A stretch of DNA of 50,609 nucleotides from IMG/VR virus record IMGVR_UViG_3300030102_001719, positions 1-50,609 of that record. One strand, given 5' to 3'. Origin of the DNA: a virus. Below, in pieces: positions 1 to 50,609 of the stretch. The notes under the pieces were generated by a model, which worked only from the letters and a program-made list of their open reading frames with translations, was not told where the DNA came from and ran no database searches. How positions within the stretch are numbered: position 1 is the first letter of the stretch; each line of letters opens with the position of its first letter. Both the position numbers and the translations under genes were made by a program.

Positions 1-1
1 T

Positions 2-382
2 CCTGATAAAGATGTGCTACAACAGATTAGGGGTAGACATTATAACTATCAGAAAGCTGAGTTTGTAGAGACTACTGCTGAAGATGCTAAGAAGTTTCTT
101 TGGAAGCAGGTTCTTATGGGTGACAGCACTGATGGCATACCGGGCATACCAGGTCTCGGGCCTAAGACTGCTGATGCCATTATTGATAACATGCCAAAGT
201 CAAAGTTGTCTTATCACGAGGTAGTATTGTCTCATTATATGGCTAAGTTTGATTTACCTGAAGCTGTAGATAGATTTGCAGAAACATTTAAACTTGTATA
301 CATACTTAAGAGTCTAGAAGACTTGCATGAGTCTGCATACTTTGATGCGTTTAACCTCCAAACATTTAATACTGATGAATAG
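2..382 (+). CDS. 5'-3' exonuclease / flap endonuclease, C-terminal part (truncated by window edge)
   Basis: The reading frame is open to the left edge, so this is the C-terminal 126 residues of a longer protein. It begins with PDKDVLQQI, which matches the SxDKDLLQL segment of PolI-type 5' nucleases. It continues with MGDSTDGIPGIPGLGPKTA (about 116-175), the helix-three-turn-helix DNA-binding motif of the FEN/5'-3' exonuclease family, including the Asp residues of the second metal site. Family members remove RNA primers and 5' flaps during replication, which fits a phage replication module. A GTG at 14 could serve as a start, but it lies inside the conserved motif and is just an internal Val. 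The last codons overlap the next gene by 8 bp, suggesting translational coupling. Family identity is secure; the exact role in this phage is inferred. Confidence 0.9.
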   Translation, partial: PDKDVLQQIRGRHYNYQKAEFVETTAEDAKKFLWKQVLMGDSTDGIPGIPGLGPKTADAIIDNMPKSKLSYHEVVLSHYMAKFDLPEAVDRFAETFKLVYILKSLEDLHESAYFDAFNLQTFNTDE

Positions 383-1112
383 TACAGATAAAAAACAAGT
401 TAAGTGGGCACTAGAAAGCCCGCTAGCTTTGTCTCTTGAAGGCGAGCTTAAGTTTAATAGTAGTAAAGATATTATTACTAGTGTATCTTTTAATGAACCA
501 GAACTTACTATTTCTGTGGGTGACACTCAGATGTTTCGTAAGATGCCCTTTAAAGTAAACATTATTGATAAGACTTCTCCTACGAAGTGTGAGCTAAAGA
601 TTGCGTCTAGAACAAAGTCTTCTGTATTTATTATGCCTATGCTTAGTGGTAGTAAAGACTTATACTTTTATAATACTTTGTTTCTGAATTGTTTTATAGC
701 AACAGAAGATTATCCTAACAGTATTATATTGTTGTATAGATTTTCCGGCAGTGCTTTGTTTCTTAAGTTTGAACAGGCTCTCAAGAAGTTTACTACTTTT
801 AAAGATATGATAGATCCAAGCCCTCACCATGTAATGTTTGTGTTTGATATACCTAGTAAGTACAAAGATGATTACAATAAGTTTATACTTGGTAAGTATT
901 CTCATTTCTCTCCTGAGTTGAAGGATGCTATATTTAAGTTTCATAAAACAGATATGCATTCATCATTGGGTCAGATACTTTACAAGAGTGAGAAGCGTCG
1001 TCTACGATTGAGTCAGAATCTTGGTATGGAGATACCTACAGACATGGAGTTGTTTGATATACCAGATCCTGAAGATGAAATTTATAATCCAAAAATTTAT
1101 ATAAATGAGTAA
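375..1112 (+). CDS. Conserved phage protein of unknown function (245 aa)
   Basis: I do not recognise a named domain. The protein is a mixed alpha/beta soluble chain with no signal peptide or membrane segment. It has a central aromatic, hydrophobic stretch (LLYRFSG...FLKFE) and a charged C-terminus that includes HKTDMHSSLGQILYKSEKRR. The start is taken as ATG at 375, which overlaps the exonuclease stop by 8 bp; an in-frame ATG at 327 would need a 56-bp overlap and is less likely. The end overlaps the next gene by 8 bp. Position between an exonuclease and uracil-DNA glycosylase suggests a DNA-replication or repair accessory protein, but this is inference from context only. Confidence 0.75.
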   Translation: MNSTDKKQVKWALESPLALSLEGELKFNSSKDIITSVSFNEPELTISVGDTQMFRKMPFKVNIIDKTSPTKCELKIASRTKSSVFIMPMLSGSKDLYFYNTLFLNCFIATEDYPNSIILLYRFSGSALFLKFEQALKKFTTFKDMIDPSPHHVMFVFDIPSKYKDDYNKFILGKYSHFSPELKDAIFKFHKTDMHSSLGQILYKSEKRRLRLSQNLGMEIPTDMELFDIPDPEDEIYNPKIYINE

Positions 1113-1824
1113 AGGAATAGAAAAACAGGTAGGGGATTGGTATCCTTTGCTTGAACCGGTACTAAGTTCAAGTTACTTTAACAGCTTGACTACAACAATA
1201 AAGAAAGGTAAAGCAGAAGGTAGGATAATATATCCTGATACAAGGCTTACCTTTCGTGCATTTAAACTCTGCCAGCTAAAAGATCTTAAGGTGGTTATCC
1301 TTGGACAAGATCCTTATCATGATGGCAGTGCAACCGGGTTGGCTTTTGCTAACAGCGGTAACGGTCCTAGAATTAGTCCTAGCCTTGGCTGGATTAAGAA
1401 AGCTCTAGAACATGATTATGATACACTATGTCTTGACTTTGACTATGGTCTTACTAGTTGGGCTGATCAAGGTGTATTGTTATTGAACACTGCGCTAACT
1501 GTGGAGAAAGGTAAAGCTGGATCTCACATGGTGCTTTGGAATACATTTACTAAAGAATTATTAACTTCGTTGACAAATACTAAAGATGATATTATATTTG
1601 TACTATGGGGCAAGAAGGCCCAAGACTATGCAAAGTTCATTAAAGGAAATAATAAGATTGTCACTGCTCCGCATCCCGCTGCTGATGCTTACACTGGTGG
1701 GTCTGCTGGGTTTCATACTAGTGGCACCTTTCGTGCTATTAATGACTTTCTTGATATTCCTATTAAGTGGAATACACGTTGCGGTGAGCCTTTGCCTTTT
1801 GAGCGTGATGAAGCTCCTTTCTAA
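1105..1824 (+). CDS. ung: Uracil-DNA glycosylase, family 1 (Ung-like)
   Basis: It removes uracil from DNA by cleaving the N-glycosidic bond. The water-activating motif GQDPYH is at residues 67-72 (catalytic Asp69), followed by ATGLAFAN. The WADQGVLLLNTALTV segment contains the Asn of the uracil-binding pocket, and VLWGKKAQ follows. The leucine-loop motif, HPSPLS in canonical enzymes, reads HPAADAY here: His190 is kept but the Ser-Pro-Leu-Ser part is not. At 239 aa, length is normal for the family. UDG is a known component of crAss-like replication modules. The start overlaps the upstream gene by 8 bp and is followed by SKGIEKQ with the usual N-terminal W-Y-P-L segment. Function is highly likely; the altered loop may change DNA intercalation or substrate preference. 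Confidence 0.93.
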   Translation: MSKGIEKQVGDWYPLLEPVLSSSYFNSLTTTIKKGKAEGRIIYPDTRLTFRAFKLCQLKDLKVVILGQDPYHDGSATGLAFANSGNGPRISPSLGWIKKALEHDYDTLCLDFDYGLTSWADQGVLLLNTALTVEKGKAGSHMVLWNTFTKELLTSLTNTKDDIIFVLWGKKAQDYAKFIKGNNKIVTAPHPAADAYTGGSAGFHTSGTFRAINDFLDIPIKWNTRCGEPLPFERDEAPF

Positions 1825-1834
1825 ATTTTAAATT

Positions 1835-2359
1835 ATGAAACAGTTAGCAAGAATTATTAAAGACTGTGGCCACCGTGGAAAGGTGGGCCACATTTATGAA
1901 GTGATAGAAAAGAATCCACGAGATGGATTTAGATTAATAATGCCAGGTCAGAATCAGTTTACGTTTTGGTATCCAGAAGATTGTGTTGAACAGGTAGAAC
2001 CTGGTGCATGCACTGTGCCTGCTTGGGCAGAAAAGGTAAAAGCTTTAGAGGAGATTACCACGGGTCTAAATATAGATAAGTGGAAAGTTCCTAAGGATGC
2101 TGATTTTGCATGGCACTTGGACAAAGTTACTAAGTCCATTACAGATTTATTGAAGGAAAAGAACGCTGCGTATGGAAACACGGCGTTGAATCCTCTTGGT
2201 ATCTTTAGTAAGCTTGGTGCAGCTGAAGCTATCAAGGCTAGAATAGATGATAAGTTGGCCCGCATATCTAACAAAGGTCTTAACGATGATACAGAAGACA
2301 CAGCTAGAGATCTAGTTGGTTATCTTTTGTTACTGTTGATGGCTATTGATAGGGATTAA
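1835..2359 (+). CDS. DUF1599/Nmad1-like protein with N-terminal beta-barrel domain
   Basis: The C-terminal half (residues about 95-174) has an all-alpha pattern: KEKNAAYGN, LGIFSKLG, then RIDDKLARI and DDTEDTARDLVGYLLLLL. I recognise this as the DUF1599 / nucleotide-modification-associated domain 1 family, related in shape to MazG-type NTP pyrophosphohydrolases (KNxxYG, an Arg-Asp-Lys helix, and a Glu/Asp-rich helix ending DLxGY). The N-terminal 60 residues (GHRGKVGHIYEVIE...FTFWYPEDCVEQVE) look like a small SH3/KOW-type beta barrel. A role in nucleotide pool or modified-base metabolism is plausible next to Ung, but the substrate cannot be read from sequence. It is the last rightward gene and its 3' end overlaps the oppositely oriented giant gene by 17 bp. 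Confidence 0.75.
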   Translation: MKQLARIIKDCGHRGKVGHIYEVIEKNPRDGFRLIMPGQNQFTFWYPEDCVEQVEPGACTVPAWAEKVKALEEITTGLNIDKWKVPKDADFAWHLDKVTKSITDLLKEKNAAYGNTALNPLGIFSKLGAAEAIKARIDDKLARISNKGLNDDTEDTARDLVGYLLLLLMAIDRD

Positions 2360-5300
2360 CTTTACTTTGTTCGTACACTTCTAGTATACGTGACATTTGT
2401 TTATAACCAGGGAAGAATGGCAACGAGTAATATCCCCATGGGGTCTTATCCCTGTTGTCTTCTCTTTGGGTTATAGCATCTACTACCTCATCCCATGTGT
2501 TGTTTGTAGCTTTTAATGCATCTATTACTACACCTGTCATTGGTACAGGAGTTCTGATAAAGCTTACCATTTCATTTGGATTACTTAAGAATCCAAGTTC
2601 CATTGCTGTTCTTGACAGTGATGAATACAGTTTTCTTGTGGCCCAAGTTTTAGTGTATAGTCTTTCGTCATCTTCTCCTTTCATACCAAGGGCTAGTAGT
2701 GATGTTGCTAGTAGTAATACCATTCGTAGTTCTGCAGCTGCCGCTCTGATTTGTCCTTGTCGCATTGCAAAGTATTCATTGAATGACATCTTTTGTATGT
2801 TTGGATTATCAGGATTGTCTTGTAGATATTGTTTGAATAGTTTTTCTGCTACCTCTTTGTTAGCTTTCATTTTGTATCCTAATCCAAAAGTAGTTGCATC
2901 AGCTGATAGTTTTAATGCCGTGGTTAGAGTTCCTTTTATTTTACCAAAAAAGTTTTCTTCTAACTGCCATGCTTCACCTGCAATTACACTGTAACGTCCT
3001 TGTTCATATACATCTGCTACAGGGTTGTATCTAAATGCGCCTAGTCTTTCTCTAACTAGACGTGGCATCCAGTTCTTAAACTGCATAACAACATTACCAG
3101 TTAGAGTTGTGTTGACTACATTAATATCTTCATCAGACATCTGTCCTTTTACAGTTCCACCAACATATCTTACTATACCTCTAAACTTATTCATACCTTC
3201 TTCAGACATGCCTTCTATCTTTAAACCATCTTCATTTATAGTTGTTAGTTCAAAAATGGATTTACTTCCTTCTGGTAACAACTCTAATCTTTTAGGCATG
3301 CCCTGCTCATTTACACCATAGTTTTGTGACATTGCTATCAAGATATTGTTATCAATCATCTCGTCCGCTTTACGATATGGGTAGTAAAGTTTATCCATAG
3401 TGGCGGTCTTTACTAGTTTGCTAGCAGATAGGTTGTTTGCTACACGCATAGTGAAGTCATCTTGCCAAGGCTGGAAGAAGTTTACTAGTCCTAGGTATTT
3501 ATCTTTTTGTTTATAGAACAGACGATGTGTTTCCGCCATCTGCTTGTTGTTGTAGTGCAGTCCTTTGGCGCCTTCCATATATGCAGAAGCTTTGGCTGCT
3601 AGGTATGCAGCTGTACCAGGTATGAATGCAAGTCCTAATACTTTAGCAGAGAAGTATTGCTTGGCTCCTTGTATTACTTTATTCTTACTATAGCCTCCCC
3701 AGTCTGCGTCTTTTGTTTGTATACGTTGTCCATACAGATAGAAGTTTACATATAGTTGTTCAAATGTTTCTAGTGTATCTCTAGAATTCATTTTTTCTGC
3801 TAGCTTACCTGTCTTATCTAAGAATGCATTACCGGTTGCATCACGCAGCGCAGCTGGATTATCAATTAAGAAACTTTGTAGTGCTAGTATGTGTGCTTCA
3901 ATTTCTGACTTGTGTGCGTAGTTGTGTACAGATTTGCCCATCAAATATAGCGCACGTCCTAGATCTTTTGTTTTTAAACTATTATCTACCTCTCCATTAG
4001 AATTCCTAACCGGTGCCATGTACAGTGCAGGTATAGTTGCAATAGGTAAACCAGTAATCTCGTCTAGCATTCCGCCTTTGAAGTTATCATCTTCACGGAT
4101 CTTTAATCCTTCTAGCAGTGTATCAGAACTTAAGTCGTAGTTACCTGCAGCTATAGAATCAATTATATCTTGATGTATGTTTGCTATGAAGTTACCTTTA
4201 ATACCTAGGCCTGACATCTCTGCAAACTTTCTGTTTGTTCTTTGGTAGAAGTCAAAGAATTCTTTCAATGGCTTTCTATCATTTAAGTATCTGTATTTAT
4301 CAGAATAGTATAGTGCCTCTTTTTCAGGCTTAATCTCTAAGTGGTACCAAGCTTTTGGGCTTGTCCATGCTGAATCCCTGCTAAGATCATGCGCGTTTAA
4401 CCAGGCCTGTTTCATTGCTTCACGTTTCTTTGCACGAACATTGTTTGGATCAGGTACCTTTTCATACTTACCTGTCTTCTCATTATACTCTTCGTAGTCT
4501 GCAAACATTTCATCTATTCTTGCAAACTCTCTTTCTTTCCACTTTTCAAACTTCTCTTGGTAGCCTTCTTTCTTTTGGAATGTTTCTTTTGCCCATGCTA
4601 CATCATTATTCTTTGCAGCATCACGAACTCTTTGATAGTATTCAGGTGTGTATTTACCAACCAGGTTACCAGTATTCTCATCTATCATAAGATTAAACGC
4701 ATCCATCAGTGACATGCCGTTATCTTTGGCCCACTGTTCTACACCGCCCTGATATTTTTTTATTTCTTTTTCTAATTCATTTTGTGCACGACGTGTTCTT
4801 TGTTGCGCTCTATCTATGTATCCCCAGGCTGTTTGGAATACAGGGTGATCAAATTCTGACGCAGTAGCAAATGTTTTAGTTAAGAAGCTAAACTCTTTTA
4901 CTAGTCTAGTTGGATCTCCTACACCAAACTCTTGACCCATACCAACAACTCTATCAGCTAGTTCTGATTTTAAGTCCTCGTGTGTTCTTTGTATAACACC
5001 ACTAGCCCTATCAAATCTTTTTACTAGCTTGTTGTATGCGGCTTCGTCAACCTCTCGTAGATCATTGAAGAAGTCTCTTGAATATTTAGACATGCCCGTG
5101 TATAAACTAAACTTATCTATTAAGTCTACTAGTTCATCCATCTCTATGTAGTCTGGATTCTCTGCGCCGTCTGGTAAGAACTTATCTTTTACTCCTATTC
5201 TTTTTTCTAAAGATCTAACTTGTCTTGCAACTTCAGTAAGCACAGTATCTAATCCTCCATTCAATTGTAGAGCTGTTAGACTTTGTTGTATAGATTCTAT

Positions 5301-7334
5301 CTCTGCAGATAGTTTATCATATTTTTGTGGATTGTTTCTTACCTTTTTTCTTTTTTGTATCAGTGCACCTTTTCTAGATGTGAGTCTTTTTATAAGTTTA
5401 TCTATACCTTTATCACCAAATAGCTCATTTGCTAGTGGTATTTGTTGTAAGAACTCATTACCTGACAGGCCCGCCGCTTTACCACCGGCTTCCATTTTGA
5501 CTACCTTGCCAGTTAGCTGGTACTTACCATCTATCTTTTTACTTTCATACTGCACGTGTATAGGTATAACACGAGATTTTCTTACATGCTTTACACCATA
5601 CTGTCTTTGTAGTATATCTTTATATGCACCTATCTGCATATTGTACTGATCCATTTTACCTACGTGTGGATTCTGTATAATCCTAGCATTCTTACCATAG
5701 CTTTGTACGAACTCCGGTCTTGGTGTAATGAACTTGTAGTCTAGTACATCTACCGTACCATCAGAGTATATAAACATAAGGTCAATTGTACCTGCAGTTT
5801 CTTCTGCTACTAAACCTTTTCTACCTATAGGGTCATATACAATCTGCTCTGTCTTTACTACAAGTTCTCCTTCAGGATCTATCTTTGCTTGCATTTCTTT
5901 TGCATTTGCATACTGCTCAGCTGCTAAAGAATATAGTACATTAAACTGCCCTTCAGTTAAACCAGACTCTTTTTGTATTTGCTTCTTATCACCTTTCTTT
6001 TCAGATAGAAGAATCATTATACGCTCCATGGTGTTGTGATGATTTGTACCACCGGTTCTTTTTATCTCATTGTTGCGATTTTCATTTATTTCTATTGCAC
6101 GTTCTTTACCTACATTACGTATAAACTGTGCACTAGGCTTATCACTTACCCTGTTAGCAATAATCTTATCTGCCTCTGTATCATAGTAACGCTTAGTTGT
6201 TCCCGCGGGATCTAGTACTATCTGTCTACCAAGTGCAGCTAGCTCTTCAACCTTTGCATTCTTTACATCTCTGCTTTCTAGTCTTCTACTAGTTTCATCT
6301 AGCTGGTTAAGTATACTCTCAACTCGCTGCTTGTCTGACATTGGATTTGTGTCTTCCGCCTGGAAGAATTGCTCTGTTCCTAGGTCAACGTTCTTTAATT
6401 CTTTTATACCATTAAGCTGGTCATTCATTATAGCAAACGACGCCTGCGCAAATGGATCGCTCTTAGGCATCTTAAATGTTTTTCTAATAAAGTTCATTAC
6501 CTTATCAAACCATCTTCTAAATCTTGATACTTTCTGTGGTGTGTCAGCCCCGGTTTCTTGTGCTACTATTTGTTGTGCAATTACTTTACCTATTGCTTCT
6601 TCTCGCATTAGTATAGGATCATTCTCATACTGTTTTTGGTAGACAGGATTGTTCATCACATTGCCAAACGCCTCATACTGTTCTATCTCCCGCATCATGG
6701 ATTTGTATAGCGGGCTACCTTTTGCTCGTAAGTATTTTACAAAGAAGTGAGCTGCTTCTTCTGGTAGAGTATCTAGTCCGGCCTTGCCTTCTACGACTTC
6801 AACAACCCTGTTTAACATGTCAGCTTTTGCTACAACATCTATTGGATTACCATTTGCATCTAGTATCTCATCTACTGCTTTGTACTCTACACCTATTGTA
6901 TCTAAGAAACTACGCATTTTATTGTTTAGCTCTATGCCCGGATCTCCCTTAGCAGCCACCTGATACTGTGGCGGTAAGAAGTCTCCGACATCATTGAACT
7001 CACCAACAGCTGTAGCAAATGGCTCTGCTATGTACTTATCTCTATTGAAGTTTTCTACTATCTCATAAGAGTACAAAGTAGATTGGCCTAACTTTTTATA
7101 ATTAATACGATGCCTGGTGTTCATCAAAGCATTGTATTCTTTTAATCTTTTGTTTACATTTTTTACCTGCGCATTAGACAAACCTTTGTTAGGGTCTTTA
7201 GGTAATCTTAGATCTACCTGGACGTTAGGCGTCTTGTTATTGTTCTTTGTATACATGCTATACGCTCCATACAAACCAACGTTTGATACTAACTTAATCC
7301 AGTCTGGGTGTTTTCTATTGGGACATGTAGCCAT
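2343..7334 (-). CDS. Giant virion-type protein (1,663 aa) with RecB-like PD-(D/E)XK nuclease domain
   Basis: The N-terminus has a CPNRKHPDW segment like that of other large phage ejected proteins. Residues about 185-265 resemble a zincin domain, but the usual HExxH reads EEAAH (192-196). Residues about 500-585 carry a RecB/Cas4-type nuclease signature: AGTID with Asp518, then DVLDYK with Asp532 and Lys534, followed by QYNMQIGAYK (Gln563, Gln567, Tyr571). Long helical, charged segments follow, including coiled coil and an aromatic-rich helical part (FFQPWQDDFTMR). Near the C-terminus is one short hydrophobic helix (LRMVLLLATSLLALGM). It is the last gene of the leftward block and starts directly after the RNAP stop (TAAATG). 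Likely packaged and ejected with the RNAP and acting on host or phage DNA; the catalytic motif is seen, the role is inferred. Confidence 0.8.
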   Translation of the reverse strand: MATCPNRKHPDWIKLVSNVGLYGAYSMYTKNNNKTPNVQVDLRLPKDPNKGLSNAQVKNVNKRLKEYNALMNTRHRINYKKLGQSTLYSYEIVENFNRDKYIAEPFATAVGEFNDVGDFLPPQYQVAAKGDPGIELNNKMRSFLDTIGVEYKAVDEILDANGNPIDVVAKADMLNRVVEVVEGKAGLDTLPEEAAHFFVKYLRAKGSPLYKSMMREIEQYEAFGNVMNNPVYQKQYENDPILMREEAIGKVIAQQIVAQETGADTPQKVSRFRRWFDKVMNFIRKTFKMPKSDPFAQASFAIMNDQLNGIKELKNVDLGTEQFFQAEDTNPMSDKQRVESILNQLDETSRRLESRDVKNAKVEELAALGRQIVLDPAGTTKRYYDTEADKIIANRVSDKPSAQFIRNVGKERAIEINENRNNEIKRTGGTNHHNTMERIMILLSEKKGDKKQIQKESGLTEGQFNVLYSLAAEQYANAKEMQAKIDPEGELVVKTEQIVYDPIGRKGLVAEETAGTIDLMFIYSDGTVDVLDYKFITPRPEFVQSYGKNARIIQNPHVGKMDQYNMQIGAYKDILQRQYGVKHVRKSRVIPIHVQYESKKIDGKYQLTGKVVKMEAGGKAAGLSGNEFLQQIPLANELFGDKGIDKLIKRLTSRKGALIQKRKKVRNNPQKYDKLSAEIESIQQSLTALQLNGGLDTVLTEVARQVRSLEKRIGVKDKFLPDGAENPDYIEMDELVDLIDKFSLYTGMSKYSRDFFNDLREVDEAAYNKLVKRFDRASGVIQRTHEDLKSELADRVVGMGQEFGVGDPTRLVKEFSFLTKTFATASEFDHPVFQTAWGYIDRAQQRTRRAQNELEKEIKKYQGGVEQWAKDNGMSLMDAFNLMIDENTGNLVGKYTPEYYQRVRDAAKNNDVAWAKETFQKKEGYQEKFEKWKEREFARIDEMFADYEEYNEKTGKYEKVPDPNNVRAKKREAMKQAWLNAHDLSRDSAWTSPKAWYHLEIKPEKEALYYSDKYRYLNDRKPLKEFFDFYQRTNRKFAEMSGLGIKGNFIANIHQDIIDSIAAGNYDLSSDTLLEGLKIREDDNFKGGMLDEITGLPIATIPALYMAPVRNSNGEVDNSLKTKDLGRALYLMGKSVHNYAHKSEIEAHILALQSFLIDNPAALRDATGNAFLDKTGKLAEKMNSRDTLETFEQLYVNFYLYGQRIQTKDADWGGYSKNKVIQGAKQYFSAKVLGLAFIPGTAAYLAAKASAYMEGAKGLHYNNKQMAETHRLFYKQKDKYLGLVNFFQPWQDDFTMRVANNLSASKLVKTATMDKLYYPYRKADEMIDNNILIAMSQNYGVNEQGMPKRLELLPEGSKSIFELTTINEDGLKIEGMSEEGMNKFRGIVRYVGGTVKGQMSDEDINVVNTTLTGNVVMQFKNWMPRLVRERLGAFRYNPVADVYEQGRYSVIAGEAWQLEENFFGKIKGTLTTALKLSADATTFGLGYKMKANKEVAEKLFKQYLQDNPDNPNIQKMSFNEYFAMRQGQIRAAAAELRMVLLLATSLLALGMKGEDDERLYTKTWATRKLYSSLSRTAMELGFLSNPNEMVSFIRTPVPMTGVVIDALKATNNTWDEVVDAITQREDNRDKTPWGYYSLPFFPGYKQMSRILEVYEQSKVNPYQ

Positions 7335-10300
7335 TTAACATTCAAATATTGTGCGCAACGTATCTAAGTGTGCTGTTAACGCAGGGTTAGTGCTATCAGG
7401 TATAACTAGTTTTATGTTTGGATTAGCGTCAAGTAAACTTTTTATTATCACTACTCTAGAATCTATTTCTTGTTGAGTAGATTTGTTACCAGGCTCTAAT
7501 CCTAGTGGTGGTAGCAAGAAGGTTTTACCTGGGTTCTTCTTTGCTAGCGTATCTATTTTACCTATAGTATCTGCAAATATAGCAAAATCTACCGGTTCTC
7601 CATACTGTGCTTTTATAGGTGCAGATATTACATTAGACTTAGCTGTAAATCTTTTTGCTATTGGTAAACCTTTTGCCTTGGCAACTCTAGCCAAACCATT
7701 TGCAAATGTTCCCGACTGGTCTACTGGTACAATTGGTATACCATCCATATTAAATATGTCACCTGTAACAGTTTGCTTACCTCTACGCATCTCTTTTACA
7801 TTTGGATCTAGAGTCTTGTCAGTGTAATCTTTACCATCCAACATAATGTTATTAGTGTTAACCATAGATATTATGTTTCTTGGACCATATTCCTGCAGGA
7901 GCATTCCGTTACCTAATGTAGGTATTTGCTCCCATACCATAGTCCATGCTTTTCCTGGAGGTTTCTTTCCTTCAGCTAGTGCTTTAGTTAAAGTTTTATA
8001 GTTTGCTTTAGAGTCTTCAGTAAGCTTAAATAATTTTTTAACTGTAGTTTTCTTACCTGCTTTTTTTAATCTTGCCCTTTGCTCTTTTGATAATGATGGG
8101 TCAGGTATAATTACAGATATAAACTCTTGAGGAGGAACATTAGGAGATGTCTTTTGTTTAGCAAGTCTTCCAACAACTCTTACAGAATTGCTTGTTCCTC
8201 TAGGTAAATCTACTTTTCCTGTTGTTGCTTCATACTCAAACGTATGCTCATCAACATATTGTTTAGTATACTCAGGAACTACAAATGGATTATTAAAATT
8301 ATTTCTGTAGAATTGTAACCTAAAGTTATCTAGATTAACATTGCTTTGTTCTTTTGTTCCTGCTAAATACTTCTTCAATATAGGCTCAACTATTTCTATG
8401 TATTGTTGAGCTGGTATTAAATCCATAAAAGATACAGGAGATGTTTGCTGTCCTGATTGTAGTATTATAAACTTAACAATATCTTTTGCAAGCTCTGGAT
8501 CTTTCTCCATCAGTACCTGCATGTCTTCTATTAATGCATTACGCTCAAAAGATGTAAGACGTTTGTTAAACTTCTTTATATTTTCTGTAGCATACTCAGG
8601 ATGTGTAGGATCATATGTCTGCAGTATTGGAAATAACTCATTTAGTATTAATGACTTCTTAGTTGTTTTCTTTAGCTGCATTACTCTTCTAGCTAAACTA
8701 GGACTATCTTTGGTTCCTTGGAATAATCTAGAAGCATCCTTAAATAACTCTTGCTGATTCTCTGTTCTAACTGTTTGCAGTATATAGTTTACTAATGCGT
8801 TTTCTACCATGCCTGCAAATCTTGCCTTATCATCATTTCCTATATCTCTACGATTTATAATATCTACTATTAGAGAGTCTAGAATAAACTCAGCATCTGC
8901 TTTACGCGTAGTGGCAAACAGACTGTCAAACATTTTAGACGAGTCTTCTAAAGACTGTTCAAATGATTTTTGAAAACTTTCATCTAAATACTTATCTAAG
9001 TTTACAAATTTGTTTTCAGCCTTTAACGTGTTTAACTTCATTACCTGCATCTTAGCCTCCATTCTATTCTTAGGGGCTAAACCAGATCTATCACCAGTAA
9101 CTGCTTCGGATAACTCCTGCATTGGAATGGTTAACCCTTGATAAATATCAAAGTATTTTTCAGCTACTTGTTTTTGGAATGTATGATAATCAATCAAGTC
9201 TTGCGGTGTAAACTGATCTAACAGTTTTGCTTTTTGCTCAGGAGCCATACTGCTAGACATCTCTTCAAACTGTCTTGCTTTTTCACCTAGAGCTAACATT
9301 CTTTCCATTGATGGAATAGTATACTCAACTCCTGCTTCAAAATCTGTGGGCAATCCTGACAATGCAGCAATCTCTTCAGCTTTTGTTTTATGTTCTTCTG
9401 CTATTTCTTGATTTATTTTTCGTAGACTTACAGCCGGATTTTCTGTCTTTCTAGCAACCATCTCAAATAGAGCAGGCTGTGTCATAAACTTAGACACAAA
9501 CTCTAAAGGAACACCTGCTCTAAGCATAGATATGTATGTGCTAGCAGTAGTTAAGTTACCGTTTATGTCAAATACAAACGGATCTTTGGATACATCTACA
9601 AAGGCATTAATAAACTCACCTATAATTTCTGACACATAGTTTCCTCCTAACGCATCCCTAGTTCCTCCCATTGGAATAGCCAAGCTTCCATCTTCTAGTT
9701 CTATCATTTCATATGCAGGCATGCCTATAGAAAAGTCTGGGTCTACTCTTAACGCTAGTCCAGCACGTTGTGCCTTTATCTGATGTGTGTTAGCTACGGC
9801 TGCAATACCTAGGGCTTTCTTACCTGCTAAGAATCTGTTACCCATCTCTTGTATAAACTCAAACTTAAGCAGATCACTAAATCTAGGCGCTTGATTAGAC
9901 TTTCCTTGTAGACCTCTAATAACATTAGCCATGTCTTTCAATCTCTGAGCTCCAACCGGTCTAACTAACTGTTCATAGTTAGTCTCATTTAAAACAATTT
10001 TTCTAGAGTTAGTTAAGATTTGATTCTGAATAGCTTGTGTAGCATTCTGTCTTTCTAATGGTATGTCTTGTTTGTCGACTGCATTAGCTATTTGTGAATC
10101 AATCTTTTCAAACTCTTTAGATATTTTATCTTTAAGACTTTGAATAGATACATCCATGCCAGTATCCGCATCTTCTATCTTAGACAGTCTGCGCATTTCT
10201 AGTAGTCCTATCTCAAAGTCAATGCTATTTCTTTGTGATCTAGTAGCTTTCTTTCTTTTCTTATACAGATCATCAATCTGTTTGCTTACTTCTTGTACCT

Positions 10301-13300
10301 CTGGATTCTGATAGTTTTGATAATCTAGTTGTTTTAGTTTAGCAAACTCTTTATTCATTGCTACAACCTTATCTACAACAGCATCACCTAATCCTACCTG
10401 CTGTGCTAGTGTAGCATACTTCCTAGGATCTAAAGTTCTAAGCGCTTGTGCTCTTTCAGTACTTGTAGAGTTTGCATTAGTTAGGAATGGTATAACATTT
10501 AGTTCATTCTTGCTACGGTTGTATGTATAGTTAGGCAGGAATATAGATAATTTATCAATATCAAAGTCACTACCAGCTTTAACTACAATCTCTGACGGCA
10601 CCATGATAGCATCACCGGCCTCTTGTGGTAAGAAGCCTGCTATCTCAATTGCTTCTATAGAGTTCAATGCTGATGTTGGGATACGGAATCCATACACTTC
10701 AAGCATCTCTTTGCTTCCTATCTTTTCACCGTCTCTATATACACCATCTTCTCTTATAGTAACATCCTCTCCAATTAACTCCTTGAAGTAGTGCGGTAAC
10801 ATTACTTGCATTGCTTTTACTTCACCATCTTCTTTTCTATAGAACTGTAATGCAGCAACGTTTGCTCCATACTTGTGCTTATCTTGGTATACAGTACGCT
10901 GCTCTACTTCTATACCTGCAGATGATACCTGTACCTTAGCGCCCCCAAATGTTTTATAGTTTACAATACGGTTAGATACTAGAGAGTATAGAAGGTTTTC
11001 TATCTTAGGCTTGTTGCCTAACACATCTAGTACTCTAGTTTCTCCCGATAGGAATTCTTCTAGGCCGTCTAGATATGCATCAGACATGTCTCGTCTTTCA
11101 GCTTCGGCTCTTAATACTTCTACAAGCTTTTCATATCCTTCCTCACTGATGATAAACTCATCACCTGCGTCCTCTATTCCAAACTCTCTTTTTAAAGATT
11201 CAAACTCTGCCTCAATTAGTTCATTCTCTAATACCTGCAGTCTTTTATCTATGGCAGCAACTTCTTTATTTACAACTTTACCATTCTCATATGAATTGGA
11301 AGCAAGCAATGCTCTTTGCTGACTACCTTTAGATACTTTTGTTTTTACTGGGTTTTGAGTTTCAACTTGTATACCCATAAAGTCGTAGTACAGTTCTGAT
11401 ATGCTAGCCTGTTCTATTCCAGCATAATCTCCAGACTCGTCATAGAAGTCATTAGATGCATTATCTGTTCCCACAACTTTACCTACTTTAACACCACTTT
11501 CAAATACTGCTAGTCCTACCTGGTTGTCTATCATGTCATCCAACATCTTACCTAGATTACTACCTTTACCAATAGTCTCTACTAGTTGTGGGTATATAGG
11601 TAATACAGATAGCTTGATAAACGCAGGTGAGTATATACCTGTAGAGTATGTAGGTCCGTAATACTGTGGTTTTAGTGGAGGGAATACTGCCATCTCTTGT
11701 GCAGATAGTGGCTGACCTTCTCTAACTTTTTTATATGCAGCTCTTTGGTCTGGCGTAACGTTACCTACACGCTCTAAGAATTCCATATACTCATCAATAG
11801 TCATGTAGCCTTGCGCATCTGCTTCATCAAACTCTAAGTATGGTCTTAGTATTTCGTATACCTCTTCTGTCTTAGGGTCTAGTTGTACGTTAGGTGTTTC
11901 TAATTTAATTTGTATAGCCGCAGGATCTGCTCCATACGCCTGAGCATACTCTAAAAATCTTTCATTAGTTATAGAAGCTTTTACATCTCTATAAGTTATA
12001 TGGCGCATCTTACCATCTGCAGTCTTACCATCTAATCTTTCATAGTTCTGATTCAACCAGTCATTTACTTCTACACTGTTATCTGCAAATAGCTTAGGTC
12101 CGTGTGGCCCTGACGTACGTTTGAAGAATGAGTCTGGCTTGAAGAATCCTATGTCTCCTAATATAGTTATAGTTTGCTCTATGTTACCTGTTTCATGTAG
12201 CATCACAAACTTCTTAAGCATATTCATTACGTCTCCTTCTAGCATAGAGTTGTGAACGCCGCTCTTCTCAAAATCTAAATTGTTCTTAGCAAGTATTTGG
12301 TCTGATACCTCAACGTTATATTTTATATTGTTTTCAGGATCTACCTTAATTAATTTATTTTCTATACCTGCTCTAAACAGTTCTTTAGCTCTAGTCTCTA
12401 AGTGTGTTCTTAAGTCTGCTTCTATAGCCTCTTTGTTCTCAGCCATATATGCATCTATGTTTCCTACTCCACCTATATCTAACAGGTTTACCGAGGTTAC
12501 ATAGTCAAATATTCTTAGCTGTCCCTTATTTGTTTTGTATCCATCTATAGAGTTACCGTGGTCACTAAGAGCTTTGTATATTTCTTGTCTTAAGTACTTA
12601 GACATTTGACTTACATACTCTGCTTCTGTCTTAGGCATAAGATCTATAAGTGCAGAGCCTTCTTCATTCCTTGCATTTAAGTCAAATACAAATTGTGATT
12701 TCTTTTCTGCTGGTCTTATCTGTGGTATTCTACCATCCAGCACAGCGTTGAAGTCTGTTCTAAATCTTCTAGAAGGTGAGTTGTTTTCATATACAAACCC
12801 TCTACGGTTACCTTCTTTCTTGATACCATTTAGCGTACCCATGCCTATTCTCATACCACCCATGCTTCCTTCTAGGAATATAGAGCCTCTAACAGACTCC
12901 ATCAACTCACCGGTTTCAGGATCTATAAAGAACTCGGGTACACGACCGTTGTTTAGTCTACCTACTATGTTAGTTGTAAAGTTATTTGTTATTACACCGT
13001 AAGCAGTTTTACCATCAGCTGTTTGGAATTGTAGGTCTACAGACTTTTCAGTTCTATCAGCTTGTATATCTATAATCTTTTTAAATCTACTAAACGCTCC
13101 GCTTTCTCTACTAAATATATCCTCTATACTAACACCCTCTTCACCAAGCTCTACTAGTTTAGATAGTATACCTGTACCTTCTGATGGTACAAGCTCTGAA
13201 AGAATATCCATTCTTTGTTTAGTACTGAGAGATTCTGGGTTAGTAAACTCTACACCCATGTAGTTTAATATTGCAAGAGCATCAGCCTCATTAATGTTGG

Positions 13301-16300
13301 CTCCTTTACCTGCAAGCTTAGCAAGAGTCATTTGACGACCATTAACATTAAATGCTTTGTTAGCCTCTATAACCACTCTACCAGTTTCCGGATCTACAGA
13401 GAAAGGTCCTTTACCCTCTTGCACTCTTTCTTTAAAGTTAGCTCTAAACTCTGACATAATAAGAGCAGACTCTCTATCTGCGTTAGCAGGCATAAATGTA
13501 ACATGTCCATTCTCTGCGTCGTATATAGCTATAATATCTTCACTGTTAAATTTATGGAACTGCTGTCTAAACTGTCTTTGTAGTTTAAACTCATTAGCAG
13601 TTAATGCGGATGGATCCTTAGTTACTTGCAATCTGTTTATAAGAGTTGTGATAGGACCAGGTGTACCAGCTATGTCAGCGTACTCTGGGTGCTCTATAGC
13701 TAACTCTCTTAGTTTATTTATCTGATCTGCAAATGACTCAGTACCCGCTAGTCTTTTAAGAACTAGATTGAAGAAAGGCTTGTAGTCTACTAGTCCTAAA
13801 CCATAAGCACTATTTGTATTCTTCATACTTCTAGATGCAGGCAGTGTAGCAATTAATAGTTTTACAGCAGCTGGGGCAGTGTCCTTTAAATTAATTTCAT
13901 TGTTCTCATTTATATTGTAGCTATCTCTTAGCTTAGTAGACTCTGCATTTTCTTTTATCTCTAGTTGTACTTTAAACTGTTCTAGGAAGTCAAACACAGA
14001 CTGTGTAACAGCTGTCGTATTATGGTAAACCATCGCAGCTAGGTTATCTATATCCTGCTGCACTTCTGGGCTTGCATTTTGTCTTATCTTGTTTAGATTT
14101 GTAAAGTATGTACGATACGTAACATTCATTAACTCTTGCATCTTTTGTTTCTTTGCATCTGAGTTATTCTTAGATGACAAGTCTAACAAGTCGGCCATAC
14201 TGAATCCAGGTACCTGGCCGTTGAACAAGTGTCCAAACATTATACGAGTCAGTGATTCTGTAATAGCCTTGCTTTGATCTACACTTATCTTAGAACCATC
14301 TGCTAGCGTAATACGCTTATCCATAGACATTGCAAAGTCTGGATTGTTTACAGGTTGTACAAATCTGTTATCTCTAATACTGTCAAAGAACTGTTGCAGT
14401 CTTTGTCTATCCACTGCCGGCCCTCTACCAAGCATTGTGTTAAAGAATTCTTTGATTGCATTAAAGAATCGTTTTATAAAATTACTATCCTTATTTGTTT
14501 TGTTGCCTATCTTATACTTATCTCCTACTAACATGTAAGATCTAAACTCTTCAGCAAGTCCCTCTTCTATATTTTCTGTCTGACCAGTAAGTCTTGTGAA
14601 TGCATCTTCTATCTCCTGTTTAGTTTCAGGAGTAGTAAATCTACCCGCTACTATGTGATATGCTTCGTGATATACTGTACCTTCTTGTGCTAGATCTGAT
14701 AATAATACTCTAGCAGCATTTAAAGTTCTACCATATGACTTACCATCAATAAGTCCATCTACTACTTTGATTGGTATGTTAGGAAACTTACCTTCAAACC
14801 ATGCTATCTCTGCAGGTATATTAGCAGCTTTGTATTGTTCTGTAACTTCAGAAGCTAGCAAGTCTTGTACTTCAGGTCCCATAGTAGGATCTTCCATCTG
14901 CCCACCAAACTTAGCCAAGATGTCCACAGTAGATGGGGCTTGCTTTGATTCAGAGTCTTGAGCAGTGTACGCTTCTAGTATAGCTTGATCCACACTAGTA
15001 GGATTAGTTTGCTTAGCAGCATCTACTTTTGGTGGGACTATAACATTCTTTTCTGAGACTTCAAATCCAGCGGTAAGATTAGGGCTTACTTCTTTTGCTT
15101 TAGATATAGCACCCATAAATGATAACTCTTTCTGAGCATTATAAAAATCAATAATCTTTACAACAGCAGGATTAACATCATCGCTCTTAACAATTATCTT
15201 GTTATCATTACCTTTACTTATCTCATAGGTTCCTATAAGTGAACCATCCGCTTTGGTAACAGTAAGATTATAGTCTTGCCCAACTACCATATCAGGAGTA
15301 TCAAGACCGGTATCCTCTTGTGCTCCCTCAGTAAGGTCTGTAGGCGCATCTGTTTTTGCTACAGGAGCGACAGGAGACTGCTGAGGCATAGATTGCCCGT
15401 AGTCATACTTTAGGTATGTTCTCTTTATCTGTGTGTTGTTTACATCTTTAGACATTGGAACTATACCTGTAGTAAGTGGAGGTGTAGTGCCATCTTCTCT
15501 TTGTAGGAACAGATAGTCATTGTAGCTATCATATGTAACACCAGGTTGCGTACCTTCAGGTGTTACAACTACAGATGTGTACGGCTTATTAGGTTTGTTT
15601 AAAAGGCTCTTATCTATGTTGTGATTCTTTGTAGCTAAGAACTCTTTTAACAATTGTACGTTTGCTTCGTTATATATATCTACAGTTGTACTAATCGGAT
15701 TCCCATCAGCGTCAGTACTATTAACTACATCAGCTGGAGCGTTTGGATCTAGACTTCTTATATCAATCTTATTGCCACCAAAGTTTAGGTATGTAATATC
15801 TCCCTCTCTTGCTGCGTATATTTCAAATGACTTAGAGTTAGGACTATCTGTAGCTCTTCTGTTAAATCCAATTAAACTGTTAAGGTATGGACGAACTTGA
15901 ACATCAGTTCCTTCTATAATGTTGGCAGTAGCTGCAACATCTTTGTCAGTTGAGTGTAGCTTTGTACCATATGCTGCAAGTATTTGTACAACAGTTTCTA
16001 TTTCTGTATCAGTAAGTGTTCTAGTTTCTAGCGGCACTGGGTAACCTTTGTGTACCGCATATGGCATACCTCTAACTACCTTATACTTATTACCACCTTC
16101 TTGTATAGTTGTAAATCCATCAGGGCCTGTTACACCTGTAGCTACACTAATTTTTACTTTCTTAAGTTTCTTTTCATCGTTTGTTATTCTACCGAGAGCA
16201 GCACCCTTTACATAGTTGCCATCTGCATCTTTCTGCATAACAGCGGTACCTCTACCCTTACCTGTAATTCTAAACGACACAGGCCCTCTAGATAATAAAA

Positions 16301-19300
16301 TCTTTCTTCTAGAAGTCTTATATGCTTCTGTAAGAATATCAAACTGTGCTTTATTGTCTTCGTTTACACCAGAAAACTTACTACCATCTTCATTAGGCAG
16401 TAGTTGCTTTGTGTATATAAGTCCACCGTCCTCTGATCTAGCGTACTTTTTATTTACCTTATCATAAACAGCTAGTACTATATCAGCGCTCTCCGGCGTA
16501 GCTTCTGAGCCTGTAAAGAACTCATCTTGGTTTAGTGCATCTATGTCTTTTTGTTCTAAGCCTGCACTTTCTATATTACCTCTGTGGAATGCACGAAGCT
16601 CATATCTATCGTTTCTTATATCGTTAGGCAGTATATTGTCAATAAACTTAAAGAATCTTCTTTGGTCTGAAGACATGTTCTCTTCGCTAGTATCCTCAAA
16701 CTTATTCTCTACATCTATACCACCAGTCTTACCATATCCTACAGCAAATGCATCAGGCTTAGTGTGCGTCTTGTCTTCATTAGAAATAAAGTCAGCCGTT
16801 CTACTAGGCCCGTCTATTGTTACGGCCTCACTAGATTTAGGAGCTGGGGTAGCTACATTTATACCTCTTACTTGGTCGTATATTCTACCTTCTTCTACAT
16901 TTATAGCTGCAAGCCTTTTCTGTAAAGCAGTATAGTTTGTACCAAATATAATGCTACGCTGCACTTTTTCCATGCCCTTGTATTTATTATCTAAGGCATC
17001 AATCATAGCTGCCTCTCTTTGCTTAGCAGCACGCAATGTTGTTTCTAATTTTTCTAACTTTTCTTCTGTAGCAAAGAACTCGTCTTCCAAGAACTTTTGA
17101 TCTTCTCTTTTCTTATACAGATCCTGGAACTCAGAGTACATCTTTGGTCTATTTACCAATAGATCTGCAAACTCAGGATATTGATTAGCTAGATCAGCTT
17201 GTTCATTAGCAAACTCTATAAACTTAGCAGCATCTAGAGGATTTGCTCCTGGATATGTTTCTTTGAATTTTGTATACGCATTGAAGAACCTATCTTCCAT
17301 AAGTATATCCTTCAACACATCATAATAGTTCTTTGTCTTTTGTGCGCTATCTTCAAGAACAGCTATCTGATCCATCAACTCTTCTAGAGCTTGCTCAGTT
17401 CTACTTATAGAACCTTGAGCATTTGTTTCTAACTCAGTTCTAGTTGACAGTTTAACTTTACCATCAGGCTGCAAGGTAGTGCCTGATATTCCTAATTGTT
17501 CTAAACCTTGTTCTTTTAGTTGTTTTTCTAACGCAAGTCTATCCTCCATAGGAAGCATAAATGCAGACTCAGTCTCTTTCAACATCTGGTCTAGGAACTT
17601 AGCATTCTCTCGTATAACTTCTACATCCCCTTGTAGTTGATCCCTTTTCTCACTAAGCTCTTGATATAAAGACTCTGAAAGCATCATATCATTCTCTAGT
17701 TGGGTTATACTTACAAACCTACCTTTCTCATCACGACGAGTTTCGTATCTCTTAAGCTGGACTCTCATAGCCTCAGCTCCATAGTTCAGTCTTTTATCTA
17801 GCTCCTCTATTTCTTTCTGTATCTCTACTAGTCTTGAGGTATCAGTTTTCTGTATTCTTTCTATAGCCTCTGCTACCTTACGTCTTTCTATTGCATTCTG
17901 ATCTAGTACAAATACATTTGGTTTAAGAACACCGTTTGACATAATATCATCCATTGATATTTTATCATTAGCATTCTTAACATTATATAGAGTGGTTGGG
18001 TCTAAGAATTTATAATATTTCTTTTTACCATTCTCTGTAATCTCAACCTCTCCATCTCTGTTTAAGTTGTAGAACTTTACTTTATCATTCTCTCTAATAG
18101 CCTGCTCACTTTCAACTCTTTGGCGCTCAGCTTCTTCCTTATTGTAGTCGTCCATGTAGTACTCAATCTGCTGGAACGCCTCTCTTTGTCCTTCAGGATC
18201 AGTCAGATTATTATATAAATCAATAAACTGCTCACGTCTAGCTCTAAGCATTCTAAGATCTCTAAGTGTAGAAAGCATCTCTTCTTGAGATTCTGTTTTA
18301 GCAGCTTCATTAGGATTATTCTTTATGAACTGATTCATAATGTTAGCATCCTCACGAGTGTTCTGACCAAAGCCATTTAAAGCACTTTGCTGTAGGGCGT
18401 CTCTTGCAACCTCTAACTCTGCTCTAGCTTCTGGTGATAGTTTGTCAGGACTGCTGTCTTCTAATGTATCGTCCTTTCTAAGTACATCTTCTATTTGCTG
18501 TAACTCTCTATCAACTGTAGGAGCTTTTTCACTATAGGCAGTATTAAAATCTATAGTAGTACCAGCTAGCTCGTTTACTCTTTTTTGTAAATCAGCTTCT
18601 CTTAAGTCTACATTGTCTGCCACAGCTACTGCATGTGTTAGCATGTCTCTTACCTCTTTTGAATACTGCGCAAACTTTGGGTTATTGTTTATCTGATCGT
18701 GGGCCTTCTTTATCTTCTTAGCCTTTTCTATTGCAGAGTCTACTACTTTGTTCTTTCTATCAGTAAGTTCTTGCTCAGTCATAGTAGAGGTATCGTAACC
18801 CATATCTTTTGCAAACTGTTCGTTACTAGATTCTCTAACAGATTCAAAGTCTTCTAATACATGCTCAAACAATCCAGCCTGTATTCTAGAATCTACATAG
18901 CTATACATCTGATCGTTCTCTGCATTCTTATATGCAAACATGTTTTGTTCTGCTAACGCCGCATCCATCTCTTGCTGTAAGCTTGTAGCTCTAGAGAAGT
19001 TCTCGAAGTTACTTTTCATGTTTTTTATAGTGGCAGCCGCATTAGGGTTTTTGTTTAGATAGTCTACTAGTTTATCTGTACGTCTTCTCTTATCCTTCTG
19101 TTCTCTAATAGCACCTACAATACCCCCTTGTATTTCAAACTGTCTTTTACCAGTAGTTTGAGATTTAGCATATGTAGGTATACCCATAGCACCTAGTAGG
19201 AATCCTAATCCTATTTCTTTCTGTGTATCTTTAGCTCCGTATGTTTCTATGAATGTATCATCCAAAGATCTTATCAAGTCTAATGCTGCGTTAACACCAT

Positions 19301-20609
19301 GAGGTCTATCCTTTTTAGAATAGTATTCAGCTGACGCATGTCTACCTGCATTACTTAACCATGACTGTCCACCTTCTTCTACAAAACCTTCGTAGAATGG
19401 ATTCTTAAGAGCGTGGTATGCAGCACTAACGTACTTACCTTTACCCATAGATCTATATGCTGCTCTATAAGGAGCTGTTATAGCCTCCTCTCCCGCATCT
19501 CGTACAATCTTTCCAAAACTTCCAGACATAGAACGTGCTCCAGGTCCAAATATTTTTGGGAACTGCAACATGTTACCACCACCTACAAGGGCAACGTTAG
19601 TTGTAAATACAGAGTTAGCTGATTGTGTAGCTAAGTCTTTTATAAAAGCTAGCTCTTGATCTGTAGGCTGTCTTCCATTCTCAGAAACAAAGTCCTCTAC
19701 CAGGTCTTTTTCTACACTATCTAAGTGATGTCTTGCTTCTACACCTGCCTCATATCCAGCACCTGTAACAAGCTGTCTCATTACCTTAGATGCACCCCTA
19801 GCTTTTTGCATTGCTGATAATCCTCCACGAGTTAGCCTAGCAGCATCACCCATCTTATCAGTCATCTTTGCAGTTTTACCTGCAAGTCTAAACATCTTTT
19901 TTGCTCTTGCTAATAAACCAGCTGTTGCTATAGCTTGTGCCGGGGCTGCCCCACCAAAAGTTGCCGCGGTAGCAGCTGATAGCGCTGCTTCTGTTATAAT
20001 AGCACCTGCTATAAAAGATAGTCCATTAGTAAAGTCATTAGCCCAGAAGTTCCCTGTACCTAAGCTTTTAAAAAACCCTAAGTCTCTTTCTTCTTTTGCT
20101 ATATAGTTAGGTAAGTTGTAGTCTAAGGCTTCGTTTATATCATCAAGACCACGTGTAAACTCATTATCAAATACAGACTTAAAAGAGTCTGCTGCATCAG
20201 CATCTGTCATTGCATACTTACCCAAGCCATATAAAGATGTAAATATAGTTCCTATACCACCAGCTACAGCTGTGGCTGTTTTACCAGTAAGCTTACCTAC
20301 AGCGTTACCCCATTCTGTAGCAGTACTCTGACCGTATGCGGCTAGATCTGTAAGGTCATCATTCTCAATATTGATTGGGGTTCTTACAAAGTCTGGGGTT
20401 TGATATAGCTTTGCAGCTCCGTCTGAAGCATCTTCAAATAGCTTTTGATCTGCAGATGTTCTACGAGTAAGACCCATAAAGCTTTGACCTTCAACTGGAT
20501 CTACATCCAACGAAGTCTCAGCCTCTTTTGCTTTTGTTAACCCCTCTTCTAAACCTGTATCTTTATCTATCTCAGATTTAAACTCTCTTAAGTTTTTTAG
20601 TATACCCAT
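7335..20609 (-). CDS. Giant crAss-type virion RNA polymerase polyprotein (4,424 aa) with zincin and macro-like domains
   Basis: Residues 105-135 and 195-234 are Gly/Ala-rich hydrophobic stretches that may contact membrane during ejection. Residues about 500-1280 are mostly charged helix and coiled coil. HEAYH at 1981-1985, followed by EEGLAEEF near 2015-2022, forms a zinc metallopeptidase (gluzincin) signature. RNAP is shown by RIPTSALNSIE and then VVKAGSDFDIDKLS, where D3348/D3350/D3352 correspond to the DxDxD metal triad of crAss-like virion RNAPs (DFDID in Cellulophaga phage phi14:2 gp66). Residues about 4283-4424 (GDIF...PIVPVDQSGTFANGLARVAK, then NPGKTFLLPPLG) resemble a macro-type fold. 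The RNAP of phi14:2 is about 2,180 aa, so this appears to be a fusion of RNAP with a neighbouring giant protein. It probably enters the cell with the DNA to transcribe early genes. RNAP identity is strong; the N- and C-terminal assignments are weaker. Confidence 0.88.
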   Translation of the reverse strand: MGILKNLREFKSEIDKDTGLEEGLTKAKEAETSLDVDPVEGQSFMGLTRRTSADQKLFEDASDGAAKLYQTPDFVRTPINIENDDLTDLAAYGQSTATEWGNAVGKLTGKTATAVAGGIGTIFTSLYGLGKYAMTDADAADSFKSVFDNEFTRGLDDINEALDYNLPNYIAKEERDLGFFKSLGTGNFWANDFTNGLSFIAGAIITEAALSAATAATFGGAAPAQAIATAGLLARAKKMFRLAGKTAKMTDKMGDAARLTRGGLSAMQKARGASKVMRQLVTGAGYEAGVEARHHLDSVEKDLVEDFVSENGRQPTDQELAFIKDLATQSANSVFTTNVALVGGGNMLQFPKIFGPGARSMSGSFGKIVRDAGEEAITAPYRAAYRSMGKGKYVSAAYHALKNPFYEGFVEEGGQSWLSNAGRHASAEYYSKKDRPHGVNAALDLIRSLDDTFIETYGAKDTQKEIGLGFLLGAMGIPTYAKSQTTGKRQFEIQGGIVGAIREQKDKRRRTDKLVDYLNKNPNAAATIKNMKSNFENFSRATSLQQEMDAALAEQNMFAYKNAENDQMYSYVDSRIQAGLFEHVLEDFESVRESSNEQFAKDMGYDTSTMTEQELTDRKNKVVDSAIEKAKKIKKAHDQINNNPKFAQYSKEVRDMLTHAVAVADNVDLREADLQKRVNELAGTTIDFNTAYSEKAPTVDRELQQIEDVLRKDDTLEDSSPDKLSPEARAELEVARDALQQSALNGFGQNTREDANIMNQFIKNNPNEAAKTESQEEMLSTLRDLRMLRARREQFIDLYNNLTDPEGQREAFQQIEYYMDDYNKEEAERQRVESEQAIRENDKVKFYNLNRDGEVEITENGKKKYYKFLDPTTLYNVKNANDKISMDDIMSNGVLKPNVFVLDQNAIERRKVAEAIERIQKTDTSRLVEIQKEIEELDKRLNYGAEAMRVQLKRYETRRDEKGRFVSITQLENDMMLSESLYQELSEKRDQLQGDVEVIRENAKFLDQMLKETESAFMLPMEDRLALEKQLKEQGLEQLGISGTTLQPDGKVKLSTRTELETNAQGSISRTEQALEELMDQIAVLEDSAQKTKNYYDVLKDILMEDRFFNAYTKFKETYPGANPLDAAKFIEFANEQADLANQYPEFADLLVNRPKMYSEFQDLYKKREDQKFLEDEFFATEEKLEKLETTLRAAKQREAAMIDALDNKYKGMEKVQRSIIFGTNYTALQKRLAAINVEEGRIYDQVRGINVATPAPKSSEAVTIDGPSRTADFISNEDKTHTKPDAFAVGYGKTGGIDVENKFEDTSEENMSSDQRRFFKFIDNILPNDIRNDRYELRAFHRGNIESAGLEQKDIDALNQDEFFTGSEATPESADIVLAVYDKVNKKYARSEDGGLIYTKQLLPNEDGSKFSGVNEDNKAQFDILTEAYKTSRRKILLSRGPVSFRITGKGRGTAVMQKDADGNYVKGAALGRITNDEKKLKKVKISVATGVTGPDGFTTIQEGGNKYKVVRGMPYAVHKGYPVPLETRTLTDTEIETVVQILAAYGTKLHSTDKDVAATANIIEGTDVQVRPYLNSLIGFNRRATDSPNSKSFEIYAAREGDITYLNFGGNKIDIRSLDPNAPADVVNSTDADGNPISTTVDIYNEANVQLLKEFLATKNHNIDKSLLNKPNKPYTSVVVTPEGTQPGVTYDSYNDYLFLQREDGTTPPLTTGIVPMSKDVNNTQIKRTYLKYDYGQSMPQQSPVAPVAKTDAPTDLTEGAQEDTGLDTPDMVVGQDYNLTVTKADGSLIGTYEISKGNDNKIIVKSDDVNPAVVKIIDFYNAQKELSFMGAISKAKEVSPNLTAGFEVSEKNVIVPPKVDAAKQTNPTSVDQAILEAYTAQDSESKQAPSTVDILAKFGGQMEDPTMGPEVQDLLASEVTEQYKAANIPAEIAWFEGKFPNIPIKVVDGLIDGKSYGRTLNAARVLLSDLAQEGTVYHEAYHIVAGRFTTPETKQEIEDAFTRLTGQTENIEEGLAEEFRSYMLVGDKYKIGNKTNKDSNFIKRFFNAIKEFFNTMLGRGPAVDRQRLQQFFDSIRDNRFVQPVNNPDFAMSMDKRITLADGSKISVDQSKAITESLTRIMFGHLFNGQVPGFSMADLLDLSSKNNSDAKKQKMQELMNVTYRTYFTNLNKIRQNASPEVQQDIDNLAAMVYHNTTAVTQSVFDFLEQFKVQLEIKENAESTKLRDSYNINENNEINLKDTAPAAVKLLIATLPASRSMKNTNSAYGLGLVDYKPFFNLVLKRLAGTESFADQINKLRELAIEHPEYADIAGTPGPITTLINRLQVTKDPSALTANEFKLQRQFRQQFHKFNSEDIIAIYDAENGHVTFMPANADRESALIMSEFRANFKERVQEGKGPFSVDPETGRVVIEANKAFNVNGRQMTLAKLAGKGANINEADALAILNYMGVEFTNPESLSTKQRMDILSELVPSEGTGILSKLVELGEEGVSIEDIFSRESGAFSRFKKIIDIQADRTEKSVDLQFQTADGKTAYGVITNNFTTNIVGRLNNGRVPEFFIDPETGELMESVRGSIFLEGSMGGMRIGMGTLNGIKKEGNRRGFVYENNSPSRRFRTDFNAVLDGRIPQIRPAEKKSQFVFDLNARNEEGSALIDLMPKTEAEYVSQMSKYLRQEIYKALSDHGNSIDGYKTNKGQLRIFDYVTSVNLLDIGGVGNIDAYMAENKEAIEADLRTHLETRAKELFRAGIENKLIKVDPENNIKYNVEVSDQILAKNNLDFEKSGVHNSMLEGDVMNMLKKFVMLHETGNIEQTITILGDIGFFKPDSFFKRTSGPHGPKLFADNSVEVNDWLNQNYERLDGKTADGKMRHITYRDVKASITNERFLEYAQAYGADPAAIQIKLETPNVQLDPKTEEVYEILRPYLEFDEADAQGYMTIDEYMEFLERVGNVTPDQRAAYKKVREGQPLSAQEMAVFPPLKPQYYGPTYSTGIYSPAFIKLSVLPIYPQLVETIGKGSNLGKMLDDMIDNQVGLAVFESGVKVGKVVGTDNASNDFYDESGDYAGIEQASISELYYDFMGIQVETQNPVKTKVSKGSQQRALLASNSYENGKVVNKEVAAIDKRLQVLENELIEAEFESLKREFGIEDAGDEFIISEEGYEKLVEVLRAEAERRDMSDAYLDGLEEFLSGETRVLDVLGNKPKIENLLYSLVSNRIVNYKTFGGAKVQVSSAGIEVEQRTVYQDKHKYGANVAALQFYRKEDGEVKAMQVMLPHYFKELIGEDVTIREDGVYRDGEKIGSKEMLEVYGFRIPTSALNSIEAIEIAGFLPQEAGDAIMVPSEIVVKAGSDFDIDKLSIFLPNYTYNRSKNELNVIPFLTNANSTSTERAQALRTLDPRKYATLAQQVGLGDAVVDKVVAMNKEFAKLKQLDYQNYQNPEVQEVSKQIDDLYKKRKKATRSQRNSIDFEIGLLEMRRLSKIEDADTGMDVSIQSLKDKISKEFEKIDSQIANAVDKQDIPLERQNATQAIQNQILTNSRKIVLNETNYEQLVRPVGAQRLKDMANVIRGLQGKSNQAPRFSDLLKFEFIQEMGNRFLAGKKALGIAAVANTHQIKAQRAGLALRVDPDFSIGMPAYEMIELEDGSLAIPMGGTRDALGGNYVSEIIGEFINAFVDVSKDPFVFDINGNLTTASTYISMLRAGVPLEFVSKFMTQPALFEMVARKTENPAVSLRKINQEIAEEHKTKAEEIAALSGLPTDFEAGVEYTIPSMERMLALGEKARQFEEMSSSMAPEQKAKLLDQFTPQDLIDYHTFQKQVAEKYFDIYQGLTIPMQELSEAVTGDRSGLAPKNRMEAKMQVMKLNTLKAENKFVNLDKYLDESFQKSFEQSLEDSSKMFDSLFATTRKADAEFILDSLIVDIINRRDIGNDDKARFAGMVENALVNYILQTVRTENQQELFKDASRLFQGTKDSPSLARRVMQLKKTTKKSLILNELFPILQTYDPTHPEYATENIKKFNKRLTSFERNALIEDMQVLMEKDPELAKDIVKFIILQSGQQTSPVSFMDLIPAQQYIEIVEPILKKYLAGTKEQSNVNLDNFRLQFYRNNFNNPFVVPEYTKQYVDEHTFEYEATTGKVDLPRGTSNSVRVVGRLAKQKTSPNVPPQEFISVIIPDPSLSKEQRARLKKAGKKTTVKKLFKLTEDSKANYKTLTKALAEGKKPPGKAWTMVWEQIPTLGNGMLLQEYGPRNIISMVNTNNIMLDGKDYTDKTLDPNVKEMRRGKQTVTGDIFNMDGIPIVPVDQSGTFANGLARVAKAKGLPIAKRFTAKSNVISAPIKAQYGEPVDFAIFADTIGKIDTLAKKNPGKTFLLPPLGLEPGNKSTQQEIDSRVVIIKSLLDANPNIKLVIPDSTNPALTAHLDTLRTIFEC

Positions 20610-20610
20610 G

Positions 20611-22824
20611 TTATAGTCCTAATAGTTTTGGATCGTATTGCTGATTGAAGAAGGCATTTTCTATAGATTTATACTGATTGTGTTTTGGGTGATCTGGATT
20701 ACTCTCTATCTCCCTAAGTGTCTGTAGATTACTCTCACCCATCTGAACTCCAATCAAAGATAGTAAATTATTTTCTATGTTGATTAAATTAGTTAACTGC
20801 ATAGCAGCTAGCGATCTTTGATTTGCAGGAAGTGTAGACACATCAAAGTTCATAGGATCATCTGCCATCTGCATAATAGTGTTCATATCAAATCCTGCAC
20901 GAACTAGTGGTGATAATTGTTGAGTTGTTTTTCTCTTGTTGAAATCAGCAAATGTCATTTCACCGTGAACTAAAGCATCATAGTCCGCTTCATTACTCAT
21001 ATATTGCTCGTAGATACCTAAAGTGTTTGCAACTCTAGCTGTAAGACCTAGATGTTTTGCAGCTTGACTAACCTCTTTTGGTTGCACTGTATAGAACTGA
21101 CCTTTATAGTTTAATGTTAAAGCTTCATGAGTACCTGTAAACATATCAGGCATAGTAAGTCCTGCAAAGTTTGCACCACCCTCTAGTCCAATGCTTTCTA
21201 TTATTTCTGACATCTCTTCTGCGCTAGCAATATCACCGTTTGCCTTCATAAAATTAAAGTCATTAGCAGATAGTTGAGATCTTAATACACTGTTTACCTT
21301 ATTAAGTTCTGTAGATCCCTCAGGTGCAAACGCTATTCTATCTGAAGTTTTAATCGCAGCTGTGTTTGTATAGTGCTCATACAAATCATCACCACCCTTA
21401 TCTTTAAATAAAGTGTAGTATTCTTCAGCTACCGCTTTAATATTTTCTAAATCTTTTTCATTATAGTTAGTACCAAACATATCATTAATATCATCAATAC
21501 CAGCATCTAACATGTTCATTAGATTTTTAAGCTCACCTTTACGCCCTAACAATGGAGCTCTCACATTTCTAAAGCTAGTACGAGTAAATAGATCGCCTTC
21601 TGCAGTATAAACAGATCTCTTAACGTCTCCTCCAAAAGCTCTATCAGTACCAAAGAATGATTGATCTGCAACTAGCTCCATAAGCAGTGGTTCTATAGCA
21701 GCATACTTAGCATTGTTACCACTAAACAATTCTTGTCTTAACTTGTTAGCATTTTGAATTTCTTCATTTGCAGTCTTCAGAGAGTTAGCAAACATGTTGT
21801 TACGTTTGTTAGTTACATTGGCTAACTGTATCTGAGCTTTTCTTTTCTCTTCATCACTTGTTGCTTCTCGCATTGCATTTAGTGCTGAAGCATACTCGTT
21901 TTCTACTTGCTCAAATGTACCCATACCTGCATCAATAGCACTGTTACCTGGTAGTACCATTACATTATTCATCCCCATTGATCCTGCACCACTTTGCTCT
22001 GGAGCTTTCATGTAATCAGGAACCAGACCTACCTGCTTCTCAGCTACATCTCTCATACTTTGTACAATGCTGTTGTATGCTTCTTCTTGACTTAGTCCGT
22101 CAATCTGTGTAAGCTTTTTTAGTTCTTGTTGTCCTTCTGATGTTGCTATGTATTCTTCTAGTAAGCCTTCAGCTATTCTATCAGCTTTAGCACCACTAAC
22201 ACCCGTCCATCTTTCTAGCAGTCCTAAAATATCACTAGGGCCTAGTCCTGATCCAGACTTAGCAATACCTTGTAGCATCTGTTGCTTCTTAGCATCATAG
22301 TCCATCATTAGCTCTGTACCACCGTGGTATATATTACGAGTCATAGAACCATCTTCATTCTGAAAGAAAGATTGGTGTGTATCAAAAGCATGCCCAATTA
22401 TTTCTCCCGTCTCTTCATCTCTAACCACGTTAAAGTCTAATACTTTTCTACCAGTCTCCATCTCTATCTTACGAGCAGCTTTTATTTCTGCCTGTCTGTT
22501 TGCATAAGATTGCGACGCTAGCTTAAGTCCTTCATTCATAGCAAAGTCTTGAGCAATACCATCTACAATGGCACCCGCGTTTTCATAGTCTCCTACCATA
22601 ACTGTGTTTGCCATCTTATCATTTATATCAGCTATAGCATTATCTTTTATATACTGATCACCTCCACCCACTTGAATGCCAGCTAAACTTCTTTCTACCA
22701 AGTCATGCTTCTGTTTGTTGTTGTCATAACGTTGTCTTAGTAACTGATTTACCTGTACACTTTGTGGATCTACATATTGAGATACATAAGGTGTGAGACT
22801 ATATTTACTATACTTGTTTGCCAT
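20611..22824 (-). CDS. Probable cargo/internal virion protein (737 aa)
   Basis: No enzymatic motif is visible. The chain is acidic, Gln/Asn/Met-rich and mostly helical, starting SLTPYVSQYVDPQSVQVNQLL and then a charged coiled-coil-like segment (RQRYDNNKQKHDLVERSL). This N-terminal organisation resembles proteins encoded immediately upstream of the RNAP gene in crAss-like phages, which are packaged in the tail and ejected. No signal peptide or transmembrane helix is present. The gene lies two bases after the 897-aa gene (TAATTATG junction) and one base before the RNAP gene. The cargo role is inferred from position and composition; a structural scaffolding role cannot be excluded. Confidence 0.7.
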   Translation of the reverse strand: MANKYSKYSLTPYVSQYVDPQSVQVNQLLRQRYDNNKQKHDLVERSLAGIQVGGGDQYIKDNAIADINDKMANTVMVGDYENAGAIVDGIAQDFAMNEGLKLASQSYANRQAEIKAARKIEMETGRKVLDFNVVRDEETGEIIGHAFDTHQSFFQNEDGSMTRNIYHGGTELMMDYDAKKQQMLQGIAKSGSGLGPSDILGLLERWTGVSGAKADRIAEGLLEEYIATSEGQQELKKLTQIDGLSQEEAYNSIVQSMRDVAEKQVGLVPDYMKAPEQSGAGSMGMNNVMVLPGNSAIDAGMGTFEQVENEYASALNAMREATSDEEKRKAQIQLANVTNKRNNMFANSLKTANEEIQNANKLRQELFSGNNAKYAAIEPLLMELVADQSFFGTDRAFGGDVKRSVYTAEGDLFTRTSFRNVRAPLLGRKGELKNLMNMLDAGIDDINDMFGTNYNEKDLENIKAVAEEYYTLFKDKGGDDLYEHYTNTAAIKTSDRIAFAPEGSTELNKVNSVLRSQLSANDFNFMKANGDIASAEEMSEIIESIGLEGGANFAGLTMPDMFTGTHEALTLNYKGQFYTVQPKEVSQAAKHLGLTARVANTLGIYEQYMSNEADYDALVHGEMTFADFNKRKTTQQLSPLVRAGFDMNTIMQMADDPMNFDVSTLPANQRSLAAMQLTNLINIENNLLSLIGVQMGESNLQTLREIESNPDHPKHNQYKSIENAFFNQQYDPKLLGL

Positions 22825-22826
22825 AA

Positions 22827-25520
22827 TTAAATATATTTTTTAACTCCGCCGTACATAGCGTTTTGTTGCTCTTGTTGATTCTTAAGCATTTGCATGTAGT
22901 AATCCTGAACTGTTTTCGTATAATCTGCACTGCCAGGCTCTAAGCCAAGACTATCTTGTACCATCTTTCCAATCTGCTCTCTTGTATACACACCTGTTTG
23001 ACCTGATATGGCTTGTGCTAATCTTTCTTGAGCATCATACTTAAGTCTATCAGTATTCATAGTAGCCATAGATTTAAACGCATTGTCTAACGCCATTAAC
23101 TTTCTATCTTCTACTGCAGCGTCAGCAGATCTGTTAAACTCATCAGTGTACATAGCATTCTTTATATTATTCAATCTAGCCTGCTGGTTAGCCATCTTAG
23201 CTTGCATAGCTATCTGAGCTTCTTGATTACCAATCTCAGTATTTACTCTAGATTCTGCAGCAGCAATCTTTAGATCACCTGCCTGCTTACGTCCATAAGC
23301 TGCCATCTTAGCAATTATACCAGCTGGTCCAATACCACTAGTCTCAATGAATCTGTTCATAGCCCTAGCGTCAGCTGCGTTCTGAGCTCGCTCTGTGTTA
23401 TAGCTTACTCTATCTAATCTTTCAGCTCTTATGTTGTTAACCTTTCCAGGTTCAGACATATACTTAGGCTTAGTAGCAAATGCTGCAGCTGCAGGTATAA
23501 GCTGACCTATTTGTGCTGAAGTTGTAAGTAGATCGCTATTCTTTAAACCTTTCTTAAGCTGATCTTTAACGTACTCACCTCTAGGTAATACTCTATCCTT
23601 TTTCTTTTGACTATCATCATCTTTCAAATCATCAGGCAGCACAGCAAGTTCTAAATCAGCCCTTGGAAGTTCTATCTTATCAATTGTCTTAGGCTCAATA
23701 TACTCTATAGTCTGTCTCTCTTCATTCTTCTTGTCATTAGCAGTAGTAGTGGTAGTAGACTTCTCTTCCTCTTCCTCCTGCAATTCAGGTTTATAGTAAA
23801 CGCCTTTTTCAGCATCCCATAAAAATCCTTTATTTAGCATATTAAAATGAAAGTCTCTTTGTTGACGAGCTCTATCAGTCATAAACATGTCAGTCTCATC
23901 ATCATAAGATACAGGACTATCTACAGTATTATATGTAGTTCGAGTAAAGTCTTCAAACTCTCCACCTTTATCATACATCTTGTATCCACCTGCTCCTAGC
24001 TTTACAGCATTGGGATCTCTACCCGCTTTCTTTTCTTGTAGCTTGGCTAGGGCATCAACATCTCTTTGACTTCCACCGTTCTTTAGTATCTCTTTATGTC
24101 TCTGTGCAAATGACTTACCTCCCATCTTTAAGTGTTGCGAGAAGAAGTAATCTCTTTTACCACCTTTCTTTGCTATGGTAACTTGATCCATAGTCTCTCC
24201 GCCTTCTACCTCAGTCATAGGGTCTACCATAATACCGCCTTGATCGTGTGATTGTCCTTTAAACTCTACAGCATCAGATCCAGGTATAGGATTCATAGTT
24301 CCACCCGGTAGCTGTACACCACCCATTTGATAGTAACCACCATACTTGGCTATATCAGAACCAAAGTCAAAGCCTGAGTATTGTTTAGACTTCATTTCCT
24401 CTACTCGTTTTTTTGCTCCTATTTTTGATAACTCTTTTTCTTTTTTTCTTTCAGCTTTTGCCTCTTCTTTTCTAGCCTTACCTCTTTGTATAAGACCTTT
24501 ACCTAAACCGTATATAGCTCCCCCTACAACACCGGCCGCCGTACCTACAGGACCTAGTGTTGATCCCATTAGTGCTGCAGTTGTCATGGCTGCGCCAATA
24601 CCTGTACCAATACCTGATAATCCAGATCCAACAGTTTCTCCTACATTCATTGTAGTAGCATCTTGATCATCAGATGCCATCTTAATACCTTCACCTGCAA
24701 GTGATGCAATAGCTCCAACGCCACCCATACCTATACCTGCTCCTGCTCCGGCAGCAGTACTAGTTGTAGCCTGTGCTAACTGGGCAGTTCCTTCTTGTGC
24801 AGCTTTCATACCTGCAGTTTGTACACCTGTAACTACTTTAGGTGCTACTTTTTGAAATGCTCCAGGCGCTGCTTGTTCTATGGCTTTCTGTGTAGTCTGA
24901 GTAGCTACTACTTTAGAAGCTTGTTTAGCAGCTAATGCCTTTGCTGCTTCTTCAGCAGCTTTTTTTGCAGCAAGCTCTTTAGCAGCACCAGCTTGTTTTA
25001 TCTTGTCAAATACGCCAAGTTTATCTGCACCTTTTATACCTTGTGATAGTCCTTGTTCTATACCACTAATAGCAGAAGCTTGTTTTTGAACTGCTGCTTC
25101 TGCTTCGTCTTGAAACTTAGTTGACTCTTGAGCTTCTTTTAACTCTTTATCTAGTGCTTTTAGTTTAGAAGGATCTGCTTCAGTATATGTAATAGCAGCT
25201 GTTTCAGGCGTTCCTGGTATAGTATTAGAACCGTACATAGGTGTAGCACCCAGCCCTCCAGCCTGATAATAACCCATACTCTTCATAAAATTTTTAGAGT
25301 CGCTCTTAGGGTAACCGCCTTGCCTTTTTTGATCTACTTTAGGAGGAGTTGGAAGAACTGTATATGTATACTTCCCGGTAGTTTTGTCATAAGTAAGAAC
25401 TGCGTTATTTGGTATTTTACCATTAAACTTATTCTGAAGTTTCTTTTTAGCAACTGATTGATCAATAGAACTTACCCTTATTGTATCGTTGCCACCACCA
25501 TTGTTATTTTTCTTTGCCAT
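22827..25520 (-). CDS. Glycine-zipper cargo protein (897 aa), possible membrane-channel former
   Basis: The N-terminal 100 residues are basic and contain Gly-rich patches (MGYYQAGGLG). Residues about 120-250 are Ala/Lys-rich helix, strongly coiled-coil-like. Residues 255-345 form a long Gly/Ala-rich hydrophobic region (GAGAGIGMGGVGAIASLAG and GPVGTAAGVVGGAIYGLGKG), typical of glycine-zipper membrane insertion. At 419-443 is FKGQSHDQGGIMVDP followed by EVEGGET, a motif I associate with cargo-type proteins of crAss-like and other Bacteroidota phages. An acidic, Thr-rich linker (EEEEEKSTTTTTAN) and a helical C-terminus follow. It sits between the muzzle-like gene and a second cargo-type gene. 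I infer that it is packed in the tail and helps move DNA or RNAP through the host envelope. Confidence 0.72.
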   Translation of the reverse strand: MAKKNNNGGGNDTIRVSSIDQSVAKKKLQNKFNGKIPNNAVLTYDKTTGKYTYTVLPTPPKVDQKRQGGYPKSDSKNFMKSMGYYQAGGLGATPMYGSNTIPGTPETAAITYTEADPSKLKALDKELKEAQESTKFQDEAEAAVQKQASAISGIEQGLSQGIKGADKLGVFDKIKQAGAAKELAAKKAAEEAAKALAAKQASKVVATQTTQKAIEQAAPGAFQKVAPKVVTGVQTAGMKAAQEGTAQLAQATTSTAAGAGAGIGMGGVGAIASLAGEGIKMASDDQDATTMNVGETVGSGLSGIGTGIGAAMTTAALMGSTLGPVGTAAGVVGGAIYGLGKGLIQRGKARKEEAKAERKKEKELSKIGAKKRVEEMKSKQYSGFDFGSDIAKYGGYYQMGGVQLPGGTMNPIPGSDAVEFKGQSHDQGGIMVDPMTEVEGGETMDQVTIAKKGGKRDYFFSQHLKMGGKSFAQRHKEILKNGGSQRDVDALAKLQEKKAGRDPNAVKLGAGGYKMYDKGGEFEDFTRTTYNTVDSPVSYDDETDMFMTDRARQQRDFHFNMLNKGFLWDAEKGVYYKPELQEEEEEKSTTTTTANDKKNEERQTIEYIEPKTIDKIELPRADLELAVLPDDLKDDDSQKKKDRVLPRGEYVKDQLKKGLKNSDLLTTSAQIGQLIPAAAAFATKPKYMSEPGKVNNIRAERLDRVSYNTERAQNAADARAMNRFIETSGIGPAGIIAKMAAYGRKQAGDLKIAAAESRVNTEIGNQEAQIAMQAKMANQQARLNNIKNAMYTDEFNRSADAAVEDRKLMALDNAFKSMATMNTDRLKYDAQERLAQAISGQTGVYTREQIGKMVQDSLGLEPGSADYTKTVQDYYMQMLKNQQEQQNAMYGGVKKYI

Positions 25521-25522
25521 AA

Positions 25523-28500
25523 TTATCTATAGAATTTTTTTGCAGCCACGTCGGTGGAATACAAATTTATTAATTTTTTTGAAACATTGTCATATTTTAA
25601 CCTAATACCTAACCATTTATCTGTAAACTTTCTTCGCTTATCCCATGATTTACCAGCATCTATAAAAGCATTGTTTATAGTTTCACTCATACCATCAATA
25701 TTAAACATTGTAGTTGCTGCTACATTAGTCTCTACACCTGTTGTTATTGTACCTGCAACGTTAGCGCCGGGCACTCCAAAGTTTCCACCCCCAAACGGTC
25801 CTACATACAAGGCGTTAGCACTAACTGATAATGCAGCCAAGTCTCTAAACTTGTTAATCTTCCATTCGTTGCCTACTCTTCGTGTGTTTATCATATACTC
25901 TATGTCTTGTTCATCAGATATTTGATGTGTATTATAAACATAGAAACTGTTAAATCCATGGTCGTGAGATAAATTACCAGATGTAGTAGTTACATCAATC
26001 ATATATTCAAAGCTGTAAAATACTTTATCACTATCTTTACCTGAATTGTATATAAACTCAAACTCTGATGAATAGTTTACAGCGTAGAACCTGCCACGAT
26101 TAACTTCCGAGTTGTGCCCCCACATTCTGGCATTTCCTTCTGTAAATGAACATAGAATATCTTTAGATCTAGTGTATTTATAAGGTATATAGTCATGAAA
26201 AGATACCCATACATTTAGCTCTACATCATAAGATACTGTCCATCCACTGTCTGTAAAATAATCAGTATCATCAAATTCAAGAGGAGTTATAATTGTATTA
26301 CCTGCTTGATTGACAAATTTCTTTGTGAACATATTTAAAGTTTCATCAAATACTGCTATTTGCTGTGTAGAGTTAGCTATATCATCAGATGCATTACTTA
26401 ATAGATTTGATAAAGTATTTGTGGGCTTTTTATCTTTTTTAGTTAGTAGTATTCTATCATACCTTTCATCATACTCTGCATGAAAACCTACACCTACTAT
26501 CGGATTATCAAAGTCAGCGGGAAGTCCGCTCGCTTCTAAAGCATAAGGAATATTGTCTTGGAACCATGACTCTAAACCATTTTTACCTATATCATATAAC
26601 TGGTCTTTAAATAAGAATACTCTGCGGTTTCTGTAATCCATGCAGAAGTAGCCATGCTTAGTTACCATAGATACCCACTGTGATTGTGTTCCACCGTAGC
26701 CATATTTAGTTTGTATAAGTTCATCAGGATTTTGTGCAAATATATCACCGCTACCTACAAACGATTCTGTACCATCTGACATCTGTAGTGATTGTTTACC
26801 TTTGGTTCTAAATAAACTATCTTGAGTGTGTAGATATAATAAGTTATTTAAGGCAACTAGTTTATGTAGACTACCTCTGTTACGCGGCAAGTCAAATAAC
26901 TCAGTTGCTAAGAATACACGGTAGTTATCTATAAGACTTGTATTGTCTGCTTTTGCAGATCTTTGTACTCTTGTTTTAAATATACTAGGATCAGCTTCTC
27001 TTAGTGGATATGGTATAGCTGGTTTTATATCTGAAATACCTAAAGAGAACGACTCATCATATTTCATATTATCTTTCTTCGTAAGATCTACGTCTGCTTT
27101 TATGTCTAATAATTTTTTAGCAGGAGATCCTGGAAAGTATGTGCTATCTACATCTGTCTCGTGTCTAAAGTTTATGTTATCTGTAGACTCAGATATTACA
27201 TATATTAAAGATTTATGATCATACGGCGCTGTGCCTTCGTATGCAGGCCTGTGAGTTATACGATAACCATGTCTACATATAAAAGTATCCCCTCCAAATA
27301 TAGGACCAGTTTGATGAGTGGCTCCTGCAGTAGAGGTGTTATCATCTTCAACCGTGTAGTTCTCTAATTCATCCCCTAACACTTCAAATCCTGTCCACAC
27401 TAACTCTTGTGTATCAAACGATAAATACATATCTGTTTTGAAAGCATGTAAATTATGCAGTTTTAATACTGGTGGCGAAGAGGGTGCCTCATAAGAAAAA
27501 GGATCTGAAGAAGCGGGAATAGGGTCATGCCAATATACTCCTCCATCAGCCTGTGGCCAAAGAGCTTGGACTGGTTGTCTTGTAGGTTTGAAGCCTAGTA
27601 AAATAGAGGTTTCTCCCCCTATATTAAATATTCTTTTACCAAATCCTATACCCCTACCATCATATATAGAATCACCATTCAAGTACGTTTTACACTTCTC
27701 TCTTACTGGATAATGATAGAACCCCAAAGTATTTCCTGTATAAAATCCATATGTACCTCCAAGGTGAGCTGTTACATAAGAGTTGCCATACTGACATGCT
27801 TCAAGTGGTGTTAAATTTTCATCAACATCATCATAAGTGTGGCCAGGCCCTTTAATAGAAAACATTGATACTGTATACTCTTCACTTGTGTGTGTAGCAG
27901 GAACTAAACTGTTTTTTCTGTGTAATAAATAAAAGTCATGAAAGGTTGCTGTAGTTATTGGCCCATTTCTTAAAGCCCCAGGACTTAGTATAAACTCTTC
28001 AATAGATCCATTACCACCTTCTGATTCACACCCACTTATATTCCTTTCACCAATATCTTCTGCCTTCTTTAAAACGTCTTGTCCTATTATTCTTCTATTA
28101 GAATGTTTACGTTCCGCATAGTATATTCTAAATCCTTGTACTTTATCTGCAATATTTTTTGGTATTTTTATATCATCAAGACGTACGCCTAAAGGCCTAA
28201 CTTCTTGTGATATTGAGCCGGCTGCATCAACTGCAGAAACTGCTGATTGCCAAACAAAATATCCATATACATTACTAGGATCTGAATCTAACTGATCACA
28301 AGGACAATCAAAGACGCCTCCACCACTATTAGTTTGTAGTAAATTTACATCTCCATTAGGTAATATCTCCTGCACTTCAGCAGTAGTAAACCCACTATTA
28401 ACATTACCAGGAGAGTGCCACACTAAATATCCTTGTAAGTTACCGTTTGCAATATCACCTGCAGTAGGCACTTGATATGTCCAAGTATTAATATCGCCAA

Positions 28501-30418
28501 AAGCATCTTGAAGATCCTCAGTACCATCCTCCCAATCATTCCAACCAAATCCGCCTGTATCATCTATAGCGCTTGTATTAGAAGAAAAGTCTGTTACATG
28601 CAAATTTTCGTTTTCAAACAAACTACTCTGACTATCTGCTAAGTCTCCCCAATAGAAATAATAAGTAACAGTTGTTTCATCTGCTGCCTCATTGATACTG
28701 CTGTTATTTGAAACAATAGTCCTCATACCACTATTAGTGTTACAAGGCATATGGTGGTGTCTAACATTGCTACCTCTTAAGTCTTCTACTGTAGTATCAG
28801 GATCATTAGCATCAATCATTAAGTAGTCATCCGTATTAGGATAGAACTCATTTTTATTGTGCCAAAAGTTAGTATTACTTGTTCCAAAAATAGAGAAGTC
28901 ATAAAAGTGAAACAACTGACCTTGCCCTTGTGTTAGCTGTGTAAGATCAGGGTCTGCAGTAGAATCAAGTTCAGAAGCAGATCCTATTATAGGATTATTA
29001 GTTCCTACTTTTCTAATAGAAGGGCCATCGACTTCTGTCTTAGCTGATCTTCCAGGTATATGATAAGCATAAGACATGCTACCATCATTAAGTATAAACG
29101 CTATATAAAATGCATATACCTCATCTCTAAAATAACTTCTTCTATTAAAAACTTGCCCTGGATTACTTGCAGGGGCATTTCTAGTAGATGACAATCTATC
29201 TACATCTCTAAAACCCTGTTGTCTTGTTATACCAGACAGAACCTGACTGTATGGATCTGTATCTATATATCCATAATTTAAGTTGTCGGAGGTTAGTTCG
29301 TACGCATCAAAAGGATTAAATGAAGGTCCAGCTACCGCCTCTAGCGATATAAAGTTTGCGTACTTTTGATAACCTATATCTTTATTTCCAGTTAAATTGC
29401 CTAGATATAAAATACTATCTAATTGTGTAACAGTTTTAGCAGTATCATAAGATACTGTATCTATAATAGCTTCTTCCACAGAAGATGACTGATAGCCCTC
29501 TAGTCCTGAAAATGTAACAAATGTTGTAGTAGTGCTTATATCTAAATCATTAAGTTTAAAAGCAAACTGTGCAGGGGCTTTGTCTTTATCTAAAGTTCTA
29601 TGCACTACAATAGGTCTTAGAAACTCATAGTCTGTATTTAAGTTATCTATATGCCATACAATAGATTTGCCTGTCTGTGTATCAGCCTCACATCCATCAT
29701 ATCTTTCTATTGGTGTTACACTCTCATCATCTTCTACAATAGGGACTGCTAATGAGTATGATACAAAGTTTGTTTGTGTAAAGTTTTCGTCAACATATGC
29801 TAAGAATAAAGTATATGTCCCAGACTTTAATGCACCACCATTTGCTATTCTATCAAAGGCTATTCTAGGAACAGGACCTGAATGTGGAAACAGATTGATT
29901 CTATCTATGTAATTTTTATTAGGCGATGTAGCAGGATCAACTCCGTATATAAATGTATTATCACTTGCTGTCTGCCTTGTAATATTAAGACTACGAGGAG
30001 GATTAAAATTATCAGTCCAGTATGCTATTAGATCTCCATTAGGATCAATCTTATATGTGCCCTCTATTGGGTATCTTTTATCAAATTTAAGATCTACATC
30101 ATTACCTGCAATAACATTGCCTGAGGTAGTTTGTAGTACAACTGTCATACTATCTATAGTCGCATCATATAAATAAATTCTAGATCTATTAGTATCTGAA
30201 TCTACAGTATATAATACTACTTTATCTTCTGTAGTTTCAATAGATCCTATGACTAATTCGTTATTATCTAAAACCTGATTAATTACTGAAGTTCCTGGCT
30301 CGTTAGATATAGCACCAGCAGTTTCATTAGATAATACATTCTTAGCATATCTATATGACCCCTCTGGTTGATCTATTGGGGCGGCATCTTTATTTAATCC
30401 TTTTACGTATTTAGCCAT
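25523..30418 (-). CDS. Muzzle / tail stabilisation protein (1,631 aa)
   Basis: The protein begins MAKYVKGLNKDAAPIDQPEGSY followed by AKNVLSNETAGAISNEPG. This is the pattern of the large crAss-like 'stabilisation' or muzzle protein (GMNxDxxPxxxPxGxYxxAxNxR...NExG). The rest is almost entirely beta-rich with many Asn, Asp, Tyr and Ser, as expected for a beta-propeller-like tail tip; no catalytic motif is seen. It starts one base into the stop of the upstream ring-protein gene (TAATG), and the glycine-zipper cargo gene follows at two bases. In crAss-like virions the muzzle closes the distal end of the tail and carries fibres. Family assignment rests on the N-terminal motif, size and gene order. 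Confidence 0.8.
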   Translation of the reverse strand: MAKYVKGLNKDAAPIDQPEGSYRYAKNVLSNETAGAISNEPGTSVINQVLDNNELVIGSIETTEDKVVLYTVDSDTNRSRIYLYDATIDSMTVVLQTTSGNVIAGNDVDLKFDKRYPIEGTYKIDPNGDLIAYWTDNFNPPRSLNITRQTASDNTFIYGVDPATSPNKNYIDRINLFPHSGPVPRIAFDRIANGGALKSGTYTLFLAYVDENFTQTNFVSYSLAVPIVEDDESVTPIERYDGCEADTQTGKSIVWHIDNLNTDYEFLRPIVVHRTLDKDKAPAQFAFKLNDLDISTTTTFVTFSGLEGYQSSSVEEAIIDTVSYDTAKTVTQLDSILYLGNLTGNKDIGYQKYANFISLEAVAGPSFNPFDAYELTSDNLNYGYIDTDPYSQVLSGITRQQGFRDVDRLSSTRNAPASNPGQVFNRRSYFRDEVYAFYIAFILNDGSMSYAYHIPGRSAKTEVDGPSIRKVGTNNPIIGSASELDSTADPDLTQLTQGQGQLFHFYDFSIFGTSNTNFWHNKNEFYPNTDDYLMIDANDPDTTVEDLRGSNVRHHHMPCNTNSGMRTIVSNNSSINEAADETTVTYYFYWGDLADSQSSLFENENLHVTDFSSNTSAIDDTGGFGWNDWEDGTEDLQDAFGDINTWTYQVPTAGDIANGNLQGYLVWHSPGNVNSGFTTAEVQEILPNGDVNLLQTNSGGGVFDCPCDQLDSDPSNVYGYFVWQSAVSAVDAAGSISQEVRPLGVRLDDIKIPKNIADKVQGFRIYYAERKHSNRRIIGQDVLKKAEDIGERNISGCESEGGNGSIEEFILSPGALRNGPITTATFHDFYLLHRKNSLVPATHTSEEYTVSMFSIKGPGHTYDDVDENLTPLEACQYGNSYVTAHLGGTYGFYTGNTLGFYHYPVREKCKTYLNGDSIYDGRGIGFGKRIFNIGGETSILLGFKPTRQPVQALWPQADGGVYWHDPIPASSDPFSYEAPSSPPVLKLHNLHAFKTDMYLSFDTQELVWTGFEVLGDELENYTVEDDNTSTAGATHQTGPIFGGDTFICRHGYRITHRPAYEGTAPYDHKSLIYVISESTDNINFRHETDVDSTYFPGSPAKKLLDIKADVDLTKKDNMKYDESFSLGISDIKPAIPYPLREADPSIFKTRVQRSAKADNTSLIDNYRVFLATELFDLPRNRGSLHKLVALNNLLYLHTQDSLFRTKGKQSLQMSDGTESFVGSGDIFAQNPDELIQTKYGYGGTQSQWVSMVTKHGYFCMDYRNRRVFLFKDQLYDIGKNGLESWFQDNIPYALEASGLPADFDNPIVGVGFHAEYDERYDRILLTKKDKKPTNTLSNLLSNASDDIANSTQQIAVFDETLNMFTKKFVNQAGNTIITPLEFDDTDYFTDSGWTVSYDVELNVWVSFHDYIPYKYTRSKDILCSFTEGNARMWGHNSEVNRGRFYAVNYSSEFEFIYNSGKDSDKVFYSFEYMIDVTTTSGNLSHDHGFNSFYVYNTHQISDEQDIEYMINTRRVGNEWKINKFRDLAALSVSANALYVGPFGGGNFGVPGANVAGTITTGVETNVAATTMFNIDGMSETINNAFIDAGKSWDKRRKFTDKWLGIRLKYDNVSKKLINLYSTDVAAKKFYR

Positions 30419-31368
30419 TAGCCTCTATATAAAGTTTCTCTTTCATTTAAGTCATCAAAGAAACATGCGTGTCTATTAATGTCTGGTACCAATCTTACCC
30501 ATTGATTTAGATAAGACTCATATTTATCTATGTCTGGGAAGTTTGCTGCATTTCTAGCTTGTGTACAATAGTACTGCCACTTCTGATCTGCAAAGTTGTA
30601 ATCTATTTTATTATTAGGTTTATCAAAACCACCTAATAACATTTGTTTATATATATACCAAAACATAGCTTCTTTGTAGCTTATATCATCTGGTACCATT
30701 GGGAAACAATCTTCATCTATTGGAAAAGCTGTGTAGCTTATACACACTTTGCCAGAAGCAAAAGATGTTTTAATATAATCACAGTCTACTATGTAACTAT
30801 GTATGTGTCTAGCCTTTTCATTAATACAATCATCACAATGCATAGATTTATGGAAAGTGCTAGCGCTATAGCTCAAAGGCTCTAGCCCAGCACCTCCATT
30901 ATCAGTATTAAAAAATATCCCCTCTAAAACGGTTATCCTACTGATTAGTTCTCTTAGTTCTGCTACGTTAGCTTTATACTGTGTATCATACTTATCTACA
31001 ACAGCTTCTGTAATTGTAGAACTGTTAGCTACATCTTCTTCTAATGTTGAGTTGTATTCTGCTATATCAGCTCTTAGTTTACGAACTTGTTCTGTTAATA
31101 CATCTAGTTCTTCATTAGCTGAAGGAGTAGAGCTAGTGCTGATGGCAACTTGGTTTATAAAATATAAATCACCTGGCAGACATGCTTTATGATCTTTAAT
31201 AGTAAGAACACACTGCTTCTGACACAGCTGTGATGCTGCACCTATATGCTCTAAAGCCTCTCCCATCCACTCTATTGCATCATCTATCCATTCATCACCA
31301 GTAGGCCTCAAATCTCTGAAAACCTTTCTAATAATCATCTTACTTGATATGTTCTTATATACTGCCAT
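30418..31368 (-). CDS. Probable tail ring/collar protein (316 aa)
   Basis: The first 60 residues (ISSKMIIRKVFRDLRPTGDEWIDDAIEWMGEALEHIG) match the helical start of crAss-like ring/tail proteins encoded just before the muzzle gene. The segment KACLPGDLYFINQVAI (about 62-77) resembles the LPxDL strand seen in such proteins. A heptad-like helix (VRKLRADIAEYNSTLEEDV to ELISRITVLEGIF) interrupts the fold and may project as a small coiled coil. The C-terminal third is beta-rich (YIKTSFASGKVCISYTAFPID) with helices ending NQWVRL. No signal peptide or enzymatic motif. Assignment is by pattern and position before the muzzle; the exact ring is not determinable. Confidence 0.65.
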   Translation of the reverse strand: MAVYKNISSKMIIRKVFRDLRPTGDEWIDDAIEWMGEALEHIGAASQLCQKQCVLTIKDHKACLPGDLYFINQVAISTSSTPSANEELDVLTEQVRKLRADIAEYNSTLEEDVANSSTITEAVVDKYDTQYKANVAELRELISRITVLEGIFFNTDNGGAGLEPLSYSASTFHKSMHCDDCINEKARHIHSYIVDCDYIKTSFASGKVCISYTAFPIDEDCFPMVPDDISYKEAMFWYIYKQMLLGGFDKPNNKIDYNFADQKWQYYCTQARNAANFPDIDKYESYLNQWVRLVPDINRHACFFDDLNERETLYRG

Positions 31369-31370
31369 GT

Positions 31371-31643
31371 TTATCTCCAGTTACTACAGCTACCACAGTT
31401 CCATGCACGTAGCGATTTATTAATTCTTGAATTAGGATCTCTCTGACCTTTAGCTCCTGTACGTTTAGCTTTCATACCGCACATTCTACTACAGAAACTA
31501 GAACGTCTTTTATTTCCTTTCTTTTTACTAGGAGCTTTTAAGTTACCTCCTGTTGATCTATTATAAGAAGCTCTACCTGCAGCGTTTAATCCGCCGCTAG
31601 GGTTCTTACCTGCTTTTCTTGTCCATGCCGCTGTCTTTGCCAT
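31371..31643 (-). CDS. Small cationic Cys-containing protein (90 aa)
   Basis: Very basic (many Lys and Arg, few acidic residues). It contains AAWTRKAGKNPSGGLNAAGR, SYNRSTGGNLKAP, then RRSSFCSRMCGMKAKRTGAK and DPNSRINKSLRAWNCGSC. I have seen this arrangement in small proteins of marine phages (I recall the label DUF6321, unverified). The two Cys pairs (CSRMC and CGSC) could hold a metal or a disulfide. It is the last of a run of small basic proteins. Its start is in the TAATTATG junction after the preceding stop. A nucleic-acid-binding or packaged condensing role is inferred from charge only. Confidence 0.7.
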   Translation of the reverse strand: MAKTAAWTRKAGKNPSGGLNAAGRASYNRSTGGNLKAPSKKKGNKRRSSFCSRMCGMKAKRTGAKGQRDPNSRINKSLRAWNCGSCSNWR

Positions 31644-31645
31644 AA

Positions 31646-31936
31646 TTATATTCTTGCTGGTCCAGGTAGTATAAATCCACCACCCTTCGCACGGTTAACT
31701 TTCTTTTTCTTTTTATATCTACTAACTCTACCTTTAGTATTCTTCTCTTTCTGTGCTGCCGCTTTCTCAGATTTTGACAATTCAGACCATGTAGATGGTG
31801 TATCCTTGGATATACGTCTAGTAGGTCTAAACGTATTCTCCCCACCACTGTAATCTTTCTTACCTCTAGGTGTTCTCCACTTCTCTTTAAACCAGCGCTT
31901 CAATCTAGCACCTGCAGCAGTTTTTCTTACAGCCAT
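31646..31936 (-). CDS. Small cationic protein (96 aa)
   Basis: A highly basic protein starting MAVRKTAAGARLKRWFKEKW, followed by RTPRGKKDYSGG, RPTRRISKDTPSTWSELS and a Lys-rich segment (RYKKKKKVNRAKGGG). The RLKRWFKEKW...RPT...TPxTWxELS pattern is one I associate with small proteins of marine tailed phages, with no established function. There is no hydrophobic segment. Its start overlaps the previous stop by one base (TAATG). A minus-strand frame at 31606-31848 overlaps it but lacks this pattern and is a shadow. The run of four such proteins suggests joint action on DNA or on the capsid interior. Confidence 0.7.
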   Translation of the reverse strand: MAVRKTAAGARLKRWFKEKWRTPRGKKDYSGGENTFRPTRRISKDTPSTWSELSKSEKAAAQKEKNTKGRVSRYKKKKKVNRAKGGGFILPGPARI

Positions 31937-32265
31937 TACTTTTTCTTTTTAGGCTTTCTGTGCGTATAACCTTTCTTGTCCATACGCTCATGATCAGCTT
32001 TTCTATTAGCCTTGTACCCTTTACCTGTTTTAGGATCATACATCATATGTGGCTTAAACCCACCTTTCTTCATAAGTGTACGACCACTACCAGAAGTATC
32101 TGATAATATACTAGTAGCTAAGCCACCATCTCTCTTTTTCTTTTTACTATTTCCCCAGTTAGCAGCTCCTACTTTACGACACTTAGCCATTGCACCACTT
32201 CTGTATGCAGATGTCTTGGGACCGTAACGAGCTACAACCTTATGATAACACGCGTCTTTTGGCAT
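31936..32265 (-). CDS. Small cationic protein (109 aa) with YHKVxxRYG...KCRKVGAANWG motif
   Basis: The N-terminal half reads DACYHKVVARYG, SAYRSGAMAKCRKVGAANWG, a motif I have seen in small conserved proteins of marine phages and viruses of several types. The C-terminal half is Gly/Lys-rich (GGFKPHMMYDP, then KANRKADHERMDKKGYTHRKPKKKK) and ends in a run of lysines. The two Cys and the His residues might bind a metal, but no classical zinc-finger spacing is present. It is located two bases after the 154-aa ring/IHF-like gene and overlaps the next cationic gene by one base. Function is unknown; a virion-packaged DNA-contacting protein is possible. Confidence 0.7.
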   Translation of the reverse strand: MPKDACYHKVVARYGPKTSAYRSGAMAKCRKVGAANWGNSKKKKRDGGLATSILSDTSGSGRTLMKKGGFKPHMMYDPKTGKGYKANRKADHERMDKKGYTHRKPKKKK

Positions 32266-32267
32266 AT

Positions 32268-32732
32268 CTAATTCTTTTTAAATTTTAAATAATCTAGTTC
32301 ATCTAACTCCTTCAGTTTACCTTTGTTACCCTTCACTCCTCGTGTAGCATCAAATCTGTAAACTGTTTTGTTCTTTACTTTGCACTTACCCTTACGCCAG
32401 TAATACTTAAGGTACTCGCTATCCGTATAGTATATGTGCCACTTGACACCTTCTCCAGTGTCTTTGTTAAAAAGCTCATCACCATTTGCTAGTAAATCAG
32501 CTTTATACTTATTTGACTCGCCCCAATCTATACCAGGACTTCTTGGATCTCTCTCCATTCTTACGATGGAAAGAGTTGATAGGTTATAACCCATGTTAAA
32601 CTCTTTACCATCTAGAATGTAATCTATAATCATCATGTTAAACTCACTACATATATCAACAAAGGTTTGTTTAGATACACTGCTGTCAGTTTCTACATAG
32701 TCATTGTATATATGAGAAATCGTATGCTGCAC
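32268..32732 (-). CDS. Conserved crAss-type protein, possible HU/IHF-fold tail ring protein (154 aa)
   Basis: The pattern FVDICSEFNMMIIDYILDGKE, then MGYNLSTLSIVRMERDP and GIDWGESNKYKA, matches a protein family found in crAss-like and other Bacteroidota phages (FNxxIxxxIxxGxxxxLxxxLGxxxIxxxxR...IDWxxS). The helix followed by a beta hairpin is compatible with the HU/IHF fold, which has been predicted for some crAss-like virion proteins. The C-terminal half (YYWRKGKCKVKNKTVYRF) is basic. The gene overlaps the preceding basic-protein gene by one base. It could be a tail ring/hub component or a DNA-binding protein; I cannot decide between them. Confidence 0.6.
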   Translation of the reverse strand: MQHTISHIYNDYVETDSSVSKQTFVDICSEFNMMIIDYILDGKEFNMGYNLSTLSIVRMERDPRSPGIDWGESNKYKADLLANGDELFNKDTGEGVKWHIYYTDSEYLKYYWRKGKCKVKNKTVYRFDATRGVKGNKGKLKELDELDYLKFKKN

Positions 32733-33316
32733 TAATCTCTATCTAAGTCAAATGTAGGCATTTCTAAAAATCCACCAGTCTTGTACATGCTTGCGGCTAG
32801 TCTTGCTGCCGAGCCTTGCACACCTTTCTTCATAGATTTTCTTTGCTTTCTAGCAGCTTTCTTTAACTTACCTTGAGCAGTGGCTTGATCGCCAGCTAGT
32901 CGTTTTCTATCAGCAGACTTCATTTTTCTATCTGCTCTTTTATTAAGACCTTTTGCTACACGCTCTCTTTTATTCTGACCTCTCTGCTCTTTTCTAGCTT
33001 CCTTTTGGCCTGAACGCATTTCCTTTCTATCTTCCTTTTGCTGCTTCTTAAGGTCCTTCATTAATCCACCCTTTTTAGCATATAGCTTAGGCTTGGTATT
33101 TGTTCCAGGAGTTGGAGGTTTTACAAATGGTTTCTTCTTACCTTTGGCCTTTTTATCCTTTACAGCATTTTTCATAGGCTCCTTCTTGTTTCCGTCTCCG
33201 TCCATATCAAGATAATCAGGCTTAGCTCCGCCAGCCTTCATCATTTTCTTTTTACCACCGTACATCATCATCTTTTTCTTAGATCCTCCGTATGTGTACA
33301 TCATTTTCTTTCTCAT
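32732..33316 (-). CDS. Lys/Arg/Met-rich basic protein (194 aa) with DxDGDG segment
   Basis: The N-terminus repeats a basic Met/Gly unit (KKMMYTYGG, KKKMMMYGG, KKKMMKAGG). This is followed by PDYLDMDGDGNKKEPMKNAV, which looks like a single calcium-binding DxDxDG loop. The remaining 120 residues are an almost uninterrupted charged helix of Lys, Arg, Glu and Gln (KKQQKEDRKEMRSGQKEARKE). The last 25 residues turn acidic and hydrophobic (TGGFLEMPTFDLDRD). No signal peptide or membrane helix. Composition suggests binding to DNA or packing inside the virion. It lies 23 bases after the ring-protein gene with an A/T-rich leader (TTTTTAAAATG). Confidence 0.65.
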   Translation of the reverse strand: MRKKMMYTYGGSKKKMMMYGGKKKMMKAGGAKPDYLDMDGDGNKKEPMKNAVKDKKAKGKKKPFVKPPTPGTNTKPKLYAKKGGLMKDLKKQQKEDRKEMRSGQKEARKEQRGQNKRERVAKGLNKRADRKMKSADRKRLAGDQATAQGKLKKAARKQRKSMKKGVQGSAARLAASMYKTGGFLEMPTFDLDRD

Positions 33317-33339
33317 TTTAAAAATATTTATAATTATAG

Positions 33340-34026
33340 TTATTGTTTGGGCGCTGCTGGTCTACCCTGATCCTGCAGCGTATCATTAGTTGTATCATTA
33401 ACCGACGAAGATAACATCATAAGTTCGCCACTCATAATACCCTGTGTAATTGTTTGTAACATATCCATAGGAATAGGAAAATCGCTATCATCATCATAAC
33501 AATCATCCCCGTCACAATCATACTTAGAGAGATCCTCAGGGTCTTCAAATATCCCTCTTACATTTATAAACTTTAAACCATCTGCGTTATATACATACAA
33601 ATGATCCTCAATCATATAAGCTTTCATTTTATTTTTAGTATACTTATCATATGGCAACCACTGCACTGTATTTGAATCTACAATAGGAATAGTTCCTGTA
33701 CCACTAATGTCACCAACATAAGTAACCGCATCCTTAAAATTAAATCTAACAGTCTTTGGTATTTTTCTTACAGTTCTGTACACAGCGCATTCTGTAGGTA
33801 GATTGCAACATTTAGAAGCGTCTACTTTTATCAACTCTAAGCAACCTAAATCTTGCTCTAAGTGTCTAGTAATTACTCCGTTTCTAGCAAAGTCTCTACG
33901 TATAAGCATAGCTCTGTAGTACTTTACATTAAATTTAATTTGACTGGTAGATATATGCTCGTTGTTGCTAGATCTACCTCCTCTAACTAAATTTAAAATA
34001 TTATATGCAATCTCATTCAGTGTCAT
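33340..34026 (-). CDS. Probable tail ring/adaptor protein (228 aa)
   Basis: It opens with MTLNEIAYNILNLVRGG, followed by ISTSQIKFNVKYYRAMLIRRD. This helical start is typical of the adaptor/ring proteins (P22 gp4-like position) in crAss-like and related Bacteroidota podophages. The mid region is beta-rich with VYRTVRKIPKTVRF and AYMIEDHLYVYN. An acidic patch with Cys (YDCDGDDCYDDDSDFPIP, about 180-197) could bind divalent cations. The C-terminal segment MLQTITQGIMSGELMMLSS is helical and is the usual end of such proteins. Four bases separate it from the metallophosphoesterase gene. I infer that it connects the portal to the tail. Confidence 0.68.
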   Translation of the reverse strand: MTLNEIAYNILNLVRGGRSSNNEHISTSQIKFNVKYYRAMLIRRDFARNGVITRHLEQDLGCLELIKVDASKCCNLPTECAVYRTVRKIPKTVRFNFKDAVTYVGDISGTGTIPIVDSNTVQWLPYDKYTKNKMKAYMIEDHLYVYNADGLKFINVRGIFEDPEDLSKYDCDGDDCYDDDSDFPIPMDMLQTITQGIMSGELMMLSSSVNDTTNDTLQDQGRPAAPKQ

Positions 34027-34029
34027 GTG

Positions 34030-35160
34030 TTATATGTTCGTTTGTAAATATCCTTCATATCCGCGTTCTTTACTCCATATATGTGCCTGTCCAGTTCTCT
34101 TTGCTTCGTAACCCATCATCTTGTGCCATGAGTCATTACCACATATAGAAGGTATAAACCTTACCTTTACTCCTCGATATTCATTAACCTGTTCTTTGTG
34201 TTTATGACCACAGTGAACTTCTCTAAACTTAGTCTGAGCAAACAACATGGGTTGTTCAGTAGCCATTATTAGTGGCATCTCAGCTGGTTTCTCTTTGTCT
34301 CCGTGTGTAAACATAATTAAGTTAACTCCGTATTTATAATATTTTCTAGAATCAAAGTTATTATCAACTCCAACTCTTTCGTCATTCTTAAAGAATGCTC
34401 TTAGGTATTCACCTGCATAGAACATTCTTTCGTAGTCATGATTACCTTGTACAATAATCACATCTACTGGTGCAGATTTGGCTAGGTAGTTTATTGCTCT
34501 TACCATAAGATTACAATATCCTACGAATGTTTCTTGCCATTCTGCTGAGTCTTGCTGAGGTGTACCTTTAGTGGTAGCACGAGAATATCCCTCAGAGTTC
34601 ATACCATCATTACCTATAGGCAACAAGATTCTTTCTATGTTTAGGCCTTCCGCCTTAGACAACAAATCTTTTACAGTATTCATATACTCCTCCTCAGCTT
34701 GGTCAAGTGTCTGTCCAGTATACTTACCATAGTGAATATCTGGTAAGGAGATCTCATATACTACTGGGTCTTGGACGGTGTTGTAATCCTTTTCAACCTT
34801 TGGGCTGTAAGACTCTAGAAGTGCAATCATTTCTTCCTTTGCTTGCTTCATTAGATCGTCTTCTCCTTTGACTACGACAGAGAATCTATGATCCCCTTGC
34901 ATGTTTTGCCAAAACTTAACAGACTTGACATCTGTTTCTTCTATTTCATTATCTTTTAAGAACTGTTTGAACTCACTTATCTCTGAAGTACTTACGTTAT
35001 CCAGATCAAAGCCAGATTCTTTTGCATCTATTCGCGCTTCTGTTAATGCATGTCTACATGTCTCTACACTACAGTTTAGCTTCTCTGATAGTCTGGCTGC
35101 ACCCTCTTTCAGGTAACCAGGCTTCTCTTTTAGAAAAGCTTTGATTTCATCTTTGGTCAT
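34030..35160 (-). CDS. Calcineurin-like metallophosphoesterase (376 aa)
   Basis: All signature blocks of the family are visible in order: DIH at 141-143 (DxH), GNDGMN at 183-188 (GDxxx[N/D]-like, with Gly-Asn-Asp), GNHD at 239-242, THGD at 285-288 and GHKH at 318-321. These ligate two metal ions for phosphoester hydrolysis. The N-terminal 60 residues contain a helix-turn-helix-like stretch (GAARLSEKLNCSVETCRHAL) that may bind nucleic acid. Relatives include Mre11/SbcD-type nucleases and various phosphatases; here no SbcC partner is seen in the window. It is unusual in that it sits inside a virion-type gene block next to the holin and ring genes. A nuclease or nucleotide-phosphatase role is plausible; the substrate is unknown. 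Confidence 0.85.
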   Translation of the reverse strand: MTKDEIKAFLKEKPGYLKEGAARLSEKLNCSVETCRHALTEARIDAKESGFDLDNVSTSEISEFKQFLKDNEIEETDVKSVKFWQNMQGDHRFSVVVKGEDDLMKQAKEEMIALLESYSPKVEKDYNTVQDPVVYEISLPDIHYGKYTGQTLDQAEEEYMNTVKDLLSKAEGLNIERILLPIGNDGMNSEGYSRATTKGTPQQDSAEWQETFVGYCNLMVRAINYLAKSAPVDVIIVQGNHDYERMFYAGEYLRAFFKNDERVGVDNNFDSRKYYKYGVNLIMFTHGDKEKPAEMPLIMATEQPMLFAQTKFREVHCGHKHKEQVNEYRGVKVRFIPSICGNDSWHKMMGYEAKRTGQAHIWSKERGYEGYLQTNI

Positions 35161-35177
35161 AATATTGGTTTTGGTTA

Positions 35178-35594
35178 TTAGTCTTCTTTACTATTTTTCT
35201 TTGAACTGCCGCCAAAAAAGAAATCAACAATTGTGTTGACTTTTGCCGACATTGCTCCAAAGATAGTAGAAATAAAGCTAATTTCAAACTCTCCCAAGTT
35301 TATATCTCCTAGAACAAAGTGATTAAACATCACAAAACTAATGCCAAAGTATGCAACTGTGAACAAAGTTGCTAACACTTTTTGGATGATAGCATCGTCC
35401 TTGTACATGTCACGTGCAGACTTTCTATCTTCTACTTCTTTAGCAAAAGCCTCACGTTCTGCCTCTAGCATTATCTTTTGTAATTCTATCTTAGCCTGAT
35501 CTCTTTCTTTATCAGTTGTAATTACTTTGTCTAATATTCCTTCGGCGTTGTCTAGGACTTTCCCAAACAGCCCGCCCATTACTTTTTGTATCAT
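35178..35594 (-). CDS. Holin, GTA-type 3TM-like (138 aa)
   Basis: With the start at 35594 the protein begins MIQKVMGGLFGKVLDNAEGILDK. It continues with a charged amphipathic helix (EAEREAFAKEVEDRKSARDMY) and then two hydrophobic segments, VLATLFTVAYFGISFVMF (about 73-90) and FISTIFGAMSAKVNTIVDFF (about 107-126). The end is FGGSSKKNSKED. This matches the GTA_holin_3TM family (SARxMY before the membrane segments, FxFGxSxxxK at the end). It would form pores in the inner membrane to trigger lysis. An upstream ATG at 35654 is rejected because it adds 20 polar residues and a 59-bp overlap; the chosen start is one base after the previous stop. Confidence 0.8.
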   Translation of the reverse strand: MIQKVMGGLFGKVLDNAEGILDKVITTDKERDQAKIELQKIMLEAEREAFAKEVEDRKSARDMYKDDAIIQKVLATLFTVAYFGISFVMFNHFVLGDINLGEFEISFISTIFGAMSAKVNTIVDFFFGGSSKKNSKED

Positions 35595-35595
35595 A

Positions 35596-36027
35596 TTAAT
35601 ATTGATTTGATGATCTTCTTCTATTATTATTTGTTGTTGTTTTATTGTGCTCATAGTCTACTATAACATCAACTTTTTGAGTTGCTTTCACTACAAAGTT
35701 AAATCTACTACCATGTCTACAAGGGTGATCTGTAAACAGTGATAATGTAGTTCCTACAGGTAAAGTAACACCTTTTACTTTATGATATATTTTTTGATCT
35801 TCCTTATTTACATAATCATCATTTGATGCTTTGTTCCCTGAATTTAGATCACCGTGTAGTTTTATTGTTTTAGAAAGACTAATGTGCTCTAGATATACAT
35901 CTACAACGGCTGCACTACTATCTACATTTGCTATCTCACACTTGTGTATAGTAAATACCCCACTATCTTCCCTATGAATAACAATGTGAGGATCTGTTGA
36001 TGTTATATTTCTATATTCGTACTTCAC
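35596..36027 (-). CDS. Small beta-rich protein of unknown function (143 aa)
   Basis: A soluble, beta-rich protein (YRNITSTDPHIVIHRED, IHKCEIANVDSSAAVVDVYL, VTLPVGTTLSLFTDHPC) with an unstructured Thr/Asn/Arg tail. The alternating strand pattern resembles small head- or tail-decoration proteins, such as the 129-aa protein at 42694-43083. No signal peptide or motif for an enzyme. It overlaps the preceding repeat protein by one base and ends just before the holin. A virion accessory role is inferred from neighbours only. Confidence 0.6.
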   Translation of the reverse strand: MKYEYRNITSTDPHIVIHREDSGVFTIHKCEIANVDSSAAVVDVYLEHISLSKTIKLHGDLNSGNKASNDDYVNKEDQKIYHKVKGVTLPVGTTLSLFTDHPCRHGSRFNFVVKATQKVDVIVDYEHNKTTTNNNRRRSSNQY

Positions 36028-36557
36028 TATTTCAATGTTAAGGTTACTGTTTTAGTTACAGGAGATTTAGGATTAGTAGAGTCAACTATTGTTATAGTTA
36101 GAAAATAAGTACCTTTAGAATTTACTACATCAAATTGCATAGTGTGATTTGCAGTTTTTAAATTCTGACTTACTTTAGCTGTGTTAGCAGTTATAGCGCT
36201 AGCTTGACTAGTTGATATACCTGTCTTAGCTGTATTAGCTACTATGGCATCAGCTTGTGACGTAGTTATACCTGTTTTAGCAGTATTAGCTGTTATAGCG
36301 TTTGCTTGACTCGTAGTTATACTAGTTATTTCGCTAGTAATAAATCTTCTTAATTCTTCTATGTCTTCCGATAGTTGTTGTACAGCATATAAAGCAGGAG
36401 CTAAATTTTCAAACATACCTTGATCTAATATATGATCTCCATTATCAAACTGATTTTTAATCTCAAGTTCTTTAGAGTCTGTTATAGACTTAGAGTCTTT
36501 TGCTCCTCCAGTCTTTTTATTAAATATGTCTTCTGATTTTCTATTTGCTAATGCCAT
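36027..36557 (-). CDS. Fibre-type protein with three 17-residue repeats (176 aa)
   Basis: The N-terminal third is polar and contains a helix with heptads (LYAVQQLSEDIEELRRFI). Residues 80-130 hold three near-identical 17-residue units of the form ITTSQAxAIxANTAKTG. Such units form trimeric helical shafts in fibres of marine phages. The C-terminal 45 residues are a beta domain (TMQFDVVNSKGTYFLTITI). No signal peptide or membrane segment. It is placed between the NGGTG fibre and a small beta-rich protein, so it may be a short fibre or a fibre-attachment protein. The family has no name that I recognise. Confidence 0.65.
   Translation of the reverse strand: MALANRKSEDIFNKKTGGAKDSKSITDSKELEIKNQFDNGDHILDQGMFENLAPALYAVQQLSEDIEELRRFITSEITSITTSQANAITANTAKTGITTSQADAIVANTAKTGISTSQASAITANTAKVSQNLKTANHTMQFDVVNSKGTYFLTITIVDSTNPKSPVTKTVTLTLK
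36168..36320 (-). repeat. Three tandem 51-bp units encoding a 17-residue fibre repeat
   Basis: Three consecutive in-frame units encode ITTSQANAITANTAKTG, ITTSQADAIVANTAKTG and ISTSQASAITANTAKVS. The units are close at both protein and DNA level and could change copy number by slippage or recombination, as is common in fibre shafts. Confidence 0.85.
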
Positions 36558-36560
36558 GGT

Positions 36561-37706
36561 TTATGTTGTATATTCCCAAACAATAACAGCTTGTATATTT
36601 GCTGTTGATGATGATGATTTAATTAGTGATACATTTACTACATTACCAGCACTAAACGTTGCTGAGCTAAACGAGGTAGATACTGATGTTTCCGCTGTAT
36701 TTAGATTTATATTAGTAACTTCTTCTACAGCTGTTCCAAAATTAAGAGTGGTATCTGTTATTTTATGAAACTGTAGTTTACAAGCTGTACCAATAGCAGC
36801 TGAAGGCCTAATTAAAACTTTAATAATTCTACCATCATATGGAGCTATTGTTCGAGTATAATATTGACTTGTACTGCTAGCTTCGTTTAAGTTATTATAA
36901 GGAAAAAAGAAATCGTTAGTAGTGCTTGATCCGTTCATAAAAAAATGGTGATGAGATATTACCACTTGTTTTGTAGCGTTAAGAGCTGTACCTGTAATAT
37001 CACTATCTAAAAAAGCCATAGTACCAGAAGCATCAGGAACCGTTATTGTTCTACTTGCAGTTTGCTCTGTTATAGAAAATTCTGTGTCATTACCATCTAC
37101 TACAGGTCCTTCAAATATTAAATTACCAGTTAATAATGTTTTTTTATCAGAACCTCTAAATGAAGCTATAGTGCTTGTGCCTCGTAAAGTCGTTCCACTA
37201 CTTTCACCAAGAGCCCCTGTTTGTAAAATTATTGATCCTCCATTAGCATTACCAGTTGCTCTACCGCCAAATAATTGTAAATCTCCACCTGCTTTATTTG
37301 TACCAGTAGCATCACCGCCTCTTACATATAAATCTCCTCCTGCCTCGTCAGTATGTCTTAATCTTCTTATCTGAGCAGCGCCATCATCATCGTCTCCAAC
37401 ATCTAATGCTTCTGAATTGTATGTTAATCCAGATTCTGCTTGAACTGCAGATGTGCCGTTACCTGTTAATATAGAGTTTGATGTTAAGGTTGTTGCGCCA
37501 GTTCCGCCATTAGCCACAGGTAAAGTACCTGTAACATCACTAGCTAAATCTGTTGTGCTGCTTATAGTTGCTTTGACTATTTTGTTGTTTGAATCTAGGC
37601 CTAAGTTACCACCACTAGCAATAGTACCGCTGCTTACATCTTCTAAGTAAACATCGCTTCTAAATCTAGCAATAAAATCTTGTATGTACTGACCTATAAA
37701 CTTCAT
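36561..37706 (-). CDS. Tail/head fibre protein with NGGTGAT motif (381 aa)
   Basis: The N-terminus has MKFIGQYIQDFIARFRSDVYLEDV, then LPVANGGTGATTL (about 68-80), a motif widely found in phage tail fibres. It is followed by Gly/Asp-rich units GGDLYVRGGDATG and GGDLQLFGGRATG that resemble beta-helix turns. A TASRTITVPDASGTMAFLD segment is also typical of fibre shafts. The last 150 residues form a beta-rich domain that is probably receptor- or sugar-binding. The Gly-rich units closely match those of the fibre at 43843-45306, suggesting shared ancestry or domain exchange. No signal peptide. The gene starts one base into the stop of the DUF5675 gene. Confidence 0.78.
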   Translation of the reverse strand: MKFIGQYIQDFIARFRSDVYLEDVSSGTIASGGNLGLDSNNKIVKATISSTTDLASDVTGTLPVANGGTGATTLTSNSILTGNGTSAVQAESGLTYNSEALDVGDDDDGAAQIRRLRHTDEAGGDLYVRGGDATGTNKAGGDLQLFGGRATGNANGGSIILQTGALGESSGTTLRGTSTIASFRGSDKKTLLTGNLIFEGPVVDGNDTEFSITEQTASRTITVPDASGTMAFLDSDITGTALNATKQVVISHHHFFMNGSSTTNDFFFPYNNLNEASSTSQYYTRTIAPYDGRIIKVLIRPSAAIGTACKLQFHKITDTTLNFGTAVEEVTNINLNTAETSVSTSFSSATFSAGNVVNVSLIKSSSSTANIQAVIVWEYTT

Positions 37707-38173
37707 TAATCAAAATCAATATATTCTATCGTTACTTCTTCTCCTTGTTCTATCGCCTTTGCAATAGCTGGATAAATCCTCTTATACGCGTTAACGCTCT
37801 TACCAACGAACCCATCACGGAGAATAAGATTGTTTTCTTGACTATCTCCAACGATAAGACAACCAGCAGTATGCTCGTCAGTGTTTCCAGTATGAATAAG
37901 AATATACTCAAAACCAGGAACATCAGTGACATGCAACATACCACGGTGTATACCAGGATATTTTTTATCGTATCTAGCATGGAATCCTCCTTCTTTTCTT
38001 AGTTCTATTTTATATGTACCTAATGGTATTCTTGTCTCGCCTTTTACTTTTAGAACACGATGTTCGTCTTCTAATGTATAACACAAAAAGTGTCTGCCTA
38101 AATCATTTACTTCAAACAACAATCCATGTGTACAGTCTGACTGTGAGCTAAATCTTAATACTTCTAATTTCAT
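37706..38173 (-). CDS. DUF5675 family protein, possible peptidoglycan-active enzyme (155 aa)
   Basis: The protein contains GETRIPLGTYKIELR (46-60), then ILIHTGNTDEHTAGCLIVGD (91-110). The latter resembles an L,D-transpeptidase (YkuD-like) active site: a His (94) followed by a His-x-x-Gly-Cys (His101, Cys105). I recognise the whole as DUF5675. No signal peptide is present, so it would need the holin to reach the cell wall, or be carried in the virion. The gene overlaps the T9SS-sorted protein gene by 4 bp and the fibre gene by 1 bp. A role in peptidoglycan cleavage or remodelling during lysis or entry is plausible but unproven. Confidence 0.75.
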   Translation of the reverse strand: MKLEVLRFSSQSDCTHGLLFEVNDLGRHFLCYTLEDEHRVLKVKGETRIPLGTYKIELRKEGGFHARYDKKYPGIHRGMLHVTDVPGFEYILIHTGNTDEHTAGCLIVGDSQENNLILRDGFVGKSVNAYKRIYPAIAKAIEQGEEVTIEYIDFD

Positions 38174-38364
38174 TCTATAATTAGTTTTGTTGTTATGTTT
38201 AAGTTTTCCTTAGAAATCTTAATTAGATATATACCTTTGTTAAGTTTTATTGTATTTGCTTTATCTTCTAATATCAACTTACCTAACATGTCGTATACTT
38301 TTATTCCTACCTCAGCTGTAAAGTTTACTACACCTGTTGATGGATTAGGATATGGTAGTACGCC
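38170..38364 (-). other. Region encoding the type IX secretion C-terminal sorting domain
   Basis: Encodes residues 606-669 of the exported protein, with the PNPSTG motif, the VYDMLGK strand and the terminal GIYLIKI...TKLIIE strands. These are the hallmarks of the Por secretion system sorting domain of Bacteroidota. Confidence 0.88.
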
Positions 38365-40179
38365 CACTCTCTCAAACATTGCTATGTCTGTAGGACCTGT
38401 CCATCCATCTACACAATAGTTATATAGATCATAACAAGGTGTGTCCCACTGATCATCGCAGCAATATGGATCTATACTAATCACCCACTCAAAACACGCA
38501 TTAGGTATATAGTATGGTACACTTGCATCACACCCCGATTCATAGTAACAACTGCTATCAGTAACATTAGCTAACGGTTCATAGTTTACAGCTGTAATAT
38601 CCATACAACCAGGGAATGGATATATACAAGTGTTATTATCTGTGTTAGCTGTGGCATCATAATTCATAGCTGTACTGTCCATACATCCATATATGTAAGG
38701 TATACAACTACCATTGTCTGTGTTACAAGTATCACAATAGTTAAACATACTAGGATCTGTACAACCGAATATTACTGGTATACATGATCCATCATCGCTA
38801 TTAGCTGATGAATTGTAGTTAAAGGCCGCAGGGTCAGTGCAGCCCCAAACAACGGATATGCATGAGCCGTCGTCTGTGTTCGCTAAGCTATCATAGTTAA
38901 ATGCTGTAGGATCTGTACATCCATAGTAAAAAGATATACAACTACCATCATCAACATTTGCATTGATATTATAATTAAACATTGTACTGTCAGTACACCC
39001 TTCTACGATAGCAATACAAGAGTTAGGTAACTCAACGTTAGCCAGTGGATCGTAATTAAGTGCAGTTGAGTCCATACATCCGTATACAACCATCGTAGTA
39101 CAACTACCATCGTCATAGTCATAAGCCGCGTCATACTCCAAATAAAGTGGATTAGTACACCCTGGATTATAATAACAAGTTCCATCATCTGTATTTACTG
39201 TATCGTTATAGTTTACTGCTAGGCTGTCTATACAACCATATGTTCTTTCTATACAATTATTACCGCAGTATGGTTCTCCCATAATTGGAAAGAATGGTGG
39301 TATAGGATTTACAAATCCACCTTCTATGTCTATAGCTACATAATCTTCAGAGTATAAGCTATAGCCACACTGTACAGCGGTAAAGTCTGATTGCTGTGTT
39401 ATTTCAAACACTGCTCTAACAGGATAACCTGCTGCTAAGTTTACAAAGAACGTTGTATCAAAACCATCTAGCAATGTGTATGTACCAACAACTTGATAGT
39501 TAAATGGTGGCATCATACTAGTTGCCTGTGATAGTTTCAATGAAGAACCAGCCCAGCCGTTACCAGCTAAGTCGGTTAATTCTAACTCGTGCATACAGCT
39601 ATCTATATTTATATCTGTATTAGCTGAGTCTATATAATTATATGCTAATGAGTCTGTACATCCATATATCTTTGGTGTAAAACACATACCTGTGTCTAAT
39701 GTAGCTGTTAAGTCAAACTCTACATAACTGCTATCCATACACCCGTATATTGGTGGGGGCGGAGGACATCCAGAAGTATATATTGTATCATATATTTGAT
39801 AGCCAAAATCAGCTACAGGTAAAGTCCATATAGTGTCACCACATTGCTCTATATATATAGAACCATCGTTACCTCCCCACAAGCTACCTGCAACACCATC
39901 ACCATATTGATCGTTTAATATAAACAGAAAACTATCAACAGGTACACATATACCTGCGTACTGTGGTTCATAATCTACTATATTAGTATATGGTCCACCT
40001 TCTAACAAAGTGTCACCACTAAACGTAACTAAATGCCATGTTGTTTCTTCTGGATATTGATCAGGATTAATAGTAATATCTAAACTCCAAGAACTAGGAG
40101 GACATTGTCCAAATGCTGTAGCCACAGTAAATACTGCAACCATTAAAAAAGCGTATAAAAATTTACTAAAGTTATTCAT
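38170..40179 (-). CDS. Exported repeat protein with T9SS C-terminal sorting domain (669 aa)
   Basis: Residues 1-24 form a signal peptide (KFLYAFLMVAVFTVATAFG, then Gln). Residues 26-125 are a beta domain (SWSLDITINPDQYPEETTW, DQYGDGVAG) seen in Bacteroidota surface proteins. Two Cys repeats at 146-195 and nine at 315-544 follow the form GCTDPxAxNYxxxANxDDGSC, with paired Cys and Asp-rich, possibly calcium-binding, loops. Residues 606-669 (VGVLPYPNPSTG, IKVYDMLGKLI, LNKGIYLIKI, TTKLIIE) match the type A T9SS sorting domain (TIGR04183). The product should pass the inner membrane by Sec and the outer membrane by the host T9SS, then be released or lipid-anchored at the surface. Finding this in a virion-type gene block is odd. 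Surface export is strongly supported by sequence; purpose is inferred. Confidence 0.88.
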   Translation of the reverse strand: MNNFSKFLYAFLMVAVFTVATAFGQCPPSSWSLDITINPDQYPEETTWHLVTFSGDTLLEGGPYTNIVDYEPQYAGICVPVDSFLFILNDQYGDGVAGSLWGGNDGSIYIEQCGDTIWTLPVADFGYQIYDTIYTSGCPPPPPIYGCMDSSYVEFDLTATLDTGMCFTPKIYGCTDSLAYNYIDSANTDINIDSCMHELELTDLAGNGWAGSSLKLSQATSMMPPFNYQVVGTYTLLDGFDTTFFVNLAAGYPVRAVFEITQQSDFTAVQCGYSLYSEDYVAIDIEGGFVNPIPPFFPIMGEPYCGNNCIERTYGCIDSLAVNYNDTVNTDDGTCYYNPGCTNPLYLEYDAAYDYDDGSCTTMVVYGCMDSTALNYDPLANVELPNSCIAIVEGCTDSTMFNYNINANVDDGSCISFYYGCTDPTAFNYDSLANTDDGSCISVVWGCTDPAAFNYNSSANSDDGSCIPVIFGCTDPSMFNYCDTCNTDNGSCIPYIYGCMDSTAMNYDATANTDNNTCIYPFPGCMDITAVNYEPLANVTDSSCYYESGCDASVPYYIPNACFEWVISIDPYCCDDQWDTPCYDLYNYCVDGWTGPTDIAMFERVGVLPYPNPSTGVVNFTAEVGIKVYDMLGKLILEDKANTIKLNKGIYLIKISKENLNITTKLIIE
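38548..39237 (-). repeat. Nine tandem GCxDxxAxNYxxxAxxDDGSC-type coding repeats
   Basis: Nine successive units of about 22-30 residues (residues 315-544) with two Cys each; two further units are at 39595-39744. Sequence varies between units (for example GCTDPTAFNYDSLANTDDGSC-type and GCMDSTALNYDPLAN-type), so they are diverged rather than recent copies. Confidence 0.9.
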
Positions 40180-41057
40180 TATATATTTTCAAAAGTTACA
40201 TCGGTTAAAGTTAAGTTTGGTCCTGTAGATACTATTACATCATTACCATCTTCTTCAAAAGGATAATATACTATAGGCTGTGGTGTAATTAAACCTCTAT
40301 GATCAGCTAGCACTCCACCATTGTATAATGCAGTTACATCTGAACCAGATAGTTGACTATTATATATTGCAAAATCTCTTACACCTAGTTGACCATAAGC
40401 ATCAGCATACTCCCAATACCCTATACTAAAAGAATCAAACTCATTTATATCTGTGTTTAGTGAGCCTGAATCATTGTCTATCACTTCACATTCATTACCA
40501 TTCCAAAATATCTTCCAATCTAAGGTACCTCTACTACAAATTATATGTACAAATCCATCATTATTTGTTGTTATAGAAGGGTTATCACTGTCCCACATTT
40601 TCTCGTGGTCAGCGGTACTACTACCTGTTATAGTCGAATTGTTTGGACTGCCTGAAGCGCTTAATCTCATTATTTCATTTTGTCTAGAATTACCAGGATT
40701 TGAACTTCTTAGTTCCATAACAACATCATTTTTATTGTTAGCAGAACCGTCTTCTATCATATAATACATTCTAAATGATTCGTGTACATCTGTATCACTA
40801 CCTAACATAAAAAATGGTATATTGTTAACTACTGCATCAGCTGGACTTGCAGGTATAGTCCATGTAGCCTTTATCCACATAGAAAATGTTATATTTTCTC
40901 CAAGAGTACCACTGCCCGCTAATATGGCAGGCAGTCTACCTGGTGCTGCTAAAGCCTTACTACTTGATCCATTAAAGCTAGCGAATCTTGTGGCATATGG
41001 TTGATCAACTGTTGATCCTTTTATTGTGCTTAATCCTAATCCTAAAATATTTGGCAT
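40179..41057 (-). CDS. LamG/concanavalin-like lectin domain protein (292 aa)
   Basis: The core follows the LamG_3 / concanavalin A-like pattern: YATRFASFNGSSSKALAAPG at the start, ENITFSMWIKATW, then a hydrophobic strand with FVHIICSRG, WKIFWNGNECE and the closing GVRDFAIYNSQLSGSDVTAL followed by YNGG. This fold usually binds glycans or other surface ligands. No signal peptide is visible (MPNILGLGLSTIKGS is not long or hydrophobic enough), so it is more likely a virion adhesin than an exported protein. It overlaps the T9SS protein gene by one base. Assignment of fold is good; ligand unknown. Confidence 0.75.
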   Translation of the reverse strand: MPNILGLGLSTIKGSTVDQPYATRFASFNGSSSKALAAPGRLPAILAGSGTLGENITFSMWIKATWTIPASPADAVVNNIPFFMLGSDTDVHESFRMYYMIEDGSANNKNDVVMELRSSNPGNSRQNEIMRLSASGSPNNSTITGSSTADHEKMWDSDNPSITTNNDGFVHIICSRGTLDWKIFWNGNECEVIDNDSGSLNTDINEFDSFSIGYWEYADAYGQLGVRDFAIYNSQLSGSDVTALYNGGVLADHRGLITPQPIVYYPFEEDGNDVIVSTGPNLTLTDVTFENI

Positions 41058-41058
41058 A

Positions 41059-41382
41059 TTAAAATTTACTCATTATTAATTCATCTATATAGTCTTGCAC
41101 TTCTTTTCTGGTAGCTACTAACTTAAAACTCAAATCTGCTTGAAAACGTTTTACCTCTTCCCCGTCATCAAATACAACTATCGTAGGCACCACCGCTATA
41201 CTATACTTACTCTGATTGTCATTGTTATCAATACTTTTTATTTCTTTTTCACAATCTCCTAACTTTTCAAACCAAATAACATCATTTGCAGAGTTAAACC
41301 CAGCGTTAAAGTGTATAACTGTTACCTGTGAAAAAACAGTATGTGAGGCTATTAGGAAGAGTAGTACTAGTAGTTTTTTCAT
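41059..41382 (-). CDS. Exported thioredoxin-like protein lacking CxxC (107 aa)
   Basis: Residues 1-18 (MKKLLVLLFLIASHTVFS) are a signal peptide ending at a Gln typical of Bacteroidota. The mature part follows the thioredoxin fold: VTVIHFNAGF, a helix, YSIAVVPTIVVFDDGEEVKRF and a final helix VQDYIDELI. The cis-proline (VVPT) is present, but the position of the WCxxC active site reads FNAGFNSAND with no Cys. The only Cys in the mature chain is in KLGDCEKEI. It is therefore not a disulfide reductase of the usual type; it may be a binding or chaperone-like protein in the periplasm. Its start overlaps the previous stop (TGATG). Confidence 0.75.
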   Translation of the reverse strand: MKKLLVLLFLIASHTVFSQVTVIHFNAGFNSANDVIWFEKLGDCEKEIKSIDNNDNQSKYSIAVVPTIVVFDDGEEVKRFQADLSFKLVATRKEVQDYIDELIMSKF

Positions 41383-41660
41383 CAGTTATAAATTTTATCT
41401 TCTATTTTTTCTAATGTAACTTTTATATCCTTTACATCCTCTTGAGTTGTCATAATTGTTTGACGAATCAGTTGGTCTTTCATATCATACTCAATTCTAG
41501 TAATTTCAGGATCTGGAGCTACAGGTAGTTCTTTAGCTTCCTGTATGTCAGCTTTTAATGTAAACCACATACCCGTCATGCTTACAAGAACAACGCCTAG
41601 TGCTATAATAGTTTCTAAGCTAAGTTTTACTTTTGTTTCTTTGCTAATTTCTGTTGCCAT
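41382..41660 (-). CDS. Single-TM protein with C-terminal coiled coil (92 aa)
   Basis: A short cytoplasmic N-terminus (MATEISKETKVKLSLE) precedes one membrane helix (TIIALGVVLVSMTGMWFTL, about 17-35). A charged helical tail with heptads (DMKDQLIRQTIMTTQEDVKDI, then KVTLEKIEDKIYN) extends beyond. This resembles small phage envelope proteins, such as inner-membrane spanins or holin accessory proteins, but there is no decisive motif. It lies between genes for two exported proteins (beta-barrel-like and thioredoxin-like), which fits an envelope function. The start is three bases after the previous stop. Confidence 0.6.
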   Translation of the reverse strand: MATEISKETKVKLSLETIIALGVVLVSMTGMWFTLKADIQEAKELPVAPDPEITRIEYDMKDQLIRQTIMTTQEDVKDIKVTLEKIEDKIYN

Positions 41661-41663
41661 TTT

Positions 41664-42692
41664 TTAAAATATAACGTAGTTAATTCCTAATTTAAAATCG
41701 TACCATTCTTTATTCCAATACTTATTGTATTTACCTTCAATAAAACATCCTAAATGTTTTGTTGCTTTCAGTCCAAATATTAATCCTCCTGAGTAATCAT
41801 ACCATTGCTCTCCATCATTAAAGTTGTGGAATGAATATTGTCCACCATCATCATAATGATATGGCATTAGGTTGCCCCAAGAGTGCAACCAAAAGTTTTT
41901 CTTATAGTGATAGAAATCAAAACCTATAACTAGTGAATGTTGCCATTGGTTTGCAAGCTCATTACGTTTTTGATCTACATAATCTGATAACACTTGTGGC
42001 ATTACTATTTGATTCCATACCTCAGCGCTAGTGGCTACAATAGCTCCGTCTGGTGCTCTGTATTCAGATTCATATACATCTATACTATATCCTTGTTCAA
42101 TAGCAAGATTAGTATAATGTATATCACCAGTAGTCATTGTCCACTCTTCTAGCGGATCATATCCATACGGCTCTGCTAGTCTTTGCACAGCTCCTACGTT
42201 GAACGATAACTTTTTATTACCATTCAAACGCACTCTCTGTGTACTCTCAAAGTACTCTATGTCTGCAAAACCATCTTTAATATATTCTACTTTAGCTAAC
42301 CATTTTGACTTTACATATCTAATAAAGTGATGCTGATCAAAGTATTCTATACCTTCCTGTCTTTTGTATTGTACTTGAAACAAATACTCAAAAGGATTTC
42401 TACCTACACTAGCTGCATCGCTAAATGAAGACTCTGTACCATCTTTAAATGGTGATGTACCTTCATATTGAAATCTTTGTATCTTACGTATACCCATAGA
42501 TAATGAGTAGTCATAAGGTGTAATAATAGTATCATAATTCAATGTACTACCATCTAGAGAGTATACATCTCTATCTGATAAAGACGTACCACCATTAGCT
42601 GCTACATAGAATGTAGAAAACTTTATAGCTTTCTTAAACTGTGCACTAGCAGTAGTTGATAGTAGTAAAAATATTATAAATAATAATCTCAT
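41664..42692 (-). CDS. Exported, probably outer-membrane beta-barrel-like protein (342 aa)
   Basis: Starting at 42692, residues 1-18 (MRLLFIIFLLLSTTASAQ) are a clear signal peptide with cleavage at or before Gln. The mature chain is rich in aromatic residues and alternating strands: FEYLFQVQYKR, SKWLAKVEYIKDGFADIEYF, KKLSFNVGAVQRL, HSLVIGFDFYHYKKNFWLHSW, and it ends YDFKLGINYVIF. A terminal Phe after alternating hydrophobics is the usual C-terminal signal of outer-membrane barrels. An in-frame ATG at 42716 would add eight residues that spoil the signal peptide and overlap the upstream gene, so it is rejected. It could alter the host surface or receptor access; its function is not known. Confidence 0.72.
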   Translation of the reverse strand: MRLLFIIFLLLSTTASAQFKKAIKFSTFYVAANGGTSLSDRDVYSLDGSTLNYDTIITPYDYSLSMGIRKIQRFQYEGTSPFKDGTESSFSDAASVGRNPFEYLFQVQYKRQEGIEYFDQHHFIRYVKSKWLAKVEYIKDGFADIEYFESTQRVRLNGNKKLSFNVGAVQRLAEPYGYDPLEEWTMTTGDIHYTNLAIEQGYSIDVYESEYRAPDGAIVATSAEVWNQIVMPQVLSDYVDQKRNELANQWQHSLVIGFDFYHYKKNFWLHSWGNLMPYHYDDGGQYSFHNFNDGEQWYDYSGGLIFGLKATKHLGCFIEGKYNKYWNKEWYDFKLGINYVIF

Positions 42693-42693
42693 A

Positions 42694-43083
42694 TTACGAT
42701 CTAGTAAAGAATGCATATTCTGCTTGTATCGTATTTGCAGAGGCTTCTAGTTGTAAAAGAGCTGATCCACCTGTGTCATAAGGTAAAAACAAAAACTCTC
42801 CTGCTCTAAGCTCTGCTATATGATTGCCATCAGAATATTCTACTTTTAATTTATCTGTTACATTTTTTGCTCCTGCTGAGTTCAATCCTAAATGTTTTAT
42901 ATATACAAAACGCTCTACATTAGCACTAGGAAGAATGATAGTATCACCTCCTGTAGTAGTTGCACTTACACGAGACAAGTTTTGTGAAGGATTAGTTGTA
43001 ATTATACGATCTGTAACTCTTATTTGTGATGGAGTTCCAAAACCTCTACTTGTTATTTCTAATTTAACATCTAATGTTGCCAT
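42694..43083 (-). CDS. Small beta-rich structural-type protein (129 aa)
   Basis: An all-beta protein without signal peptide (ATLDVKLEITSRGFGTP, DRIITTNPSQNLSRV, VERFVYIKHLGLNSAG, GEFLFLPYDTGGSALLQLEA, TIQAEYAFFTRS). The pattern resembles head- or tail-decoration proteins of marine podophages, where a short beta sandwich carries KVEYSDGN-type strands. It lies between another small beta-rich protein and the outer-membrane-like gene. No family name that I am sure of. The start is preceded by an A-rich leader (AAAAGATATG). Confidence 0.6.
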   Translation of the reverse strand: MATLDVKLEITSRGFGTPSQIRVTDRIITTNPSQNLSRVSATTTGGDTIILPSANVERFVYIKHLGLNSAGAKNVTDKLKVEYSDGNHIAELRAGEFLFLPYDTGGSALLQLEASANTIQAEYAFFTRS

Positions 43084-43107
43084 ATCTTTTGTTTTTAATA
43101 GTTAATA

Positions 43108-43416
43108 TTATGATCCTGCATTTACAGGAACCACACCATTTTTTGCGTATGCAATAACTCTGCCGCTATCTAGCTCAATAGATGTAAAATCACCGTAAAT
43201 AACCATACCTTTTGGTATTGTAATTGTTCCAGGAGCATCTATGATATTTGTAGTACATTCTGAAGTATCTATAACAGATTCTTCTAATGCAGCTATTGCA
43301 AAATATGGTCCTGTATGTTCTACAGTATCATCAATAAAATGAGCTACTGGTGCTAAGCTATCATTCAAAAGATCACGATTAGTTTTTAATAAACTTTCTG
43401 AAATTGTTTGAGCCAT
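43108..43416 (-). CDS. Small structural-type protein (102 aa)
   Basis: The N-terminal 30 residues form an amphipathic helix (MAQTISESLLKTNRDLLNDSLAPV); the rest is beta strands (TITIPKGMVIYGDFTSIEL, GRVIAYAKNGVVPVN). There is no signal peptide, membrane helix or catalytic motif. The end VIAYAKNG is of the kind found in phage virion accessory proteins. It overlaps the upstream coiled-coil gene by one base and is separated from the downstream beta-rich gene by 24 bases. Likely a minor virion or assembly protein, by position. Confidence 0.55.
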   Translation of the reverse strand: MAQTISESLLKTNRDLLNDSLAPVAHFIDDTVEHTGPYFAIAALEESVIDTSECTTNIIDAPGTITIPKGMVIYGDFTSIELDSGRVIAYAKNGVVPVNAGS

Positions 43417-43817
43417 TATTCTATAATTTTATCTATGTTAATAATTTGTTCTCCAGTAATATCTGTTGGTAAACAGTTTTCTGGTATACCGTGCAGTTCA
43501 ACTTCAGTCTCTTCTAATAGTAGTTTATCTATCTCAGCCAGCTGCTCTTTACGAGCATCAACAAGTTCTTTATTTTCTTCTTCTAATTCAGCTATTGCTT
43601 GATCATCTTTCTTATTCATAAGAACTTGCATCTTCTGTGACAACTCTAAAAATTCTTCACTAGGCTTACTAGCCTCTTCAATGTCCTTAAGCTCTTCTTG
43701 TATTACTCTAATATTCTTAGATACTAGCAATCCAAACTTAACTCCTTTTAGTTGTTGTACCGCTGTTAGTCCATTGAACAATTCAACAAACTCACCATTT
43801 TTCATTTTTACTTTCAT
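43416..43817 (-). CDS. Coiled-coil protein, possible assembly chaperone (133 aa)
   Basis: The N-terminus is a small beta element (MKVKMKNGEFVELFNGL). Residues about 35-100 are a strongly charged helix with heptads (IRVIQEELKDIEEASKP, IAELEEENKELVDARKEQL). The end (VELHGIPENCLPTDITGEQ) is compact. The layout resembles small assembly proteins encoded with fibre genes in marine phages, but no name can be assigned. It sits between the NGGTG fibre gene (25 bases upstream) and the 102-aa gene (one-base overlap). Possibly it assists folding or attachment of the upstream fibre; this is inference. Confidence 0.55.
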   Translation of the reverse strand: MKVKMKNGEFVELFNGLTAVQQLKGVKFGLLVSKNIRVIQEELKDIEEASKPSEEFLELSQKMQVLMNKKDDQAIAELEEENKELVDARKEQLAEIDKLLLEETEVELHGIPENCLPTDITGEQIINIDKIIE

Positions 43818-43842
43818 TGTCTATATAATTAATTGGTTAATA

Positions 43843-45306
43843 TTATACACTATTGTTAATTACTAAGAAGTGAATCTTAGAAGCAGTCGTAGATGTAGCT
43901 CCCGTTGCTGCTGGGTTGTGTATTGTAATTTTACAGCTACCTCCTGCAATAGTATGTACTGCAGCTGTTAGCTGTGCGTTATTAGTTGTATTTTCATCTT
44001 GTACAGTTAGTAGTATAACAGAGTCTGCTTGTATTGTACTATTTGTAAATGTAAACTCTGCGTTAGTTGCAGCATTTAAAGCAACAGCCGCTAACTGTAT
44101 TATACCGGAAGTAGTGTTTAATGTTACTCCTGTAGTGTGATCAGTTGCCTGAGTTACTGTACCACTATTAGTATGTACAATACCTTCAGTAGCTCCTGTA
44201 ATAATTAAACTACCTGCATTTACTGTAACATCTTGATTACTGTCTACAGTCATAGCCGTAGTCCCTACTCCTCCAGCTGTATGAGTTCTTAGTAATACAC
44301 TACCAGGTGTTCCTGATGGAGAATCTCCTGCAAGTAAATCTACATGTCCTGCATTACCACTACCTGTTGCATCTCCTCCAAATAATGCAAGAGTTCCACC
44401 AGCTGAATTTCCACCACCTGCAGTACCTCCATAAATTTGTAGTTTAGCTCCTGCAGTTCCTGATCCTGATGTTGTAGTTTTAATATCATAAGCACCTTGA
44501 TATGCACCAGAGTTACCTATTGTAATTGCTGTAGTAGTTGTACCTTGTATATTTAACTGACCTGTAGCATCTCCTGTTGTTAACGTAGATCCTGAGTCAT
44601 TAAGTATTACTTTACCATTAGTGTGTACATATAAACCTCTATCAGATCCGTCGTCACTAATGTAGTTAGTATTCAAGTCAATATTAAAACTACCTGTATC
44701 TAGGTTAGCTGCTAAACTCGCTAAACTAGCTCGAAGCTCAATTGTACCTGCACCATTTACAATAGTCATATTAGCTCCAGCTGTAAGTGTTGCTACTGAT
44801 GGAAAGCCATTAGTTGCATTACCTATAAGCAGTTGTCCGTTTGTAGACATTGCTGCTGTAGCTGCTATTGTGTCTGTATCATTAGCATATAGAACTGAGC
44901 CCTTTGTTATCGCTGATAGTCCTGTACCTCCATTTGCTACCGCTAAATCAGTACCACTCCAATTTGAGTTATTAATTGTCTTTAAGAATCCTGCACTACT
45001 GTTATCACAGGCATTAAGATCTATCTGTGCTTCCACTAGTGTAATTACTAAGTTATTACTTGCTGTAGTTACAGTTACTTTAGCATCAGCAGACTTCAGT
45101 CCTTTGAATACAATCTGATTTTTATTTGTTAGTGTAGCGCTCGTATAGAGCTCTTGCGAGCTTGTGCCTGCTGTAGACACTGATGGAAACAACGTTTGTA
45201 GTTGTAATTTTTTAGCCGATTTTGTGCTAGAGTTAGCTACGAGTAAAAAATCTGTAGACGCTACGCTAGTTTTTGAAAGGGTACTTAGTGATGTTATTTC
45301 TGCCAT
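43843..45306 (-). CDS. Tail/head fibre protein with NGGTG motif (487 aa)
   Basis: The N-terminal 40 residues (MAEITSLSTLSKTSVASTDF, then LLVANSSTKSAKKLQ) form an attachment segment of the kind found in many phage fibres. LAVANGGTGLSAITKGSVLY (about 122-141) is the classical NGGTG fibre element. Residues about 280-340 hold Gly-rich units (LQIYGGTAGGGNSAGGTLALFGGDATGSGNAG, written here only as pattern: GG-x-A-G/A-G-G-x-L-x-LFGG) shared with the fibre at 36561-37706. The C-terminus is a beta domain with Thr/Asn-rich strands ending SKIHFLVINNSV. No signal peptide. It is probably trimeric; whether it attaches to head or tail cannot be told. Confidence 0.78.
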   Translation of the reverse strand: MAEITSLSTLSKTSVASTDFLLVANSSTKSAKKLQLQTLFPSVSTAGTSSQELYTSATLTNKNQIVFKGLKSADAKVTVTTASNNLVITLVEAQIDLNACDNSSAGFLKTINNSNWSGTDLAVANGGTGLSAITKGSVLYANDTDTIAATAAMSTNGQLLIGNATNGFPSVATLTAGANMTIVNGAGTIELRASLASLAANLDTGSFNIDLNTNYISDDGSDRGLYVHTNGKVILNDSGSTLTTGDATGQLNIQGTTTTAITIGNSGAYQGAYDIKTTTSGSGTAGAKLQIYGGTAGGGNSAGGTLALFGGDATGSGNAGHVDLLAGDSPSGTPGSVLLRTHTAGGVGTTAMTVDSNQDVTVNAGSLIITGATEGIVHTNSGTVTQATDHTTGVTLNTTSGIIQLAAVALNAATNAEFTFTNSTIQADSVILLTVQDENTTNNAQLTAAVHTIAGGSCKITIHNPAATGATSTTASKIHFLVINNSV

Positions 45307-45320
45307 TTTATTATATTATT

Positions 45321-48300
45321 TTAGTAGGAGTCGCCTGCTGGCCCTCCTGTTGAACTATCTGTTTCATTTCCTCCATCTGTTAAACCTGATTGATCTGAAG
45401 TATTATCAAATGCAGCTCCTCCTATTGTTATATTACTTCCACCAATATTAAATGTATCTGTAACCTTTGAAGAAAGAGCATCTGCTGTTCTGTATGGAGG
45501 TATGCCACAGTCTTTGCAATACTCATGTGCAAACTTAAGAAAGTTTGGTAAATAATTATTCTTTTCATTTACTATAGATGCTGTTTTACACAACTTCCAT
45601 CCACTAGCTGAATCATTAGAGAATGGATCTATGTCTAATCCAGCATTAGATATAGCTACATATATAGGTCCTGGTAAGTTTTGTGGGTTAGGAGTAAATG
45701 GTCTTTTAACGTGTACTCCTAAGTTAAATAGTCCAGCTGCTGCATTAGCTGGATTCCAAAATAAAGAACCACTATCAACCCAATTGTCTTTACAAACATT
45801 AGATGCTGTACCTGGTGCAGGTGTATCATTATCTGAACAGTTGAATATACAAGGTAATCCTTTTCTATTCATAAGATCATTAATAATAACCATCTTCATG
45901 GTCTCCATCGTAGAGCAGTTGTTACCTATTCCTGTAATATGTTTAGTATAAAATCTGTGTCCTACTCTTGCTATACACTCATTGTTATATTCTATTAGCC
46001 TATCAATAACTTTAGGAACACAAGCTAGCACAGTAGTAACTTCAGGAGGATCACCTATGTATGGAGGATCTCCATCATACTCACACCCACATCCATCTGC
46101 ACTTGGATCATAGTAAGTAGCATTTGGATTGTAATTACTTGCATTTGGGTCTGGACATCCACATACAGGATCTGGAGGACAGCATTCTTCGCTATATGTC
46201 CCATTACCACAATCACATCCACTTGGTGGAGGTGGATCTTCTGGGTAAGTGCATGAACCGTCATCTATTGTTGCTAATGGATTATAGTCTGGTGATTCTG
46301 GGTCAGTACAATCATAAACATTATCATCGTTACAACCATCTAAAGAAACAGTCATTACGGTGCTTAATATTCTACAAAAATCAAATGGATCTTGAATTTG
46401 AATTTCACTACTGTCAAAACAGGTATCCATAAAATACACATACACATTATAAACTCCATGAGGTATACCTGTTAATAAAATGCTATCTTGACCTACACCC
46501 CCAATTGGAGTTATTAAGTCAGATGTGTCCATACTATTATAAAAACCATCTGCAGTTACACCGTCTACAGCTGTACCTCCCCAAAGATTACTATAAAACT
46601 GACCAGTTACAGGGTGCCCTATCTTCCACCAATACGTTAAACATCCAGTGTTTGCTATTAAATCTGTTAAATTAGGTAAAGTAATTTGTAATTGTCCAGT
46701 AGATTGATCATCACACAGTTCTGTCACAACGTTAAAAACTGAACTAGATCCTGCACTACCAGCTGAAAGCACACCATCTTCTCCTATTAAACTACTCTCT
46801 ATAATACAGCAATCACTGTTTTGTTCAATGCTTGCTTCACATTCAGCTTGACTTGTAAATCCACTTTGATTAAATTCATTATATGTACAAGTGGTACAAT
46901 CAAACGGCTCCCAAGATCCTGGCTCAGTGTACAGACATGAACCATCATCTACAGTAGCAGCTGGATCATAATTTATTGCAGTTGGATCAGTACAGCCTGG
47001 TAGAGCAGGCGGTTCTGGATAACTACAACTACCATCGTCTATAGTTGCAGATGGATTATAATTATCTGCAGCTGGGTCTGTACAACCAGGTATATCCTCA
47101 GGTTCTTCAAAAGTACAACAGTCTAGCATTAGTTGTTGCTCAGCTGCTGAATATACTTTTGTATATGTATACTCTTCTGCCCATACCCCATATTCACCCC
47201 AGTTCATGGTAAATGTTGTAGAAACAGGAGGACCATAAGAATTAAGAGCAGCACAGGTCATGCCTTGGCCAAAATTAGCATTACTCAGTAACATGCTTTG
47301 TAGAGATACCTGGCCTCCGTAGAAACTGGTTCCGTTAGCATGAGTATGCTCTACGTTAATAACAATCATATGCAACCCTGAGGCACCGTTAGAAGGATAA
47401 TTAAAACCATCAGAGTTTGTACCTCCATCAGCATAGCTAAGTGGTATACCACAATTATGTAATGCTGAGTCTGTATTAGTGTTATAAACATCCCAACAGA
47501 AAAGCTCAGTATAGATATACTGAGTTAAGTTTTCTAAATTATTATTAGTATTAAAGTATGTTCCATTAGGCAAGCATGGATGATTCTGTTGACTTACATT
47601 AAATCCATTATCGTATATATTTTGTAAAAAAGGATTTAATATTAACCCATTACCTCCTGCTTTAAAACTAACTCCGCCAGAAAAAGGATTACATTCAGGC
47701 ACACTGTCAAATACTAAGCTTAACGCTTCACAACTCCCTTCATATTCAGGTTCTGGGTAAACACAACCCTCACTAGGTAAGAAAAATTGTGGTATATTAT
47801 CAAAATCAGTGTTGTAGTTGCTTGCTAAAGGATCAGTACAACCTTTTTGGAATACTGCAGCAACGTCACTTATTGCATAACATTGCTCTTCTTCAGGATC
47901 ATTATTTGGTGTACCGTCAGCATCCCACTGATATAAGTAAACATAATATCCTGGACCTAATGCTGCTTGGGTAAAAAATTGTCCAGTAGTCCCACCCGTC
48001 GTCCCAATACTAGTCGCATTAGCAGTTAACCAAGCTTTAGCATTTCCAGCGGGGCCTAATGCTGCTTCGTTTTGTAAGTCTGCAACGCCTTCAGCTGTAT
48101 CAATTCTATATAATGTTCTATCAAACGGACCAGCTTGGTCAGTAACAAACTCTTCCTCAGGATTAAAGATATGAAGATTAGGATCGTCAGAAAGTACATG
48201 ATTAAAATTCAATATATCAACCCCTGTACCACTAATTGAACCGTTTGTAAGACTTACACCTTCTGGAGTACTAGTAGCAGCCTCAGTTGACATTGCTCCT

Positions 48301-49709
48301 ATATCAAAAGCAGAGCCTAAAAAAGTTGGATTATTAGCGTCTGCAAATAATAAACCAGAGTCAGCATCACAAAATACACAAAGACTATCTTGATGCGTAT
48401 CAACACTGCTATCATGATTAATAGCTGTACTAGTGCTTTTACATCCAAAGTCTCCCTCACCCTCATTACCTCCGCCAGTCTTTAATGGTATATATACTTC
48501 AAATCTTCTATTACACGCTGTTCCTGAAGTTGAATCTGTTACACTAATAGCATAGTATCCAGGATGTAAAGTACCAGGAGAACTAGGAATGGTAATAGTA
48601 TCAGTAGCAACATTATTCATAGTTATGGTGCTAAATGAAACAGTTGGATCATCTATACCAGTTCCACTTTCATCAACAGTTACTGTATAGTTTTGCGTAC
48701 CATTAATTACGTTTACTGTGATAAATCCATTTGCTGTTCCATCATCAGCTACTGTAGCATCAGATATACCCGTTACAACTACATCAAAATCCTCACATCC
48801 TGTTGTATATTCGCAACATCCTCCATCAACAATAATGCTATTGTTTATTATATCAGCACTTAATGCGCTGCCAGTACAATCGTTAGCATGAGTAGTTCCT
48901 GAATCTACACAAGGCAACGCTTGATCTGTACAACCTTTTAGATAATAGTTAGTAGCCTGATCATCTAAACATGCTCTAACCTCATTTCTTGGGTTACCTT
49001 TGCTATCCTCTCTTGGTATTAAACTATCTACTAATATACCCCCGGCCACAAAACTGCTTGGCGTCGCTCCTGTGTCTGGAGAAGTTGGGCTACATAAAAA
49101 TAAAAGTTCACCGCGATCATCAAGACCTCCTCTAAATCTACCTAAATCTTTAGAATCAGATGAACTATTATTGTAACCTATGTCATTTAAAAATTTGTTC
49201 TGTAAAGAGGTAGATCCAATATAAGCTGTACTACCACCTGTTAAATAATAAAAATCTTTTCTGCTACTAGTATCTAAATGTGAGTTACTAGACTGTGGAG
49301 TAACAAAAGTTTCCCTAGGTCTTGCAGTTCCCTCTCCGTAGTATAAAGCATCTGCTATATCATATCCAAGTATAGACTCAGATGATACATCAAAACTAAA
49401 AGATCTTTCTAAGGAATCAAAAGTAACTGGTAGTTCACCACCTCTTGGTATAGATGTTACTGTAAACGTTAAAGTTTGTTTTTGACTAAAAGTAACCTCA
49501 ACAGAACCTGAACCTGTGTAAATGTATACTTGTTCTAAATTACCGTCTTGTAAAGCAGCTGAGCTTTTAAGAGTTAAAACTAAGCCTTTACCTAGTGATT
49601 TTACTTTATTTACAGGATTAGTTTCATGAGACGTAAGTACAAGATACTGTATCCCTGCTGCATCTTTTAGATACTTATAACTAACAAAAGTTTGTAATCC
49701 TTTTGACAT
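45321..49709 (-). CDS. Adhesin-like virion protein with SprB-like and GCTDP repeats (1,462 aa)
   Basis: The start is taken at 49709 (MSKGLQTFVSYKYLKDAAG), two bases after the previous stop; a TTG three codons upstream is less likely. There is no signal peptide. The N-terminal 130 residues are a beta domain. Then come Ig-like units resembling SprB repeats of gliding adhesins (GFITVNVINGTQNYTVTVD...GYYAISVTD...C). Several GCTDPxAxNYxPxATxDDGSC-type repeats follow at about 46.08-47.85 kb, including two nearly identical ones in tandem. The C-terminal 280 residues form a Cys-containing domain (VLACVPKVIDRLIEYNNECI, HEYCKDCGIPPY). It is likely a fibre or adhesin on the virion that resembles host surface proteins. 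Role inferred; repeats and lack of export signal are seen. Confidence 0.72.
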   Translation of the reverse strand: MSKGLQTFVSYKYLKDAAGIQYLVLTSHETNPVNKVKSLGKGLVLTLKSSAALQDGNLEQVYIYTGSGSVEVTFSQKQTLTFTVTSIPRGGELPVTFDSLERSFSFDVSSESILGYDIADALYYGEGTARPRETFVTPQSSNSHLDTSSRKDFYYLTGGSTAYIGSTSLQNKFLNDIGYNNSSSDSKDLGRFRGGLDDRGELLFLCSPTSPDTGATPSSFVAGGILVDSLIPREDSKGNPRNEVRACLDDQATNYYLKGCTDQALPCVDSGTTHANDCTGSALSADIINNSIIVDGGCCEYTTGCEDFDVVVTGISDATVADDGTANGFITVNVINGTQNYTVTVDESGTGIDDPTVSFSTITMNNVATDTITIPSSPGTLHPGYYAISVTDSTSGTACNRRFEVYIPLKTGGGNEGEGDFGCKSTSTAINHDSSVDTHQDSLCVFCDADSGLLFADANNPTFLGSAFDIGAMSTEAATSTPEGVSLTNGSISGTGVDILNFNHVLSDDPNLHIFNPEEEFVTDQAGPFDRTLYRIDTAEGVADLQNEAALGPAGNAKAWLTANATSIGTTGGTTGQFFTQAALGPGYYVYLYQWDADGTPNNDPEEEQCYAISDVAAVFQKGCTDPLASNYNTDFDNIPQFFLPSEGCVYPEPEYEGSCEALSLVFDSVPECNPFSGGVSFKAGGNGLILNPFLQNIYDNGFNVSQQNHPCLPNGTYFNTNNNLENLTQYIYTELFCWDVYNTNTDSALHNCGIPLSYADGGTNSDGFNYPSNGASGLHMIVINVEHTHANGTSFYGGQVSLQSMLLSNANFGQGMTCAALNSYGPPVSTTFTMNWGEYGVWAEEYTYTKVYSAAEQQLMLDCCTFEEPEDIPGCTDPAADNYNPSATIDDGSCSYPEPPALPGCTDPTAINYDPAATVDDGSCLYTEPGSWEPFDCTTCTYNEFNQSGFTSQAECEASIEQNSDCCIIESSLIGEDGVLSAGSAGSSSVFNVVTELCDDQSTGQLQITLPNLTDLIANTGCLTYWWKIGHPVTGQFYSNLWGGTAVDGVTADGFYNSMDTSDLITPIGGVGQDSILLTGIPHGVYNVYVYFMDTCFDSSEIQIQDPFDFCRILSTVMTVSLDGCNDDNVYDCTDPESPDYNPLATIDDGSCTYPEDPPPPSGCDCGNGTYSEECCPPDPVCGCPDPNASNYNPNATYYDPSADGCGCEYDGDPPYIGDPPEVTTVLACVPKVIDRLIEYNNECIARVGHRFYTKHITGIGNNCSTMETMKMVIINDLMNRKGLPCIFNCSDNDTPAPGTASNVCKDNWVDSGSLFWNPANAAAGLFNLGVHVKRPFTPNPQNLPGPIYVAISNAGLDIDPFSNDSASGWKLCKTASIVNEKNNYLPNFLKFAHEYCKDCGIPPYRTADALSSKVTDTFNIGGSNITIGGAAFDNTSDQSGLTDGGNETDSSTGGPAGDSY
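46935..47097 (-). repeat. Two tandem GCTDPxAxNYxPxATxDDGSC coding repeats
   Basis: Two adjacent units (PGCTDPAADNYNPSATIDDGSC-type and PGCTDPTAINYDPAATVDDGSC-type, shown as single-unit patterns) are joined by a short Pro-rich linker. Further single units occur near 46250-46310, 46085-46160 and 47770-47850. Confidence 0.85.
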
Positions 49710-49711
49710 AA

Positions 49712-50245
49712 TTAACAATTACACCCACAATGGCCAGCGCACATATCTTGGGCAGTTTCATATTTTTCTCTAGCGCTATCTATTATAGCGTGAATTTGAC
49801 TCAGTGTAGGACTATCAAGATAAGCAGTGTCTAGTTGTGATTCTGCTGATTTGATTAATAAAAATATTTTTTGTGCTTCAACAAAGTGTTCTGAACACTT
49901 GTTACAATCACAGTCGCAGTCTAATAGCTCTTCCATTTTGCTTGCAATGCAGCATAGTACATCGCATGCCAATAACGTGGCTGCCTTACCTACAACATTA
50001 CCCGCCTGAAAAACTTCTACCATAAAAACACCGTGACTAGCTCCACCTACCTGAGAAGGTGTAACTATTGTTACAACATCTGATGAGGTGTTAGAGACGG
50101 TGTATTCAAAAAAACTGTCCATTTGACTCACCTTTATTTGTAAAGGCTCAGCGTTAGGTTGAACTCCACCTAATCCATAGGAGTTAGCTAAAACTTTAAC
50201 TACTATATTTTGACAGTCTGCTGTAGATGATACTATTACACTCAT
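49712..50245 (-). CDS. Cys-rich structural-type protein (177 aa)
   Basis: The N-terminal 95 residues are a beta sandwich-like domain (VIVSSTADCQNIVVKVLANS, MDSFFEYTVSNTSSDVV, HGVFMVEVFQAGN). The C-terminal half is helical and has Cys clusters: CDVLCC, LLDCDCDCNKCSEHF and the final CAGHCGCNC. These 11 Cys and the nearby His could bind zinc or form an iron-sulfur-like or disulfide cluster, which is unusual for a virion protein. The middle helix (EAQKIFLLIKSAESQLDTAY) is of a kind I have seen in marine Bacteroidota phages. It is directly upstream of the adhesin-like gene (two bases), so it may assemble with it. Confidence 0.65.
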   Translation of the reverse strand: MSVIVSSTADCQNIVVKVLANSYGLGGVQPNAEPLQIKVSQMDSFFEYTVSNTSSDVVTIVTPSQVGGASHGVFMVEVFQAGNVVGKAATLLACDVLCCIASKMEELLDCDCDCNKCSEHFVEAQKIFLLIKSAESQLDTAYLDSPTLSQIHAIIDSAREKYETAQDMCAGHCGCNC

Positions 50246-50261
50246 ATTATTTTGTTTTTGT

Positions 50262-50300
50262 AAAAAAGACCTACAGGGGAAACTAGTCCCCTGTGAGTCT
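50262..50300 (-). terminator. Intrinsic (rho-independent) terminator on the minus strand
   Basis: ACAGGGGA / TCCCCTGT form a perfect 8-bp stem around a 6-base loop (aactag). It extends, with two mismatches, to an outer AGAC/GTCT pairing. On the minus strand this is followed by TCTTTTTTAC, a U-tract. It lies between the truncated gene at the right edge and the Cys-rich gene. Confidence 0.85.
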
Positions 50301-50316
50301 TATATTAAATATCTAA

Positions 50317-50609
50317 TTACGCAGATATAGGTGCAATGTAATACTCAACGTATACCTCAACTACACCACCAGTTAAAGTTGCTGTTGCAATTGTAAATTG
50401 AATACCTGTTGAAGATGTAGTCTTATCCACAACAGTGTGTTCTGTTACGTCTTCATCATCAAAAGCTCCGTTATCAAATGCTGTTGCAGCTTTTAAAGTA
50501 ACTCCTCCCGCAGTAAGAGCTAAAGTTGCTGAACCACCACTTGTCATTGCTGCAGTAACTACAGAATAACATCTAACGATAACTGCATTATCAGGGATAA
50601 TTGCAGAGT
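50317..50609 (-). CDS. Beta-rich virion-type protein, C-terminal part (truncated by window edge)
   Basis: The frame is open to the right edge (SAIIPDNAVIVRCYSVVTAAM precedes the first internal Met), so the start lies outside the window. The visible 97 residues read as a beta sandwich: PDNAVIVRCYSVV, GGSATLALTAGG, IQFTIATATLTGGVVEVYVEYYIA. This IP-x-x-A-V-I...TSGGSAT-L-x-L pattern is common in abundant small virion proteins of marine phages, such as head decoration proteins. The strong terminator just downstream suggests a highly expressed gene. Being only a fragment, it cannot be assigned with certainty. Confidence 0.6.
   Translation of the reverse strand, partial: SAIIPDNAVIVRCYSVVTAAMTSGGSATLALTAGGVTLKAATAFDNGAFDDEDVTEHTVVDKTTSSTGIQFTIATATLTGGVVEVYVEYYIAPISA

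Follow-up and report, generated by a model that had tools for sequence, protein, structure and literature searches.

The window analysed here, meaning the whole stretch of 50,609 nucleotides, comes from a 51.4-kb metagenomic virus record (IMG/VR). It carries on its minus strand an open reading frame of 4,424 codons, running from an ATG at 20609 to a TAA at 7337-7335 with no internal stop (Table 1). The N-terminal part of the product (residues ~80-2100) is homologous to a separate virion protein of crAss-like phages, gp47 in crAss001 and gp67 in phi14:2, and the C-terminal part (residues ~2110-4424) to their RNA polymerase (RNAP), gp50 and gp66, respectively. The order of the cargo genes is conserved on both sides of the fused gene. 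The RNAP stop abuts the in-frame start codon of the 1,663-aa gene that follows it (TGT TAA ATG; 7331-7337, minus strand), as it also does in the relative L009.

Table 1. Features of the fused gene and its neighbours, with positions in the window.
Feature	Position	Strand	Basis
Cargo-RNAP fusion ORF	7335..20609	minus	4,424 aa plus stop; full-length relatives
Conserved all-helical N-terminal domain, residues 80-480	19170..20372	minus	common to phi17:2 gp39, crAss001 gp47 and phi14:2 gp67 (phrog_32390)
Charged helix-rich (coiled-coil-like) stretch, residues 481-1250	16860..19169	minus	composition; putative
Zincin-like domain, residues 1890-2089	14343..14942	minus	profile matches, AF2 core, BFVD matches
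HEAYH, H1981-E1982-x-x-H1985	14655..14669	minus	motif and alignment
E2016, candidate third metal ligand	14562..14564	minus	alignment column; putative ligand role
Cargo/RNAP junction, residues ~2090-2110	14280..14342	minus	probable; crAss001 gp47 ends and separate RNAP genes start here
crAss-like virion RNAP (gp66/gp50 homologue), residues 2111-4424	7338..14279	minus	homology
RNAP catalytic core, residues 2920-3717, aligned to phi14:2 gp66 951-1657	9459..11852	minus	alignment and profile
DFDID (3348-3352), DxDxD catalytic motif	10554..10568	minus	motif and alignment
1,663-aa RNAP-associated protein (crAss001 gp49 / cr108_1 gp52 homologue)	2343..7334	minus	homology; downstream
737-aa gene, slot of cargo protein C2 (crAss001 gp46)	20611..22824	minus	position only; upstream
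897-aa gene, slot of cargo protein C1 (crAss001 gp45)	22827..25520	minus	position only
1,631-aa virion structural protein, crAss001 gp44 homologue	25523..30418	minus	homology

An intact frame joining cargo protein and polymerase

The sequence-only reading had described an intact 13.3-kb frame in which the DFDID motif lies some 2,000 residues beyond its position in gp66, and our analysis bears out both statements: the frame encodes 4,424 residues on the minus strand, and the motif starts at residue 3348, compared to 1361 in the 2,180-aa gp66 of phi14:2, an offset of 1,987. Given the base composition, the chance of an open frame 4,424 codons long is about e^-264. Rfam and tRNA searches across the 50,609-nt stretch returned no match, and an intron therefore does not account for the frame; a Pfam scan of the whole 4,424-aa protein found no usable family. 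That assembly might have merged two genes is an idea to which we assign a practically negligible probability. Indeed, separate IMG/VR contigs from other metagenomes (L008, L009 and L010) carry the same frame at full length and at about 94% identity, homologous fusions occur in dozens of further contigs as well as in RefSeq genomes, and these independent occurrences of the same fusion refute an artefact.

The fused chain is under purifying selection. In a codon alignment with L009 (4,425 aa, 93.6% aligned protein identity) we obtained a dS of 0.30 and a dN of 0.034, giving an overall dN/dS of 0.11. The ratio falls to 0.02-0.07 across the stretch from the zincin to the end of the RNAP core and stays below 0.19 in all regions, with the exception of the first 80 codons (0.27).

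In the polymerase half, crAss001 gp50 matches residues 2920-3391 and phi14:2 gp66 matches residues 2920-3717 in two pieces. A profile built from 18 environmental relatives, excluding phi14:2, recovers the crystal structure of phi14:2 gp66 (6VR4) with an E-value of 1.8e-82 over 768 of 769 positions, so that the match to gp66 proposed earlier as a check is found at the sequence-profile level. GSDFDID aligns in a conserved context and its D positions are invariant. From the homology to 6VR4, the chain is expected to contain two double-psi beta-barrels. In crAss-like relatives this RNAP is packaged in the virion and transcribes the early genes (PMC10172136, PMC10136315). An N4-type enzyme, i.e. 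a T7-like single-subunit RNAP, is ruled out, as the polymerase part is of the gp66 type with DxDxD.

In the N-terminal half, blastp matches crAss001 gp47 to residues 84-843 and 1709-2030, collinearly (E 3e-23), phi14:2 gp67 to residues 80-475 (E 5e-10) and phi17:2 gp39 to residues 85-464 (36% identity, E 1e-55). Homology and gene order in the cargo operon agree in assigning this half to the gp47/gp67 type. The AF2 model of its N-terminal domain is all helix, with a pLDDT of 66, and gave no significant match in a fold search of the PDB. Residues ~500-1250 consist of 40-44% K/E/R/D/Q and 4-6% G+P. The only 19-mer reaching a Kyte-Doolittle value of 1.5 spans residues 197-215, and the median of shuffled versions of the same protein reaches 1.86; a transmembrane reading was rejected, the hydropathy being not above that of the shuffles. 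With no PDB fold match for the N-terminal domain and hydrophobic segments at chance level, anchoring in a membrane or channel is conjecture.

Among the features that the sequence-only reading had seen in this half, the coiled-coil-like stretch and the zincin-like site thus stand, and the hydrophobic stretches are weak. Its proposal that the RNAP is fused to a neighbouring cargo protein agrees with the resemblance of the N-part to gp47/gp67 and of the C-part to gp50/gp66 and 6VR4. Moreover, gp47, gp49 and gp50 of crAss001 were all detected in virions by mass spectrometry (PMC10172136), which makes "cargo protein fused to RNAP" a correct description. By these homologies, the fusion of cargo and RNAP in one chain is real.

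The fusion is nevertheless not supported as a singular event: no other state is as frequent in the sampled set. Scanning viral contigs with a profile yielded at least 534 relatives, and the 80 best, a sample skewed toward the kin of this phage, were retained; every long ORF was searched with iterated profiles of the N-domain, the zincin region and the RNAP core, and collapsing the rows at 90% identity left 71. Within this sample of the best 80 of at least 534 relatives, 44 rows are fused, 10 have a separate N-part with the zincin on the RNAP, 6 have the RNAP alone and 11 are truncated, i.e. the fused chain is found in 44 of the 60 decidable lineages. These 44 include the spliced cr108_1 and L077, and a few rows were scored as fused only from the length preceding the zincin. 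On the tree of the RNAP core, rooted at its midpoint, the fusion state switches at least 7 times. All eight named Suoliviridae genomes inspected carry a fused CDS of 4,328-5,794 aa, with the zincin motif, the RNAP core and 1,700-2,600 residues preceding the zincin. A review names as a hallmark crAss RNAP genes that reach ~6,000 aa (PMC10136315), and the study of P23-45 mentions that crAss-like and N4-related phages have the virion RNAP (vRNAP) fused to large proteins whose function is unknown, suggesting that such fusions link transcription to the entry of the DNA (PMC10770324). The fusion itself is therefore not new; it is ordinary within Crassvirales, and the present chain adds one more instance of an architecture already known.

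Variations on this layout were also observed. In L077 the chain is split into two overlapping frames (L077:9272-9309), while it is fused in the near-identical L078 and L083; this split probably reflects an error in sequencing or a frameshift of recent date. The downstream module is joined to the RNAP in L018, L027, L054 and jaberico: L018 (5,721 aa) holds all modules in a single chain, and jaberico the RNAP with the downstream module.

The zincin-like domain at the seam

HEAYH at 1981-1985 is the only HExxH in the 4,424-aa chain, and H1981, E1982 and E2016 are invariant across an alignment of 20 diverse sequences. The AF2 core of the domain has a pLDDT of about 90 and places the motif helix before a helix bearing E2016. 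H1981, E1982 and H1985, together with E2016, would thus provide the HExxH motif and the third ligand of a zincin. Searched against the PDB, the model gave no match with E < 0.001 (the zincin 3e11 appeared at E 3.6), and the domain alignment gave no domain match in Pfam. The fold matches in BFVD are other crAss-like giant proteins, followed by weak matches to MuF and polyvalent proteins. Since the PDB fold search is not significant, we call the domain zincin-like from its motif and topology. In crAss001, gp47 has its own HEAFH at position 2157 of 2,341 residues; the zincin hence belongs to the gp47-type part, and the seam follows near residues 2090-2110. From the dN/dS values with L009, the zincin is more strongly conserved than the remaining N-part.

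All complete RNAP ORFs that include the N-part retain HExxH or HExxE. The HExxE form, in which the second His is replaced by Glu, marks a clade with 24 tree rows, of which nearly all are fused, and arose in a single change on the tree (support 97). Its chains keep His-Glu at the start of the motif as well as the Glu downstream of it (L032, L036, L039, L041, L043, L045, L055, L056, L058, L060, L062, L065, L067, L069, L074, L075, L078, L082-L088 and L091). Even with filters off, the zincin is undetectable in phi14:2 gp67/gp66 (L003) and in L048/L051/L057, which form two well separated lineages where the RNAP is a gene of its own; the N-part ORFs of L048 and L057 end at the contig edge on their 5' side, and their junction end is present. 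In crAss001 the domain is present although the cargo and RNAP genes are split, and the side of the split on which it lies varies (crAss001 versus L035, L059, L066 and L076). This pattern of retention and loss hints that the role of the domain is linked to the fusion, which two events are too few to prove. However, a deletion at the seam removing the zincin could itself have split the genes.

An HExxH also occurs within the first 500 residues of 14 of 83 downstream-module proteins, such as cr4_1 (L004) gp27 (HEILH, 342) and phi14:2 (L003) gp65 (HEIMH, 245). The region of cr4_1 gp27 matches the profile of the seam zincin with an E-value of 1e-5, which suggests a second, related domain.

Ejection of the chain, whole or cleaved

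How might such a chain reach the host? The sequence-only reading had required that it be unfolded or cleaved on its way through the tail and had proposed the internal protease for the cut, which is unproven. The reading that we favour over its rivals, at a probability of about 0.6, is that it is ejected as one partly unfolded chain, whose N-part holds the RNAP at the entry site. The chain would be stored in the capsid close to the portal and leave N-end first through the tail, partly unfolded. Its helical N-part may then stay with the channel or envelope, and the tethered two-barrel RNAP, lying beside the incoming DNA, could transcribe the early genes immediately. The fusion would secure packing at a 1:1 ratio as well as joint delivery. 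The chain may be cut at the seam, but its design is explicable without that. Indeed, partial unfolding has been argued for crassvirus cargo passing a tail barrel of less than 50 Å (PMC10172136), and the N4 vRNAP, with 3,500 residues and an HExxH domain of its own, is packaged unprocessed (PMC5512222) and threads a 30-45 Å tail as one chain (PMC12633501); cleavage is thus not needed. What speaks against this view is that the zincin, kept in the complete fused chains and missing in two split lineages, would lack an explanation if its role were unrelated to the fusion.

One rival reading is a self-processing polyprotein: the zincin (1890-2089) would cut close to the seam, either ahead of packing or once the chain has been ejected, and free the RNAP. 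Consistent with it are the HExxH at the seam with its invariant Glu, both strongly conserved, and the presence of HExxH or HExxE in every complete RNAP ORF bearing the N-part, as is the absence of the domain from phi14:2 and L048/L051/L057, where the RNAP is a separate gene; zincins have moreover been proposed to act as autoproteases in the polyvalent proteins of phages (PMC5512222). We nonetheless find it unlikely, if worth keeping in view. The HExxE clade does without the second His while nearly all of its 24 rows remain fused, crAss001 retains the zincin despite its split genes, the HExxH-bearing N4 vRNAP is packaged unprocessed (PMC5512222), and the deletion by which the genes were split may equally well be what removed the domain. 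The more specific proposal, that the zincin at the seam is a protease maturing crassvirus cargo-RNAP chains in cis, and that it is kept where they are fused, is lost in two lineages with an own-gene RNAP, and in one clade either operates through an unusual HExxE site or has given way to one, appears to us rather doubtful.

Alternatively, the zincin could act on a host target after injection or serve as a structural linker, the fusion being a neutral joining of genes. The interchange of fused and split states at least 7 times on the tree would fit such a role, and so would the HExxE clade, which keeps both fold and fusion with an altered site, and the finding of the domain on either side of the split (crAss001 versus L035, L059, L066 and L076). 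But the motif is found in all complete fused chains, the domain is absent from two split lineages, and its conservation exceeds that of the rest of the N-part, so that we judge this explanation quite improbable.

The crassviruses offer a natural series of variants: fused chains with HExxH or with HExxE, and split genes with the zincin (crAss001, cultured) or without it (phi14:2, cultured). This comparison makes it testable whether giant ejected phage RNAPs cross the tail intact or are cleaved by the zincin that they carry.

Comparison with known systems

The layout has a named counterpart in cr4_1 gp26 (Buorbuivirus, Suoliviridae; NC_055893), which likewise has a long N-part, a seam zincin and an RNAP core in that order, but shares about 22% core identity with the 4,424-aa chain. 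The giant CDSs of cr1_1, cr10_1, cr113_1, cr52_1, cr118_1, cr7_1 and cr273_1 have the same layout and neighbouring cargo genes. Several of these eight Suoliviridae use recoded TAG codons, and our profile of the N-terminal domain did not recognise that domain in any of the eight genomes. The names of their giant RNAPs (L092-L098, L004) are misleading (exonuclease V, DprA-like, nuclear pore complex-like, hypothetical), and search matches in further records are labelled DNA helicase; the comparison thus shows that many RefSeq crassphage RNAP genes bear misleading names.

The arrangement differs in other crassviruses. In phi14:2, gp66 (6VR4) and gp67 resemble the present chain in the DFDID core and the N-domain, respectively, but are two genes, neither with a zincin. 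In crAss001, gp47 (N-part and zincin) and gp50 (RNAP) are separate genes on opposite strands. In cr108_1 (Pipoluvirus), gp54 and gp53 bring zincin and RNAP into one chain of 3,764 aa after splicing. There, a group I intron (RF00028, E 2e-20) lies inside the DxDxD codons (L005:28375-28704, NC_055878); joining its flanks gives GSDYDIDK and the single 3,764-aa chain, where the record annotates two genes.

Outside the crassviruses, the N4 vRNAP (Schitoviridae) is likewise a giant RNAP that is ejected as a single chain and has an HExxH zincin-like domain embedded in it (PMC5512222, PMC12633501). It differs in being T7-like rather than two-barrel and in carrying the zincin after the RNAP; the likeness is one of possible working only, and we claim no homology. 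P23-45 gp96 similarly holds a two-barrel vRNAP within a 5,002-residue virion protein (PMC10770324), but there the RNAP lies at the N-end and is fused to the tape-measure protein of a long-tailed phage.
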